Of a stretch of 64,000 nucleotides of DNA, positions 1 to 64,000 are shown piece after piece. The translations under genes and the position numbers were made by a program. Each line of letters opens with the position of its first letter. The first letter of the stretch is position 1. Source of the DNA: Pseudocercospora fijiensis CIRAD86 (Eukaryota > Ascomycota > Dothideomycetes > Mycosphaerellales > Mycosphaerellaceae); assembly GCF_000340215.1 (NCBI RefSeq), contig NW_006921551.1:268475-332474 (forward strand), written 5' to 3'. The notes under the pieces are model-generated. The model did not search any database and was not told the DNA's origin. It saw only the letters and a program-made list of their open reading frames with translations.

Positions 1-671
1 TAATAGGAAGCAACCCTGCGCTGCTATAAGACCCCCTATCGCTCGAGGCCGAGCGCAAGGAAAGGGAAGCGGGTTAACCTGAGACACTAGCGGCTATTAA
101 GAGGGTTCAAAAGATGCGAGAAATTCACGCTAAGATAGCTAATAAACTAGCGAAGGCCTAGGCCTATTAGAAGGCCTACTATAACAAACACTACCTTCTA
201 ATAACCTTCAAGCAAGGCGACATAGTTATACTTAGTACAAAGAATCTCCGCATCCGCAAACACCTATTACCCGATAGCAAAACAAGGCCTAAGCTCGCAC
301 TAAGATACATTGGCCTATTCCGTATCCGAGAACCGAAGGGCATATAGGCCTACTAGTTATAGCTTCTACCCTATTACACTATCTATAATACCTTCTATAT
401 ATCCCTCCTTAAGCTATACTATCAACGCGAAGGCGACGAAGCGCCTGCTAAGTTAGAAGAAGTCTTAGCTAATAGTAAAGAACTGTAGTCTATAGAACGT
501 ATCCTATAGCACCGGACTAGGAAAGGCAAGAAGGAATACCTCCTAAGGTAGCAAGGCTATTCACCTAAATAGGACTCGTAGGAAGCTGAAGGTTCCTTTA
601 AGGATATAACCGAGTTGTTAGATAAGTATTGGACTAGCGTAAAGAACAAGAAGAAGGCCAAAAGCTTATAA
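1..671 (+). pseudogene. Ty3/gypsy chromovirus: integrase C-terminus and chromodomain, RIP-broken
   Basis: The + frame ending at the TAA at 669-671 reads as the end of a gypsy polyprotein. First comes an integrase C-terminal part (about 100-420) with the pattern ...GDIVILSTKNLRIRKH..., the usual region after the integrase core. Then a chromodomain (about 463-640) with SIERIL, HRTRKGKKEYLLR, QGYSPK, DS*EAEGSF and LLDKYW. Nearly every interruption is a TAG where family members have Gln or Trp, the expected product of C-to-T change in CpA on either strand. Chromodomains of chromoviruses are known to steer integration to heterochromatin. The element enters from beyond the left window edge, so gag and RT are not seen. 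It cannot encode a protein now. The family call is secure from the integrase-chromodomain order; the exact clade is not. Confidence 0.85.
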
Positions 672-1003
672 TGTTACTATTAAGGCCTAGGACAATGCCA
701 CCCCCGGGGTGCTATTAGCTAACCAATCAGAGGCCGGCAAACCAGGACAATAAGACTATACTAGGCGCGCTACGACGCGTCAATCAATCAATCGTATACT
801 CTTTTAAGGGCTCCACCTCTTTACTAACGCGCCCTGCAGGTCCCCCTCTTGTTCCCTTATTCTATCGAGGCCTCGAGGCCTAGGCAATCGGCGAGGACGG
901 CGCGGCCGGCGCGGCTATATTGGTAACAGTGTTGCGGAGTGTGCTTCTATTAAGAAAGGAAGGACACAGCTATATTAGTAACGGTATTGCGGAGTGTGTC
1001 GCT
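672..1003 (+). repeat. Probable LTR (start) of the chromodomain gypsy element
   Basis: The stop codon at 669-671 is followed directly by TGTTAC, a canonical LTR head, and 25 bases later by a palindromic core CCACCCCCGGGGTG (699-712). The same head-plus-core arrangement recurs at three other LTR-like sites in this window. A short imperfect direct repeat (about 913-946 and 970-1003, both with TGCGGAGTGTG) lies at the far end. The right boundary is uncertain because no second LTR copy of this element is visible. Confidence 0.55.
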
Positions 1004-2325
1004 AGTTGAAGCGTCGCCGGTCGAAGAAGGGAATTAGAAGCAAGGTGAAGTTAGCGCTAAGACGGTTAGCGCCGCCATTGTCAACATTACTTGCTATTGC
1101 CGCTGCGCCGCAGGCACAACCTTACCTACACTACGAGCCTAAGGCACCTTTGATCAAAACTTTAATTAAAACTTTGAGGCCAAGTCAAAACTTTAAGCCG
1201 CCTAAAAGATTGAGCGACCAATAGACTAACTAAGGGCAAAACTATAGAGCTAAGCTAGCCGGGGTCGATCTTGCGGACAATAGGTTACTCCTCGATCTTT
1301 CTAACCCTTTAAGCGAGGCGAACCTTAACTACTGCACTTACAATAGCCTTCACCTATAGAAACTAGACGAGCTGTGTTTTTTCTGAAAAGTAAATAATAG
1401 CCCTCGTAATAACAAGAACAAACCCTCGGAAGCGGACAACCCTCGGAAGCGGACATTGCTAGGTCTTTTAAGAGTAGACGCAAAGAACTCGGTACGACAT
1501 TACTTAGAGCGGAGGCAGTGCTGCAATACCCCGTACACCTACCTATTGCAGTAGGGAAGGTGCGCTCGTGTTGTAATTAGTCGATAGTCCTCAATTCTTG
1601 TAGCCTTATGCCCCTTTACTTTATTGTATATAAGGATAGCGCAGTTGGAGTTGGACATTGTATTGTATTAGAGGTAAGGTTTAACATAGTTACATAATTA
1701 GGTGGTTGAGTGTTCAATTCAGCGCGGGCTAAGTAGCTTATTAGACTTGCTAAGTCAGCGGCAATAGAGGTCGTAGAACATAGACAGGCTACGAGGGCGC
1801 GGCCTTTGGAAGGGAAGCGTGTGTTAGAGGCTACACGTAATTGGTATGTAACTAGCTCGAGTAAAGCTAGGGTCTTAATGCCTTAGGCAGGGCTTAGCGC
1901 TTAGCGTTAGGCCAACTGGCCTGCCTTCCTCCTTCTCCTCCTAGTTCTCTATCGAATACTACTTATACCCACCACCACCCTATCTACCTGCTGATATAAC
2001 CCTTCTTACATAGTACGATTCTTAACTACTAACAATCCTAGTTCTCCCGGCTATACTACTTAATATAGTCCCCGCTATATAAAGGTATATATCTTAAAGG
2101 AGTAATAAGATCGATAGGGTTTAAGAGGTCGTTCGAATCCTATACTAGCTATTTTTTTAGATTTAAATATATACTATATATGTCGGGATATACTCTATTA
2201 TTAAGAAGACGGTATAGATATAGGCCCTATTAGTACTAAGAATATGTAGATATATAGAGTACCTATTATTTTAGCGTATAAGTAATAGTAATAGAAATAT
2301 TCTAATATATCTCCTAGTACGTAAT
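1004..2325. other. Repeat-derived sequence without a readable gene
   Basis: I find no sustained coding frame on either strand. A 17-base direct duplication with the core CCTCGGAAGCGGACA lies at about 1425-1455. A TATA-like stretch (TTGTATATAAGG, about 1623-1634) could belong to a second LTR. From 2060 on the sequence becomes AT-rich. RIP bias is weaker here than in the rightmost block, since several CA and TG dinucleotides remain. A 72-codon open frame at 1006-1224 has no recognisable family features. Confidence 0.4.
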
Positions 2326-2676
2326 AGGCGTGGCCGGGCGTAGTAGGCGTAACCGGGCGTGGCCGGGCGTAGTGGGCGTGGCCGGGCGTGGCCGGGCGTG
2401 GTTGGCGTAGCCGGGCGTAGTGGGCGTGACCGGGCGTGGTAGGCGTGGCCGGGCGTGGTGGGCGTGGCCGGGCGTGGCCGGGCGTAGTGGGCGTGACCGG
2501 GCGTGGCCGGGCGTAGTGGGCGTGACCGGGCGTAGTGGGCGTAACCGGGCGTAGTGGGCGTGGCCGGGCGTGGCCGGGCGTAGTGGGCGTGACCGGGCGT
2601 AGTGGGCGTAACCGGGCGTAGTGGGCGTGACCGGGCGTAGTGGGCGTAACCGGGCGTAGTAGGCGTAACCGGGCGC
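2326..2676. repeat. GC-rich minisatellite (about 350 bp)
   Basis: Tandem array of 9-10 bp blocks, CGTAGTGGG, CGTGACCGGG and CGTGGCCGGG, mostly combining into a 19-20 bp unit. It stands out by base composition from the AT-rich DNA on both sides. The unit length leaves several frames open on the minus strand, giving His/Tyr/Pro/Arg-rich repeats that are artefacts of the array rather than proteins. Confidence 0.9.
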
Positions 2677-2747
2677 AATAGGCACTTTTATAATAATTAT
2701 ACTTGTTACCTTAAATAATTTTTTATTAATTTTTATAGGATAAGAAG

Positions 2748-3254
2748 GGGTAGGTATATATTCTTATTTACTAGTAAGTTTTTAATATACTAGAATACCT
2801 GTAAATTAAAGCTCTTTATCCGCGTTCTTAACTAATAGAGTTAGAGATTGTTTTAATAATAGGTATATTTGCTATTTGATAATCTTTTAGTAATGTAGAC
2901 TAGTCTATAGTATTTTCTCTAGCACCTTTAATATTAAATAGTGTAATAAATTTAAGAGGTATATATTTATTAATAGGTGCGACAGCAAAAAGTTTATAAA
3001 TAGGTCTTTATATTTGATTACCTATAGCTATAGAAGGACCTATACCTGTTTCTACTTTAATACATACAGCTACTACAGTTATAGCGGGAGTTTACTTGTC
3101 AATACGTACCTTGCCTCTAATTGAATATAGTAGTATAGTTTTACTATTGTCTCTATAGGTAGGTGCTATAACTACTGTATCTAGTTCTCTTATAGGTTTA
3201 TTCTAGCAAGATATTAAAAAAGTTATAGCTTATTCAACTATAAGTTAACTAGCT
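2748..3254 (+). pseudogene. nad5: Nuclear copy of mitochondrial nad5 (NUMT), RIP-like mutated
   Basis: A single uninterrupted frame of 169 codons aligns with the central part of NADH dehydrogenase subunit 5 (complex I, inner mitochondrial membrane). Recognisable stretches in order: GIFAI (about codon 39), GATAKS (77), [16 protein letters not shown] (91-106), AGVYL (113), PLIEYSS (123), GAITTV (139), SLIGLF*QDIKKVIAYSTIS (147-166). One TGA sits where mitochondrial code gives Trp. Other stops are TAA/TAG at Gln, Trp or Tyr positions, and many Ala/Thr/Met to Thr/Ile changes fit CpA to TpA mutation. There is no reading frame shift. The match ends at the conserved YSTxSQL site. This is a dead transferred copy, not an expressed gene. 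Confidence 0.9.
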
Positions 3255-3500
3255 TAAGAAAATAATTTACTTTCTTTTGTTATTTTTGGGTATTAAACTA
3301 TTATTGTAATAATCGCTACGGGGACCTTTATACTAGTCGGTAGGCTTCGCCTTTAGTAGGATACAGCTATAACTAGGTCTTTAGTATACGTTAAGCTTAT
3401 ACCAATTTTGTATTAACGTATTACGCTTATATTCGGGGTTCGTTTATTAAAATCTTTAGTCTTAGCGGATAACTTAGATTTTCGCGGGCGGTAGGCGCGG
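3255..3500. other. AT-rich sequence after the nad5 match, possibly mtDNA intron or intergenic
   Basis: Still AT-rich and poor in CA/TG. The nad5 frame is lost after the conserved YSTxSQL motif. The stretch may be mitochondrial intron or intergenic DNA carried in with the NUMT, but I recognise no intron core or ORF. The RIP-like composition ends at about 3480-3500. Confidence 0.35.
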
Positions 3501-3507
3501 TGTCTAG

Positions 3508-3528
3508 ATTGGCAGCTGCGCTGCCAAT
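3508..3528. other. Short inverted repeat / hairpin
   Basis: Perfect 8-bp stem ATTGGCAG ... CTGCCAAT with a 5-base loop CTGCG, located at the junction between the RIP-mutated block and normal DNA. No poly-T follows, so it is not a typical terminator. Confidence 0.6.
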
Positions 3529-3700
3529 AAGGTAGCAGGTGGCTGCTGCTTTCCGCATAAACCACCGGGTCCTCGAAGCAGCGCGGTGTGTTCAGAAGGA
3601 AGGAGTTGGATAGTGAACATTTGAGGCTGCTTGCGTGTGGGTGCGTGCCTCAGGCGTGTCTTGGCAAATTGGTGCATCTCCCCGCACTTCGCGATTTTGA

Positions 3701-3919
3701 CGCTCGTCCACCCTCGTCCACCCTCGTCCGCTCGTCCAGCTCGTCCACCCTCGTCCGCTCGTCCACCCTCGTCCAGCTCGTCCACCCTCGTCCGCTCGTC
3801 CACCCTCGTCCGCTCGTCCAGCTCGTCCACCCTCGTCCGCTCGTCCACCCTCGTCCAGCTCGTCCACCCTCGTCCGCTCGTCCACCTCGTCCGCTCGTCC
3901 ACCTCGTCCACCTCGTCCA
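3701..3919. repeat. CTCGTCCACC minisatellite
   Basis: About 220 bp of tandem blocks CTCGTCCAC, CCTCGTC and CGCTCGTCCAG in variable order. It lies about 100 bp upstream of the zinc-finger/JmjC-like gene. All three frames on the minus strand and two on the plus strand are open through it, which explains long spurious ORFs here. Confidence 0.92.
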
Positions 3920-4023
3920 AGCAACCTCAAACGCAGCACGATACTGCTACGCATTCCGAAAGAAGACTGCTGCGCTCTCCAAGCGAAATGTTTGCAGATT
4001 GAGACTGCAACACCAGCATCGTA

Positions 4024-5328
4024 ATGAGCCACTCTCGCAAGAACTGTGAAATATGCGGCGAAGAAGTAGCCCATGGCAATCTGTCGCGGCACATGAAGCG
4101 AAAACACGCCAATGTAGAAGTAGCCAGGCCAGGCCCAGCTGCTTCTTCGACACCGATCGAGAGATACCGTAGCGTCGGCGATGTTCTTTCCGCTTGTGGC
4201 ATACAACCCAGCGAGCTTGGAGGTTGGAGTATCGCCGGACTCAACAAGCTGCCCAATATGCGGCTCTATCAACCCGCGCCACGACGCCATCATACGCCAT
4301 GGGCACTCCTTTCCGATGAAGCTTTGAACATCCTGCCTACACTGGAGAGCCTGCTCTTGGACGTCTCCCACCGTGTGAAATCGAGAGGTTCCATGTTCGC
4401 AGGAACCCAGGTGTATCGAGATCAGATCGATGTCACCCACGATTTCAATGCGGAAAAGTGGGCGAACTGGATCTCGCGAGTCCTCGCTGGCCAGGAGGTA
4501 TCAGAGCGGGTGTTGAACGCGACCTTGGGTCAATCAATCGACTCCGAGACAACTCACGCCTTCCGCAAGGGCGCCAGCGTCGCTATGGCGCGACTGCTGC
4601 CCCAATTGCAAGAACACGGGTACAAACCCGCCCAGGCCAATGCCAACATCACGCCGCGCGGTACTCGGACAGAAGTGCACCACGATAGCGAGCCTCATAT
4701 CTCTACGGCTTTTGGATTGGCCAATCGCGCCAATTACCCAGCCAAGCTGTGGCTATTGTGGCCCTCCACCGAGCAGCGCCATCTGGGATACTGCTACGAC
4801 AGCACAATGCCGACGAATGTAGCCCTCGACCGAATGGATCATGGGTGCTTCCTTGTGCAGATGCCCGGGGAGTCGGTGGTTGTGCCTCCCAATTCACCTC
4901 ACGCCGTCATCTCTCTCGAGTCTTGCTACTTGTACGGCCACTGTTTTACAACCAAGTCATGGGCCCATGATCCATCGACTCTGTACGCCGAAATTCGAAG
5001 CACTGGTATAGACGAGTCCGCGGCTTGTGAGCACCGTCTCCGAAATCTGAAACTTGGTCTGGCGAGCGCCGACTTTCGCCAGGCGACTGCTGATCAATTT
5101 CTCGAGACCTGGTCGATGGAGGCGCCCGTTTTCTACCGCTGGCCGAAGCATTTCCACAAACTCGTTCACGTATGGGCGCAGCATATTTCCACCCAACAGC
5201 TTTGTGCTTGGTGTATCGGCGCCGGCACATCACAGTCTTACGCGGGAGGGAGCGAGAGCGAGAGCGACAGGCATATCAGAACTCATCTCGGGTGCGTTCG
5301 ATGCACCGAGTGCGACGACCAACAATAA
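4024..5328 (+). CDS. C2H2 zinc-finger / JmjC-like (cupin) protein, 434 aa
   Basis: Single-exon gene. The N-terminus has a C2H2-type finger, C8-x2-C11-x11-H23-x4-H28, followed by a basic stretch, suggesting nucleic-acid or protein binding. The central and C-terminal part resembles a JmjC/cupin 2-oxoglutarate, Fe(II) oxygenase fold: HHD at residues 219-221 gives an HxD metal motif, then LWLLWPS (lysine-free co-substrate strand), VQMPGESVVVPPNSPHAV with the distal metal His at 293. In JmjC proteins this triad binds iron; many fungal members of this type have unknown substrates. The C-terminal tail has Cys pairs (CAWC, CVRCTEC) that might bind zinc. The start chosen is the first ATG after the minisatellite, in good context just before the finger. 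Catalytic activity is inference; it could be a non-enzymatic cupin. Confidence 0.8.
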   Translation: MSHSRKNCEICGEEVAHGNLSRHMKRKHANVEVARPGPAASSTPIERYRSVGDVLSACGIQPSELGGWSIAGLNKLPNMRLYQPAPRRHHTPWALLSDEALNILPTLESLLLDVSHRVKSRGSMFAGTQVYRDQIDVTHDFNAEKWANWISRVLAGQEVSERVLNATLGQSIDSETTHAFRKGASVAMARLLPQLQEHGYKPAQANANITPRGTRTEVHHDSEPHISTAFGLANRANYPAKLWLLWPSTEQRHLGYCYDSTMPTNVALDRMDHGCFLVQMPGESVVVPPNSPHAVISLESCYLYGHCFTTKSWAHDPSTLYAEIRSTGIDESAACEHRLRNLKLGLASADFRQATADQFLETWSMEAPVFYRWPKHFHKLVHVWAQHISTQQLCAWCIGAGTSQSYAGGSESESDRHIRTHLGCVRCTECDDQQ

Positions 5329-5823
5329 TCACAAAGCAAGTTTCATGCGTCGCCGTTCTCATCCCTTCGGCTATCTTTCTTCATAAAGCATAGCCTTAAC
5401 AGGGTAGAGTTCGTCTGGTAGCTGTGCTCTTATCGTTCTCGCTGCTCCTATCTTGTCCTTCTCTCCAGCCCGTAGCTTCTTTCAGCGACTGCGTCAGCAG
5501 CCTCGTTCCCTCCCCTCGATGCATACGTAAGAGCGTGTCTAGCCGACCGTAACAGCGAGACCTTGGCCTTGGAGCGTGTCCATTTGACGGGCAATCTTTT
5601 TTTGGATGAAGACGACGGTCTTCCTATATGGGATGACTGTCGCTGATATTGAGGTTTGGGGTTTTAATGTGGTTCATTCTCATCAGGGTTCTTCTATGCA
5701 TATAAGCTCGCAGACTTTTATATAAGATGCAAATCAGTAGTTTTTTTTTTCATCGACGATTTTCTCCTCCTGCCAGCTTACTTACGTCTATGCATGGGCC
5801 CTGACCTAAACCTTCTATGTCTC
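5329..5823. other. Intergenic, convergent 3' ends
   Basis: Spacer between two genes whose 3' ends face each other. It contains a 10-base T run (about 5740-5750) and AT-rich stretches suited to 3' end formation. I see no gene. Confidence 0.5.
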
Positions 5824-7656
5824 TCAGTTTTCAGCAAGCGCCGAGGGAGAAGCTTCACCCTTACCCTTACCCTTATCCTTGCCGCCGTTCTTCTTAGCTA
5901 GAAGCCGAGCCATCTGATCTTGCAACATCTTCATTTCCTCGTCAACATCCTCCTCCTCCCCCTCCTCCTCCTCCTCCTCCTTAACAATGTTCCGAGCAGT
6001 GGCAGCCAAAACCATATCGCGAACATCGTCCTTAGAATAAGATTGACCAGCGGCAAGGAGAGAAGCATGGACACGGGTAACTTCTTCGTCCAAGGCAGTG
6101 GAAGAAAGAGAGGGCTGAGAGGTGTTGCAGCCAGGACCGCTAGACTCCGGAGGATTGACGGGAGGATTGTTCTGCGTACCACCACCGAAAACGATCGCGC
6201 CACCTTCGACTTTCTTCTCCTTCTTGATCGAGTTCTGTTGAGCGAGGCTACCGGCAAGCTGTTCGTTCTTGGCAGCTTGCTGCTGAGCCAAAAGCTGCAA
6301 GAGGAAAGGAGAATTGATGATGCTGGCCGGGTCCTGAGCCTGAGCCTGGTATTTGTTGGACATTTTAGCATCATCATCATCATCATCATCAAGCTCTGAG
6401 GTGTACTTTTGAGCAACAGCAACAGCAAACTCTGGGTTCGTCTGCAAAATGTAGTTGCTGGCAGCCATGTCTGCGGGAGATGCAGCAGCAGATTTGGTCT
6501 TCTTCTTCTTCTTGGAGGTCTGATGCTTGGCTTGCTCAAGCTCCAGCATTCGTGCAAAATGGGCGTTCGGGTGGTCAGTTACGTTCGCCTTCTGCGCCTT
6601 GAGTGTCTTCTTGACTGGAGTGGTGGCGGCAGACATGGGACTACCTTCAAGGTATCCAAGACATGGTGAGATGCTCGAAATGTATGGCCAAGGATTGCCA
6701 GGTGTGGCGGCGTTGTTCTTGTTCTGCTTCTTGTCCTTCTTGTCCTTCTTGCTACCCGGTGTTGGGCTGACGATGTCGTATGCAGCAGAAGATGCGGCGG
6801 CGGTGGCGACAGCGGTAGAGAATGGTGTGTGTGGGGTAGTGTAGGCAGAGGCGGGCGAGAAGACGGTCAACTTTTCGCTGTCGGTGTCTGAATCTGAATC
6901 CGAATCCTCGCTCGGGGACTCGTCAGAAGAATCCATCGCGAGCGGCGTAGATGCAGCGTAGCGGGCTGCCGGTGGAGGCGGAGACCAGAGAGGAGCACTG
7001 TCAGCGTGCTGCTTGACTTTCTTGTTGGCTCCCGCCTGTGCCTGTCGAGCAAGACGATCCATGGCCGATGCGACGAGCTCTGTCGGGCCCATAGCATTCC
7101 GATTGCTCACATCCAACCACTTACCGCCGGCAGCCTCATGCATGCGCTTCATCTTCTTGTCATTCTTGAGCCACTCGATGGAGAAGTTGGGATCTTGTGT
7201 GGCTTGGAGCAGGCCGTATGCGACCTTGACTTTCTTGTTTCCATGGCCTTTGTCCTGTTCGATGATGAGGCCCTTGGTAAACTTGGAGTTGACATTGGAC
7301 TTGATCCATGAGACAATCTTGGTCAAACAGGTGTGGGTAAGGTCATTTGCTGCGAGAGGGACACCGACGTCGTAAGCCAGTTGAAGCAGCTGATCCACAT
7401 CCGGGAGGCTAGCAGAGGTGAAGCTTTCAGTGATGGCTCTGCGAAACATGAGCGTCTTGTCGGCAGTCTTGAAGGACAAGCGACTGCCAGATGTAAGCTG
7501 TTCGGCTGTGCGGCCTGCGAAAGCCAGCAGGTATTTGGATGGGCTTTCCTGCGTGTCGTTGTCGGAAGGGCTGTAGGTCAGATCGTCGTCGTCGTCATCA
7601 ATATCGGCGGCAAGGGAGCGCGTAGGATAGCGCTTGCCGTTACGTGGGTTGCCCAT
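5824..7656 (-). CDS. Acidic, Lys-rich low-complexity protein, 610 aa, unknown function
   Basis: Open frame without recognisable enzyme domain. Start placed at the ATG of MGNPRNGKRYPTRS; the frame runs 47 codons further upstream, but that part lies in a pyrimidine-rich promoter-like tract and reads as hydrophobic non-conserved sequence. Features in order: Asp run at residues 18-23; a more ordered segment about 40-190 (with Trp- and hydrophobic-rich stretches such as ISWIKSNVNSKFTKG and FSIEWLKNDKKMKRMHE) that may be a folded domain; Ser/Asp/Glu tract about 240-260; Lys-rich patches; Asp run about 430; Glu-rich tract about 560-575; basic KDKGKGKGE end. Composition suggests a nuclear, largely disordered protein. 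I do not recognise the family. Confidence 0.75.
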   Translation of the reverse strand: MGNPRNGKRYPTRSLAADIDDDDDDLTYSPSDNDTQESPSKYLLAFAGRTAEQLTSGSRLSFKTADKTLMFRRAITESFTSASLPDVDQLLQLAYDVGVPLAANDLTHTCLTKIVSWIKSNVNSKFTKGLIIEQDKGHGNKKVKVAYGLLQATQDPNFSIEWLKNDKKMKRMHEAAGGKWLDVSNRNAMGPTELVASAMDRLARQAQAGANKKVKQHADSAPLWSPPPPAARYAASTPLAMDSSDESPSEDSDSDSDTDSEKLTVFSPASAYTTPHTPFSTAVATAAASSAAYDIVSPTPGSKKDKKDKKQNKNNAATPGNPWPYISSISPCLGYLEGSPMSAATTPVKKTLKAQKANVTDHPNAHFARMLELEQAKHQTSKKKKKTKSAAASPADMAASNYILQTNPEFAVAVAQKYTSELDDDDDDDAKMSNKYQAQAQDPASIINSPFLLQLLAQQQAAKNEQLAGSLAQQNSIKKEKKVEGGAIVFGGGTQNNPPVNPPESSGPGCNTSQPSLSSTALDEEVTRVHASLLAAGQSYSKDDVRDMVLAATARNIVKEEEEEEGEEEDVDEEMKMLQDQMARLLAKKNGGKDKGKGKGEASPSALAEN

Positions 7657-8034
7657 ATTAATGAGCCGATAGGTAGGTGGGTGGTGGATGAAAAGGGCAG
7701 TGAAGGAGAAAGATAGAGGGTAAGGGAGATATAAGGAGAAGCAGAAAAGGAAGCTACCTCTTCTGGAGCCCAACAACGACCGCATAGCCGTTTGCACGAA
7801 GCTTCGGATGGTCGCCTTCGCGCGGTCGCAGCATTATCGGCCTGTAACTGCAGGTCTGCGTTATCGGGCTTGCGGGTGTCTCTTACAGCTGCGAAGCTGC
7901 AAGTCTGGGAGGCTGCAGGCAGTACGCCCAGAGTGTCTTTGCAAAAGATGTATATTGTCATTCTCAACTCCTTCATCTGCGTACGAAGTTCCTCTACTGA
8001 TGCGTATTGCGTGCGGATGGTCAGAAGTTCCAGG
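7657..8034. promoter_or_regulatory. Shared promoter region of two divergent genes
   Basis: Separates the minus-strand acidic protein gene from the plus-strand dsRBD-like gene. The 7660-7760 part is purine-rich on the plus strand, that is a CT-rich tract on the coding strand of the minus gene, which is typical of filamentous-fungal promoters just upstream of transcription starts. Open frames cross it on both strands (plus from 7792, minus 7578-8057), so the true start of the plus gene may lie further left. Confidence 0.45.
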
Positions 8035-8832
8035 ATGAAGCCGGCCGATCGTCTCAACCATCTCTTTCAGCGGCTTGGCCAGCCATTGCCAACATACGAA
8101 ACGCGCGAACACCGGCTGTACACGGTCAACGTCCATTTGCCAGCAGGCGTGCAACAAATCATGGCACAGCCGGAACGCGCAGGCTTCAAGCGACTCCTGG
8201 ACAAAGCTTGTAGCGGGAAGAAGGCGGCGTCAGCGCTACAGTCGAAGCAGTTGGTCATGAAAAAGGTATGCGAGGTACTGGAGATGCTCCCGGAAGTGTC
8301 GGCGCATTCTCAAGGCGGAACCACGAGAGCAAAGGCGGCGGCGAGGAAGAAGAAGACAAGGAAGCGAAAGGCGGAGGAGGATGGAGGATGGGAGGCGAAG
8401 GCAGAGGCGCGGACGAGCGTGGACGACGGAGGCAATGGCGGAGGCAATGGCGGAGGCAATGGAGGAGGCGGAGGAGGTGGAGGCAATGGCAATGGCAATG
8501 GCAATGGCAAGAAACGCAAGAGGGCTGTGAGTATGAGTGACGATGCACGTGACCCGGGCACGGAGAAATCCGAGAAACGCAAGAGGGTCAGTGCACGTGA
8601 GCTGGCAGATGCACGTGACATCACTGCTGGAGATGAGCTCGAGGAAAATGAACGTGAGCTGGCAAATGCACATGCACATGCACCACATCATCACTATGCT
8701 CTGCATACCGATACCGATGATGCTTTGTTTGTGAGCGACGACAGTCCCAGCAGCGACAGCGACGGCGACGGCGACAGCGACCCCGACCCCGACACCGACC
8801 CCGACACCGACAACGACGATGAACAGCGATGA
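8035..8832 (+). CDS. Protein with dsRNA-binding-like N-terminus and charged low-complexity tail, about 265 aa
   Basis: From the ATG at 8035 the protein starts MKPADRLNHLFQRLGQPLPTY, then YTVNVHLP and SGKKAASALQSKQ and KKVCEVLEML. This order (helix LNxLxQ, PLPxY, strand, then GKKxAxxxA helix) matches the layout of the double-stranded RNA-binding fold, so dsRNA binding is a reasonable inference, though the middle is divergent. After residue 85 come a basic stretch (nuclear-localisation-like RKKKTRKRKAEE), Gly/Asn repeats (GGGN, GNGN), two KRKR blocks with an imperfect repeat around ARELADARD, a His patch and a very acidic Asp/Ser end. The frame is open 81 codons upstream to 7792; earlier ATGs at 7948 or 8017 are possible starts. 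Low-complexity DNA here keeps several antisense frames open. Confidence 0.6.
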   Translation: MKPADRLNHLFQRLGQPLPTYETREHRLYTVNVHLPAGVQQIMAQPERAGFKRLLDKACSGKKAASALQSKQLVMKKVCEVLEMLPEVSAHSQGGTTRAKAAARKKKTRKRKAEEDGGWEAKAEARTSVDDGGNGGGNGGGNGGGGGGGGNGNGNGNGKKRKRAVSMSDDARDPGTEKSEKRKRVSARELADARDITAGDELEENERELANAHAHAPHHHYALHTDTDDALFVSDDSPSSDSDGDGDSDPDPDTDPDTDNDDEQR

Positions 8833-9080
8833 GTAATGCATTACGCAATACTGCATTGGCGTTGGTATGGTTGGAATGGTGTGGAAATCTCTGCCATGCC
8901 AACAGTCACGTGGTCCTGGTCATGTGTCACAATGCAGCGTACATGTATCTTGCAGATAGCAATGGCAATGCATCTCCACCACCCTCTCCGTTTGCTTTCC
9001 CTTCCTTTTCCCATTTCCTTCCCTTCTTCTGCCACGGCTCCCTCTTCTTCCCCCTGACAATTATATAGACTCCCCATCAC
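8833..9080 (+). promoter_or_regulatory. Pyrimidine-rich promoter with TATA-like box
   Basis: A long CT tract (about 8980-9055) is followed by AATTATATAGAC (about 9058-9069) and then the ATG at 9081. This arrangement is typical for a strongly transcribed fungal gene. No coding frame is convincing within it. Confidence 0.5.
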
Positions 9081-9769
9081 ATGCATGTACGTGCTGCCGC
9101 GAACTTCAATATACCCGCCAAGTCGTTGACCATCTCTACGAGCTTCTGGAGGAACGAGACACCACCCTGACGCAGTTAGAGGCTCAGCGGCAGCACGACC
9201 AGAATCTCCGCCGTACCGCGCTCGACGAAGCCCGTACCGCCCAGGCATATGCTACATACTTGACCGCCCAGCTCGAGACCCCCAGCGCCGCCGCCAAAGA
9301 AAGCGACCATCCTATCAGCTCTTACGCCGATGCTACACAGGAACGAGAAGAGGAACCAGATCAAGAACATGGACCAGAGCAAGAGCAAGAACAAGACATT
9401 CCAATGCCACCTTCGCCAATGCAGCGCCACGACCAGGCCGCTTGCTGCTCGTCACCGTCAAGCGCTGCACAGCGCATCGAACACAAGATAGATCAGCTCC
9501 TCGACCTATCCAAAAGCCAGGCCAAGCATTGCCCAGCTACACCCAAGAGCTCAGTCGCAAGTCTATACCATACCAACGCTACAATTAAGCAGAAGCATCA
9601 GAAGCTGTCTACAGTAGCCTCTTCATCGCTCGTCTTTCCCTCGAAGATGCCCCAACACTGTGGCTCTTTCGAACGATACTGTCGTCGATGGGACCGTGCG
9701 ATGATGCACTCCGCTCAACAAGCAGCAGCATCACCGCCATCGTCATCCTCGCCGTGCTTCTCATCTTGA
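9081..9769 (+). CDS. Coiled-coil Glu/Gln-rich protein, 5' end unresolved
   Basis: The frame that ends at 9769 reads convincingly from about 9110: VVDHLYELLEERDTTLTQL, a heptad-like coiled coil continuing to LTAQLE, then an acidic Glu/Gln segment (EQEQEQ), a second short helix (RIEHKIDQLLDLSKSQ), and a Ser/Pro-rich end. No in-frame ATG precedes the coiled coil. The ATG at 9081 follows a TATA-like box and CT tract but is in another frame and hits a stop after 32 codons. A possible solution is a splice from the donor GTACGT at 9087 to CGCAG at 9175, which restores frame (ATG CAT then TTA GAG GCT) but removes part of the coiled coil. An undetected upstream exon or a frameshifted pseudogene are alternatives. 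Function unknown. Confidence 0.45.
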
Positions 9770-10245
9770 GCAATTACTATGTCGTTTGTCGCCGCCGCCA
9801 ACAAGTCTCTCAGGTCTCTTGCCTTTGCTACTTGTATGCTTTACACCGAGAAAGAGGACGGGATAGGGGCAAGCAGGATTGAGGCAGGACTACTACAGCA
9901 ATGCTGTGCCACGTACGCGCTGAAATGGAAGCGAAGAGGTAGTTTTCCATACAGCCGCCCGGTAATGATACCCTACTCCTATAGTTACCTTTTCGCTCTC
10001 GCTTTCCCTCTCCTATCCCATCCGAGTCTTTTCTCTTTTTCTCTTTTTCGCTGTTCCTTTGCTGCATCCAATCTGTCTTCGCTTCTTCCCATCCGCCACG
10101 CCCACGCCCACGCCTAAAACCAAAATTCTCCCCAAACCTGGACATCACGAGCAGCTTGCACCACCTGCAGCACGAACGTCTTCCTCGCTGCCGTTGTCTT
10201 CACCATCCTACATCAAATCAGCTTCCCGTCAACGCAAAAGACATC
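9770..10245. other. Intergenic, no gene seen
   Basis: Lies between the 3' ends of two convergent genes. Contains a CT-rich stretch (about 9985-10090) and an open frame of 112 codons (9779-10117) that starts right after the previous stop and has biased composition; I do not regard it as a gene. Confidence 0.45.
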
Positions 10246-11485
10246 TTAACTTACCTCCACTTCCCTATCTTCATCCTCATTCTCATTCTCATCCCGGAAA
10301 TCCCCCGGAATCAACAATCCGTCCTTGCACATCTTGAACTGCCTATATTACAAACAAACACATTAGCTGATCCGTCTACTTCTCTCCTCTCACCCTATCG
10401 CTCGCACTTACCACTGGACATAATCATTCCCCCTAACGAACTCCAGAGATTGTTGATTCCAAGAGACGCTCTTGACGACACGATCCAAGACTTCCCTGCC
10501 GGCCTGATCTCCATCTGCTAGTGCTTGCTGGGTTCGTCGGACATAGTTGAGAAAGACCCTATAGCATTTCCTCTGGTTAATGCGGTCTCGGAGGGGAAGG
10601 GTAGTATAGGTTGATGCAGTATAGAAGCTTTGATTGATGTCGTCAGTAAGGCATAAGAAATAATTTGGTAAGAAGTAACAAACGAGCGATTCGTCTGAGC
10701 CTGCCCGAGAGGTTGTTGTTGTTGAAGTTGCTGCTGCTGCTGCTGCAATTGAAACCTGGGAGCGGCTGCAGGCACAGCTAAGCGGGAGATTTGCTGCCGC
10801 GCGAAAAAATCCATGGCTTCCCTCCTCAATTCCGTCCATGTTGATAAGCTCCCTCTACTACCCCGATTCTCCATCCGAGTGTATCCGGATCCGCGTTCGC
10901 GATGCTGCCGCGCTAACGACTTGGGAGACGACGATGGGAGTTTGACCTAAAAAAAAAAATCATCAATACTCAAACTTCAACCTAGACAAAAAGCGTGAGC
11001 AAAACAAGACTTACGACATCCCATCCTCCCTTTCGATCTGTCCACTCGATCAACTCCTTAGAAACATCTACGACCCACGTATTCACATTCTTCCGAGACA
11101 CGGACTGATGCATCAATCCATTCCCCTCGAGCACCTTTACGACACTCGTGACCAAACCTTCCAATCCCAGCAGACACGTCTCGATCACATGCAGTCCTTG
11201 ATCGCGCGGGACCGGGATCTGGGCCGTGGCGAGGTCGAGGAAGATGCTGAGGGATGAAGGGGGGAGTTTGTCGGTGTAGGCGTGTGTAAGGAGATGGTGG
11301 AGTGCGATAGCTTTCTCGGCGGCGCGGAAATGGAATTTCTTCTTAGTGGCGGGGGGCGCGTGGAGTTGGGAGATGGTGAGGGAGCCGAAGGAGAGGGTGT
11401 AGTTCTCTAGGGAGGAGGTGGAGGAGGAGGTAGAGGAGGCGTCGTCTTCTTCTTCGTGGGAGACGCGGGAACGGCGGGGTGGCAT
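10246..11485 (-). CDS. Four-exon unknown protein, 348 aa
   Basis: Predicted exons (minus strand): 11485-11015, 10946-10684, 10627-10412, 10342-10246. Introns of 68, 56 and 69 nt have GTAAGT...TAG, GTTTGT...AAG (with ACTGAC branch site) and GTAAGT...TAG, and the phases join exactly, giving 349 codons including stop. The N-terminus is Ser/Glu-rich; residues about 45-157 look like a helical domain (FHFRAAEKAIALHHLLTHAY, LDLATAQIPVPRDQGLHVIE). A Gln-rich run lies in exon 2 (about residue 205-220). The exon 3-4 part (LRDRINQRKCYRVFLNYVRR ... SWNQQSLEFVRGNDYVQW) is charged and helical and reads as well conserved-type sequence. The protein ends with an acidic tail. I do not recognise a named family. 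The agreement of splice phases is strong support for the model. Confidence 0.75.
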
Positions 11486-12556
11486 GATGGAATAGAGAGC
11501 GAGTGAAAAGAGATGATGAGTTGGAGTGCCTAGTCGGTTGATATGGATTGAACAAGAAGGAGAGGGAACTCTAATAACGCAATCCAGTCATCCTAATGAG
11601 ACGCAGACGAAGACAGTACGGTACTGTACGACGTCGCGAGTCACCAATTTCCTCATTGTCCTCGTTCCAAAACCCACTTGCGCTCGTTCCCGTGCAGTGG
11701 AGACACAGACGCATCAAATAAACCACCATCGCCCACGGCCCTGCAGGTTACTTCCAACCGAGCTGTTACACCGCGCCCACGAATCCATTCCAGCGAAGCG
11801 CCCGAGCGCAAAACGCGCCAAACCCGCAAACCACACCCCCACCGCTATTCAGCAACCCAGCGCAGTAGTATCGAGAATTGGCAAAATTGGAAGCTACAGC
11901 GCAGAAGAGCGGCGATGACACCAACAGTAGGTGTAGGTATTCGCAAAACCTATTCTACAGAACTTGGGTAGTTCTAAATTGCGAGGTCTATGTAAACTAG
12001 ATCCAGCGCCTCGTTTGACCAAGTCTCAGCCCTTCCCTGCGACTCCCCAATCGTCGTTACACCAAAGCGATCTCTGCCAACGCACTCTGCTGAACACCAC
12101 CTTTAATAATGGCCGACACAGGCCGGGGTCTTGTCTCGCAAAGGCCAGCGTAGAGCAAATCGAGGCGAGGGCCCAGCGTAGACGCCCCTATCACAACACT
12201 GGACGGCATTCGAAATACAGCACACATCATTTCTATCGACCTAGCACATTCAGCATATCCAAATCCATCTCCGCACACCAATCTATAGTATAGCATTTCC
12301 ATCGACAAAGATGTCCGTATACCAAACACATCTCCGCATACCGAATACCGAATCCACCTCCGAAAGGCACTTTCAAGAGCTCCATTTCATCCATCTAGCA
12401 CACTATATACACCTCCGAAATGCACTTTTTAAGAGCTAGAAACAGACTACAACAAGGCACTTTATTATGTCGATCGTAACGATTTGTACCTCGAAGCAAC
12501 GCTTACACTTCTTAACCGTAGCCTAAAAAACACCAAGCCATTCGGCATTCTACCAA
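11486..12556. other. Long intergenic region, no gene supported
   Basis: About 1.1 kb with several 80-130 codon open frames rich in Arg, Pro, His and Thr, none with domain-like sequence. The 12290-12460 part has imperfect repeats around CACCTCCGAAA.GCACTTT. Some of the first part will be the promoter of the minus-strand four-exon gene. Confidence 0.45.
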
Positions 12557-12705
12557 GCCATCCCTCTTCCTACACTTGCATTCCACCTCTCTTCCCAACC
12601 GTCCACGCCAACGCCGAGCCATCCCTCTTCCTACACTTACATTCCACCTCTCTTCCCAACCCTCTACGTCTACGTCGACGCCGAGCCATCCCTCTTCCTA
12701 CACCA
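12557..12705. repeat. 61-67 bp imperfect tandem repeat
   Basis: GCCATCCCTCTTCCTACAC starts at 12557, 12618 and 12685, followed each time by related sequence (CATTCCACCTCTCTTCCCAACC in the first two). About 2.4 copies. The last copy overlaps the 3' end of the SAP-domain gene, so the array contributes its final residues. Confidence 0.8.
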
Positions 12706-13247
12706 AACCATCTCTCTATCATTAGGAGAAGACCAACAAACAGCCGAAGGGACGTTGAATCGGGAGTTTGATGTCGACGATGGGGTGGTCCTAGTCCTTG
12801 TCGATAACGCAGTAACCTCTTCCGGATCGAAAATTCCCGTCGTTCCCATCCTCGCTATTCCACGACTTGGCAATATAAAAGCCGCCACGACAAAACCGAA
12901 CGCTACGATCGCAATTCCTATAGCGAAGGCTTTTCCCCGGGATGAGTGTAATCTTTGGACTTGAGTTGAGAAGAAGGAGGCTAGAAAGAAATCCTTTTGT
13001 ATTAGTTTTTCCCCGCCTCGATTGATTTTTGCGATGAAGTTAAGCTTGTGTACTAACATTCTTCTTGACTTTCTGCCATTTTCACTTCTTTTCCTGCTTC
13101 TTCTTCTTCTTCTTGATCTGTCTGTGTCTGATCAGAAGCTTCCAATCTGGCGATTACACTTCTCCTCCTCCCCTTGCTCGGGAGGCCGCGGAGTGTCGCT
13201 TCGGCTCGAAGGGAGGAGAGCAGCATTTTTTCGTAGTGGTCTGTCAT
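12670..13247 (-). CDS. SAP-domain protein with one membrane segment, 166 aa
   Basis: Two predicted exons: 13247-13058 and 12980-12670, with a 77 nt intron (GTTAGT donor, AACTAAT branch, TTTCTAG acceptor); phases join at a Ser codon. Exon 1 contains a SAP motif, LLSSLRAEATLRGLPSKGRR then VIARLEASD (about residues 9-38). SAP motifs are helix-turn-helix-like elements that bind DNA or RNA in chromatin and RNA-export proteins. An acidic linker follows. Exon 2 has a FSTQVQRLHSSRGKA stretch, reminiscent of mitochondrial presequence ends, and a hydrophobic segment AFAIGIAIVAFGFVVAAFIL (about residues 82-101), a likely transmembrane helix. Small SAP proteins with a TM helix are annotated in ascomycete genomes; a mitochondrial location is inference. 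An additional upstream exon cannot be excluded. Confidence 0.7.
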
Positions 13248-13601
13248 ATTTTCCGAGAACGCTTGTTGTGTTTGTTATCTAAGTGCGAGATGGGGCAAAA
13301 AAAAAGACTTCTTAGATAGGGAGAGAGTTGAGTGCTCTGTTGTTAGAGTAGTAGCAGCAGCAGAGTGGCTTCGTTTCCTGTCTTTTTATACCTAAAGCTG
13401 TACTCATCCTCGTAGGTCTCTGTCTGTCTTAGAAATCTGGCCGCGAGGGTTTCGTCCTTGATTCGCAAATGTCTGTCTCAGACACCTGGCCGTGAAGTCG
13501 CCGATGCGATACACAATCCGACGCTGGGAGTACACATCATCGAAGCTGAAGCGTAACCAGTACTTTGATAGCTGCTTGCTGGGAGCAATGGTCGAGGCGG
13601 A
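13248..13601. other. Intergenic
   Basis: Promoter side of the SAP gene and 3' flank of the next minus-strand frame. Contains an A run (about 13298-13307). No gene seen. Confidence 0.4.
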
Positions 13602-13850
13602 TTAGTAGTCGTTGCGATGGGCCGAACGAAGATTCGCTATCTCTGTGCCATCCATCTTGAAGGTCGATGTCGGCTGGTGAAGGGCACAAAGAATATGATC
13701 TCCGGTAAAGCGCTCGCCGGCGATGATTCCCCAGTGAGCGGCATCGACGACGATATCGGTCTCTTCGATAACGGGATTATCTGAATCATCATCTTTCACA
13801 TCAGCAGGAGCTTGCTCAGATCGTAGTAGCATCTTCTCGAACACCTTGGG
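13602..13850 (-). CDS. Possible terminal exon or small gene, about 80 aa
   Basis: A minus-strand frame reads EKMLLRSEQAPADVKDDDSD, then VIEETDIVVDAAHWGIIAGE, GDHILCALHQPTSTFKMDGT and ends ANLRSAHRNDY. It looks like real globular protein, but the only in-frame ATG near its start is internal. A splice acceptor CTGTAG at 13853 could join it to the neighbouring 503-residue gene in the right phase, yet that would need the weak donor GTGATC just before that gene's stop. It may therefore be an alternative last exon, an independent short gene, or a remnant. Function unknown. Confidence 0.35.
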   Translation of the reverse strand, partial: PKVFEKMLLRSEQAPADVKDDDSDNPVIEETDIVVDAAHWGIIAGERFTGDHILCALHQPTSTFKMDGTEIANLRSAHRNDY

Positions 13851-13945
13851 GCGACTACAGATTCTCTCTCGGCGTAATAAAATGTATCACAGCTGTCCTG
13901 CAAAATGCTCCGGTAGGCCTCAACGTAGGCACAGTACACTCACGA

Positions 13946-15563
13946 TCACGCCTCCTCCTTCTCCTCCTCCTCCTGTCTACCGTCCAAAAGCACCGTTCTC
14001 CAAGTACTCAACATGGCATCAACACTGGTAAAGCGCTGACGCAACCCATCCAGGAATTCGCGAGTCATACGCGTTATACCCATCAGGCGGGTTTCCTCGG
14101 TCCAGTATCCGAGACGCTGGATATTTGTAGCTCTTGCCTCATATGCGGAGCTTGAATCGGTGAGCTGCGCAGCGATATCTGGACCTTGGGGCTGCTCAAG
14201 CTGCTGAAAATTCAACCTGTCCAACCACTCTTGCAGCTTCCATGGCGAGTCACGGCCAAGGCATGCGTTAGGAATAATGTAGCGGAAGTAATACTGAACG
14301 ACGTCGACTTGCTGAAGTGAATCTTCAGTAGAAAGAGCTGTAATAGGCCAAAGTATCGTTGTCTGGACGTCGTTGGCCTTAGCAATACAGTCTTTGCGCA
14401 TGGTTTGCTGAGTCGTCATGTCGGCCGCAAGGTGTTGCAGGAGTTGAGAAGTACGACGATGTACGGTAGCAGCTTGTTGGATACTGCGCTCGAAGTGTAG
14501 TGGTGGGAGGAGCACGGCAAATGCGAGACGGAACCAGTCGTGCAAGAGACATCGGCCACAGTTCGCCCGGATCCAGTTCGCAAAGAGACACTTCGCCCTT
14601 GTAGGGAGAGAGGATGTACATCGTGGCGGAGGCGGAGGATTCAGACTTGCTTGAAGGAGCGTATCGAGAAGGATGGACTGATTTGCAGCGAGTATCGAGT
14701 CGAATTCGACCATATCGGCAAAAGTCGATTCGAGGGTCGAGAACTTGATATGCAAGTCTTCAATGAAAGCATTCTTGCCGACACGTGCACCGTCGAGAAG
14801 TCCAGTAGTAGCGGAGCACTGGAAAGGAATGCAGTAGCCAAGACTTGATCCCAAGGGCCTCTGATGGACGCGTACCTTTGCTACATCGACGAGCGAGGGA
14901 GACAGGAGACAGCGGGCGTGGTCGATTGCGCAAAGAGCAAGAGCGCGAGTCTGTAGGGTCGTATTGACTCTCGCGGGCTCGGCGTTAAGCAGAGAGCTCA
15001 GGTTTCCGGCCGACTGCTCCCAGAAGCCAGGAGGGACAGGAAGCGGGCGACGGTACAGCAGGACGAGGGGGCTGGAGAAGAGGCCAAGCAGGAGAAGCCA
15101 GACGGAGACTCGCGGCGTACGAAAGCCAGGTATACGCTGGGTCGAGTAGGAGGCGGCGGCGTCGGCAGCATCAGCGTCACTATCCGCGCCTTCAGCGTCG
15201 GCAGCGGCGAGGCGATCAGGAAGGGTGTCAGCACGTACAGCGCAGACAGATGAGTGCAGGCGTAGGCGTAGGCGTAGGCGCAGACTCATACTTACATGCG
15301 TATTCCCTAGAGGCGGGTGTAATGTCGGGCTGCGCATTACGACGATGCTTCCACTGCTCTAGCACGGCGTTGGCATTGGTGTACTCGCGGACCAAGCGTG
15401 CCTCCCAAGCCTCGAGCTCGGCGTACTGTTGCAGGAATGCGAGCAGATAGGGGTTTCTGTCGGGCACGGCGCGCTCTCTTGCTCTCTCCAACTCCGTCAG
15501 CGCACTGTGGGTGGCCTGCACGCGGCTCTTCCATTCATTATGTAGGTCTCGCGGGCGCGCCAT
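13946..15563 (-). CDS. Single-TM protein of unknown function, 503 aa
   Basis: Two predicted exons: 15563-15296 and 15189-13946, intron GTAAGT...CTGAAG with CTGAC branch; the phase-1 junction makes a Cys codon. The start is MARPRDLHNEWKSR; upstream in-frame ATGs exist but lie in repeat-rich (CTGGTG)n promoter DNA. Exon 1 is a helical, charged domain (coiled-coil-like ELERARERAVPDRN, LLAFLQQYAELEAWEARL). An acidic Ala/Asp linker follows, then a hydrophobic segment VSVWLLLLGLFSSPLVLLY (about residues 117-135), a probable TM helix, and a 360-residue C-terminal part with potential glycosylation sites (NTT, NQS) and a late helical region. The acidic/Ser-Glu end is EEEEKEEA. It is divergent to the next gene, which also has one N-terminal TM helix. 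No family recognised. Confidence 0.7.
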
Positions 15564-15900
15564 ATAGATGCGGAATGGAGGGCCAGTGACGGCGCTCGCT
15601 GGAGGGGCGGAAGGGCGGAGGCGGAGGGAGGCGGAGAGGCGAACATGGCAATAAGGCGTCGTTTGCTCTGCATAGCGGCGGCGTCGGCGTGTGCTGGTGC
15701 TGGTGCTGGTGCTGGTGCAGAGGCTGCAGGGCCCCGGTGTGAGCTGAGCGACCCGTGACTTTGGTATTGTATTGCTGTCGGAATGCAGGCGACGGTGACA
15801 AAGGCCGCAAGCCGCAATTGAACTCATCCATGTCTATGTCTACGCCCACGCCCTCTTGTCGCCACCCCACCGCCTACCGCCAGAAATTGGATTCAACGCG
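15564..15900. promoter_or_regulatory. Bidirectional promoter region
   Basis: 337 bp between the starts of two head-to-head single-TM protein genes. It holds a GGTGCT repeat (about 15695-15720) and further short GC-rich repeats. The close divergent arrangement suggests co-regulation. Frames from both genes extend across it, so starts could lie further out. Confidence 0.45.
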
Positions 15901-17337
15901 ATGCCTGCGTGGGTGCGTAATGCGTTGTGGTTGCTGTTTGGCCTGGTCTACTACTACCTCGCGGCCCCGCGTCACGGGATCGGGATCGGGATCAGCCAGA
16001 GCAGGGAAGACGGCTACGCCCATGCCGAGGGGAGAACGAATGTCACCGAGACACTGCTGCACGCCCTGCACCACGACCGCTTTCCACCGCCACCGCCACC
16101 GCCCTCGACCGTCTCCGCCAGCGCCAGCGCCAGCGCCCATGTGTCCGCCACTGCCGGCCATCTCGAGCGCATCCTGTGGCCCCTCGCCTCGCACCACACC
16201 CACTGGCTCAAAGACCTGCCCATCCGCGCGCCGCTCCCCGAGTACGACTGGGAAACCAGCGTGCTCGCCGCCCGCGTCGCCCACTACGATGAAGACAACA
16301 TCCAGCCACCGCGCCAGGCATTGCTGAACCACGCGCGCACTCTGCTGCAGCGACAGCGCTACCGCCAACGCAACACACGTCAAGACCAGCACACATTATA
16401 CTCTCCTACGGCACAATGGCACGCGCGTTGGCAGCGCTGTACCCACACCCATGACGCTCTCATCGACCTGCCTCGCTGTCTCTCCGATGCGCTATGGTAT
16501 AGCGTCCCTCCACTGCTTCCCGCCTGGCTGCCACCTCTCGCGAGCGCCGCCTCTGAGCTCCAATACGTCGATCAAATGCTGTCTGAAGGCCTCGACCTCG
16601 CGACCTCTGTATGCCACGACCTGGGTGTCCTTCTCAATCGCACCCAAGACCTGGACTCCCAAGTTCTCGAGCACCGTCGTCACGCCGTGGCTCGTCTGGA
16701 CGCCTTTGCAGCGCGTGGGCAAGACAACACCAAGAGTCTACGCCGTCTTATTACCGCATATGCGAGCCATCTCCTCACCCATCTCTCCCTCTCCAGCGTT
16801 TCTGCCGCTCTTTCCGCCTCGATCGAACTCTGTCACGACCAGGTCGCCTACCATCAGCGTCTCCGCGACTGGCTGGAACAGCGGGCCTTACTTACTCAGG
16901 ACGCCTTCACCGACCCCGAGTTCCTGTCTGCTCAAATCGAAGCCTATATCGACGACTTCGCCGAACCGTTTGCCCGCAGCCTGCATTCTGCCGGCACTCT
17001 CGGTGCCCATCGTTGGGCATGTGCATGGGGCTTTGAGCATCTGCATCGAGCGACTCCTCTTCCGACCGACAGCGACACCCGCTGGGACAATTCCACCGCC
17101 CTTCTCTATCGTGCACTCCATCTTGAAGGCCTGAGTTGGATCTTGGTTACGGATCGGCCGGAGCCATGGCAGCTCCACTTCGACGAAGACTTTGCAGAAA
17201 GATTCGTCCGGGAAGATTGGGGTTCGATCTTTGGCAAGCGTCGGAACGCATGCTTGGCCATTCTCAATATGAAAGGGCGCGGCGCGGCGTCGCCGGAATC
17301 GCGGGGTGATCTCTTCCGTGCACGAAGGCAGCAGTAA
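15901..17337 (+). CDS. Single-TM protein of unknown function, 478 aa
   Basis: Single-exon frame starting MPAWVRNALWLLFGLVYYYLAAP, a clear N-terminal signal-anchor or TM helix (about residues 6-21). A Pro/Ser/Ala-rich low-complexity stretch follows (about 60-95), then a mostly helical region: ILWPLASHHTHWLKDLP, LLNHARTLLQRQRYRQRN, DLPRCLSDALWYSVPPLLP, a long amphipathic helical middle, and AYIDDFAEPFARSLHSAGTL. It is head-to-head with the 503-residue gene, and the two share length class, a single TM helix and a helical ectodomain; whether they are distant paralogues or partners cannot be judged by eye. The chosen ATG is the first in frame; the frame is open upstream without ATG. Codon use is strongly GC-rich at third positions. 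Function unknown. Confidence 0.7.
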   Translation: MPAWVRNALWLLFGLVYYYLAAPRHGIGIGISQSREDGYAHAEGRTNVTETLLHALHHDRFPPPPPPPSTVSASASASAHVSATAGHLERILWPLASHHTHWLKDLPIRAPLPEYDWETSVLAARVAHYDEDNIQPPRQALLNHARTLLQRQRYRQRNTRQDQHTLYSPTAQWHARWQRCTHTHDALIDLPRCLSDALWYSVPPLLPAWLPPLASAASELQYVDQMLSEGLDLATSVCHDLGVLLNRTQDLDSQVLEHRRHAVARLDAFAARGQDNTKSLRRLITAYASHLLTHLSLSSVSAALSASIELCHDQVAYHQRLRDWLEQRALLTQDAFTDPEFLSAQIEAYIDDFAEPFARSLHSAGTLGAHRWACAWGFEHLHRATPLPTDSDTRWDNSTALLYRALHLEGLSWILVTDRPEPWQLHFDEDFAERFVREDWGSIFGKRRNACLAILNMKGRGAASPESRGDLFRARRQQ

Positions 17338-17446
17338 AGCAATAAATCACGGGGATACTGAAAGCGAGAAGAAGCGAGTTTGCTGCTTTACTTGAATACC
17401 TACCATCGCAGCTTCACTGCATAATCGTTACTGTACTGCTACGTGA

Positions 17447-17481
<35 letters not shown>

Positions 17482-17992
17482 TCTTCTTCTTCTTCGATCA
17501 TGAATTTGCGGTCGCAGTGGACCTTGTATATTTCCTTCCACTCCCAGTTACTCACTGCTGCCACGAATGTTGAGATCAGGCGTAGATGTTAGGGTGCGCA
17601 GGCTACACGAGTCAGAATGGGAGCGAGCTGAGATACGGGTCAAATGTTTTTCCGTAACGTAGGAAGCACCTTGTGCGAAGTAGTTGGAGCTTGTAGCGAT
17701 AGAGAATGGGAGGAGCCTCGCAACATTTTTTTGGGTCCAAGAAATATTTCCGTCCAGAACTGGATGACTTTTGCAATGGGTTGGTGGGTAGGTGTGTATT
17801 ATTTATTACGAAGGCGGGAATGACTTTGTCTCTTGTCTTGGTAGGTCGAACACGTGAGCAGAACACTCCCCTTTTCCTGCATGCGCTTGTGGGCACGTTC
17901 ATTTCATTTCCCACGTACGTGCATCAATAAGGCATTGGAGCGCGCCCCAAAGTCCCGCTGTTTGGCTGCTCTCCTATCTTCTGTCTTCTCTA
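17338..17992. other. Intergenic, convergent 3' ends, with a TTC microsatellite
   Basis: Spacer between convergently transcribed genes. A (TTC)n/(CTT)n run with CCTCTTC variants lies at about 17450-17497. Minus-strand open frame 17612-17914 has no domain-like content. Confidence 0.5.
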
Positions 17993-19637
17993 CTAAAGCC
18001 ACATTGAACCTTCTGCCATGTACGCAGTGTAGCGCTGTTTCTTCGTCGGCATGCCTGGCTCTGTGTTGTCCTCGATGTCGTTGATGTCGATGGCCTTGCG
18101 CTTGCCACTCGAATTGGATGAGCCACTGATATTGGATGAGCCACTTATGTTGGATGGTCCGCTTGTGTTGCAAGGACCGCTTATGCTGGATGGGTCTATC
18201 ATGCTAGATGGGTCACTCGTGGTGGATGGGTCACTCATGTTGGACGATCGGCTCATATTGGACGAGCCACTCATATTGAATGGTCCGCTCATGCTGGATG
18301 GGCCACTCGTGTTGGATGGGTCACTTACGTTGGACGATCGGCTCATATTGGACGAGCCACTCATGTTGAATGGTCCGCTCATGCTGGATTGGCCACTCGT
18401 GTTGGATGGGTCACTCATGTTGGACGATCGGCTCACATTGGATGAGCCACTCATGTTGAATAGTCCGCTCATGCTGGATGGGCCACTCGTATTGGATGGG
18501 TCACTCATGTTGGATGATCCGCTCATGCCAGATGGGTCACTCATGCCAGATGGGTCACTCATGCCAGATGGGTCACTCATGCCAGATGGGTCACTCATGC
18601 TGGAGGGAGTGCCCACCTGAACCGAATAACTTGTGCAGTGCGTGGCGAGCGAGTCTTGGAGCAAGGAGTTGACAGCAGCACTGTCGTCATTGGAAGAGAC
18701 GCCGACTGACACACCATGTGACGGGAACCTTTCGAGCCAGTCGCCAGCAGCAGTGTCGTCTGAAGGGCCTTCCTGCACATTACCGCCATGCCCAAAGCCA
18801 GACGCAGTATTCATAGGATATGAAGGCCATGGTGGGTTATCGGGAGAGAAGAACAGGTCCCAGTCGACAGCGGCAGCGTTGTCGGAAGGCAAGTTCTGCA
18901 TATCTCCGCTGGGTGCAAGATCTGGCAGCCTTTGGGTCAAACTGGCATCTTGGCGAGGCTCGCATAATACTGGCGCAGCAGTCGCCGAGAGATCCACCTC
19001 CTCCCAGACATCACCGCCAGCTGGTAGAGTCGTTGCAGAGGATGGCCGACTGCGAGAAGGGCCTTGGTCGTTTTGGCTCGCGGCTGTGAAAGCTGGGCTG
19101 GAAGAGAAGTCATTGACGCAAGATTCAGGTGCGGACAGCGATGGCCAGAGAAAGACCAGATGGCCTGCATAGGCAGTAAGCTTATCCAGAGACCTGGCGT
19201 CTGTCGGATTTGGACCCAAGAGAAATCCATTGGTGAAAGTAATGATGGCCTATACATAATTAGCCAAGTTCTCGGCTCAATGGCGTAGGTCGTGCGCTTA
19301 CCTTCTCTTGTGCGCGAAACTCTGAAATGCGAATCCAAGCGGGCACGATCTGATCAGAGAACCAGTCGATAGGCAATTGCTCTGCAGCTCGGTGGTGAAC
19401 ACAGGCCGTCACTTCCAGCGCCTTGGTCAGAGCGGCGAGCGGGTTGGATTGCTGAGGGTGGAGGATTGCCGAGAGTAGGCTCTTCAAGGTCGCTTGACTG
19501 TTGTGGGCTACGTGCTTTTTGCAGCGCCTGTTGCGAGAGAGTGAGGCAGTGCAATGGCCAGGTTCCCAGCTTATTGCTTCTAGAAGCCGCCAAAATTGTG
19601 CGTCATCTGCGCTGCTGTCGATCGACGGGCTTGCCAT
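17993..19637 (-). CDS. Ser-rich tandem-repeat protein with Cys-containing N-terminus, 530 aa
   Basis: Two predicted exons: 19637-19302 and 19249-17993, separated by a 52 nt intron (GTAAGC...GTATAG); the junction is in phase 0. The N-terminal 130 residues look globular: QFWRLLEAISWEPGHCTASL, then SRNRRCKKHV, a spacing of Cys and basic residues seen in several fungal proteins of unknown role, and helices up to FTNGFLL. A disordered acidic/Ser segment with DWDLF- and DWLERF-type acidic-hydrophobic motifs follows. Residues about 335-500 are a tandem array of 5-residue units (SDPSG, MSGSS, NMSDP) encoded by 15-bp repeats. The end is a nuclear-localisation-like KRKAIDINDIEDN ... KKQR. A nuclear, perhaps regulatory, protein is an inference. 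The repeat number is likely to vary between strains. Confidence 0.7.
18111..18605. repeat. 15-bp coding minisatellite in the Ser-rich gene
   Basis: About 33 imperfect 15-bp units such as GATGGGTCACTCATG and GATGAGCCACTCATG, in higher-order blocks of roughly 120 bp near 18240-18480, then four almost identical CAGATGGGTCACTCATGC units at the 5' coding end of the array. All units keep the reading frame of the minus-strand gene (MSDPSG-type pentapeptides). Antisense frames are therefore also open. Confidence 0.9.
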
Positions 19638-20440
19638 GTCGCGAGAAGCGTCCAGTCAGCAGGAGCGCAGTACGGAGCAATGCAATGCCGACAGGCTCGT
19701 TGGCGGGCCAAGAGGTGTTTCTTTGAGGGCTGGACGGATGAGGTACCTCTATCTCTCAGAATACCCCGACAGGTATCCTACCTGCTGCAGTCCTGCAGTC
19801 CTGCAGTCTGGCAGTCTGGCAGTCTGGCAGTCTGGCAAACATCCCTGCAACAGGCATCGAGACCTTACTGATTCCTCCTGCTCTGGCTGCCGAGTTGGCC
19901 TCCAAAGATCCTGCACCATAGCAATAATAATGACTGTGACCGTTCTCGTTGTTCGCGCTGTCAGGTCGGCCTCTGGAGTAACTGTAGCAGAGATTTCTGC
20001 CCTGGGCATAACGAGTGTCGTGGCCGCACTCTTTGAAAGAATCGTGAACTCTGCATGATTCTCAGTATCATAAGAGGTCTTATGTATCTATACCGAGAGA
20101 GGGAGGGAGTCGCTATCTTGAAAGGTCTGTAGACGGAAGTGAAGGCTGCACAATCATGAGAAGTGAAGGGCTTCCTAGTATAATTATGAAAGTGCGGGTA
20201 ATATGTGAGGCTTGTGTGGCTAGTGTGTGTGGCTGATTCATCTGCCCCAGTTTCTGGGCTCAGTGAGTGACATTCTACCCAAAATCTGGGTAGCATGCCA
20301 GCCGACTTCTTGGCGCTTTCGGTTGGAAGCGATCATCCACCCTAGAAACACCATGGCGTCCTTCCCAGCGCTCCGCTTTCTTTGTCACCTCTGTCGCCGA
20401 CCGTGTCGTATGCCCACCACCACCCCACCGTTCCTCGGGA
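19638..20440. promoter_or_regulatory. Divergent intergenic region with a CAGTCTGG repeat
   Basis: Upstream DNA of two divergent genes. A short array at about 19790-19842 has CCTGCAGT units turning into CTGGCAGT units (seven copies in all). Two inverted stretches near 20243-20290 (CCAGTTTCTGGG, CCAAAATCTGGG) are visible. No gene seen, although several frames of 85-185 codons are open. Confidence 0.45.
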
Positions 20441-23400
20441 ATGTCGTCAGGCATGTCGTCAGCTCTGCGTACTGCACTTGACGCACTGCAGGCGAGTTGC
20501 GACATCGACGCCCCGCTGCAGCATTTCCAGCAAGTATGCGACATCTACAAGCAGAGCGAGGACTGGAAGCCGGAAGACAACAGCCGATGGTCGAAGCTTG
20601 ATGAACAGATAGGGCCGAAGGTCATTGATGCCGTCGATCTCGCGATCTTGAACAGCTTTGAAGGACAGGACCTGCGACGCCGCATCAAAGCGCTCCAAAA
20701 AACGGGTTGGCAGGTGCGCCCGTACCAAGTCCTTCGAGACCTCGGCGCGGATGCGCTGCGCTGCGCTCGAAACCTTACACACCTCTTTAAGCTCGTATGC
20801 GAAGAAGAAGGGCACAACGTGTCTTGGCTATACGTAGTCGAAGCGGTCCAGCGTGCCGCAGACAAGCGCAAGGTACAGCCCGGGAGAGGCCATTCACGGT
20901 CGAAAGATGTGGAGACAGGCGATATATACGGTGCGGCGGAAGAAATTCTGCGTAATCTTGGAGTCGAGGGCGATTTTTCTCGCTCCCGTAGTAAGGCAGC
21001 TGCAGCGAATAGCAAAGCTAAGCGCCGACCTACTACGGATGGAGACAACAACAATTCGTCTCACGGCGACGGCACAGAGATTGCAGGCGAAGCTGGTAGA
21101 GAGGGCACAGAGATTGCAGGTAGCGAAGAGTCTGGCGAAGAGTCTGGCGAAGAGTCTGGTGAAGAGTCTGGTGAAGAGTCTGGTGAAGAGTCTGGTGAAG
21201 AGTCTGGTGAACTTGGTAGCAGCAATACCGGTCACAAAGCAGACTCGACGAGCGCGAAGCACTTCCCACTAGTTACACCAAACGAACATCACACATCGAA
21301 ATCGACTCGAAAACGATGGGAACCGGACACTGACTCACCATTCAAGTTTTTCCCCGCCAAACGACGGAAGATGAACTCGACAGCCGTGATTCAAGATGAA
21401 GATGATGGCCACAACCCTTTCAGACGTGAAAGCGAACACGGTCGATCCGCGGAGAGCCCGCTTCCACTACATTTCTCCTCTGACTCGCTCAATCTTGACC
21501 CCCAAAACGACTCAGCCGCTTTCATGGACGCAGACGCATCTACGACCGACGTAGGCCCCATCACGCCAATCCGACTCGTAAAGGAGCAAGAGCAGGAGCA
21601 GGACGAGTCCATGTTTGGTAGCACGGACATGGACATGGCGACTCCTTTCAACACGCTCAATACTTGGCAGCTGCATCTGCAGGATAATGACGACGACGAC
21701 GACGACGACGACGACGATGAGAGTGCCCACGAAAATGCAGCTGCTGCACTTCTGTCAGATGCGTATACCACACGCCACTTACCTGCACCTTCACCTGCAC
21801 CTGCACCTGCACTGGAACCTGAGCACATTGCAAGCACGGCAGCAATACCCCCACCACCTTCACCTGCACCTGCACCTGCACTGGCACTGGCACCCCCCGA
21901 GGAACCTGAGCACATTGCAAGCACGGCAGAAATACCCCCACCACCTTCACCTGCACCTGCACCTGCACTGGCACTGGTACCTCCCGAGGAACCTGAACAC
22001 ATTGCAAGCACGGCAGCAACACGCCCACCACCTTCACCTGCACCTGCACCTGCACTGGCACCTCCCGAGGAACCTGAGCACATTGCAAGCTCGGCAGTAA
22101 CACCCCCACCACCTATGCCCACACCTCGGCTCGACACTACCAATGCAGCACCTGCACTCTCCGCCACCGACTCGCACCGCAAGGCTTCTCTCCATTACAT
22201 CGTAAGCCCCGCGGCGGTCGCGGCAGCGAGTGCACCAGTCATGCAAACGCCTCCACAACCTGCTAACGCCGCCGAGGGCATGGACATAGACATGGACATG
22301 TTGAAGAATGGGAATGTCACCCAAAGACGCTACGCCAGCGTGTCCAAGACAATAAAGCCTTGGAGGGTTGCAGAGTTTATAGCCATCGACACGCCGTCTC
22401 GCCAGATTCTCCCCGAGAATACTGCAGAGGGCATGGCGCAGTCCTTGCAGCCAGGCAGGTGGCTTTCGGCATCCGCTTTGTATATCGCCCTGTCTGTATT
22501 CAATCCTTCGCCGCTGCAGTGGAGGGTATACGAAAGCGGCTTTCTGGATTCGACCTTCCGACGGGAGCCTTCCACACTCAGCAAGTGTAGCCGCCACTAC
22601 TGCCCAATTCTGAAAGGCAGTCATTGGATAATGGCAATAATCGACTCGTCGGCAGCGACTTACGAGATCTACGACTCTCTAGGCAATCAGCCGAGTGCCG
22701 ACCTTAGCAGGACGGTAGATGGTTTTGCGCAACAGCTAGCGCCTCGCGCTTCACACTCGGTACTTTCGGCAAATCTCCGTCAGCGCAACTCCTACGATTG
22801 CGGCATCTTTAGCTTCGTGCGTGCTGTGATGCATATGCACCAGCTGCCTTGTCCCCCGAGCATAATTCCGGAAGTCTGGCGTCGAGCCTTGATTCTATGT
22901 CTCATCGGGCCAGGGCCAGCTAGTACCTTATCCGAAGCATTCATGCCCGAGAACATCTTTCAACGACTCCGAAAAGCCTTGAACATCCAATGCACTGTTG
23001 TTCGGTACCCAGAAGAGCGCTTTGTACTGGACATACCCTGCGAAATGGACAACCTAAAATGGCTACGCGAGTCCTTGCTGCTGTTACAAGCAGAATGTCA
23101 AGGCATCCTCGACCTCTTTGCTAAGCGCTATGACTCGAAGGCTGTGATCGATTGGCACAGACGGCAGAAGAGTGAAATCCCTGATCACTTCAACCGGCAG
23201 ACTAAGGATGAGCATATTAGGGATCTCGACCGGAAAATTGCGGAGAATGAGAGGGTGCGCAGCATTGTGGCTCCCTACGAGCAGAATTTCAATGCCGCGC
23301 AGCAGGCTCTCGAAGATGACAAGCGAAAATATCAGAGATGGGCTAATAAGGTGGCTAGGACTGAACGTGAATTGTGGGATCGAAAAATTGCTGCGCTCAA

Positions 23401-23449
23401 AGCTTCTCTACAGGCAGCGGAAGCCTCGAGGGCGGCAATAATGGTATAG
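20441..23449 (+). CDS. ULP1-type (C48) cysteine protease domain protein, 1002 aa
   Basis: Single-exon frame. The C-terminal third has the SUMO/NEDD8-protease fold signature: GSHWIMAIID with His728, IYDSLGNQ with Asp745, then LRQRNSYDCGIFSF with Gln781 (oxyanion) and Cys787 (nucleophile). All four catalytic positions are present, so activity is plausible; the substrate (SUMO-like modifier) is inference. N-terminal about 190 residues are helical and may be a separate domain. Between them are low-complexity parts: eight GEES-type repeats (about 225-257), a nuclear-localisation-like KRR, an Asp run (about 417-426), and four Pro/Ala repeats with EEPEHIAST (about 450-570). The last 180 residues are a coiled coil (DRKIAENERVRSIV ... 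ELWDRKIAALKASLQAAEAS). Such large proteins with a terminal ULP1 domain occur in many copies in some fungi, also within KDZ-type transposons; no transposase is linked here. Confidence 0.85.
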   Translation: MSSGMSSALRTALDALQASCDIDAPLQHFQQVCDIYKQSEDWKPEDNSRWSKLDEQIGPKVIDAVDLAILNSFEGQDLRRRIKALQKTGWQVRPYQVLRDLGADALRCARNLTHLFKLVCEEEGHNVSWLYVVEAVQRAADKRKVQPGRGHSRSKDVETGDIYGAAEEILRNLGVEGDFSRSRSKAAAANSKAKRRPTTDGDNNNSSHGDGTEIAGEAGREGTEIAGSEESGEESGEESGEESGEESGEESGEESGELGSSNTGHKADSTSAKHFPLVTPNEHHTSKSTRKRWEPDTDSPFKFFPAKRRKMNSTAVIQDEDDGHNPFRRESEHGRSAESPLPLHFSSDSLNLDPQNDSAAFMDADASTTDVGPITPIRLVKEQEQEQDESMFGSTDMDMATPFNTLNTWQLHLQDNDDDDDDDDDDESAHENAAAALLSDAYTTRHLPAPSPAPAPALEPEHIASTAAIPPPPSPAPAPALALAPPEEPEHIASTAEIPPPPSPAPAPALALVPPEEPEHIASTAATRPPPSPAPAPALAPPEEPEHIASSAVTPPPPMPTPRLDTTNAAPALSATDSHRKASLHYIVSPAAVAAASAPVMQTPPQPANAAEGMDIDMDMLKNGNVTQRRYASVSKTIKPWRVAEFIAIDTPSRQILPENTAEGMAQSLQPGRWLSASALYIALSVFNPSPLQWRVYESGFLDSTFRREPSTLSKCSRHYCPILKGSHWIMAIIDSSAATYEIYDSLGNQPSADLSRTVDGFAQQLAPRASHSVLSANLRQRNSYDCGIFSFVRAVMHMHQLPCPPSIIPEVWRRALILCLIGPGPASTLSEAFMPENIFQRLRKALNIQCTVVRYPEERFVLDIPCEMDNLKWLRESLLLLQAECQGILDLFAKRYDSKAVIDWHRRQKSEIPDHFNRQTKDEHIRDLDRKIAENERVRSIVAPYEQNFNAAQQALEDDKRKYQRWANKVARTERELWDRKIAALKASLQAAEASRAAIMV

Positions 23450-24099
23450 ATCTCTCGCTGTAGCAATCACGGGATGCACCTCAGACTTCCTATCGCATAT
23501 GTTGTGCCTGTCTGAGCAATGCAATGTTCGGATGAATAAGCCTTCAAGCCAACCTGATCCTATACCATTTCTAAGCGAGCTCTGCTTTGTTCTGCCCTAA
23601 TCAACACCTCGCTTCCGCCGCTGATACAGTACAGATCGATGAGAATTCATCCAGCTCGCCATCTCTGCTCCCAGCAAAGGCTAGTATGCTCCAACATTCT
23701 CGACACTCTGGAGTTCGTGCCACTACTCAGGCGCGGTTACGCCGCAGTATAATCCTCCTCCAACGGTCTCGTTGCTAGAAAGCGGGGGCAGGACGACACA
23801 CCGCCAACTGCCGTTCTTGCAGCCCACATCGAAACGTACCAACTTCGATTGGAACAACCAAGAGTACGAGAAGGAGTGTATCGGCTGCTGTAACATGCTT
23901 GGTCCGATGACTGCGCCAGTCAATCTTACCGGCACTGCTGGCTCCGCTCCCGCTCAGCAATCTTCCGACAATGCACGTCGATCGCCTGGCCGAAGGCTAG
24001 GCTCTGCTGGATTACGACAACACCTTGATAATGAGCTTTGAGCAGGCGATCAATGCACCATCTAAGCAGCTCGACACCTGCAGCTAACGATTTGCGCTT
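23450..24099. other. Gene-poor flank with short broken frames
   Basis: Transition from intact genes to decayed DNA. Short protein-like pieces in + frames (for example ADTVQIDENSSSSPSLLPAK near 23625-23685 and VLAAHIETYQLRLEQPRVRE near 23810-23870) are in different frames. This suggests a decayed coiled-coil gene, but I cannot assign it. Confidence 0.35.
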
Positions 24100-25690
24100 T
24101 GTTGAGTTGCAGCAGATGGTGGCGAGTAGCGCGTGCCCTATCAGGGATTCGTAACAATCCTCGTCCGAGCTCCAGCGCTATCGTGGTGTAAGCGAGATTG
24201 ATGCGATGTTGCTGAGAACCTCTGTGGTTGTCGAGATGTGTCTCGATGAGTGTGCTGGCTCGTAGGGAGGTTTGGCTTCATCCAGGGTGGCTGTTGGCTC
24301 TTCAGGTGGATCTGATCAGGTTGTTCTTGAGCAATCTTTTGGCTTGAACTTCTTTCTGGCGAGTCGCTTGCTGTCCATATCAGCATCGAAATCTTGTGCA
24401 GCTATACTTTTAGCAACTTCTTCTCCAATTCCTGACTCAGCTTGTCTTTGGTCTAGAGTCTGGTCACCGCCGCATCGCACAGCATCTGGAGATCGGAGAG
24501 TTTCTTTTGATTACGTATATAAGCAAGTTGGCTTCGTCCAGAGTTAGATTCGAGTCTGCACGAGGAAGCGCTTGAAGTCGTGGGAAATGATACAAAGCAA
24601 GGCATACAGAGCTTTCGCATGCGACTCTCTTACACCTGAGAGCTAGAGTGGATGGCAGACACCATATTCCGGTCGCGGAGCCGAATTCAAGGCTCATGGA
24701 CACCTCTCTCACACCTGGGAGGTAGAGCCTAAGCCTGCAGAAGATGCACCCTCAATATTATAGACGTCACAAGCGACGATAGAGAGGACAGCTCTACAGA
24801 GAGGAAGCCGAAGCCAAGGCTTATAGATGCCTGGTAGCTTGCCTGGAATGTCTTGCTTTTGTTGTTCATATTGGTTCTCAGCAATTGGAAAGCAGATCAC
24901 TGGAAAGAAGAGGGTACAAGCGTTGCGTTGATATGGCAGCTGGATGATCAAGCCGAAGGTTGCGAACATCGTGAGTCTCTGGCTTACATAATCTTTTCAG
25001 CCATCACGTAATCAATCCCATTGACCCTCCGCCTTCCGCCTTCCGTGAAATGTTATGTCTTCCTATACGAATGTGGCAGCCATATAGTGCGGTGACGGGA
25101 ATCCGTATTTGATAGGAGAATGTTGCGATGCGGCTTTGGTAATGGATGAGTTTGAGGATCCGAGGGAGATCCCAAATGAGCTGGTAACGACAGTAAGAGA
25201 ATACCGAAGGGAAGTATTACGGAGTGGTGACGAGCTGTATTGTTTGCGAGGGACAGTGTGCCGGGAGAAATTGATTCAGTTGCTTTGCTACTACGAGAGA
25301 GAATAGGACTTCGTAAAAGCATGCGATATCGACATCCTGCTTTTTTAGCCCGACCGAGAAGAAAGCCTCCTAATACAATGCTTTTCAACAATGTCTCGAG
25401 GTCGTGTGGATCGCCAAAGAAGACGGATTCTCGACTGTTTGCATCGTATACATAACTTCGCCATGCTTGCAGAATTCGCTGTCGGCCTTGTAGTTTTCGG
25501 ACTTCTCAATCATCTTATGTATGTTGATGAACTCAGTTGGCATTTCCCATTTGCTCGCATCGAGTTGCGTCATCTGTGAAGGACAAGATGTAGGATTCAC
25601 TATTGCCTTGAATGTGATATGGCCCCACAATGTCGAAGTGCATCATTTGACCCTTGATCTCCTTTCGTCGAGTTGCTAGATTTTTGGGTC
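24100..25690 (-). pseudogene. Decayed minus-strand coding sequence, unknown
   Basis: Protein-like segments on the minus strand are broken by frameshifts and stops: TQLDASKWEMPTEFINIHKM (about 25570), ENYKADSEFCKHGEVMYT (25490), FYEVLFSLVVAKQLNQFLPA (25270), then DVYNIEGASSAG (24760), DEANLLIYVIKRN (24510) and a coiled-coil stretch TKDKLSQELEKKLLK (24420). They may be the 3' part of the minus-strand gypsy relic to the right, since they would follow RT in order, but I do not see RNase H or integrase motifs. They could equally be a dead host gene. The DNA is not RIP-biased. Confidence 0.35.
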
Positions 25691-25792
25691 AGTGTATTTG
25701 ATTAGGATGTTCAGTATGCGAAGCTCGTTCTGCCAGCGCGCATAGATGCCGTCTGCTTGTGCATTGAGGAAAGCAGTAATGGGGTTGTTGCT

Positions 25793-26235
25793 CTAGCGAT
25801 TGCGACAATGGCATTGAACCCGGGAGCTTCGGTGGCAGTCTGGTGTGCTGGCCAGCCGATGATGTTTGGACCCGTGCAGGCTTGAGCGTTCGGAAATGCC
25901 GCCAATCTCAAAGACCTTACTACGAGCCAAGATCTTTCTCGTTCCAAGCTCCATCTTATTAAAGGAGAGCTTCAGCATTGAATCTTCCGGGTCTGCTTCT
26001 GGAGTTGCGCCGAAGGAGATAGGGCGGAGCTCATTTATCATATGTCCAGATGACCGAGCGCCCCAAGCCATTCGCGTTCGCTGTAACTGCCCAATGCCGA
26101 GTGCAAAGAATGCGCGAAGGTGTCTATTATCAGGATGGAGCGACACTTTCCAGTAGGCGTCCTTCTTGTCAAACTTGCTGTACAATGCGTGGCTTGAATT
26201 GCTGAGGTACTCGTGAACCTCCTACATCAACTGCA
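25793..26235 (-). pseudogene. Ty3/gypsy reverse transcriptase fragment (palm entry)
   Basis: Minus-strand frame with EVHEYLSNSSHALYSKFDKK then DAYWKVSLHPDNRHLRAFFA and RTRMAWGARSSG. This matches the RT segment that carries the first catalytic Asp (FSKxDxxxAYWQVxLHP...TAF). The downstream YxDD box is not found. An upstream portion of the same RT lies at about 26960-27165 in the same orientation, separated by minisatellites. Remnant only; the mutations are not of RIP type. Confidence 0.7.
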
Positions 26236-26391
26236 GATAGTCCGCCTCCTCCAAATCGAACGTCTCCCTTCCAAATTCCCACCAAAGCCGCTACTCAGCA
26301 ATCATATCCTCCCCCCAAACGAGCCAGAGCACGGAACTTGTGCTTCCAGTCCTCCATACTCTCCTGACAAAGGCTTTGGCCTTGTGTGACG

Positions 26392-26519
26392 AAAAATCTC
26401 AACTCATGAAAAACCTCAACTCATGAAAAACCTCAACTCATGAAAAACCTCAACTCATGAAAAACCTCAACTCATGAAAAACCTCAACTCATGAAAAACC
26501 TCAACTCATGGGGACTCCC
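26392..26519. repeat. 17-bp minisatellite A (7 copies)
   Basis: Unit AACTCATGAAAAACCTC begins at 26401 and repeats every 17 bp to 26503, with a degenerate copy before it. The copies are nearly identical, indicating recent amplification. It sits between two parts of a broken RT frame. Confidence 0.95.
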
Positions 26520-26692
26520 ATCCCATGAGGAATCCCATCCCACAAGGAATCCCATCCCACAAGGAATCCCATCCCACAAGGAATCCCATCCCACAAGAGC
26601 TCTTATCCTACAAGGAATCCCATCCCACAAGGAATCCCATCCTACAAGGAATCCCATCCCACAAGAGCTCTTATCCTACAAGGACTCTCATC
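26520..26692. repeat. 17-bp minisatellite B (about 10 copies)
   Basis: Unit AATCCCATCCCACAAGG, period 17, with the variant GAGCTCTTATCCTACAAGG appearing twice, giving a higher-order pattern. It directly follows the other 17-bp array; equal period and shared CTCATG/CCCATG spacing suggest common origin. Confidence 0.95.
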
Positions 26693-26825
26693 TCATCGAC
26701 GTGGAAGGCGAAGCTTCGCTTGGCTAAGACTGCTTCGATGCGTATGCCGAGAGGGATCTGCGCTCGAAAAGAGGGAGCTCATGAACTCTTTGATATGGGC
26801 CAAGGAGGTATTTCGCGTTCGAGAC

Positions 26826-27165
26826 CAAGTTCGACGATGAGGAAGCGGGCGTCCTATTATGGTCTTGATTCATCCTCCCATGCATTGTGGTGGTTGAAAG
26901 TCAGTTCGAGGACGAGGAAGCGGGCGCCATTGTGATACTGATTCATCCTCCCATGCATTGTAGTAGTTGAAAGTCAGTTGGGCGATGAGGAAGCGGATAT
27001 CCCATTGTGATCCTGAGTTATCCTGCCAAACATTGTTGTAGTTGAAGGTCGGCCTTGGTCTGCCCTTGCCAGGCTTCTTTACCAACACTGCATCCGCATC
27101 CCATTGTGACAACTGCCCATTGCCTGCTCTAGTGGACTCGTACATACCGGATTCCAGCCCTTCTG
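26826..27165 (-). pseudogene. Gypsy RT N-terminal part expanded by a 73-75 bp triplication
   Basis: On the minus strand, QWDADAVLVKKPGKGRPRPT then FNYNNVWQD is the RT finger motif (VLVKKPGKGRPR..xxYxxxN). Immediately after it the DNA repeats three times with a 73-75 bp period (GAGGAAGCGG at 26839, 26914 and 26987 on the plus strand), each copy carrying again a version of the FNYNN...SQW stretch. So the RT frame was internally amplified before or while it decayed. Confidence 0.65.
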
Positions 27166-27548
27166 AAGCGAATTTGGTAAGCCAGAACTTTTTTCAGTCG
27201 CAGAGGATGTCAACTTGACTCACATTTTGGTGTACAACGCCAGGGACTCGCTAAGAACATGCTCATATGCGAGCGAGCGCATCTCCTGGTTAGCAGGCGT
27301 GTCTATAAGCACGTTGTGGGACTCGGTGGGGAACAATACCGGAGTTATGACTTTCTGCATAATGGAGTCCACGGCTCTGTCTAGAAAAGCGACGCTCGAC
27401 TTGGGTAGGAACAGCATAAGCTTCAATTGACGAGAAGTTCGAGGGCGGCTACGTCGTCTCCCTAACGCCGGGCGTAGTCATAGTCGACGGCAACTCCTTG
27501 TGCGGCTCCTTGATAACGAAGTTGCAGATCTTCATCGGCGGGTGCACA

Positions 27549-27790
27549 TCCGCGAAGAACCCTATGCCCGAGGAGGCGCATGAGATGTCTCGGCGGCATA
27601 GTATAGAACGAGTTCGTGATCGTGATCAGGACCAAAAGATCGTATGTGGCCGTAGTCCGCGAAGAACCCCACGTGCTTGCAGTCGAAGCTGAGTATACCT
27701 ATGCCCGAGGGGGCGCATCAGATGTCTCGGCGGTATGGTGTGGAACGAGTTCGTGATCGTGATTAGGACCCAAAAATCGTATGTAGCCGC
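27549..27790. repeat. 136-bp tandem duplication
   Basis: CCTATGCCCGAGG...GGCGCATCAGATGTCTCGGCGG followed by GAACGAGTTCGTGATCGTGAT occurs at 27561 and again at 27697. Copies differ by a few substitutions. No clear coding frame. Confidence 0.8.
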
Positions 27791-29171
27791 GGTGCAAAGC
27801 TGACTTAAGAAGAGGTTCTCGAGCTTAAGAAGCGATTTTTTTGGCCCAAGTTCACTCCCTTCTACGAGAAGCGCGCCACGATCATCAATGGCGAACTGAT
27901 GCCCTTGACCCGACTATGTTCTCGTCCAAACTCTTACTTACTACCTCGATCATAGTCTTGAGGAAGAGTCTCCCGCGCCTGTGGTGGCCTCAGCGCAGAT
28001 CTCCGAGAGCATAATGCCGTGCTTGCTCCCCAACGCGCTGTAGATGTTGACCAGGAGCATCCTGAAGTCCATGCCGTGATGTCCTTTCGCCTTCTTCCTG
28101 AGGGAGATGAGCCTGTCGATGATCTCGCCTCGGCGCCTGAGGTCGCCGCGTCGGTCTCTACCTTTACTGCTCCGGCCTCCCTATCTTCTTCCCCATCCCA
28201 TCTTCCTCGCTAGCTTCAATCTCAGCCTCGGTCGGCTCGTGCAGGACCATCCTCATCACGGCCAGGAAGAAGTGCGCAGTGGTGGACAGGAATGACGATG
28301 GCGCGCGTGAAGGACACGTTGCCGATCGCTCGGTACGCCGCGGGCCCGTGAGCAAGGTGTGAGAGTCAAATCCAATTGTTCAGATGAGGTCAAGACGATG
28401 TTGAAGTTGCAGGATGATGAGATGCCGCCGGACGAGTAGGGATGTGAGACTACTAAGATGAAGCACAAGAACAGCCCGGTACCAAAAACTTCAATTAGAC
28501 GGGAAGTCCTGTCGTCCTAGGCTAGATTTAATTGAAGTGCTTCAACTCCACTTTACTTACTTTGATGGGTCTTTCGGCTGCCACTGCACTAATGACTGTT
28601 GGAAGCCCCGTCAATACCTAGTATCTAGGCTTTATACTTCTTCAATATATGAATGAATGACGACTGAAATATTGGTTGACCCCGCATATTCTTCGGCTTG
28701 CATTAACTTGCTTGCTATGAATATTTACAGCTCCCGCTTGCTTGGAAAGCGACAAGACATTTCGGTTCGCTCCTGAAGTGAATACCATTCTAACTGCAAC
28801 TCTAACACATGTAATCGCATATGCCCTCGTGCTATCTCCCTGTCTCCGTATCACTTTCTAGTTTTCGTAAGGATCTCGCCCTCAATCGCGCACAAGCTTC
28901 GCCAGCTACACGCATTCGATCCTAAAGACATCTATGCCGTCTCCAACCTCGCCTAAGGGACTTTTCGCCCAGAATGGCTCATTATCCAAATCTATTTTGT
29001 CGATAGTTGGAGTGCTGGCGGCGTCTGGTACCGAAGAAAGGCCGTCCATGAGCCCGTGCTTGCATCCCAGGCTGGTCGTGATCAGGATTGTCTTCGAGCA
29101 CACGATGCCGGCCAAGATCGTGTCCTGACAGCAGGACGAGTGCGTGCATCCGCTTATAGCCAAGTGCAGCT
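27791..29171. other. Decayed region without assignable gene
   Basis: Open frames of 60-90 codons on both strands have mixed composition. A plus-strand stretch at 28019-28210 (HPEVHAVMSFRLLPEGDEPV) and one at about 28890-29010 (HAFDPKDIYAVSNL then GTFRPEWLIIQIYF) look protein-like but are isolated. Possibly the protease-RT linker region of the gypsy relic and inserted fragments. Confidence 0.3.
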
Positions 29172-29760
29172 TCACCGAGCAGGATCTGGTCTGATTTTGA
29201 TGCTGTATTCGTTCGGCTGCTCACTCACAAGCATCTTCGACTTCTCCCTGAACTTCAAGCGTAAGTACGGGAGCATGATCTTGTTTTTGTCGCCGCTCGC
29301 CATCTCGATCATGTTCAGCTTCCTCATCGTGTCCTTGGTCGCGCACGCACGTCTAATCTTGTTCCTCGGCACGTTGATGATCGTAGTTGGACTTGCGTCT
29401 ACAATCTCGAATACGATCAGAAACTCCATTTTCGACTCGACGATCTTGAACCTTGGAGCACATTATCGCTCATGAACCTGGTTAGCAACATGCTCATGTT
29501 TTCATGGTCTGAATCAGGGACGCGCCCGAGAACATCCTACCGAATGAATCGAGCTGAGGCGCAGGTTCAGAGTGGGCTACGAGCTTGAATTCAAAGGAGT
29601 CGCTCTCCTCTTCCATGTCGCTGATGCGCTTGTTTATGTCTTCGTTGAACTGCAGCATCTTCATGAACCTCAGCTCTCTATGAACTGCAGCATCTTCATG
29701 AACTGCAGCATCTCGTCGTCCTGAAACTCTTGCCAGCTGTCTTCCTTGCCTTCTTCTCGC
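29172..29760 (-). pseudogene. Broken frame between protease and RT of the gypsy relic
   Basis: Minus-strand frames MLQFNEDINKRISDMEEESD, SFEFKLVAHSEPAPQLDSFG and MEFLIVFEIVDASPTTIINV join only through frameshifts. A local duplication of ATGCTGCAGTTC (about 29655-29715) is visible. The order on the minus strand (after the protease, before the RT) fits a pol linker; similarity to a known family is not seen. Confidence 0.4.
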
Positions 29761-29776
29761 ATGAGCCGCAGATTTG

Positions 29777-30073
29777 CTAACCTCCTCGAAGCGGCGCGTA
29801 AATCACGACAACTTCTTCGAGCTCTTGGTCACGGAAGCTGATGGTTTCCGCCTTAATGTCAATTCGGGCGCTGAATTCGTACAGTAACGGCAATCCCAGC
29901 AGTAGTGACAAATTGCTACGTTCGGTAGGGCACACGAAAGGCAATGTTTCCAGAATGTCACGAAGTGGGTGTGCAGTGTGGGAGGTACGGGTTTCCCCAC
30001 TACAGCAGAAAGATGCGCCAGCATTCAACCTAGATTTGGCTTCGGCACTCTCTGCGCCGGTTAGCGTGTCCAT
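29777..30073 (-). pseudogene. Retropepsin-like protease remnant of Ty3/gypsy
   Basis: Minus frame contains LLLGLPLLYEFSARIDIKAE then TISFRDQELEEVVVI. The pattern ILLGLPWL(x)8 IDIxxxxI is the C-terminal strand region of gypsy aspartic proteases. The catalytic DSGA box should lie just upstream and is not readable. It follows gag in the same orientation, consistent with gag-pro order. Confidence 0.6.
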
Positions 30074-32560
30074 GTGTCATCAACGCTCCGAGATGGAAGT
30101 CAGCGAAGACGAACGCCATCGCAAACGACCGCGACACCACCACAAAATTCGAATTACGCCGACAGCGATCGCGGCGACGAGCAATACTCATACCCACGCC
30201 CTTAAAGCCAAACTGCTCGAGTCCCGGTTCTTGGCGTATGTGTGGATAGGTAAGGTTGATGTCGGGGCCTTGATCTGCTGATGCCTGTTTTCCTGGGGGG
30301 ACTCCTGCTCTCGAGTCCTGTGTCTCGTTGGATGCCCATAGCTTCGCTAGAACGCTGAATGCCTTGTCTTGCGAGCGGTTGTGGGACCGGTCCATAAATG
30401 ATTGCACTGTCCCGCTGACTGACTCTGTTCACGCCGACTGCCTTGTCCTCGAACATGATCAGCTTCTTCTTGATCGCTCACTTCACTGCTGATTGCATTG
30501 CGGCCATTACAGCAATCAATGCTCCTCTTTTATCGGCTCGGATCTCCTGTTCTGGCTCCGGCTCCGGGGTGCTGATTTGCTGAACAGTTATTAGGTTGCA
30601 GTATACGGCTCGCAGGTGTGGTGAGCACAAGTTCCACCGGTCGTCTTCGCCAGTCGTTATCAATGTGGTGTTCTGCTCCAGTGCTGCCTGAGTCGCTGGT
30701 GCGGCTACCGGAGTGAGCGTTCTCGCTGCCGGTGGAGCTGATGGACCTGTGGGAGCTGGCCTCGATACCCATCCTGCTGCTTCCGTAAGGTGCTCGTAGC
30801 TCTTCTTTGGCGTGGCTTGGCTTTGCGGACTCGTGGCTGTGAGAAGAGATGCTTTGTTTCATCACGTAGCCATAGTGCCTACTGCAACGACCAGGTAAGC
30901 GGAATCTGACCCTCAAGACTGCTAAGGAACTTGATCATATCCGGTGGAGCTGAGTTGAACATCGCATTGATAGACTTCATCGGCATGCTGCACTTCTTGC
31001 TGGTGTGGACCTTGCTCTTCATTTCCTTGATCGAACGATCTGCTTGGATTGGAGTTGCTGGCCTGCTAGTGGTTATTGGGCGCGATGGGTTGGCACGCTG
31101 CTGATCGGATGTCTCGTCGTTATCAACGCGAGCTCGCTTGATACCAATGTTATCCACGCTTGCTAGTTCTACGCTGTTGACTTGAGCTGCCTCCGAGCCA
31201 AAAAACTGAATGCCTGCTAGTAGCTGCCCTGGTGTCACGTCTTCTTCGTCTCCGGCGACCACTACTGCGACTTGGTTTGCGTGAGCTATTGGCGCAGTAG
31301 CCTGAGCTGAATCCTGGCGCGCTGGAGCTCGGGGTGTTGGTGGTGGCGTGCTGTTGCTCGGAGTTGTGTCCTCGGTTGCTACGCCGAATACAAAGCTGGT
31401 TGTCTCGGATGTGAGGATATGGTAACTGCTCCATTGACTGTCTGGTGTCCTGGGCAACTTCGCTCGAATCGTGGATGTCTCTCTCAGGTTCTACGAAGTT
31501 CCTCCTGATAATCCTGTGGCAAGCTGTTGGGTCTCCGCTGAAAGCCATCGGCGCTGAGAGCCATCGTGGTTGAACTGCGCTGGCGCTAGGGCCTGTTGGT
31601 TCTGAAAGGAGACAGCTCTCTGATGTGGCGGCTGATATTGCTGTGGTGCGGGTGGAGCTGACTGTGCAGGGCGCAATGGTGCGTACTGCTGCGACTGTGA
31701 GGCATGCGGATGTCGCGGCTGTAGTTGGAAAAATTGCAGCAGCTGCATCGGCGGAGAATAGATTGGCTGGAGCTGCCCTGTCTGCTGATTGTAGACGTAG
31801 CGCTGCGAGTATGGTTGTGGTGGCTGAAAGGCTGATGGATTGGATGACTGGCCTCCACATGATTGCTCATTGGTGCAGATGCTGCTTTCTCGTCACCCTT
31901 GTCATCTCCCGTCTTCTTTGTCTTGTTGTACCGCCGCACTTTCTCTGCCAGTGCTGAGGCGATTGGCTCGTAGTCCATCCTGAGAGACGGGAAGTCTGAA
32001 TACGCTTCTTCGCGCTCGTTGTGTTCCTCTTCCTCCGCAATCCGGGTGTCTTTTTCGATGCAACGAACGGCATCTTCTACTTTCTGCGAGGCATCTGGTG
32101 GAGTACGTGGGGAAGTAGGCAATTGGGTCATGCCGCAATTGCTTGTTTGCAGAGATGAAGGACGCGAGAGCCATGTGAAACACGGAGCTGGCGGCTCCTG
32201 TGGCAGTGTTGTTGTCCTCGCCTTTTGCGCGTCGGAGCAGGCTAAGAAATCAGGACTCTGTTGTGGTATTCCTTGACAGTCTCGTCCTTTTCTTGGCTGA
32301 TGGCACTAAGTTCTCTCATTGCGGTGTCATTGTCCTTTGGCAATACTGCTTTGCCTGAATACTGCAATCCGAATGCCATGGAGACCATCCGCTTTGCCTT
32401 CCCTGCTTCTGCCTCATTTATCGCATTGACTACGTCTTCTTGAATGGAACCTGACATCTCTTCATCGGCCCACAATGCGGCGCCCTCGCAGAGCATCACG
32501 ATAAAGCCCAGGAGCCATCATAGATGTCTTTGCAGTAGCCTAGACAATGGTCTCTTCTCG
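30074..32560 (-). pseudogene. Gypsy-type Gag remnant
   Basis: Minus-strand pieces: MLCEGAALWADE then LSAISQEKDETVKEYHNRV (32242-32499), typical of retrotransposon Gag (LCxGxAxxW ... L.Q...TVxEYxxR). Then a Glu-rich helix (31900-32130), a Gln/Pro/His-rich segment (31550-31750) and a Ser/Thr-rich part ending KSINAMFNSAPPDMIKFLSS and LEGQIPLTWSLQ (30879-30990), which is the junction type seen just before gypsy protease. Frames shift at least three times. No zinc knuckle was seen. CA and TG are common, so this copy escaped RIP. Confidence 0.6.
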
Positions 32561-32924
32561 ATTGAACGTGCAATCCATCTGCGCCTATCATCTCCTACGT
32601 TGCCCTTGAACTCCGGGATGCAGATGTGTTGGGTGTGGTTCGGCCATGATTGCGGTCGTCGGCCTCGCGTCGCCTGATGTTGTGCTCGTCAAAGGGATTG
32701 GAAGTGGAAGCGCCGGTGCTGGATTGACGGGAGCTGGAGTCGGGGAGGGTAGCAGTAGGTTTGATGACCTGCTGCTTGATGATGATGAGGATGAGGATGC
32801 TGCCGCTGATGACCGATGACCCAGGGAATGCTGCTGTGTGTTCCCACCTCCGGTTCGACGGTGTGTGTTCTGACAGTCGAGGTGGTTTTGGAGGCTGTTG
32901 AAGCCTTGCTCATGCGGGTGTGGC

Positions 32925-33300
32925 TGTCAGCGCCGACAAGGCTTGGCTTGGCAACACTTGGCTGTTGAACCCACTGTCTTGACCATGCCACAATCCATTT
33001 CTCATGATACATCGCCGATAATTTTAGATGCGTAGAACTCGATGCGGTGATTATTTCTGTGCAAAAATCACTGCATTTGCATCGCTATAGAGCGCACATT
33101 AATTCGTAGATCGTCGACACAGGCTTTGCAGCGCTTGGCTGTTCGACCACACACTGTTGACTACACCACGTTCTGCTATGATACATCGCCGACAATTTTA
33201 GAATCATAGAACTCGATGCGGCGATTATTTCTGTGCAAAAATCATTGCATTTGCATCGCTGTAAACCGCACATTAATTCGTACAAGTATTGATATGGAAC
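32925..33300. repeat. 174-bp tandem duplication
   Basis: TGATACATCGCCGA...GAACTCGATGCGG...GATTATTTCTGTGCAAAAATCA...GCACATTAATTCGTA is present twice (TGATAC at 33005 and 33179). Divergence is about ten substitutions over the unit. It lies upstream of the Gag remnant; no coding role evident. Confidence 0.85.
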
Positions 33301-33985
33301 GCTGAGGACGCCGACTTTGCCGAGAGACCTAATTCGGAGGACGATGAATGGTATTGAGGAATCTGTGTCCCTCTCGACCTGTAGACTGCATGTTCTGCTG
33401 TTCTTGAGATTTTCGCTCATTTTGACGCCCGTCTAATAGGCGCGAGTACGTGGTATCGACGACGTATGGTCGATGTTGTTGTTGCTGGCAGTAGACGTGT
33501 CGAAGGAGAAGTCTACGATGGGGTGTTGATGTTGTCGTTCCTGGCAGTGGCGCTGTGTTCATAACTTATGCGCTGAAGAGGCTGTTCAAGCTTCAGCTGA
33601 GAGTGATCGCGACCAAATTTTCCGAAGTTGCGGAATCGACAGAAAAGCATCATTTCGCTTGGCTACGGTAATTGTTGGTATGGAATGCGTGTGCAGTGAT
33701 ATGTTGACCGCGAGCTTGTAGAAGCCAATTCGAGCAGTCTTCCTGTTTTGCATCTGGCGTTGCACTTGCCGAAGACAAAACCTTGGGACGAGTTCGCTGC
33801 CGCAAAGAATGCTGCTTTTGCCCAAATTGTGAAGACTGTGCTCGAACGAAGAAATCTCTCTCGCCGGAGGGAAAAGCTGATAACGCTTAAGGCGGCTGTA
33901 AGTGCAGTCATAACGTCAAGGTCCTCTGAACTCTCCCCACGTAACAAAAGAAGTTCCAAATGAGTGTGGTATTATCCATCTCAAA
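33301..33985. other. No gene supported
   Basis: Several open frames of 60-110 codons on both strands, none domain-like. A plus-strand helix-rich stretch (ALHLPKTKPWDEFAAAKNAA then FAQIVKTVLERRNLSRRREK, 33748-33960) is the most protein-like piece. Confidence 0.3.
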
Positions 33986-35160
33986 CTCTGATCAGCAAAT
34001 GAAATGCTGAATGAATGATCAAATATGCAGCTTTCCTGCTCCTCGACAAATGAAATAGGTAAAGAATGTATAGTTTCCTTACATTGCCCCACGTCTTTGA
34101 ACTGGACGTTTGGTAGTAATGCCTTACTTTGTTGGCCAGACGCAGCATGGTGAGCGAGGAGTTGAGGAAAGCCAGTCCATCCTTAGCCTCACCACCTCTC
34201 ATTGCGACAGCGCACACACCTGCCGCTGCTTCGACCTGCGAAGCCATGTAGTCCTGTGTCATGACACCAGTGCCATTCGATGGTGGCCAAAACGGCCCGC
34301 ATGGGCGTGGCAGCATGAAATAAGAAGCAGCAAGAGCTTGGGTGTTGGTTGCCTTCGTGAATGCCGCAGCCGGTGCTGTGAGGAAGCATGAAATTAGAAG
34401 CAGCAAAGAGCTTGGTTGTTGATTGCCGTCATGAATAGTGGAACAGGTGCTGTGCGGAAGCCTGGTGGCAGAGCAGCTGGTAGAGCGGCTGGAGACTGGT
34501 TGTTGCTGTCCCACATGAAGTGCAGCTCCTAGATGAGCACTAGAGTCTGCTAAAGTTGTCGCGATACTGAAAGTCATAGACTCAAGCCCGCAGATGCTGA
34601 AACAGCCAACAATGTTGACACAGCTGAAATTATACCTGCGCTCGCGTTGGGTTCGGCAGAGGTGCTGCTGCCACCTGCCATTACGCCTTCTTGGACGTCT
34701 ATGATTTTGGACTCAGCCGGTCCATGCCAAAGAGGTAGCGCATGAAGACATATTCCCAGATCATGGTTATCACCAGACATGAAGACGTCTCGACGCCGCA
34801 CACGATCTCCAAGGTTGTCCACATCTGACCCATCGGGGATGGCATTATCTAGGCGTGTTTCGATCTTGTCGTCGTTGAGTTGGCGAAATCTGGAGAAGGT
34901 TGGATGCGAACAAGTTCGCGAGCTCTTGCTTGTCGTGACGAATTGCGTCCTGATCAACGATCCCAGCCTGCATCAGCACTTGACGAATCATCGCGGCTGA
35001 CGTGCCGCTGGGGTCGAAGTCCTTGAGGAGCTGGCCCTCGCACGCACGCATGAGACCAGCGTGCATGCCCATGCTCAGCTTCAGCTTGGCGTGCTGAAGT
35101 TGCTACTGGCTGGTGTGAGCTTGTGATGGCTTGTGGCTGCGAGTATGCATTCAATGCGCA
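33986..35160 (-). pseudogene. Further gag-like or leader sequence of the gypsy relic, with a 76-bp duplication
   Basis: Minus-strand segments ACEGQLLKDFDPSGTSAAMI, VDQDAIRHDKQELANLFASN (34845-35072) and QLNDDKIETRLDNAIPDGSD (about 34800-34870) are protein-like and in the same orientation as the Gag remnant. A local duplication (GAAGCAGCAAGAGCTTGG at about 34323 and 34399) breaks the frame. Assignment to the gypsy relic is by position only. Confidence 0.35.
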
Positions 35161-35699
35161 GAGACGACATTAGATCTGTGGTTGGCAGTGACTCCAAAAA
35201 AGGGCGCAGCGTAGTTCTAGTGCATCGGGTATCCAGCATATGTCGTCGACTGCCAGGTGCGGTTGTGCCTGGCCGGATGGTTGGGCGATTGACTTGGCTG
35301 ACATGGGGAGTGGAGGGCGTTGCGAGCAGATGTTTTTTGGTCGGGTTTGATTTCGAGGTTGGTGGCGCTAGTGCGCAAATGACTGTTGGCTATAAGGAAT
35401 TGAAGTCGACGGTGCAGTGCTTTCTAGGTTGAGTTGCGTTGAAGCGGAGACGGCGGGCGGGCGCTGAAGATTTGAAGGGCTTCAAGGTTCCGAGTTTTTG
35501 CCGATCCACCTGTTCTGTCCACCTGTTCTCCCCAGAGAGTCGCGCCTGAACTGCAAGTCCTGTGATTTGCTGTTTGCTATGCCCTGGAACATACAGTATC
35601 AGCGTAGTAGTCGAAGCCAAACTTGAGATGATCCATCCTTGTAAGACATTGGAGGACATGAGTTCGATGTTCGTAGACTGTGGAGTTTTAACAGTCGCT
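35161..35699. other. No gene supported
   Basis: Spacer between the gypsy relic and a minisatellite cluster. Open frames of about 100 codons on each strand have no recognisable features. Confidence 0.35.
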
Positions 35700-35965
35700 A
35701 TACCCATGCCCATTCCCACTGATCATGCCCACGCCTATGCCCATGCATCAGATACCCACTGATCACGTCCATTGCTATTGATCATCCCCATCCGCACTGA
35801 TTATGCCCATTCCCACTGATCACACCCATTCCCGCTGATCACGCCTATTCCCACTGATCACGCCCATTCCGATCCCATCCCCACTGATCATGGCCATCTC
35901 CATCCTATTCCCACTGATTATGCCCATTCTCATTGTTGGATCACACCCACTGATCACACCCATTC
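35700..35965. repeat. 18-19 bp minisatellite
   Basis: Imperfect units of the type CCCATTCCCACTGATCACG repeat from about 35707 to 35960 with frequent substitutions. First of three neighbouring arrays. Confidence 0.85.
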
Positions 35966-36068
35966 CTATTCGCCCCATCATTGCCATGCCCATCACGACC
36001 ATTCGGCCCATCGTTGCAATTCGGATCCGCCCCATCATTTCCATTCGGCCCATCTTTTTCATTCGGCT

Positions 36069-36337
36069 CATCATGCCCATCATGCCCATCATGCCCATCC
36101 TGCTCATCCTGCTCATCATGCCTATCATGCTCATCATGCCCATCCTGCCCATCATGCCCATCATGCCCATCATGCCCATCATGCCCATCATGCCCATCAT
36201 GCCCATCATGCCCATCATGCCCATCATGCCCATCATGCCCATCATGCCCATCATGCCCATCATGCCCATCATGCCCATCATGCCCATCATGCCCATCATG
36301 CCCATCATGCCTATCATGCCCATCATGCCCACCGTGC
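36069..36337. repeat. 9-bp minisatellite (ATGCCCATC), about 30 copies
   Basis: Almost perfect 9-bp array. Because 9 is a multiple of 3 and no frame contains a stop, all three plus frames and at least two minus frames stay open (Met-Pro-Ile, Cys-Pro-Ser, Gly-His-Asp, Met-Gly-Met repeats). These long ORFs should not be read as genes. Confidence 0.97.
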
Positions 36338-36532
36338 CCATTCCCATTCCCATTCCCATGGCTCATGGCCTGAGCCGAGCTGACCTCCACTGCAGAACTA
36401 CAGCTGGCATCTCTCCAACCACACTCATGCCCGAAGCAGAGCGACTCGTGTTGGATTACGAGCCAACGAGAATGGGTGCGAAACGAGAACCTGTCGGGAT
36501 TTCGTGATGATTGGTGCTGCAACGATTGATCC

Positions 36533-36683
36533 TGTGATTGATGTTGTGATTGATGCTGTGATTGATGTTGTGATTGATGCTGTGATTGATAGTGTGATTG
36601 ATGCTGTAATTAATGTTGTGATTGATGCTGTGATTGATGCTGTGATTGATGCCGTGATTGGTGCTGTAACTGATGCTGTGATA
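36533..36683. repeat. 12-bp minisatellite (GTGATTGATGCT), about 12 copies
   Basis: Units GTGATTGATGCT and GTGATTGATGTT alternate irregularly, with a TAATTAATGTT variant. It lies 200 bp from the 9-bp array. Confidence 0.95.
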
Positions 36684-37390
36684 ATGAGATTCGTCCCGAT
36701 CAGCTTGTGGTATATAGGTGCATGAGGAAGACTGGAAACCATCCTTGTCGCGAAACTCTCTTTGACATAACAGTGAAAACGGGACGCGGCTCATCGCTCT
36801 GCACTGGGTAATGCTCGGACACAGGAACTCAGAGCTGTAGCAATGCCGCCCCAACCAACACGCACATCTTCTGCAAGCAGGATGGAGCTCAACTTCAATA
36901 TGGTGTGCATGTCTGTTGTCTGTCTGGCTGTCGAGTCGGGTCGTGTTGATCCAATCGCGAGTACATGACGCATAGGTGGCCATCTGGACCTCGAAGCCTT
37001 CAAAGATCGAGGTTCTGTAAGTGTGCCTGGACCTTAGAACTGTGCGCATGGGTGGCCATCTTGGCCTCGACGGCTTCAAATGTCGAACTTCTGTAGGTCT
37101 GCCTGGACGTCATAACTGTGCGTAGGGCGGCCATGTTAGGCTTGCTGCTGCGCTACAATTGACACATTAGTTGCTCTTTACACGTGGCTGTAGTTGTAGA
37201 TTTGTCTTGCTAGGAGAGCCTGTGGTCAGTGTGGTATGGTGTTTCGGAGTGTGGCGCTTCGTGCAAAATCCAGGATCGGCTTCAAGAAATTCGCAATACT
37301 ACTTGCATCCTGTAGAGGGACTCTCCCAGCCCTAGTGGTAGCTAGTCGCTTCGCCTCTTAAGAGGGAGAGGATCTGTTGTCGGATGACCT
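36684..37390. other. No gene supported; short duplication
   Basis: GGTGGCCATCT.GG.CTCGA.G.CTTCAAA is present twice (about 36975-37010 and 37050-37085), with a third weaker copy (GCGGCCATGTTAGG, about 37126). No convincing frame. Confidence 0.4.
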
Positions 37391-37921
37391 TCAGATGTCT
37401 GTAGCTGAGCCATTCGATAGGAGTGATGTCGCCGACCTCAGCGCCGATTGCCCTGTGGAAGTTCTGCCTATCTCCCGAGCATCAGAACAGTGCGCTCGTA
37501 ACACGAGCCTCGACTTCCACAACAATATCGCCGCTTCTGCGCATTGCTGCTCCTCGACCCACTGCTGTGTCTCAATCTTGCCAGCGATGAGTCCTCGGAC
37601 ATCGTCCAGCTCGGGAGAAAGGCAGAGCTTCCACAAGATTATCGCCGCTTCTGCACATTGCTGCTCTTCGACCCACTGCTGTGTCTCAATCTTGCTGTCG
37701 ATGAGTCCTCGGACATCGTCCAGCTCGGGAGAAAGGCAGAGCTTCCACAAGATTATCGCCGCTTCTGCACATTGCTGCTCTTCGACCCACTGCTGTGTCT
37801 CAATCTTGCTGTCGATGAGTCCTCGGGCATCGTCCAGCTCGGGAGAAAGGCAGAGCTGCCACAAGAATCTCGCCGCTTCTGCGCATTGGTGCTCTTCGAC
37901 TGGCTCCAGGCAAGAGCACAA
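37391..37921 (-). CDS. Protein with four 38-residue tandem repeats, 176 aa, status uncertain
   Basis: Minus-strand frame with a repeated unit of the form EEQQCAEAAIILWKLCLSPE followed by LDDVRGLIDSKIETQQWV. The repeat period is exactly 114 bp, so the frame is kept through all copies; the first (C-terminal) copy is AAILLWKSRLVL and the last (N-terminal) one is EEHQCAEAARFLWQLCLSPE. The unit has amphipathic-helix character with Cys, Trp and Leu at fixed places, like a helical solenoid. It is the only intact protein-like frame in this decayed zone, but it has no obvious promoter, and the plus strand is also open for much of the array. It could be a young gene, a fragment of a repeat protein, or chance. 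Confidence 0.4.
   Translation of the reverse strand: MCSCLEPVEEHQCAEAARFLWQLCLSPELDDARGLIDSKIETQQWVEEQQCAEAAIILWKLCLSPELDDVRGLIDSKIETQQWVEEQQCAEAAIILWKLCLSPELDDVRGLIAGKIETQQWVEEQQCAEAAILLWKSRLVLRAHCSDAREIGRTSTGQSALRSATSLLSNGSATDI
37514..37905. repeat. 114-bp tandem array, 3.4 copies
   Basis: Unit starts (CTTCCACAA or CTGCCACAA) at 37514, 37628, 37742 and 37856, exactly 114 bp apart. Copies two and three are nearly identical; the outer ones differ at several sites. Confidence 0.95.
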
Positions 37922-38739
37922 GACGTGACTTGAGCCGACGTCGAATGGGGATGATGGGGACTACAAGATGAGCCAAGGCGAGGGATGCGTCGAAAATGTA
38001 AAGCGCGGTTCAGCAACTCGCTCTAGGCGCGGCATTGCGTGCAGCGACGACAAGCACGGCAGTGGAAGTGCTCCTGGAGGCGGAGCGATCGTGTCGAAGG
38101 CGGCAAGGATATTGATCATCGTTGGGAAGAGTCAGGATTGCGGTGTGAAATCGCCGGTATGCTGATGCTGAGACGAAGGAATCAGACGTCATTGGCCAGG
38201 GAGAAAGGTGGCCGGCCGGCAGAGACGATGCGTGCGCCCAAACGACAACGGCAGGGCTCGCAAAATGATGCCGACTCAGCAACAACATACCCGAACCTGC
38301 TGGAAGCAAAGAGCGATCACAGAATCGAGTCGACCTGAGAAGTAGGCAGTGGGCACAGAAGATCGTTTACGACTGGCCCACCGGAGCAGAAAATTGAGTG
38401 AACTGCTCTTCGACTAGTAATGCGCCATTTCTGGCGACAAGCCTCGAAACCGAGATCACCGCTCCCTATAACTACAAGCACTGGCACGTCAGGCTGGACA
38501 CCATTTCACGCGAGACATACATTTGACCGTTCAGAGCGACCAATTCAGCACGCTGAGGCGTTCCTGTAACCGCAATGCAAGAGGCACTTGACAATGCTAC
38601 AAAGCATCGTTGCGGACTTCAACAACCGCTTCGAACCCGATGCTGAAGACAGGTCGACGACAGAAATCCAGAATGCTGGAACGTTCCTCTTACATTAAAC
38701 AAGAAGGCCAGAACACCTCACATCAAACAGGAAGTCAAG
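37922..38739. other. No gene supported
   Basis: Open frames under 100 codons on both strands. A plus-strand fragment 38610-38810 (ASNPMLKTGRRQKSRMLERS) is Arg/Ser-rich without family features. Confidence 0.35.
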
Positions 38740-39255
38740 AAGGCCCTGCGGCTTGCAGGAAACAAGGCTCTTATCCGCAACATCAATCTCGTCGTTTGCG
38801 ATGCCCGTAATTGGAGAATCTCAGGCCGGGACTTCGAAAAGGCTTCAGGCAAGAAGGATTTCCGAGGCTCTTGTCCGCAACATCAATCTCCTCGTCTACA
38901 ATGCCCGGAATTGAAGAAGCTCGGACCGAACAGTTGTGAACATGAGTCGCAGCAAGGGCGCCAACGACCGACCGGAGTTGTCTGATACTACTGACGATAT
39001 GATGACGGCCGACACGAAGGCTGCCATCGAAAAGGCCTCAGGCAAGAAGGATTTCCAAGGCTTCTGGCTACGGGACCTTGAGCAGATTGTCGAAACACGA
39101 AGGCTGCCATCGAAAAGGCTTCAAGCAAGAAGGATTTCCCAGGTTCCTCGCTACAGGATCTTGAGCAGATTGTCAAGAAACTTCCCTGCCAGCAGAAGTC
39201 GAAGGCCTGGCGAGCTCGGGACTTGGGATTGGATGATTTGCCGTTGATGAGCCTG
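38740..39255 (+). pseudogene. Decayed coding segment with 84- and 100-bp duplications
   Basis: In + frames, TADTKAAIEKASGKKDFQGF then LRDLEQIVE is followed, after a frameshift, by a second copy TKAAIEKASSKKDFPGSSLQ and DLEQIVKKLPCQQKSKAWRA (ACACGAAGGCTGCCATCGAAAAGG at 39012 and 39096). A further duplication (TCCGCAACATCAATCTC at 38775 and 38875) lies upstream. So a Lys-rich helical protein segment was locally duplicated and then lost frame. Parent unknown. Confidence 0.4.
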
Positions 39256-39315
39256 TTTGCATAGCTGCATTGCAACTCTGTGCTGGAATACGAATTGGCG
39301 ACATCCTGAGCCCGA

Positions 39316-39982
39316 ATGCTGGAAGGACGAGGGCGGAGTCAGCTCAAGCAAGTCGTGGACCACCACAGTCTCCAAAGAAACTTGAGATCAACAGCATTTG
39401 CCAAGCCCGCAGCTTCACAAACCATCATAATTCCCCTCCTGATGTGCGCACACCCACTCCTTTCAAACATCGGCGATGCACCGGTCTCGCGCGATTTCCC
39501 TCTGGCCGAGGTCATACATTATCAGTGGATTCCGACGCCTATCTCTCCCCAGAAGCAGTATTCGGAAGTCTTGGCGGAGCATTTCGCTGGAAAGGGTCGA
39601 TATTACAAGTTAGCATAGCGGGCAGCGCGACGTATATACGACGAAGCCTCGAGAAGCTCAATCGAGCGCTACGGAGCGTTAGGCGCAGTAAGGATGCAAT
39701 ACGGCGAGGAGAAGCTCAAGGAGATGGCATAGGAGAACGAGCGTAGCAAGCGTACTAAAGGTATCTTGAATGAAGCTCTCAATAACGTACGATTCGTAGA
39801 GCGCGAGCCAACTCCCGTCGTACCTATAGCATCAACATCGAACTCAACATTAACTACATCCTACTCAACAACTTCAGCCAACATCCCTCGCGCTACACGA
39901 ATCGTAGAGACAGATACGAAAGGCACAGCGCTCGCCGAAGCGGAGAAAAGGAAAAGAAAGTGGGTTCATGAAACATATTGAA
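39316..39982 (+). pseudogene. Decayed coding segment, unknown
   Basis: The + frame ending at 39981 reads YDEASRSSIERYGALGAVRM, then EEKLKEMA*ENERSKRTKGI, LNEALNNVRFVEREPTPVVP, a Ser/Thr-rich stretch and EAEKRKRKWVHETY. One TAG (39728-39730) interrupts it. An upstream frame (39400-39618) with RDFPLAEVIHYQWIPTPISP is also protein-like but is in another frame. Probably one dead gene. Confidence 0.35.
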
Positions 39983-40047
39983 ACTCTTCCGCAGCTGCGA
40001 CGGATCCACGTGAATGTTGACAGATTCAGACTTTTAAAGCGAGAATT

Positions 40048-40165
40048 GGTGTTACTGATGAGATGTGGTTACTGATAAGGTGTGGTCACTACTGATGAGG
40101 TGTGGTCACTGATGAGGTGTGTTCATTACTGATGAGATTGGGTTACTACTGATGAGATGTGTCGC
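40048..40165. repeat. Imperfect 18-24 bp minisatellite
   Basis: Six or so copies of ACTGATGAGRTGTGGTCACT with length variation. Confidence 0.8.
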
Positions 40166-40751
40166 AAAACAAAGCAGTTTTCACGCCCATTTAGCGAAAG
40201 ATGGACTTCTGCATATACGGATTGAGCTCACCTTCGCTGATGGCACGCCGGATCGGCAATGCAGGTGGTCGTCTTGGTTATGGCGTCTTGGGATCTGGAG
40301 CATTCAACATGCATATCGGTGTCCGGTGTAGCCTTCTTCTAGGCTCGAATTTCGCTAGATAATATGCATGTCCGACACGTTGCAGTAGGAATGATGAACC
40401 AAGCAAACCGCTGCTACCAAGAAGGTACCGGCACCCAAGAAGTGTCGTTCTCACGAATAGAAGCGACCCTAATTGTCTTACGCGCTTCATCCAGCTGCAA
40501 TCAAACCCGCTCGTGCTCGAGCATGGAACGAATATAGGCAGGCGCTCCAAGATTACAGGCTCATTTGTCAACGCAGTCTAGAGGCCTGATTAGCTACAAA
40601 TGATCCGCAACATGTACCTCCTTTGCGCATCTAGGAACTTGGCGATTCGGATGTCAAGCCTTGCGCTCACTCACCCTCACACCCACCTGGGCCTAACATG
40701 TGTGAACGAAGCATCTATGTGATTATCGGAATTTGCATGTAGAGCGTTGAC
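40166..40751. other. No gene supported
   Basis: No sustained frame; a minus-strand 97-codon frame (40278-40571) has no recognisable features. Confidence 0.35.
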
Positions 40752-41265
40752 ATGGCCTCCACTAACACATGCGATGCGGGTAAGAATGCCTTCGGCCACT
40801 TTCCAATCTTCAAACTAGTATCCAAACGACATCTTGCGCTCGCTTCAACATCTACAGCCACCATACTACACTTACATCGCTTAGACATCGTAGAATCCGA
40901 CAGCGACGCTCTAAACGACATCGAAACGATGCAGTCTTCTCCCGACATCGACATGCCTGAGCGTAGAAGTTGCAGAGGTTCAAGACTGCAACTATAACAA
41001 AGGCCAACACTGGCAAAGCATCGGCAGCCAAGAAGACTGCAACCAAGACGAAGACCAACACGGGCAAGCCACAAAAGGGACCTGCTGCTACCTCAGCTGT
41101 TGAGGAGAAAGCGCCTGTCGTCCTTGGCAAGACCTTGCAAGTCTAGTCGTGTCACCAAGTCCAAGTTAAGGCACAACTGCACCAAAGAAGAAGGCCACCG
41201 CCAAGAAGGCGACTCCAAAGAAGATCGCGACTCTGAAGAAGAGCGCGACTCCAAAGAAGGCATAG
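40752..41265 (+). pseudogene. Decayed gene with lysine/alanine-rich, linker-histone-like tail
   Basis: A + frame begins MASTNTCDAGKNAFGHFPIF and reaches DALNDIETMQSSPDIDMPER, then loses frame. In the next frame follows TITKANTGKASAAKKTATKT and KTNTGKPQKGPAATSAVEEK (41000-41145), and, after a stop and another shift, PKKKATAKKATPKKIATLKK then SATPKKA ending at the TAG at about 41265. Lys-Ala-Thr-Pro repeats of this kind are typical for C-terminal tails of histone H1 and some HMG-box or topoisomerase proteins. No globular H1 domain is visible, so only the tail type can be named. Confidence 0.4.
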
Positions 41266-42059
41266 CCTGCTTTCCTCTTCCAACGTTATGATATAGTTTC
41301 TAGCACCGGAGGTGTACGCTGACGCCCGTATTCACCCGACTTGTGGAGCAAGCCTGCCTCGATTAGCCAGAGCGCAACGAGAAATCATGACGCATATGGC
41401 AGGCATACTGGTGGTCTCTTAATACAGAGCAGCGTTCAAGATGGTCCGAAAAAGACTAGCCTAGGGACTTCGAGGCCGTGAATCACGGGCGAGAGAGAAG
41501 ACTAAGCACAGCGTTCCTACGCCGAGTTTAGCGAAGTGGAAGAGCCGGAGAGCTAGGGCGTTACGGCTTGTTAAGGCACGAGGCAGACTGTAGCATTTTG
41601 AAAGCAGTCCCGACGCCGCCAAGATTGTTGGAGCTGTCTTGATTCCAAATATGATCGATCCGTCTCGCTAGCGAATGCGGCCTATTATACAGGTCACTGT
41701 ATTTTGTGACATGCTCGACAATGCGAAACTAGTAGGTTGGTTTGCCGCAAAGCTGAATAGCCATCTTAATCTTGAAGGACGACTGCTTTTAGAGGAGCAT
41801 AGCGACTAGAGCAAAGCAACCTCTCAGCTAGGAATTTGTGAAAACTTGGTGGAGAAGTGTGACCAAGTCGAAACAAATCAAGCACTGGTAAGGCGGGCAA
41901 AAGTGAATCAAGCCTTGGTGGAGTCCAGCTCTGCAGCCGGTTTCCGTGAATCCGATCATATCCTGCTAGCGAAACAGATCCGCAAGGCGTTGCCTCTGGA
42001 CAAGACAGCGAACTCTGGCTCAATCCCTACTCCTGACTTTGTACAAACACAACGAGTCA
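41266..42059 (+). pseudogene. Decayed coding segment, unknown
   Basis: In one + frame (about 41700-42050): VFCDMLDNAKLVGWFAAKLN, HLNLEGRLLLEEHSD*SKAT, LGICENLVEKCDQVETNQAL, ESDHILLAKQIRKALPLDKT. One TAG interrupts it. The sequence looks like a helical protein C-terminus. No family recognised. Confidence 0.35.
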
Positions 42060-42278
42060 TCTTTGCTGCCATGATGAGCTTTGCTGCCATGATGAGAGTG
42101 AGCTGCCACGATGAGCTTTGCTGCCGTAATGAGCTGAGCTGCCATAACGAGCTGAGCTGCCATAATGAGAGTTAGCTGCTATGATGAGAGTGAGCTGCCA
42201 CGATGAGAGTGAGCTGGCACGATAAGAGTGAGCTAGCACGATGAGAGTGAGCTGCCATAATGAGAGTAAGCTGCTCCC
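42060..42278. repeat. 18-19 bp minisatellite at the border of the RIP block
   Basis: About eleven units like GAGCTGCCATGATGAGAGT, with CACGATGAGAGTGAGCTGGCACG variants. Base composition switches abruptly right after it, at about 42278, to CA/TG-depleted sequence. Confidence 0.9.
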
Positions 42279-44066
42279 TTTAGTAGGCACCTTTAGTAAT
42301 CTTTACTATTTAGCGGCGCTAAGAGGATAATAGTAGTCCGTATACTGCTATTATTATCGGTCTTACGGAGAGCGCCTTTACGCGGAAGACCTAAGGGATA
42401 TATAGCGGACCTTCTTACAACCTCTAGGTACTACTAAGAGGGTCGGATTACTTACTAGCAAAATAGCTCTTTATATACGAATCCCCCCGACGGACTACCT
42501 ACTAAACTAGAGTCTAGAGCCCTTAGGAGCTTCTAGAGGCCCTCTAAGGCCTATTTACTCCTTCTTCTTCCCTCCCCCGCGGCGTAGGTATAGCGGCCCC
42601 TAGCGGCTATACTAGCTAGGTTAGGGTAGGTTAGTTATAGAGATTTTTAGGGGCTTCCGAAAGGGGGTACCGGACTAGGGGTTAGTAGTGCCCCTTAGCG
42701 ACGGTCGAATCGCCTAAAAGCCTCTAATATATTAATAAAGATAATAGACAACTCTTGCAACGTAAGACCTAGTAATAGCTAAATATTACGTCTGCCTCCG
42801 AGTTTTTAACTATTCTTATCAAATTTGTTAGTTACTAGCTTGTCTAAGGAAGCTAGTAGACGTTTACGTAAGAACTAGCTAGATATAACTAGTAATAGTA
42901 AGTCTGCCGAGGACTTAGATACTACTCTAAGCCTAAGTAAATAGTTGTTAGAAACTAATGCATTTGTAGCTAGTTTCTTAAGGATAGTACGCTAAGACCT
43001 AGGGGATTAGGCTAATAAGCCTAATAAGGTCGAGGACTAACGCGCTATAAAGAAGGAACGTAAAAGCAAGAAGAAAGAAAAGTAGGAGAGTAATAAGGCA
43101 GAGAGGGCGGTAATAATAGCGGTAGAGGGTAGCCCTTCCGCTAATATTAAAGAAGCCCCGACCTAACCTTATAGCTACCTAGGCTATACGAGCCTTAAGT
43201 ATTTCAACTCGTAGTACCTAAACCGGAAACAAGGCTACCCCTTCGCTACTACTATAGAAGTTAATAAGGACGAAAGTCTAACCTAGCCTAAAGGAGGTAA
43301 TAGAGACTAGCTAAGGAACCCCCCGCCTAGGTCTGCCTCGTAGGCCCGCCCGTCTACCTCTAACGCTTCTGCTCCCGTAGCTCTATATAGAAAGAAGAGA
43401 GGGACTACCCTATTAATAGTCGGTTCCCCTTAAGTTAGAGTTCTAAGGAAGAAAAGTAAAGCGCTAAAGGAGAAGGCCTTAAGGACTACCTCTAATTTAC
43501 GCGGTCGCACTTCGAATATTAAAGAAGTTACTAGATCCTTAAAGGAAGCCTCTATCTCTAGGTTAAGCACATCGCGTATAGGTAGTAGCTCTACCTCTAC
43601 CTTATGCCTATTAACTTCTGTATTTAAACTACGGGTTACTTTAACTAAGACATTAGTCCGTACGGACAATATCTAAAGTAATATACTAGATAATACTATA
43701 TATTAGTACGCTAATAGAAGGCACCTATTCGTTAGGTAGCCCCCGGCCCTATTAGCGGACCTTCCTAAGCGTCTATATCCCTTCCTTAAGGCGGCCTTTT
43801 ATTTAGGCGTTATTCTAGTTAGCGGCATTAAAGAGGCAGTCTATTAGGCAGGTAGTTTTATTATCGGCCTTTACCGAATAGAGGACGCTAGAAAGGCGTT
43901 AGGAAAGGAGTTTAACTATAATAGTTATAAGTTAGAGATTTCGTTATTTCAGACTAGCGGACCTAGGGTATTCTACTATAAGACTGCCCTACTATCCTAC
44001 GGCTATCTAATAGCTACTACTATTGCTAGGTTAAAGGAACGACCGAAGGATATTTCCTTCTAGTTA
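42279..44066 (+). pseudogene. Tad-like LINE, ORF1 region, RIP-broken
   Basis: Heavily RIP-biased. A + frame just before the gap reads AFYLGVILVSGIKEAVYQAG, SFIIGLYRIEDARKALGKEF, LEISLFQTSGPRVFYYKTAL and ATTIARLKERPKDISF, with TAG only at Gln/Trp-type sites. Upstream (about 43000-43680) a Lys/Ser/Arg-rich low-complexity part is present. Position directly before an endonuclease/RT frame in the same orientation makes this the ORF1 (gag-like) protein. ORF1 proteins bind the element RNA. The 5' end is near the minisatellite border. Confidence 0.55.
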
Positions 44067-44251
44067 NNNNNNNNNNNNNNNNNNNNNNNNNNNNNNNNNN
44101 NNNNNNNNNNNNNNNNNNNNNNNNNNNNNNNNNNNNNNNNNNNNNNNNNNNNNNNNNNNNNNNNNNNNNNNNNNNNNNNNNNNNNNNNNNNNNNNNNNNN
44201 NNNNNNNNNNNNNNNNNNNNNNNNNNNNNNNNNNNNNNNNNNNNNNNNNNN
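44067..44251. other. Assembly gap (185 N)
   Basis: Run of N. The LINE frames on both sides have the same orientation, so the gap is inside one element and true length may differ from 185. Confidence 1.
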
Positions 44252-46450
44252 TAATATTTGTAATAAAGCCTATAATACCCTAGCCTACCTAGAGGTATAA
44301 ACGGTTATCCTAATAAATAAGCAAGGCGTAGAGTCTATACTGCTATATAAGCCTAAGCTATAAAGGGATTTAATATACGTATTTGTTCTCTAAATGTTAA
44401 CTCGGTACGCAATCCCGCTAGGTTCCGTGCCGCTTATAAGTTTATAAAGAGCCGCTAGGTCGATATCTTATTACTATAGAACACGCGCCTAACTAATAAG
44501 ATGTCTTTGTATTACGAGTCGGTGCTTCTAGGCATCTTCTTAATTAACAACCCTTTAGGGAGTAAATTAGGTAGTGTTAGCATCTTAGTTAATAGCTTAA
44601 CTACGACCTTCGCTAAGGGTTTACCCTTTTATATAGACGATATAGGACGGCTATTAGTTTGTAAGCTAATTTGTAAGGGCATTATACTAACTGTTGCGTC
44701 GGTATACGCCCTAGCGAATATTAGTCCCCGAATTACCTTCTTTAATAAAGCTACGGGTAGGTTAACTAAGCTTAAAGAACCGCTAAATATTAACGTAGTA
44801 GGTAGCGACTAGAACTAAGTCTCCTAGGGGATTAATAAAAGAACTAATGTCCTAAGTCGAACCTCTACTATTGCCGCTATACGTCGATTTATTGCAGCCC
44901 TTCGTTTAGATAGTATTACACTTATTAATAGCTAGAGGGATCGCTACCCTAATCGAATTGAGTTTATATACTTTGTTTTAACTATAGGGATCTCTAGGAT
45001 TAATCGAATTTATATCCGGTCTAATTAGAATAGTAGGACTTCTTAGTAGCGAATTGTATTAAATAGCGGCTTGTCCGACTATAAGGTAGTCTCTACTAAG
45101 CTAGGAGGGCTCGATACTAACGCGAGAGGCCTAGGCTAGTAGCGCTTACGCCTACTAATGCTCGAGAAGAAATAGGTAGTAGCTAGCTACTACTAGGCTC
45201 TTACCTTACTTCCTTAGGATAATCCTATTAGTAAATAGCTAAAGTTTAAAGCAGGCATCTAAAAGAGCTTGAATTAGATAGCTAAGGAATAGAGGGAGAG
45301 ATCCCGAATATATACTCGAAATCTAATAAAGCGGAGGTCTGCTTTAATTAGTCGGAGGAAGTCCGATATAGTAGATCGTAACTTAGAGCTCTAAATTGAA
45401 GCCCTTAAGCTACGGGAGAGTTACCTAGCAGAGTAGCAGTTTAAGAGTTACTCTTACTACGCCCTAGCTAAACATTTGCTCTTAGGCGAACGGCCTACTA
45501 AGTAGTTCTTCGCCTTTTATAAAGCAATAACTTATATCTATATCTCGGGTATAAAGGATACGTAAGGAGTAGTTAGGACTAAACCTAATAAAATCTTAGC
45601 TATTGCTAGTAAGTACTACTCTAAGCTTTATACCGAGAAGCTATCCGCCGACTAGGTAAGAGAGAGGGTTCTTAACTATTTAGATAGAGGGATAAGTACT
45701 AAATTAGTAGAGGCCTACTTAGACCTCGACTATATATAAGAGGTATAGCGAGCGCTTAAAAGAGCGGCCGTAGGAAGGTCGCCGGGGTTTAATAGCCTGC
45801 CTTCTAAGTTTTATAAAGCTCTTATACGCGTAGAACCGAAGAGGCCTCCTATAATAATTAATAGAGAGCTAGAGGAAGATCCGCTACTAGTTACCTACCG
45901 TATCGCCGAGGTACACAAGGAGATTATAACTCGGAGCGAACTCCTAGAGGGATAGACAGATAGAGTTCTTACGGTCCTTTTTAAAGAAAAGGGCTCCCCG
46001 GAGGAGCTTAAGAACTACCGTCTACTATTCTTAATAAATGTTAATTATAAGATCTTTACGGAGATACTTATATAAAGAGTTATACGAGCGCTAAAGAGCG
46101 TTATTAGTCTATATTAGAGTGCCTTCTTACTAGGGCGCCTAATAGACGATAACGTAAGAACGGTATAGTTCCTTATCGACCGGCATCGCCTAAGAGGTAA
46201 CAAACCGCGAATTAACGAAGAGCCTATCGCTATCCTCTTCCTAGACTAGAAGAAAGCCTATAATAGAGTTAGCTATACCTACCTTTAGGCGGTATTACGC
46301 AAACTAGGCTTCCCTAACCGGTTTATTAGCTAGTTAAAATTGCTTTACTTAGACACTTGTACTAGGGTTTATTTAAACGGTTACTTAGGAGAGCTAGTAG
46401 AGGTTTACTATAGTATACGCTAGGGTAACCTATTAAGCTGCCCGCTCTTT
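44252..46450 (+). pseudogene. Tad-like LINE, ORF2 (APE endonuclease and reverse transcriptase), RIP-broken and truncated
   Basis: The + frame gives, in order: endonuclease motifs LLLQNTRLTNKM-type start at about 44475, GIILTVASVYALANISPRIT (about 44680), INVVGSDWN (44790, the GDFN box), then a linker and RT: RSPGFNSLPSKFYK (about 45775), VLTVLFKEKGSPEELKNYRL (45970), AFLLGRLIDDNVRT (46120), AILFLDQKKAYNRVSYTYLQ (46230; the expected catalytic Asp pair is mutated to Asn in AYN), LGFPNRFIS and CPLFI (46440). Reading assumes TAG/TAA at Gln/Trp places. The RT stops at CPLFI before the YADD box, where foreign sequence begins at about 46450. Non-LTR elements of this kind are targets of RIP in ascomycetes. 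The embedded 103-codon open frame (44501-44812) is part of the endonuclease, not a gene. Confidence 0.8.
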
Positions 46451-46910
46451 ATTAGACCCCGCAGTAGTTCGGTTTCCGAACTACTAAACGTATATAGTTT
46501 AGTTTCTTAGCGGCGAACTAGCTCCCTAGTTCCGGTTTAGCTTTTTCGAACTATATAGATTCCTAGTTTAAACTAGAGACTATATTAGTTTTACTATAAG
46601 GACACTCTTATTCGACTGCCGGCTACGATTGCCGGCTATAATAGTAACTCTATTACATTTACTACGCTCTTTTGCCGTTACTAGGGCGTAGTTGCCGTTA
46701 CTAGGGCGTAGTTGCCGTTACTAGGGCGTAGTTTTGCTATAAGGATACTCTTATTCGACTGCCGGCTACAATTACTAGCTATAATAGTTACTAGATTGTA
46801 TTTACTACGCTTTATTACCGTTACTAGGGCGTAGTTACCGTTGCTAGGGCGTAGTTGCCGTTGCTAGGGCGTAGTTGCTATTACTAGGGCGTAGTTGCTA
46901 TAGTTGCGAA
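46451..46910. repeat. Duplicated border segment with hairpin and 20-bp repeats
   Basis: Starts with CAGTAGTTCGGTTTCCGAACTACTAAAC-like DNA (46471-46498), a 9-bp-stem inverted repeat GTAGTTCGG..CCGAACTAC. Then a 143-bp unit (CTATAAGGA.ACTCTTATTCGACTGCCGGCTAC) is present twice, at 46594 and 46737, each copy followed by 3-4 copies of GCCGTTACTAGGGCGTAGTT (20 bp). This is where the LINE is interrupted, so it may be the end of the inserted element. Confidence 0.6.
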
Positions 46911-47042
46911 AGCTTACCTATATAACGTTACGTAGGCGGCAACAATTAGGGCTTCGCGATATTCTTATACTTTCAACTTCTTCCTCTATACCTATACCGA
47001 TAATAACTACTATACGCTACGCCCCCGCCCCTTTCCCTTATA

Positions 47043-48470
47043 ATAGTAAGAAAGAAGCGCGCCGCGCGCTAAATAGAAGATAGAACTAAAGACCGCGAGT
47101 TTGTTTTACCTAAGCGTCTAACTAAAAAGCGTAAGACTAAAGAGGAGTACTCTATAAAGAAGAATTCCGTACGAGACCGCGAGAGAAAGGAGAAGATAGA
47201 TAAGGATAAAAGAGCTAAGGATAAGAGAAGAAAGGCGCGGAATAAGGTATTCTATCGATAGCTAGCGCCTATAGAAAAAAGTAAAGGTTAGAATAAGAAG
47301 ATAACCTAAGAGAAGGCTAAGAGGAGGAAAGAATTGTAGCTAGTTTTCGAGCGTAAAGTTCTAGTAGCGTAAGTTAATCTAGCTAGCGGCCGTAGCTAGC
47401 AGCTATAGCCGGTAGCCGTAGCCGGTAGCTATAGCCGGTATATTTTTCTTTAATACGTTAACTAATAGCATTTAGACCTATAGCCGCTACCTCTATCGAT
47501 ACGACCGATAGTAACGGAGATATTTAGATAGCCGAGAACAACAATACTAGAGTTTAGGATACCGCGATAGAGCTTAATACTACGAATAAAGGAACTAAAA
47601 AAAGCGAGGAGATACTATACGTCGATCTAGTAATAGGTATAGTCTTAGAGCCTAACGCTATAGACGATAAGCGCTAGGAGTAGATCGAGTATAGTTAAAG
47701 AGACGAGATACTAGTAAAGGGCTAAGGTATAAGTCCTATTAATCTAGAAAATTATAGTTAAAGCTACTACGAAAAGCTAGCAAGGATTAGAATCGAGACT
47801 AGTCGTCTTTATATCCTTAATATAGAGTAGAAGTTTCTTTATTAGTATTAGAGCGAAGCCTTTACGTCTATAAAGGCAAAGTAGCTTACGATTAATACGA
47901 TCGAGGCTAGGTATCTAGGGACGGTAGAAGTATTACTATAGGAGGAAGGGGTATAGGTAATTATTCTATACTCGGCATATATAGCCGGCGTTCGTAGCCG
48001 GCAGATACTAACAGTTAAATAGAAAGCGTTTCTCGAAGGTAGAGTACTACTACTATATAAAATCTTTACTAAGGCAGAGAGGGCTTATATCCGGAATCTA
48101 AGCTACTAGTAGGATAGGTTAGCGTTAGAATTCTCTAAATCTCTATATAAGCCTCCGAAGGATTACCTATTTTAGCGATACGGCTTTATCTCGACTACTC
48201 CGTAGGTACCCGAAGAAGCTCGAGCGCTCTTTAAGGTCTTTACTAAGAAGCGGAAGGAGTTCGAGGATTAGGATTAGTTAATAGAGCTATTAGTTAGTCT
48301 TAGGTTTCGTAGTTAGACTCGGCCTAAGCATTTGCTTATCGAGTGTCTTATACCGAAAGAGGATAGATTAAGACTAAAAACGAGCTTAGATTCGTTAGGT
48401 ATAGTAGCTCGGTTCCGTTAGTAGGAGAGAGCCGCCGTATAGAAGGCAAAATTTAGGTAGTTAGGGTAGC
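47043..48470 (+). pseudogene. RIP-broken reading frame of unknown function
   Basis: Reading TAG/TAA as former Gln/Trp, a + frame gives a basic N-terminal part (DREFVLPKRLTKKRKTKEEY, RDRERKEKIDKDKRAKDKRR), then after a GCCGGTA-repeat spacer (47401-47440) an acidic stretch and a globular-looking part: KLARIRIETSRLYILNIEQ, ARYLGTVEVLL, VIILYSAYIAGVRSRQILTV, RVLLLYKIFTKAERAYIRNL, SLYKPPKDYLF, TRPKHLLIECLIPKEDRLRL. It is upstream of and co-oriented with the hAT transposase. It may be an accessory ORF of the same element, or a captured gene. I do not recognise it. Confidence 0.45.
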
Positions 48471-49079
48471 TAGGAAAGAAATTCTAGTAGTTAGGCTAGC
48501 TAGGGTAGCTAGGAAAAAAAAATCTAGTAGTTAGGTAGCTAGGAAACAAAAAAAAAGGTAGCTAGCTATTTACTACCTAGCTATTCCTAACGATACGATA
48601 CTATAAAAGAAAGGGTGTTTCCCTATAGCTACTAGTATATATCTACTACTCCTAAGTCCTTACCTTACTATACGAAACCTTAAAACATACCGACCGATAT
48701 TGTATATATACTAGGCGCTATACTAGGAAGGGTAATAACGAGACGATAGTCGAAACAGTCTAGTATATAAGCGAGATTACGATAACGTCGAGAGGAGGTC
48801 GTATACTTACCTTCGAGCCTATCGAGTCCTAGACGACGATTAGGGCTAGATTCATCCTCTCCGAATCCTAGTAGTAGGAATTTATTATAGGGTACTACTA
48901 CCTAGTCCTTACCTTTACGGGGTCTAAGTAGAAGGTTGTTCGGAGATATAAGAACATCGAGTATTAACCCGGAAATCTTCGAAAAGGCTAGCTAGGCGTA
49001 TCTTTAGAAACCCGAGTATATAGAGTAGTTTAATTAATAGGTCTATAAGATATAGTTCCCTTTATACTTACGTTTAAAG

Positions 49080-51800
49080 GAGTATAAACTCCGGAAGTAC
49101 TCGGTACGATAGGGGAGTAAGGAGCGAACGGACATATTCTAGAAGTTCTTTATAGAGGGGGCATTACACTATTATACGACTTCTCGACTTAAAGGTTAAC
49201 TAGTAATTGTCTATAACTTCTACGGTTTAATCTTGAAATACCCGAAACTAGGGGATAGGAACTTATCGCCTACGAACTATCTCTATTCTAAACAGTATCG
49301 GGAATCTTAAGGAGAGAGGAGAGTTAATATAGATATAGCGTTCTAGAAAGGGGTACGTCTTCTAAAATGCCGGCTATAGCTACCGGCTATAGCTACCGGC
49401 TATAGCTACCGGCTACAGATTCCGGCTATAGATTCCGGCTACTTAAATTAACTATAGAGGTCTAGCTAATTATTATAGGCTACGCTTAAGGAAGCTCTAG
49501 GATTAAAGGCTACCGATTTCTCTCCCGAAGACTTTAAGCAACTAGTAAACGAAATGCTAGCTATAAACGGTCTTCCGGAAGACTTCTACGAAAGGGAGTC
49601 TATATAGAAGATATACCTATATCTTATAAACTACCCTCCCCTATTTTTCGGCGTAACAACCTAGCGTATTATATTCGAAAAGAATAAAGAGGCTACGTTA
49701 GACGATATTCGGGAGATCCTCCGTAATACTCGCCAAGTAGCTATTACTATCGATAGCTAGTTAAGCCGGACTATAAGAGCCTCCTTCCTCTCGATTATAC
49801 TATACTTTATTAATTCGGATTAGAAACTCTAGGAACTTATAATCGGATTCCCTAAAATTCTAGGTTCCTATACTAGTAAGGATATAGCGAAGCTTGTCTA
49901 TACGGCAATAGATAGGGTTAGCGTAATAACGAAACTAATCTCGATTACTACGGATAACGCTAGTAATAATCGAATATTGTATAAGGCGTTATATATACAA
50001 TTTACTCGTATATGTCTTTAAAATTACTAATTATATCGATAGGGTCGAGTACGTAGAGGAGATTATAAGGTCTATAATCTAGCTTAATCTTCCGAATATT
50101 AAGCTCGCTACGATTCCGGATACGTACGATAATACGTACGACGATAACGATAAAGAGGAGCCTAGTAATAGCCCTAGCCCTATTAAATCGGAGCCGACGT
50201 CGTTACTAGTTATATCCCTATAGAAGTTTCCCTACCTCGCTTATATAGTTTAAATCGCGATCCGAGCCCTCTTTAAGACGCTTAAAATTGCACTATTAAA
50301 CGACGACTAATAGAAGATCCTAGATAAGGATAAGGCAAAGTCGAAAGTCGAGAAACTTATTATAGCAATAAAACGGGATAAGATAGAGAGCCTCGCTCTC
50401 GTTTTATATAAGGTATAACTTTTGTCCGTAGCCGGTACCTATAGCCGGCAACCTAGTATAGTTCTAACTCTTTTTCTCTAGCTTCGTCGTCTAGCAATAT
50501 ATACAAACTCGAGCTTATAGAGATATAACCGATTCGAGGCTATTTAAAAGAACCTAATCGAGCGCCCTAAAACCGATGCCTAGAATATCGTATAGAATAA
50601 GCGATAGCAAAAGCGGCCTCCTTAGCGCCTACTCCGTTTTACCTAAGACGTTAAGACTCGGTTCGATTCGACTTTCTATATAGTTACGAGGGGATATACT
50701 TTACGTACCGCTCTCGAGATCTATTAGAGTTCCGAGGGTATTAAGTAGCTCGGCCTTACCGCCGCCGAATAGCGCTAAGTAAAGTATCTCGTCGATATTA
50801 GTAAGTATTACGCGAAGGTTACTACTACGATTAGAAGAACCCGAGGACCGACGATCTACCTTGTCTTTACGTACTATAACTAGCTCTTTAACGAGCTCGA
50901 GGAAACCGTAGCTAAGCTAGCTAAGAAGAGCGTTCCCTAGAAAGTAGCTATAACGAAAGCTATAGACACCTCCTATACTAAGTTGTATAAATATTATAGT
51001 GCTACCTTTAAGTCGTTCGGGGATATCTATAGCGTTACGTACTTGCTTAACCTAGTAGAAAAGGATATATACTAGTAGAGGCCGGAATAGAAGGCGGACG
51101 AGGTATAGCCGAAGTATTACTAGACTATTCTAGAAATAGTAGAAAAGATATTCTACGAGCGTCGGAAGGAAACTAGTTTAAATATAGCTTCTATAAAGAA
51201 AAAGAAGGTTTAGAAGGCTCCGATATTATACCTGTTTTATAGGTAGGAAGTAGAGGTAGAAGAGGAAGCAACTACTAAAGTAAATAAAGAAGAGTTCGAT
51301 CTCTATCGGCGCGCGAGTAAGTACAAACCCGTAGGCTCGGAAAGAGGGCTAATAATCTCTAGATCTTACCGGTTTTCTAGACGAATTCGGAGACGATATT
51401 CTCGCTATATAGTAGCGGTTAGAGCCTAAGTTTCTAACGATAGCGTCGGTCGCTCGGGACGTCCTCGCTATCCCGAGCGTAGGTATAGGCTATAAGAGGT
51501 CTTTTAGTATCGCTCGTTACTAGGGCCGCTTTAATCGAATATACTCGCCTACTACCTTCGAATCTATTATAGTATTCCGATACTATCTCCTCTACTAGAA
51601 TCGCTAAGGTAGGTTACTAAAGATTATACTAAAGGAGTTAATCGAGGAATTAGAAAACCTTAAGATCGAAGAAACCTAGGAGCGCGAAGAGAATACGAAA
51701 TTTAGTCTAAGCGAAACCCTAATTAGTAATAACGAAGAGGAGGAGGGTAGAGGTAGAAGGCGATACCGGGTCGAGAAGCGGAAACGTATATAGGCTTAGA
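49080..51800 (+). pseudogene. hAT-superfamily transposase, RIP-broken
   Basis: Order of motifs on the + strand: N-terminal part with TDIFQKFFIEGALHYYTTSR (about 49130); LGLKATDFSPEDFKQLVNEM (49500); VAITIDSWLSRTIRASFLSI (49740) and INSDWKLWELIIGFPKILGS (49815), then ISITTDNASNNRIL (49945), the conserved region with catalytic Asp of hAT elements; an intron 50413-50481 (GTATAA...CTCTAG); RFDSTFYIVTRGY (50665); LTAAEWRQVKYLVDI-type segment (50760); YNQLFNELEETVAKL (50880); and the C-terminal dimerisation region PKFLTIASVARDVLAIPSVG, RYQGRFN, FESIIVFRYYLLYQN (51425-51600). All breaks are TAG/TAA at Gln/Trp positions plus one possible frameshift near 51370. Family typical length (about 700-900 aa) is matched. 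The element is dead. Confidence 0.85.
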
Positions 51801-52167
51801 GTAGCTTTAAGGAGACGAAGCGTTTACATATAAGGTAATATAGCCGGCATATATAGCCGGTATATATCCGAAATGTATTTCGAATTCCTAGGACCTAAAC
51901 AGACTAGTTACTATAGCAACCGACCCCGCTTACCTACGGACTATTTCTAATTCTCTATTCGCTCTTCCTCTCCTTCTTCCCTTTCCCTATATTCTTAAAG
52001 ACAAACATACCTTAAGGATTCGGCTCTTCGGGCCTTCCTAAGCCGGCTACCTCCCCTTCCTTAAGCTACTATCCTTTATTCGAATCTAACGATAACCTAC
52101 TAAGGCGGTTTAATAGAAGACTATTTATTCTAGAAGGCAAGAAGCATTAATATCTTCTTACGATTAT
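51801..52167. other. Spacer with GCCGG repeats between hAT and histone-like frames
   Basis: Contains TAGCCGGCATATATAGCCGGTATATA (51839-51864) and a CT-rich stretch (51940-52000). No gene seen. The CT-rich stretch could be a former promoter of the following frame. Confidence 0.4.
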
Positions 52168-52881
52168 ATGCTTATTAATTTTCCAGGTCCTACCGATATA
52201 CCTTCGTCGCCTAAACGTATAGATAAATATCTTTAGAGGCTAAAGGGTAAGGGTAAAGTAAGCTAAGTATAGGGAGACCGTAGCGAGAACGAGATATCGG
52301 AAGAGTAAGGCTCTCCGTAGTATATACGAAGGAAGGGGGTTCCTCGGAAAATAGTACTAAAAAATAAGAAGGCTATAGGTAGATAGGAGAAAGCTAAAAA
52401 GAGTAGGCGGACGAAGACTATCGCGAAGAAAAGTTATCTTTCTATTAAAAGAAAGGGAATAAGGCAGGACTCGACGATAAAGAAGCGGCGCTTTAAACTA
52501 GGTACTATTACCCTTCGCTAGATCCGGCTTTTCTAAAACAAAAGAGGGACCGAGCTTTTAATCCCTAAGACTCCCTTCTAGCGACTCGTCCGAGAAATTA
52601 CATTAGATTTTCGGTCTAGTATACGATTTACGGCTAAGGCGATTAGTACTCTTTAGGAAGCTACGGAGGCATTTCTCGTAACCGAGCTTAAGCTTTTAAA
52701 CCTCCTTGCTATCTATACGAAGCGGGTTACTCTTTAAAATAAAGATATATAGCTTCTAGCTAAAATTCGGCGTCGGTTTATAGCGGATTAGTTAGAAATT
52801 ATATTTAGTCGTTAGATTAACCTAGGAGGAGGCCTATTTTCGCATCCTTTTACTAGCTATAGGCGCCGGCTATATTTCTAA
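52168..52881 (+). pseudogene. Histone H3-fold protein (H3/CENP-A-like), RIP-broken, inside the transposon block
   Basis: From the ATG at 52168 one + frame runs 237 codons to TAA 52879-52881, interrupted only by TAG/TAA codons at places fitting Gln or Trp. The N-terminal about 100 residues are Lys/Arg/Ser-rich. From 52482 the histone fold is clear: KKRRFKLGTITLR*IRLF, GTELLIPKTPF*RLVREIT (alpha-N and alpha-1; H3 has GTVALREIRRYQ and TELLIRKLPFQRLVREIA), RFTAKAISTL*EATEAFLVT (alpha-2), NLLAIYTKRVTL (H3: NLCAIHAKRVTI) and KDI*LLAKIRRR (H3: KDIQLARRIRG). The tail is much longer than canonical H3 and lacks ARTKQTARKS, so a CENP-A or other variant type is more likely than canonical H3. The frame may have continued into 52882-53270. 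No host gene context; co-oriented with the hAT frame. Confidence 0.75.
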
Positions 52882-53272
52882 TTTTATCTCCGCGCCGTCC
52901 CTAAATCTAAGGTATAAAGTAGAAACCTAGCGCTCTATATTTACCCGGCTATTACAGAGACGAGCTATATTTAGATTAGTTTCTTCGTATATCGCGACCT
53001 AGCGGATAGTAAGCGAAAGGGCGATAGAACGTTTATAATAAGTCTCTATTTAGACCTAAAATATAAAGGTCCTAAGGAGCCCTAGCATCCTAACTATAAG
53101 GAGATTCTTTAGTATTAGCACTTTAATCCTCTATACTACGAGGCAGATAGTAAGCCTACGAGAGAGAAACTTTAACGAGAAATTCTCTATAATACGTAGC
53201 GCTATTATATAGCTATAGATACGTACTAAGTCTAGCAACTCGAAGAAGAATTAAGATAGCGTATTAGCGACC
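52882..53272 (+). pseudogene. Continuation of the histone-like frame, unknown
   Basis: The same + frame stays readable if TAG/TAA are taken as RIP stops: LYIYPAITETSYI, ISFFVYRDLADSKRKGDRTF, LYLDLKYKGPKEP, YKEIL then HFNPLYYEADSKPTREKL. It could be a C-terminal extension of the histone-like protein or a separate exon. No family recognised. Confidence 0.35.
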
Positions 53273-53835
53273 GAGGAGGAGATCGATAGTATACTAGTAG
53301 AGTCGAGGTCTTATAAGCGAAGTATAAGATAATATAGGCTCTTAGTCGTATAGAGTAACGTACTATATAAATAACTAGGCATACTACTCTTATTTACTTA
53401 CGACCTATATCCTAGGATGCTCTTCTCGTACTTTTTATACTCTTTTCTAATACCTTACCTATAATCGCTCCGCGACAACCGAGTAAATATAAGCTATAGG
53501 ATTTCCGCTCGGTACCTTAGCCTTCGAGATACGGCGGAGTTGATTCTCTATAATAGTCGCTAATACGAGGAGGAGATCGATAGTATACTAGTAGAGTCGA
53601 GGTCTTATAAGCGAAGCATAAGATAATATAGGCTCTTAGTCGTATAGAGTAACGTACTATATAAATAACTAGGCGTACTACTCTTATTTATTTACGACCT
53701 ATATCCTAGGATACTCTTCTCGTACTTTTTATACTCTTTTCTAATACCTTACCTATAAGCGCTCCGCGACAACCGAGTAAATATAAGCTATAGGGTTTCC
53801 GCTCGGTACCTTAGCCTCCGAGATAGGGCGGAGTT
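53273..53835. repeat. 269-bp direct duplication (period 294)
   Basis: Copy 1 53273-53541, copy 2 53567-53835, separated by 25 bp. Both begin GAGGAGGAGATCGATAGTAT and end GGCGGAGTT. They differ at about nine positions, mostly transitions (for example GTATAAG/GCATAAG, ACTTACG/ATTTACG), so RIP acted on both, or the duplication followed most of the RIP. Confidence 0.92.
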
Positions 53836-53987
53836 AAATTTAGAGCGATAGCCGGTACTCGTAGCCGGCATATAGAGACGGTAGTAGGCCTTTTCCTACT
53901 AAATAACTAGCTTGTTTAGTATAGCCTACCTAATATTTCTTATATTTACTAGCAATAGGCCTAGGTTACTTATAAGATTACTATAGC

Positions 53988-54262
53988 TAGTAAAGGACAG
54001 AAACTAATACTACTACTACTACTAGTAGCAATAGTATAGGCAACCGAGGGTAACATAACCTATAGCAATATAGGCAGCTATGTTTAGTATAATAGGATAA
54101 CAAACGAGTCGCTTAGGCTAGTAACTAGGGCCCTAAAATATAGGCATTGTAGAAGTGTAACATAAACAATATACTATACGAGGTTAATACTCTGTCTACT
54201 ATATAGAAGGAGGCCTCTTATATAGGCTTAAAACTTAGCCTATAGTATAGGGCCGGTTACTA
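53988..54262 (-). repeat. 275-bp LTR-like element, copy 1
   Basis: Reverse complement of 62306-62580 with the same length (275 bp) and roughly 80-85 percent identity by eye. The ends on the minus strand are TAGTAACCGG...CCTTTACTA, which fit TG...CA ends after RIP. No internal domain of the same family is found beside it, so it looks like a solo LTR. Confidence 0.75.
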
Positions 54263-54451
54263 GCTAATATCCCTCCCTTTCTTCGTATCTAACTAGATAC
54301 GCTTCACATTGCGCGCTTAAAACAAACAAACAGTTATACGGCCTTAGGCATCTTAGCTAAGGCGATTTTTCAGAAACTCCGCAATAATACCCCCGGGGTA
54401 GTATTATTCCTAGATTCTATTAACATATAAGAACTAATCTACCTCGCCGAC
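54263..54451 (-). repeat. LTR remnant at the 3' end of the minus-strand unit
   Basis: On the minus strand, TGTTAATAG starts at 54425, 27 bases after the ORF stop (54452), and the palindromic core TACTACCCCGGGGGTATTATT (54404-54384) follows. This copies the arrangement at 669-712 (stop, TGTTA, core), so it is read as the head of a 3' LTR, cut by the 275-bp element on the left. Confidence 0.5.
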
Positions 54452-57240
54452 TTACTACTGCTTTAACATACCGTAATCCTTACTAGCAATAACCTTATTA
54501 GCCGGTCGGTCTTCGAGAACTCCTCCGTAGGCGTTAAAGCTATTAGTACCGAAGTACTCGGCCTCGTAGCGAGCTTAATTAATTAGTAGGTTAGTAGCCT
54601 TGTCCTGTATAGCGTTCTCCTACTCGCGTAGATACTCCTTAAGCTCCTCTTTACTAAACTAGAGGATCTGTTTAACTTCGTTCTAAACAACGTAACTTAA
54701 CTAAGGAATTCTACCGACTAGGGTATTAGAAATATATCTAAGGCCTTCGACTAAGATAGCCGTAGGGAAGGGAAACGGTACGAAGGTATTCGAACCTAGA
54801 AGGGCGGTTAGATTGCGGTGCGCCTTAGTAACCTTAGAGACGGTTAAGTTGTCGTAGCCCTTAATCTTAGTGCCGTTAATAACGCGAGAGTAGCCTAGAT
54901 CGATTAATATACGGTCGCTCTTAGGCTTTAGATTACTATATAGAAGGTGTAGTATCTAAATAGAGACTTCGCATTCCTTTAGAGGGTTAAGGATCTACTA
55001 AGCTACCTCGCCTTCGTTAGCCTAACTATCGAATATATGCCCGAGGTCGTTAGTAGTAAGGTGCTTGTTAGTAAGCTTACTAATCTTGTTTAGTAGAACT
55101 AGGCTATAGTCCTTAAGCTTCTTAACCTAGTTCTCGAAGACCTCTAGTTCGTATATATCCTCGACGATAGTAGAGTAGGCGGTCTTATCCTTAGATATAA
55201 GAGAAACCTTAATGCGTAGATAGCTAGCACTCTTACTAGCTACGAGCTTAACTATATCTTATTTAAGACGAGAAGTCTCCTTAGTAGGGCAGTTCTTATA
55301 ACCGCCTTTACCTACCTTAAAGTACTTAGTAGGCTTAGGGACAGAGATAAGCTCGTATATATAATTAGGGCAAAGGGCGACGGCTAAGAGCTATAAGGCA
55401 GGATACTAACGGACGATTTAGTTGCTTACGCTATAGGTCTAAAGGGTATTACGGCCTTCCTACTTAGATTTAGGAAGCTTACGTATATACTAAAAGTATA
55501 TACGAAATTCCTCCTATATTAGGTCGACGATAAGGGAATAGTACGCTCTACGAGGCGATTGTATCTATCCGAAGACTCGAGGGAAGATAGCATTACTAGT
55601 CTAACGAAAGCGGTCGAAGGAGGTACCTTAACCGAGGATACTAGCGACTAACTTATACCGACGATTAGTTAGAGTAAGATCGCGAGTAATAGTACTAGTA
55701 GGGTTAAATGCGTAGAGTCCTAAGGAGGTCGGGGTAGTAGTAGGGCGTCTAGGAAACTAGTTAGTATAGTTACCCTTAAGGGTAGCGAAGGCATCCTAAT
55801 TAGTAATTTCGCGTCTAATCTTTAGTAAGCGACCGACTAGAACATTCGTCTTAGTACTAGTATAGAGACTATAGACCTTAGCGGCCTTCTTAACATAGTT
55901 AGTATATATAGTAAACCGCTCTTTACCTAGCTTACTAAGGTTATCGAGTTGTTAATAGATAGATAGAGCGGTAGGCGCTTTACCTATATCGGCCTTAGTA
56001 ACTATATCGATCTTAGTAATAAGGTACGTAATAGAGTCGCCCTTATAAGACCTATAGATGTTCTTAGTTAATAGGGCCGGCGAGAGGCCTCTATCCCTAC
56101 GCTCGCTAAAGGAGCCTTTAGAGGATACGTCTTCTAGCGGCGTATCTAGTATATTAATATCCGAGTTACTATAGTTAGTACTAGTACTAGTACTAGTACT
56201 AGTACTAGAAGGAGCGCTATACTTCTTAGTAGCCTTACGGAGGGCCTAGCGAGCGTATAGTGCCTTCTAACGCGCTGCTTCGGCCTTAGCGCGCTCGTCT
56301 TTAACTACCTAAGGGACCTTACGGTTACGGGTCGAGCGACGATCTTTAGCCTATATCTCTATAGCGAGCGCAAGACTAGCAGTAGTATTAGCCTCCGTTT
56401 CTAGGCGAAGAACCTTACGTTTAAGAACATTAACGATAGGAGCCTCTTAACCTTTAATAATAAAACCTATACTATTAATGCGATAGCCCTTCTCTTTTAG
56501 TAGATCCTTAGTAGTCTAGGCGTTAAGATCGACCTAGACAATCGCATCGTTATATCGCTTCTAGTAGGACGTCGTAAAGTCGTTAAGCGCAAAGGACAAG
56601 TTAAGTAACTACTTGCCTACCTTCTTACTAGCGGTAGATATACGATAGATTATAGTACGGGAAAGGTACTTAGCGCCTTAGCGACGGACTAGATACTTAT
56701 TAACAAACGAAGAGACCTGCTTAGCACGCTCTTATCTACTGTAGGCGAAGTTAATAAGGCTCTTAGGAAGACTACTCGGACCTCCCTAATATTCGAATGC
56801 CTAATCGAGGGTCTTAAAGCGTAAGCGGATCTAGGTACCGGCTATCTCGAGGCTATAGACGATAGAAAAGGCTTGTTAAATATCTATATCGTTAAGAACG
56901 TCGCGCTTAAAGATACGCTTACCGATAGACTAACGCAGGTTGTTTATACCGTACGTAACTAAGATAGTAGCCTTCTCGATGTTCCTATTAATAACGCGTA
57001 GTAGGGTACGAGCGTTCTCGATCTTCTCTTATAGGTCTTCGAGAGCGGTAACGATCTAGAAGTAGTGCTCGAGACTAGTTATAGTAGCTAAGGCGCTATC
57101 GGATAGGGCTTCGATTAGGACTAGGGCGGCTAGGCTTAGGTTAATAGAAACAGGTAGGTCGCTACTACTACTAGCGCCTAGCGGGTTCGGGGCGCTAGAA
57201 GATATCTAGTCGACCGAAGCGGAAGCGGGTTAGAAACGAG
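54452..57240 (-). pseudogene. Large unknown ORF of a minus-strand LTR-bounded element, RIP-broken
   Basis: Reading minus-strand TAG/TAA as former Gln/Trp, about 900 codons stay in one frame down to TAG-TAA at 54457-54452. Segments in order: YNDAIV and LLKEKGYRINSIGFIIKGQE, NVLKRKVLRLETEANTTASL, a Ser/Thr repeat from an (ACTAGT)n-like microsatellite (56178-56210), ITYLITKIDIVTKADIGKAP, VKKAAKVYSLYTSTKTNVLV, YFKVGKGGYKNCPTKETSR, DILHLLYSNLKPKSDRILID-like part, KGYDNLTVSKVTKAHRNLTA and a C-terminal RYEAEYFGTNSFNAYGG. No protease, RT, RNase H or integrase motif was seen. It may be a non-autonomous LTR element with a Gag-like or captured protein. Confidence 0.5.
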
Positions 57241-57700
57241 TTTGCAAAACGTGTTCGTTGCTTAATAATAATAATTAAAGAGCTTAGATAGAAGAGGGGG
57301 CAGTTAGGCGGTAGCGAGTTAGTTAGTGTTCGAGTAGAAGAAAAAGCTTAGGAAGCTCGCTTTAAATAGTATACGAAGGTAACGTAGTCCGTATATTCCG
57401 CGCTAGTAAAGCAAACGGATAACAGCTATATATAAAAGTAAAGCTATATACGAGACCTCTTTATTATTAGGGCAGGCTAAAGTTTAACAATCGATCTAGC
57501 TAATTACTAGCGGCGACGACGCGCCTTTATTAACCTTTAGCTATCGTAGATTCTCGCGCGCTCGAAATGTAACTAGTTAGTTCGAGTCTCTAGTAGGAAT
57601 CTATAGTAGTAAGGTTAGCGGGACTAATAATACCCCTAGGGTAATATTAGCTTTTCTAGAGATACTCGGCGATAAGGAGTAAGTCGCCTAGGCCTAGCGT
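57241..57700 (-). repeat. Probable 5' LTR and leader of the minus-strand unit
   Basis: Contains the recurring palindromic core (TAATATTACCCTAGGGGTATTATTA on the minus strand, 57648-57625) preceded by CTAGAAAAG, similar to the CTAGGAATAATAC before the core of the 3' copy. The TGTT head itself is not preserved. Boundaries are approximate. Confidence 0.4.
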
Positions 57701-58599
57701 AGCTAATTCGTCGGTATATTAGCCTATAGTACTACTATTACGGATATAGTATTACCTTTTATATTAGCAAGCACGTAAAGGTAGTCCGTACGTTTACCTT
57801 CTTCCTTCTTCTAAATACTAAGCTTAATAGCCTAAGGTCCCTATTCTTAGAGGCTATAGGCCTAGGTTGCTATATCCCTCTAAGCGATAGGAAGGGAAGG
57901 GGATAGGGAACCTCCCTTTCTTAGTATCCTACGTAACTAGTACTAATTAGGGTAGGAACAGTTTCTAGTAGAATCTTATTATCGCTGCTACCTAAAGGTA
58001 GTTGCTAGAGTCTAGGAAACTAGAGGGAAGTAGTCCTAGAGGGGTAGGGGGTTAGGTTCGGCTATCTTCCTAATACTACCCCTAGGGTATTATTAGGAAA
58101 ATGCCTCCTATAGTTCTACCTAAGGAAACAAGAGCAAAGGAGTATAGTTATAGCAATATCTATCGAAGGTAAAAGCAAAAGCAAAAGGCAATAATAAGAT
58201 AAGCTAAACAAACAATAAATAAGAGTATAAGTATAAGTAGGAATAGATAGTAGGGCAGTAAGGACTAAAGGTACAGGATAGTACTATATTAATAGCGCGG
58301 AGAACGATTAATAAGAGTAAGGAAGCAACGTAGTAAGGTAGGTAGGGAAGAGCAAGTAATTATCTAGTCTCGGGGTCGCCTATTACCTATAATTCTAGGC
58401 GGTTATCGTCGCTAGACTAGTCGAGTTCCTCCTCGGAGTTAGAGTTAGATAGCTAGAAGTCTAGTTCGCTATCGGAATTAATATCGGAAATGCTCTACGC
58501 GTAATTAATACGTATATAACCCTCCCTTTGTTTATAAGTTATTCCTAATAGCTTACTAAGACGTATCTAGGGATGCGTATAGTTGTTAGGTAGAATAGG
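57701..58599 (-). repeat. LTR and 3' flank of a second minus-strand gypsy element
   Basis: On the minus strand TGTTTCC begins at 58130, and the palindromic core (58097-58071, TAATACCCTAGGGGTAGTATTA) follows, the fourth such site. Right of it, 58130-58600 joins the integrase frame. The left part (57701-58060) shows no gene. Confidence 0.45.
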
Positions 58600-59640
58600 A
58601 TCTATAATCGCGGTAGGATCCTCCTCTCGATAGGTATCTAAGGTCGGTAGAGGGTCTATAGAGGCACTAATTTCCTCCTCGGTAGGCGGAGGGCAGGTAG
58701 GCTCTCTTAATTCGACGATCTTCTTTAGGTTAGCCCGAGGGTGCGAGTGCTTTAAGGTAGTACTATTAAGTTCCTAAAGGCGGTACGTAGAACCGTCGTA
58801 AAGGACCTCCTATACTCTATAAGGCCCTTTCTATTTAAAAGCTAGCTTGTAGGAGTAACTATATTCTAGCTCGGACTAGTATAGGAGAACTATATCGCCT
58901 TCCTTTAGAGGTTCCTAATTAATAGCATTATAGTTATCGAAATACTGCTTAGCCTCTTCGCGAAGGCGACGCTACCGAGCAAGTCCCTCTTTAGAAGTAG
59001 TAGTTATCTCCTTAAGAGCCTTAGCCTATAGGGTAAGAAGATCCGCTCGAGTGCGAACAGATCCCTAGTCGTAAACGCTATACGTACGGTAGGACAATTT
59101 AATCGGAAGAATAGCGTCTCTTCTAATTATAACCTCTACTAGCGTAAGCCTAGTAGTATCGATAACGGTCGTTCGGTCGGCCTAGAGAAGGGCTAGGATA
59201 TAGGTAGAGATCGCGACTAATCTATTACTACTATTAGTTAATTTAGATAAGGCATCGATTAAAGACCGATAGCTACGCTTAACGATGCTATTAGCTTACG
59301 GATAGTATAGGGAGATACGAACGTTCTTCGCCCTATATAAAAGAAGCAGCGTCTATACTTCTTTAGCTATATTAGTCGTAGCATTATCTAAGAGGACTTT
59401 ATAGGGCGTGCCCTATCGGCAGAATAGGTCCTTAAATAGGAAGGTAGCTATATTATAGGCGGTAATAGCACTATAGCCCTTGCGGTAATAATAGGCTTCC
59501 GGCTACCGAGAAAGACCTTCTTAGATAATATAGAGGCTATTATTTCGGCTTAGATAAACCCTATTACCGTACTACCGTTCCCTAACTAATTAGATAGTAG
59601 GGATACGTAGCTCGCCTAGTCGTCGGTAGCTATTTCTAAA
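58600..59640 (-). pseudogene. Ty3/gypsy integrase, RIP-broken
   Basis: Minus-strand frame: LLDNATTNIAKEV, LLYRAKNVRISLYYP*ANSI, KRSYRSLIDALSKLTN, ILALL*ADRTTVIDTTRLTL, REDAILPI-type region (RRDAILPIKLSYRTYSV), RTRADLLTL, RQRRLREEAKQYFDNYNAIN, LKEGDIVLLYQSELEYSYSY, KGPYRV*EVLYDGSTYRL. These are the integrase catalytic core (the motif after D,D: YHPxxxGxxER, here degraded) and the C-terminal domain GDxVLL...GPYRV. No chromodomain follows. Stops are at Gln/Trp positions. The element is truncated where the plus-strand LTR starts (59645). Confidence 0.75.
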
Positions 59641-59644
59641 GTTG

Positions 59645-60000
59645 TGTTACGATCTTAGCGACTTGTATATATAATTCGAGGTTACGTAGCTTTAGGTTAC
59701 GTAACCTAATGCCTAAGGCATCCGCCGAGTAGACAAAAGCCTCTCCCGTAAGAGAACCTCTCTCTCTTTCTTCTTTAACTCGTTATTAATTTAGATAGCC
59801 TCTTAATTAATATCTTAATAGAATAACGAGTTCCTTTATTATCTACGATAACGTCGTAGGTGCTATCGTTTATCTATACGAAGAATTATATCGCTAGCGA
59901 TCGCTATCGCCCTTTTACGCTTCTCGTTATACGATAGCGCTAACAAACCTTATATCGCATTAAGACCTATATACTAATCTATATTAGGTATAGTAAGCTA
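59645..60000 (+). repeat. LTR-like start of the plus-strand gypsy element
   Basis: TGTTACGATCTTAGCGAC at 59645 is an LTR-type head right at the junction with the inverted integrase fragment. AT-rich with TATATATAATTC (59670-59681). The LTR end is not certain; AACGTCGTAGGTGCTATCG (59860-59878) could mark the primer-binding area. Confidence 0.45.
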
Positions 60001-62305
60001 CTCGACCGTAGTAATACCGCCGATTCGTTATAGATCCTTTACGACTGCCTACTAATCGTAGTAGCGGCTCGGAATATACAAATACGCCTAACCGAGTAGG
60101 AATAGCCGGTACCTAGTTAAACGGTGTACTAGAGCTACAACTACCGCAGGGTATACGACCTAGCCTTACAGACATCGATAGCGTACTATATTAGCCTCTA
60201 CCTAGCAATCTCTAAGACTTCTAGTAACTCTTTAGTAGAGTAAATAAGTAGGAGGCCGCCGAATATATCTTTTAGCGTATAACTGCACTATATTAGTTAG
60301 CAGCCACTCTTCGTTAGCAATACTAGCAAGAGGCAGAAACGCTTAAGTAGGTATAACAAGCTTATTATAAGACTAATACCTACCTTAATAACGAATTAGT
60401 ATAGGCTCGCGCTAAAGTAGAATACTAACGCTAGGCCGCCGAAGTAGTACGTAATATACTAAATATCGCGTACTAACAACGTAATAACCTAGCTTAGCAA
60501 GCCGTACGTCTATAATAACAATAGTCTTCTATAGAAGATATCGCCCGCCGAGCTAGCGAATAAGCTACTTATACTCGTCGTAACGCCGAGGCGTCCTTAT
60601 TACGCAATCCGGTCGGCTAAGGACCTATACTAGATAATAGCCGACCCCTATTCCGTCGCCCGTTTAATGTATATCTAGTACCTAAAGATACTATACTAGG
60701 TAGTAGTAGTTCTCGTCGACCTCTCGGCGCCTTCGACTACCTTAGCCGCTTACGCTTTAGTCGTCTAAACGCTAACCCTAAGGGTTAGGATAATTCCTTT
60801 AATATTAACGATAACTTTAGTTATAACCTAGTACTACGATCTCGCGACCGACTAGACCCTCTCCGCCGCCCTCGATTTAACTATAGCTTCGACGACGATA
60901 ATAACTATATTAGATATAGTAAGAGCGAGAAGTATCTAGATCTAGAAAAATACGATAGAGACCGTAAGAAGCTAAAGCCCTTCCTTACTAAGCTTACGAT
61001 TAAGTTAATAATTAATAATAATCGCTTTTTAATACTATAAGACCGGTTAATATATATATATAGTCGTACTACTAGTAAAGCCTACTCGATAGTCTAGCTA
61101 TACGTCCGTTACGACGAATAGGGCGTAATTATAGATTTCGACGATCTCGATAACTTCCGTAACCTATTAGTTAATACCTTCGGCGATCCTAACGAGGTCG
61201 CTACCGCTAGTTATAAGCTAGACAACTTAAAGTAGAAGAATAAGGAGTTTGCTTACTACCTTATAGAGTTTAATCGACTTAACGCCTTACTTAGTTATAA
61301 AGGCCGAGCTTAGGTTAACGCTCTTAAGCGTAGCCTGTCTTCCGAATTAAAAGTAGCGCTTAGTAATATATATAATAAACCTACCGACTTCTTAGTATTA
61401 TATCGACGACTAACTATTATCGATAATCGGCTCCGCTAGTATCGCGTAGAAAGTAGCCGCGACAATACTAAGCTAGGATTAAGCAATACTACTAACTAAG
61501 GCTCGAATAATAACCGTAGTAGTAATAATACTAGCGGCTCTAATAATTAGTACGCTCTATAAGGATATATCGCCCTGCGTAATAACTAAGGACAATTTAC
61601 CTCGGCGAACAATAATAATAACCCTAGTACTACTACGACTACGACTATAACTGTCCGCGACCTAGATACTATAGACCTCTCTACTACTTAAGGTTAGGGT
61701 TAGGGTTAGGGTTAGGGTTAGGGTAATCGCCGCCGCGTAACGATTAAAGAGAGAGATCGCCGCCGCTACGAGAGTTTATACCGCTTCTATAGTAGCAACT
61801 ACGTCTGCTCCGATACTACTTATCTAGAGCTTATCCGCCGCGCCTAAGGCTATAGTAATCGTCTAAATACTAATATCTCCGCCTTTAGTACCGCCGCTCC
61901 GACCGATCTACCTCCTATAAACGATAAGAACGCTAATAATAGTAGCGATAAGGAGGGAAAAGTATAGCTCTTAAACAAAGTCGCGTTTAAGAGCCTATAC
62001 CGATAGAGTTACCTATACCGTTATTTCCGAAGAACCTATACTACTATTATAGAAAGAAATATCGGTAGTAGAAAGATTTAAAGATTAGTTTATTAGTATT
62101 ATTAGGAAGTATTATACCCGAGGGCGATAATAAATATCTCGTCTTATATTATACTCTAACGGCTTATAATAAGCCTTAGTCTAGCTTACTAGATATAGGG
62201 TAGGATATCGAATACTAATTATTAGTAATAGTTAATTGCGGTTATACCGGTTTATCTTTTATTAACTTATATTACGCGTACTAATACTAGCTCCCTATTA
62301 TTAGC
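60001..62305 (+). pseudogene. Gypsy Gag and start of protease, RIP-broken
   Basis: The plus-strand frame shows GVIIDFDDLDNFRNLLVNTF, GDPNEVATASYKLDNLK, EFAYYLIEFNRLNALLSYKG, LKRSLSSELKVAL and YRRLTIIDNRLR (61130-61440), the usual retrotransposon Gag core (FGDPN...F...F..L......L...LK..L). It continues over Asn/Ser-rich linkers and a telomere-like array to VNCGYTGLSFINLYYA (62230-62275), reading as the start of the aspartic protease. The frame is then cut by an inserted 275-bp LTR. Stops are TAG/TAA at Gln/Trp. Confidence 0.75.
61692..61723 (+). repeat. Interstitial telomere-like array, five TTAGGG copies
   Basis: GG followed by five perfect TTAGGG units. It lies inside the gypsy gag frame, where it reads as alternating stop(TAG)-Gly. 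A former CAGGGC/CAGGGT Gln-Gly repeat changed by RIP would give exactly this. Confidence 0.9.
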
Positions 62306-62580
62306 TAGTAACCGGCCCTATACCTATAGGCTAGTTTTAAGCCTATATAAGAGGCCTCCTTCTATATTGTAGATAGATTATTAACCTCGTATAGTACATT
62401 GTTTATATTACACTTCTATAATGCCTATATTATAGGGCTCTAGTTATTAGCCTAAGCGACAGTCTCGTTATCCTATCTTACTAAACATAGCTGCCCGTAT
62501 TGCTATAGGTTATGTTACCCTCGGTAGCCTATACTATTGCTATAAGTAGTAGTAGTAGTATTGGTTTCCGTCCTTTACTA
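62306..62580 (+). repeat. 275-bp LTR-like element, copy 2, inserted in the protease
   Basis: Inverted relative to 53988-54262, same length. The flanking gypsy protein reads across the insertion: VNCGYTGLSFINLYYAYQYQ-type sequence before, LKEPRRLTAFDSSFVVDVT after. So it inserted into the older gypsy element and remained as a solo LTR. Target-site duplication is not clear because of later mutation. Confidence 0.8.
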
Positions 62581-64000
62581 TCTATAACCTAAAGGAGCCT
62601 CGTAGATTAACTGCTTTCGATAGCAGTTTCGTAGTAGACGTTACTTAGTACGCTAGGGCGACTATTAATATTAATAGCTATATCGAATATAGGGCCTTCT
62701 ACCTTACTATATTAGGACATTATCCTATTATCCTCGGCCGTCCGTAGCTTAATAAATATAACCCTCGTATCGACTAGAAGCTTAACCGGATATAGTTTAA
62801 CTCCGATTACTATAAGGAATATTATAACGACTTATATACTATCGTTCGCGCCTATAGCTTATCCGATCGCGAAGATAACGATACGCTAGCTTACGCCGAG
62901 CCCGTAGCAACGTAGTACTATTAATAATAACTAGCTTATAACCTATCGGACGATACCGATATAGTAAAGCTTATCGACTCGATACGAAAGTACTACGCGT
63001 AGCGCGATTGTCCTTCGCGCCGATCGGTATTAACTTAGTTCCTATCTCCGCCCTTACCTCCGCTAATTCCGTTACCTCGACTAGTGCGGAAACGCTTATT
63101 ACTACCGCTTATCTATATTGCCGGTATAACTATAGCTCTAGTAAGCGTATAGGTCTTCGACTAGTAAATAATAAAAAAGGAGTTATTCGTATTCGCCGTA
63201 TTATTACGGGATATAGAGAAAGAGATAGCTAAGAAGAAGTATATTAACCCGGCCGATAAAGTCCCTTAGTACTATTACGGTAGGCTAATATTATTCTCGT
63301 AGGAAGATACGAAGAAGTTACTACTATACCGACTTAGATAGAATTACTATATCGATATTATTATAGGTAAGGAAACGACGTATAGCCCGCTCTACGGTAT
63401 ATCGTATAAGGAATTAGAGGTCCTACGTAACTATTTAAAGGACAACCTCGATAAGGGCTTTACCTAAGTATTAACCTTATAGTACTCTTCGCTAGTACTA
63501 TTTGTTAAGAAACCCGGTAGAGGTTTACGGTTCTACGTAGACTATCGCAAGCTAAACGAGATTATAGTAAAGAACAAATACCCTATCCCTCTTATTTAGA
63601 AGACACTCGATCGGTTAAGTAAAGCGGTTATATATACTAAACTCGATATTATCTCGGCCTTTAATTAACTTCGTATCGAACTAGGTTACGAGTAGAAAAC
63701 AGCCTTCCGTATACGTTATAGTCTCTTCGAATATAAGGTTATACTATTCGGGCTCTATAACGTACTATTAACCTTTTAGTAATATATTAATAACGCTCTC
63801 CGACCCTTCCTCGACGTATTCTATACCGCGTATCTAGATAATATACTTATCTACTCTAATTTAATCGAAGAATATCGCTATTACGTTCGCTAAGTAATAG
63901 ACGTACTCTTTAAAGCTAGCCTACGAGCTAATATATTAAAGTTAGAATTTAAAGTAATAATAGTTAAGTACCTAGGCCTCGTTATTAGTACCGATAGTAT
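62581..64000 (+). pseudogene. Gypsy protease end and reverse transcriptase, RIP-broken, runs off the window
   Basis: After the inserted LTR: RRLTAFDSSFVVDV, AFYLTILGHYPIILGRP and LNKYNPRID (protease, 62600-62780). The RT follows: YKELEVLRNYLKDNLDKGFT (63400), [20 protein letters not shown] and [17 protein letters not shown] (63490-63600), YTKLDIISAFN (63640), TAFRIRYSLFEYKVILFGLY (63700), [10 protein letters not shown] (63831; the YxDD catalytic pair has become Asp-Asn, as TG to TA change would do) and KYLGLVIST (63970). An insert between protease and RT (62800-63200) holds a short open frame (63008-63232) that is part of this dead polyprotein. RNase H and integrase would lie beyond the window. 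Confidence 0.85.

What the first reader, a model, noticed from the sequence alone, without database searches (positions are those of the whole stretch)
52168..53272. Histone H3/CENP-A-like reading frame embedded in a RIP-mutated transposon block
Seen: a 237-codon frame with Lys-rich tail and a histone fold matching H3 at alpha-N, alpha-1, alpha-2 and alpha-3 (for example NLLAIYTKRVTL, KDI*LLAKIRRR). It is co-oriented with a hAT transposase, and its breaks are RIP-type, so it was present in repeated copies. Known: RIP acts on duplicated DNA. Inference: a mobile element captured or carries an H3-like variant, which could influence chromatin at its insertion sites or at centromeres. A plain host H3 pseudogene would not be expected to be repeated, have a long new tail, or sit between transposon ORFs.
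Basis: partly seen in the sequence, partly recalled or inferred. Interest (0 to 1): 0.9.

Follow-up and report, generated by a model that had tools for sequence, protein, structure and literature searches.

The report
Histone genes in a dead transposon
The window holds a mutation-riddled copy of a fungal jumping gene that carries a histone H3 look-alike; this was already reported for what is very probably the same banana-pathogen genome, but the family's second histone gene seems to have introns and both genes look as if they once worked as proteins.

Summary
A + strand frame with a core-histone domain (PF00125, E 6.8e-21; best solved match H3.3C, E 7.1e-24) lies behind a hAT transposase remnant in a RIP-saturated block and is repeated at least 39 more times in the genome. 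It is already in print: Dhillon et al. 2019 (PMC6710886) described an H3-carrying hAT family in Pseudocercospora fijiensis with 784 RIP-killed H3-like copies. Genome size, place and exon number of the intact H3 gene, element length, TIR, TSD, two H3-like genes per element and 16 extra residues in the second all fit; the species is my inference. The window copy starts at 46453, is cut near 53986, and holds only the first H3-like gene, best bounded at 52150-52791.

Beyond the paper: (1) the second H3-like gene has two intron-like stretches, one being the published '16-residue insertion', against the published retrocopy reading for that gene; (2) between subfamilies the exonic gaps are multiples of three and replacements are conservative, so the genes probably once worked. 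Codon-position tests are inconclusive; no RNA was seen. CENP-A identity and any chromatin effect are not shown.

The parts
42001..64000 (.). RIP-saturated, AT-rich repeat block
   Evidence: eleven 2-kb bins: GC 0.36-0.43, TA/AT 1.74-2.33, (CA+TG)/(AC+GT) 0.11-0.43
46453..46472 (+). Left terminal inverted repeat (20 bp) of the H3-carrying hAT element
   Evidence: the full-length C7 copy has this terminus at both ends, 19 of 20 positions alike in inverted orientation, flanked by an identical 8-bp target-site duplication; the window's right end is missing, so its own duplication cannot be checked
46453..53986 (+). 3'-truncated copy of the H3-carrying hAT element (full-length copy on contig 7: 9,603 bp; the right ~2,350 bp with the second H3-like gene are absent here)
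   Evidence: 96-98% identity to the C7 copy up to window 53996, then a different repeat
49485..51514 (+). Probable hAT transposase remnant, on the same strand as the H3-like gene; extent uncertain
   Evidence: hAT-like text at 49485-49934 (recognised from memory); Dimer_Tnp_hAT PF05699 E 0.085, below cut-off, at 51410-51514 in another + frame
52150..52791 (+). First H3-like gene: about 213 codons, lysine-rich N-terminal tail plus histone fold; start and stop inferred
   Evidence: ATG at the matching place in copy L039; stop at 52789 in 51 of 51 other copies, as at many RIP-fixed codons inside the frame too, so the end rests mainly on where subfamily similarity breaks off; gaps inside it are multiples of three in 3 subfamily II and 2 subfamily III copies compared
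52399..52770 (+). Core-histone domain of the first H3-like gene (residues 78-201 of the frame from 52168)
   Evidence: PF00125 E 6.8e-21
53272..53835 (+). Direct repeat of 270 nt (53272-53541 and 53566-53835, 97%) behind the H3-like gene
53987..54270 (.). Separate ~284-nt repeat that interrupts the hAT element; a second, inverted copy lies at 62299-62577
   Evidence: many genome copies of 53980-54600

Best explanation
The frame is the first of two H3-like cargo genes of a ~9.6-kb hAT DNA transposon family that is published from Pseudocercospora fijiensis; the window's element is truncated at its 3' end and dead through RIP. Shown: histone domain, repetition, element ends with an 8-bp target-site duplication (on the contig 7 copy), RIP, and two H3-like genes in the full-length element. 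Inferred, fairly well supported: both were protein-coding genes on the moving element. The second keeps two intron-like stretches (one within a codon of the host H3 gene's second intron), and reading frames stayed intact while the element split into subfamilies. Inferred, weakly supported (about one in three): the element made its own H3-type proteins, which entered nucleosomes or occupied H3 chaperones and so eased transcription or movement of the element until RIP destroyed its copies.
For: Histone domain. Copies: 57 matches, 40 of them near full length; of 150 scored histone matches (of 772 candidates) 148 carry in-frame stops and two do not, the host H3 on contig 6 and a piece on contig 5 that I read as host CenH3. 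Element: 9,603 bp, 20-bp TIRs, identical 8-bp TSD. Two H3-like genes in the C7 copy and in 3 of 4 subfamily II loci, the fourth stretch covering only the second gene. Introns of the second gene: intron 1 has the GTAAGT donor in 18 of 19 loci and the acceptor in 19 of 19, lengths 67-116 nt; intron 2 is 48 nt, 4 of 15 main-family loci keep an intact GTATGT donor and 11 differ by RIP-type changes only, 15 of 15 keep the branch-like ACTAAT and the acceptor; 8 of 100,000 shuffles of the insertion pass a lenient test whose signals I chose after seeing the sequence. Frame conservation: in the II_C12 comparison with the C7 copy 5 of 5 exonic gaps are multiples of three against 5 of 27 elsewhere (Fisher p 0.0013); subfamily III differs by 3 and 12 in the first gene. 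Replacements against host H3 are conservative more often than in any of 5,000 shuffles for each gene (12 of 18 and 15 of 36).
Against: Transversions between subfamilies show no clear third-position excess: gene 1 histone part 4, 1, 5; gene 2 exon A 2, 4, 3 and exon B 4, 5, 4 by codon position 1, 2, 3; only exon C has 2, 1, 7. The second gene's introns have fewer fixed transversions (1 of 137 sites) than its exons (32 of 384), the reverse of ordinary constraint. None of 4 subfamily II copies keeps an intact intron-2 donor. Some copies carry frameshifts in the tail: L075 and L076 of 4 extra loci read; 9 of 51 copies have a 1-nt deletion somewhere in 51868-53272; II_C17 has a 1-nt gap at the very edge of exon C. 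The published Fig. 7 legend reports exon-exon junctions in manually curated de-RIPped copies for both H3-like domains (figure not seen). No splice junction or transcript was seen. The host name is inferred, and the paper's assembly has 56 scaffolds against 30 contigs here.
Confidence: 0.85

Rival explanations
1. Passive capture as published: a hAT element picked up a processed H3 transcript or retrocopy, which hitch-hiked without function and was destroyed by RIP.
For: Published inference from missing host introns and from exon-exon junctions in curated copies (PMC6710886, Results read). The first H3-like gene indeed reads through the second host intron position and the later intron position of the second gene. 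Transversion tests by codon position show little constraint between subfamilies.
Against: The second gene has two intron-like stretches, one a single codon from host intron 2. Exonic gaps between subfamilies are multiples of three in the copies compared. Conservative replacements exceed 5,000 of 5,000 shuffles.
Confidence: 0.3
2. The cargo derives from the centromeric H3 variant (CenH3/CENP-A) and acts at centromeres.
For: In its C-terminal stretch the first gene matches host CenH3 at 24 of 41 against 21 of 41 for H3. Exon C of the second gene matches both at 11 of 18, with a slightly higher score for CenH3 (58 vs 54).
Against: In the N-terminal stretch the first gene has 16 of 27 against 19 of 27 for H3. 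The second gene's exon B is only slightly nearer H3 (19 of 22 vs 17 of 22; 13 of 17 vs 12 of 17), but it has an intron beside the H3 intron site, where the host CenH3 frame reads through. I see no loop-1 insertion of the CENP-A kind in the alignment; that this is a CENP-A hallmark is recalled.
Confidence: 0.08
3. An ordinary pseudogene of the host H3 gene that happens to lie between transposons.
For: Broken frame next to transposon remnants.
Against: Repeated at 96-97% on many contigs, with the same flanks in the three copies whose surroundings were fetched, and enclosed by TIRs and a TSD in the C7 copy.
Confidence: 0.01

Closest known systems
H3-carrying hAT family of Pseudocercospora fijiensis (Dhillon et al. 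2019, PMC6710886; abstract, Results, Methods and first part of the Discussion read; figures not held)
   Same: Genome of about 74 Mb, intact three-exon, 136-residue H3 on scaffold/contig 6, element of 9.5-9.9 kb (9,603 bp here), 20-bp TIR, 8-bp TSD, two H3-like copies with 16 extra residues in the second, RIP mutation: very probably the identical family and genome.
   Different: The paper calls the 16 residues a mutation and reports no introns and a transcript or retrocopy origin; here they form a 48-nt intron-like stretch and a further one is found. A find for 'subfamil', 'CENP' and 'CenH3' in its text gave no occurrence. I did not count copies, so its 784 copies in 471 elements are neither confirmed nor contradicted.
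H3L-carrying hAT of Pyrenophora tritici-repentis (Manning et al. 2013, PMC3538342; passages read)
   Same: A hAT element with TIRs carries an H3-like gene together with the transposase; the authors raise possible chromatin effects.
   Different: About 5.6 kb long form (10 copies) and 2.3 kb short form (16 copies), 26 very similar H3L genes, a few of them truncated by frameshifts, with ESTs; one H3L per element. Dhillon et al. found no similarity between the two hAT elements and regard it as independent.
Transduplication by Pack-MULEs and related DNA transposons in plants (mentioned in the two papers above; otherwise recalled)
   Same: A DNA transposon acquires host coding sequence between its TIRs and multiplies it.
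   Different: Here the histone fold is kept nearly whole, twice, on an element that also has transposase remnants.

Membership tests
hAT DNA transposon superfamily | 8-bp target-site duplication | tested here: met
   identical 8 bp on both sides of the C7 copy; only this copy was checked on both sides, and the window copy lacks its right end
hAT DNA transposon superfamily | short terminal inverted repeats | tested here: met
   C7 copy: 19 of 20 end positions alike in inverted orientation; the right end also in the C1 and C4 copies, the left end also in the window and in a copy within L063
hAT DNA transposon superfamily | transposase with hAT dimerisation domain | tested here: inconclusive
   PF05699 E 0.085, 13.1 bits against cut-off 21.4; hAT-like text in another + frame; no PF04937 hit in the window frames scanned; the published family has DUF659 only (PMC6710886)
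P. fijiensis H3-carrying hAT family (Dhillon 2019) | 9.5-9.9 kb element with 20-bp TIR, 8-bp TSD and one or two H3-like copies | tested here: met
   C7 copy; the window copy itself is truncated
P. fijiensis H3-carrying hAT family (Dhillon 2019) | host is P. fijiensis | tested here: inconclusive
   73.94 Mb, intact 136-residue H3 with two introns on contig 6 fit; 30 contigs against 56 published scaffolds do not match by number; no species name was available
Histone H3 family | core-histone fold of H3 type | tested here: met
   sequence matches to PF00125 and to solved H3 chains; no structure was predicted
CenH3 / CENP-A | closer to CenH3 than to H3 | tested here: inconclusive
   no consistent preference; differences of one to three residues
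CenH3 / CENP-A | localises to centromeres | not testable with these tools
   needs chromatin experiments

The most novel reading that the evidence does not exclude
The transposon encoded two working H3-type histones of its own (one intronless with a long tail, one intron-bearing and close to canonical H3), kept by selection on the element because they altered chromatin in its favour: a mobile element that brings its own nucleosome parts.
Probability: 0.33. Interest if true: 0.75.

Novelty: already known. Interest (0 to 1): 0.38.

Why it matters
As found, it is a published case. What could matter is the correction: if a captured H3 gene had introns and both kept their frames while the element diversified, they were not inert retrocopies but cargo that worked. 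Two hAT elements without detectable similarity that each carry H3 would then point to a benefit for the transposon and make 'do transposons use their own histones against silencing?' a testable question.

Tried and rejected
Own-genome search with the frame as a protein failed because of its stops; a DNA query was used instead. Pfam scans of all six frames of window 46453-53996 at E 0.1 find only the histone; a scan of pieces at E 10 adds only the weak hAT dimerisation match. Six frames of 54271-62298 give nothing at E 0.01. Genome searches for DUF659 (21 matches) and the hAT dimerisation domain (47 matches) gave none in the window. Transversion tests by codon position were tried as a selection test and are too weak. 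The identity excess over shuffles is not used as evidence, because synonymous change on the host H3 branch inflates it; only the conservative-replacement fraction is. A plain pseudogene and a chance match were rejected. A phylogeny with outside relatives could not be made, since the protein database was off. One review (PMC8616336, passages) only cites the 2019 paper in the passages shown.

Full report
Observation. The frame from 52168 on the + strand, read with its stops as X, matches PF00125 at E 6.8e-21, and the best solved structures are H3 chains (E 7.1e-24). Its 25 in-frame stops are TAG or TAA, as RIP would leave. The 1,105-base interval occurs at least 39 more times in the 73.9-Mb genome at 96-97% (40 of 430 candidates scored). 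A genome search with the histone profile scored 150 of 772 candidates: 148 carry in-frame stops; the two without are the host H3 on contig 6 and an exon on contig 5 that I read as host CenH3. This is far beyond chance.

The element. A copy on contig 7 is complete: 9,603 bp, 20-bp terminal inverted repeats (19 of 20 positions alike) and an identical 8-bp target-site duplication. The window copy begins at 46453 with the same terminus, follows the full-length copy to about 53986 and is then interrupted by another repeat; the right 2.35 kb, with the second H3-like gene, are not in the window. A probable hAT transposase remnant lies upstream on the same strand. The support is soft: E 0.085 for the dimerisation domain, hAT-like text recognised from memory, and the two lie in different + frames.

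Already published. Dhillon et al. 2019 (PMC6710886; abstract, Results, Methods and first part of the Discussion read; passages) report for Pseudocercospora fijiensis a three-exon, 136-residue intact H3 gene on scaffold 6 and 784 H3-like copies in 471 hAT elements. Full-length elements are 9.5-9.9 kb with 20-bp TIR and 8-bp TSD, with two copies per element and 16 extra residues in the second. A 2026 paper gives that genome 74 Mb and repeats the capture (PMC13041039, passages). The structural points fit, so I take the genome to be that species. Copy number was not counted here, no tool named the species, and the paper's 56 scaffolds do not equal the 30 contigs held. The 2013 paper on Pyrenophora tritici-repentis (PMC3538342, passages) had already shown a hAT element with an H3-like gene.

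What the paper did not report. [quoted passage not shown] In the second H3-like gene I find instead two intron-like stretches. (a) The 16 residues are a 48-nt stretch which, taken as an intron, lets the flanking exons meet in frame at the FE/DTNL position of H3. Of 15 main-family loci 4 keep an intact GTATGT donor and 11 have RIP-type changes in it; 15 of 15 keep a branch-like ACTAAT and the acceptor. Of 4 subfamily II copies none keeps the donor intact, and all 4 keep the other two signals. Of 100,000 shuffles of the stretch 8 pass a lenient test for the same signals, which I chose after seeing them. (b) A stretch, 91 nt in 10 of 19 loci and 67-116 nt in the rest, separates the histone tail from the fold; 18 of 19 loci have GTAAGT and 19 of 19 the acceptor. 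Its length varies through a GCCGG minisatellite, and in the 91-nt form it shifts the frame, so that tail and fold share a frame only after splicing. It lies one codon from the second intron of the host H3 gene. The first H3-like gene, the one in the window, reads through both places. Against this stands the paper's Fig. 7 legend, which reports exon-exon junctions in curated de-RIPped copies for both H3-like domains (figure not seen). No RNA was available, so splicing is inferred from sequence. Searches for a prior report were made; no title or abstract start in their listings suggests one, but only open-licence texts are held and most listed papers were not opened.

Were the cargo genes functional? 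For: diverged subfamilies (II, about 76-86% to the main family over the aligned stretches; III, 88%) give a test within the element. Between II and I the gaps in the first gene are 3, 6 and 21 nt in 3 of 3 copies aligned. In the second gene's exons they are 3 and 3, with 15 more in one copy and 30 more in another, among 4 copies. A 1-nt gap lies a few bases before the first gene's inferred start, and one copy has a 1-nt gap at the edge of exon C. In the II_C12 comparison 5 of 5 exonic gaps but only 5 of 27 others are multiples of three (p 0.0013). Part of those 27 lie in a stretch of under 50% identity where the alignment is poor; leaving out 6372-7055 of the C7 element by hand, 1 of 12 remain. 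Subfamily III (2 copies) differs from I by 3 and 12 in the gene, by 7 and 13 upstream and by 3 behind it. Compared with host H3, 12 of 18 replaced residues of the second gene (C7 copy, part of exons B and C) and 15 of 36 of the first (window copy) are conservative, more than in any of 5,000 shuffles each. Against: transversions between subfamilies do not concentrate at third positions except in exon C, the introns carry fewer of them than the exons (1 of 137 vs 32 of 384), and some copies have frameshifts. On balance the frames were probably under selection for part of the element's history, perhaps relaxed later.

CENP-A. The first gene is about equally distant from host H3 and host CenH3; the second is slightly nearer H3 in exon B, level in exon C, and has an intron beside the H3 intron site. 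The centromere idea has no positive support here, but membership by similarity is inconclusive.

Verdict. The revision of its gene structure and the frame conservation are the new part, and they make the bolder reading, a transposon with working histones of its own, possible but not shown.

Noticed in passing
L012:3682-3772 and L012:3956-4003 (contig 7 copy, second H3-like gene): Two intron-like stretches in the second H3-like gene; the second equals the published '16 amino acid insertion'.
   Followed up: yes
L033+L069, L046+L070, L040+L071, L072 (subfamily II); L073, L074 (subfamily III): Diverged subfamilies of the H3-carrying element exist in the same genome; 3 of the 4 subfamily II loci show both H3-like genes, the fourth stretch covers only the second.
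   Followed up: partly
second H3-like gene, main family versus subfamily II: Introns show fewer fixed transversions (1 of 137 sites) than exons (32 of 384); unexplained.
   Followed up: partly
L046+L070 versus the other subfamily II copies, second H3-like gene: The stretch around histone loop 1 differs strongly between subfamilies and even within subfamily II, while neighbouring stretches are alike.
   Followed up: no
window 53987-54270 and 62299-62577: A ~284-nt repeat in two inverted copies; the second is absent at the matching place of the contig 4 copy, so it is probably an independent small insertion rather than the arms of one large element.
   Followed up: partly
window 61688-61729: Short internal array of telomere-like TTAGGG units.
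   Followed up: no
window 42061-42285: 19-nt tandem repeats at the edge of the RIP block.
   Followed up: no
window 47375-53881, scattered: GCCGG-type 13-nt minisatellites in both orientations within the element; a similar motif fills intron 1 of the second H3-like gene.
   Followed up: no
window 54271-62298: Eight kilobases of RIP-mutated DNA with no Pfam match at E 0.01 in six frames.
   Followed up: partly
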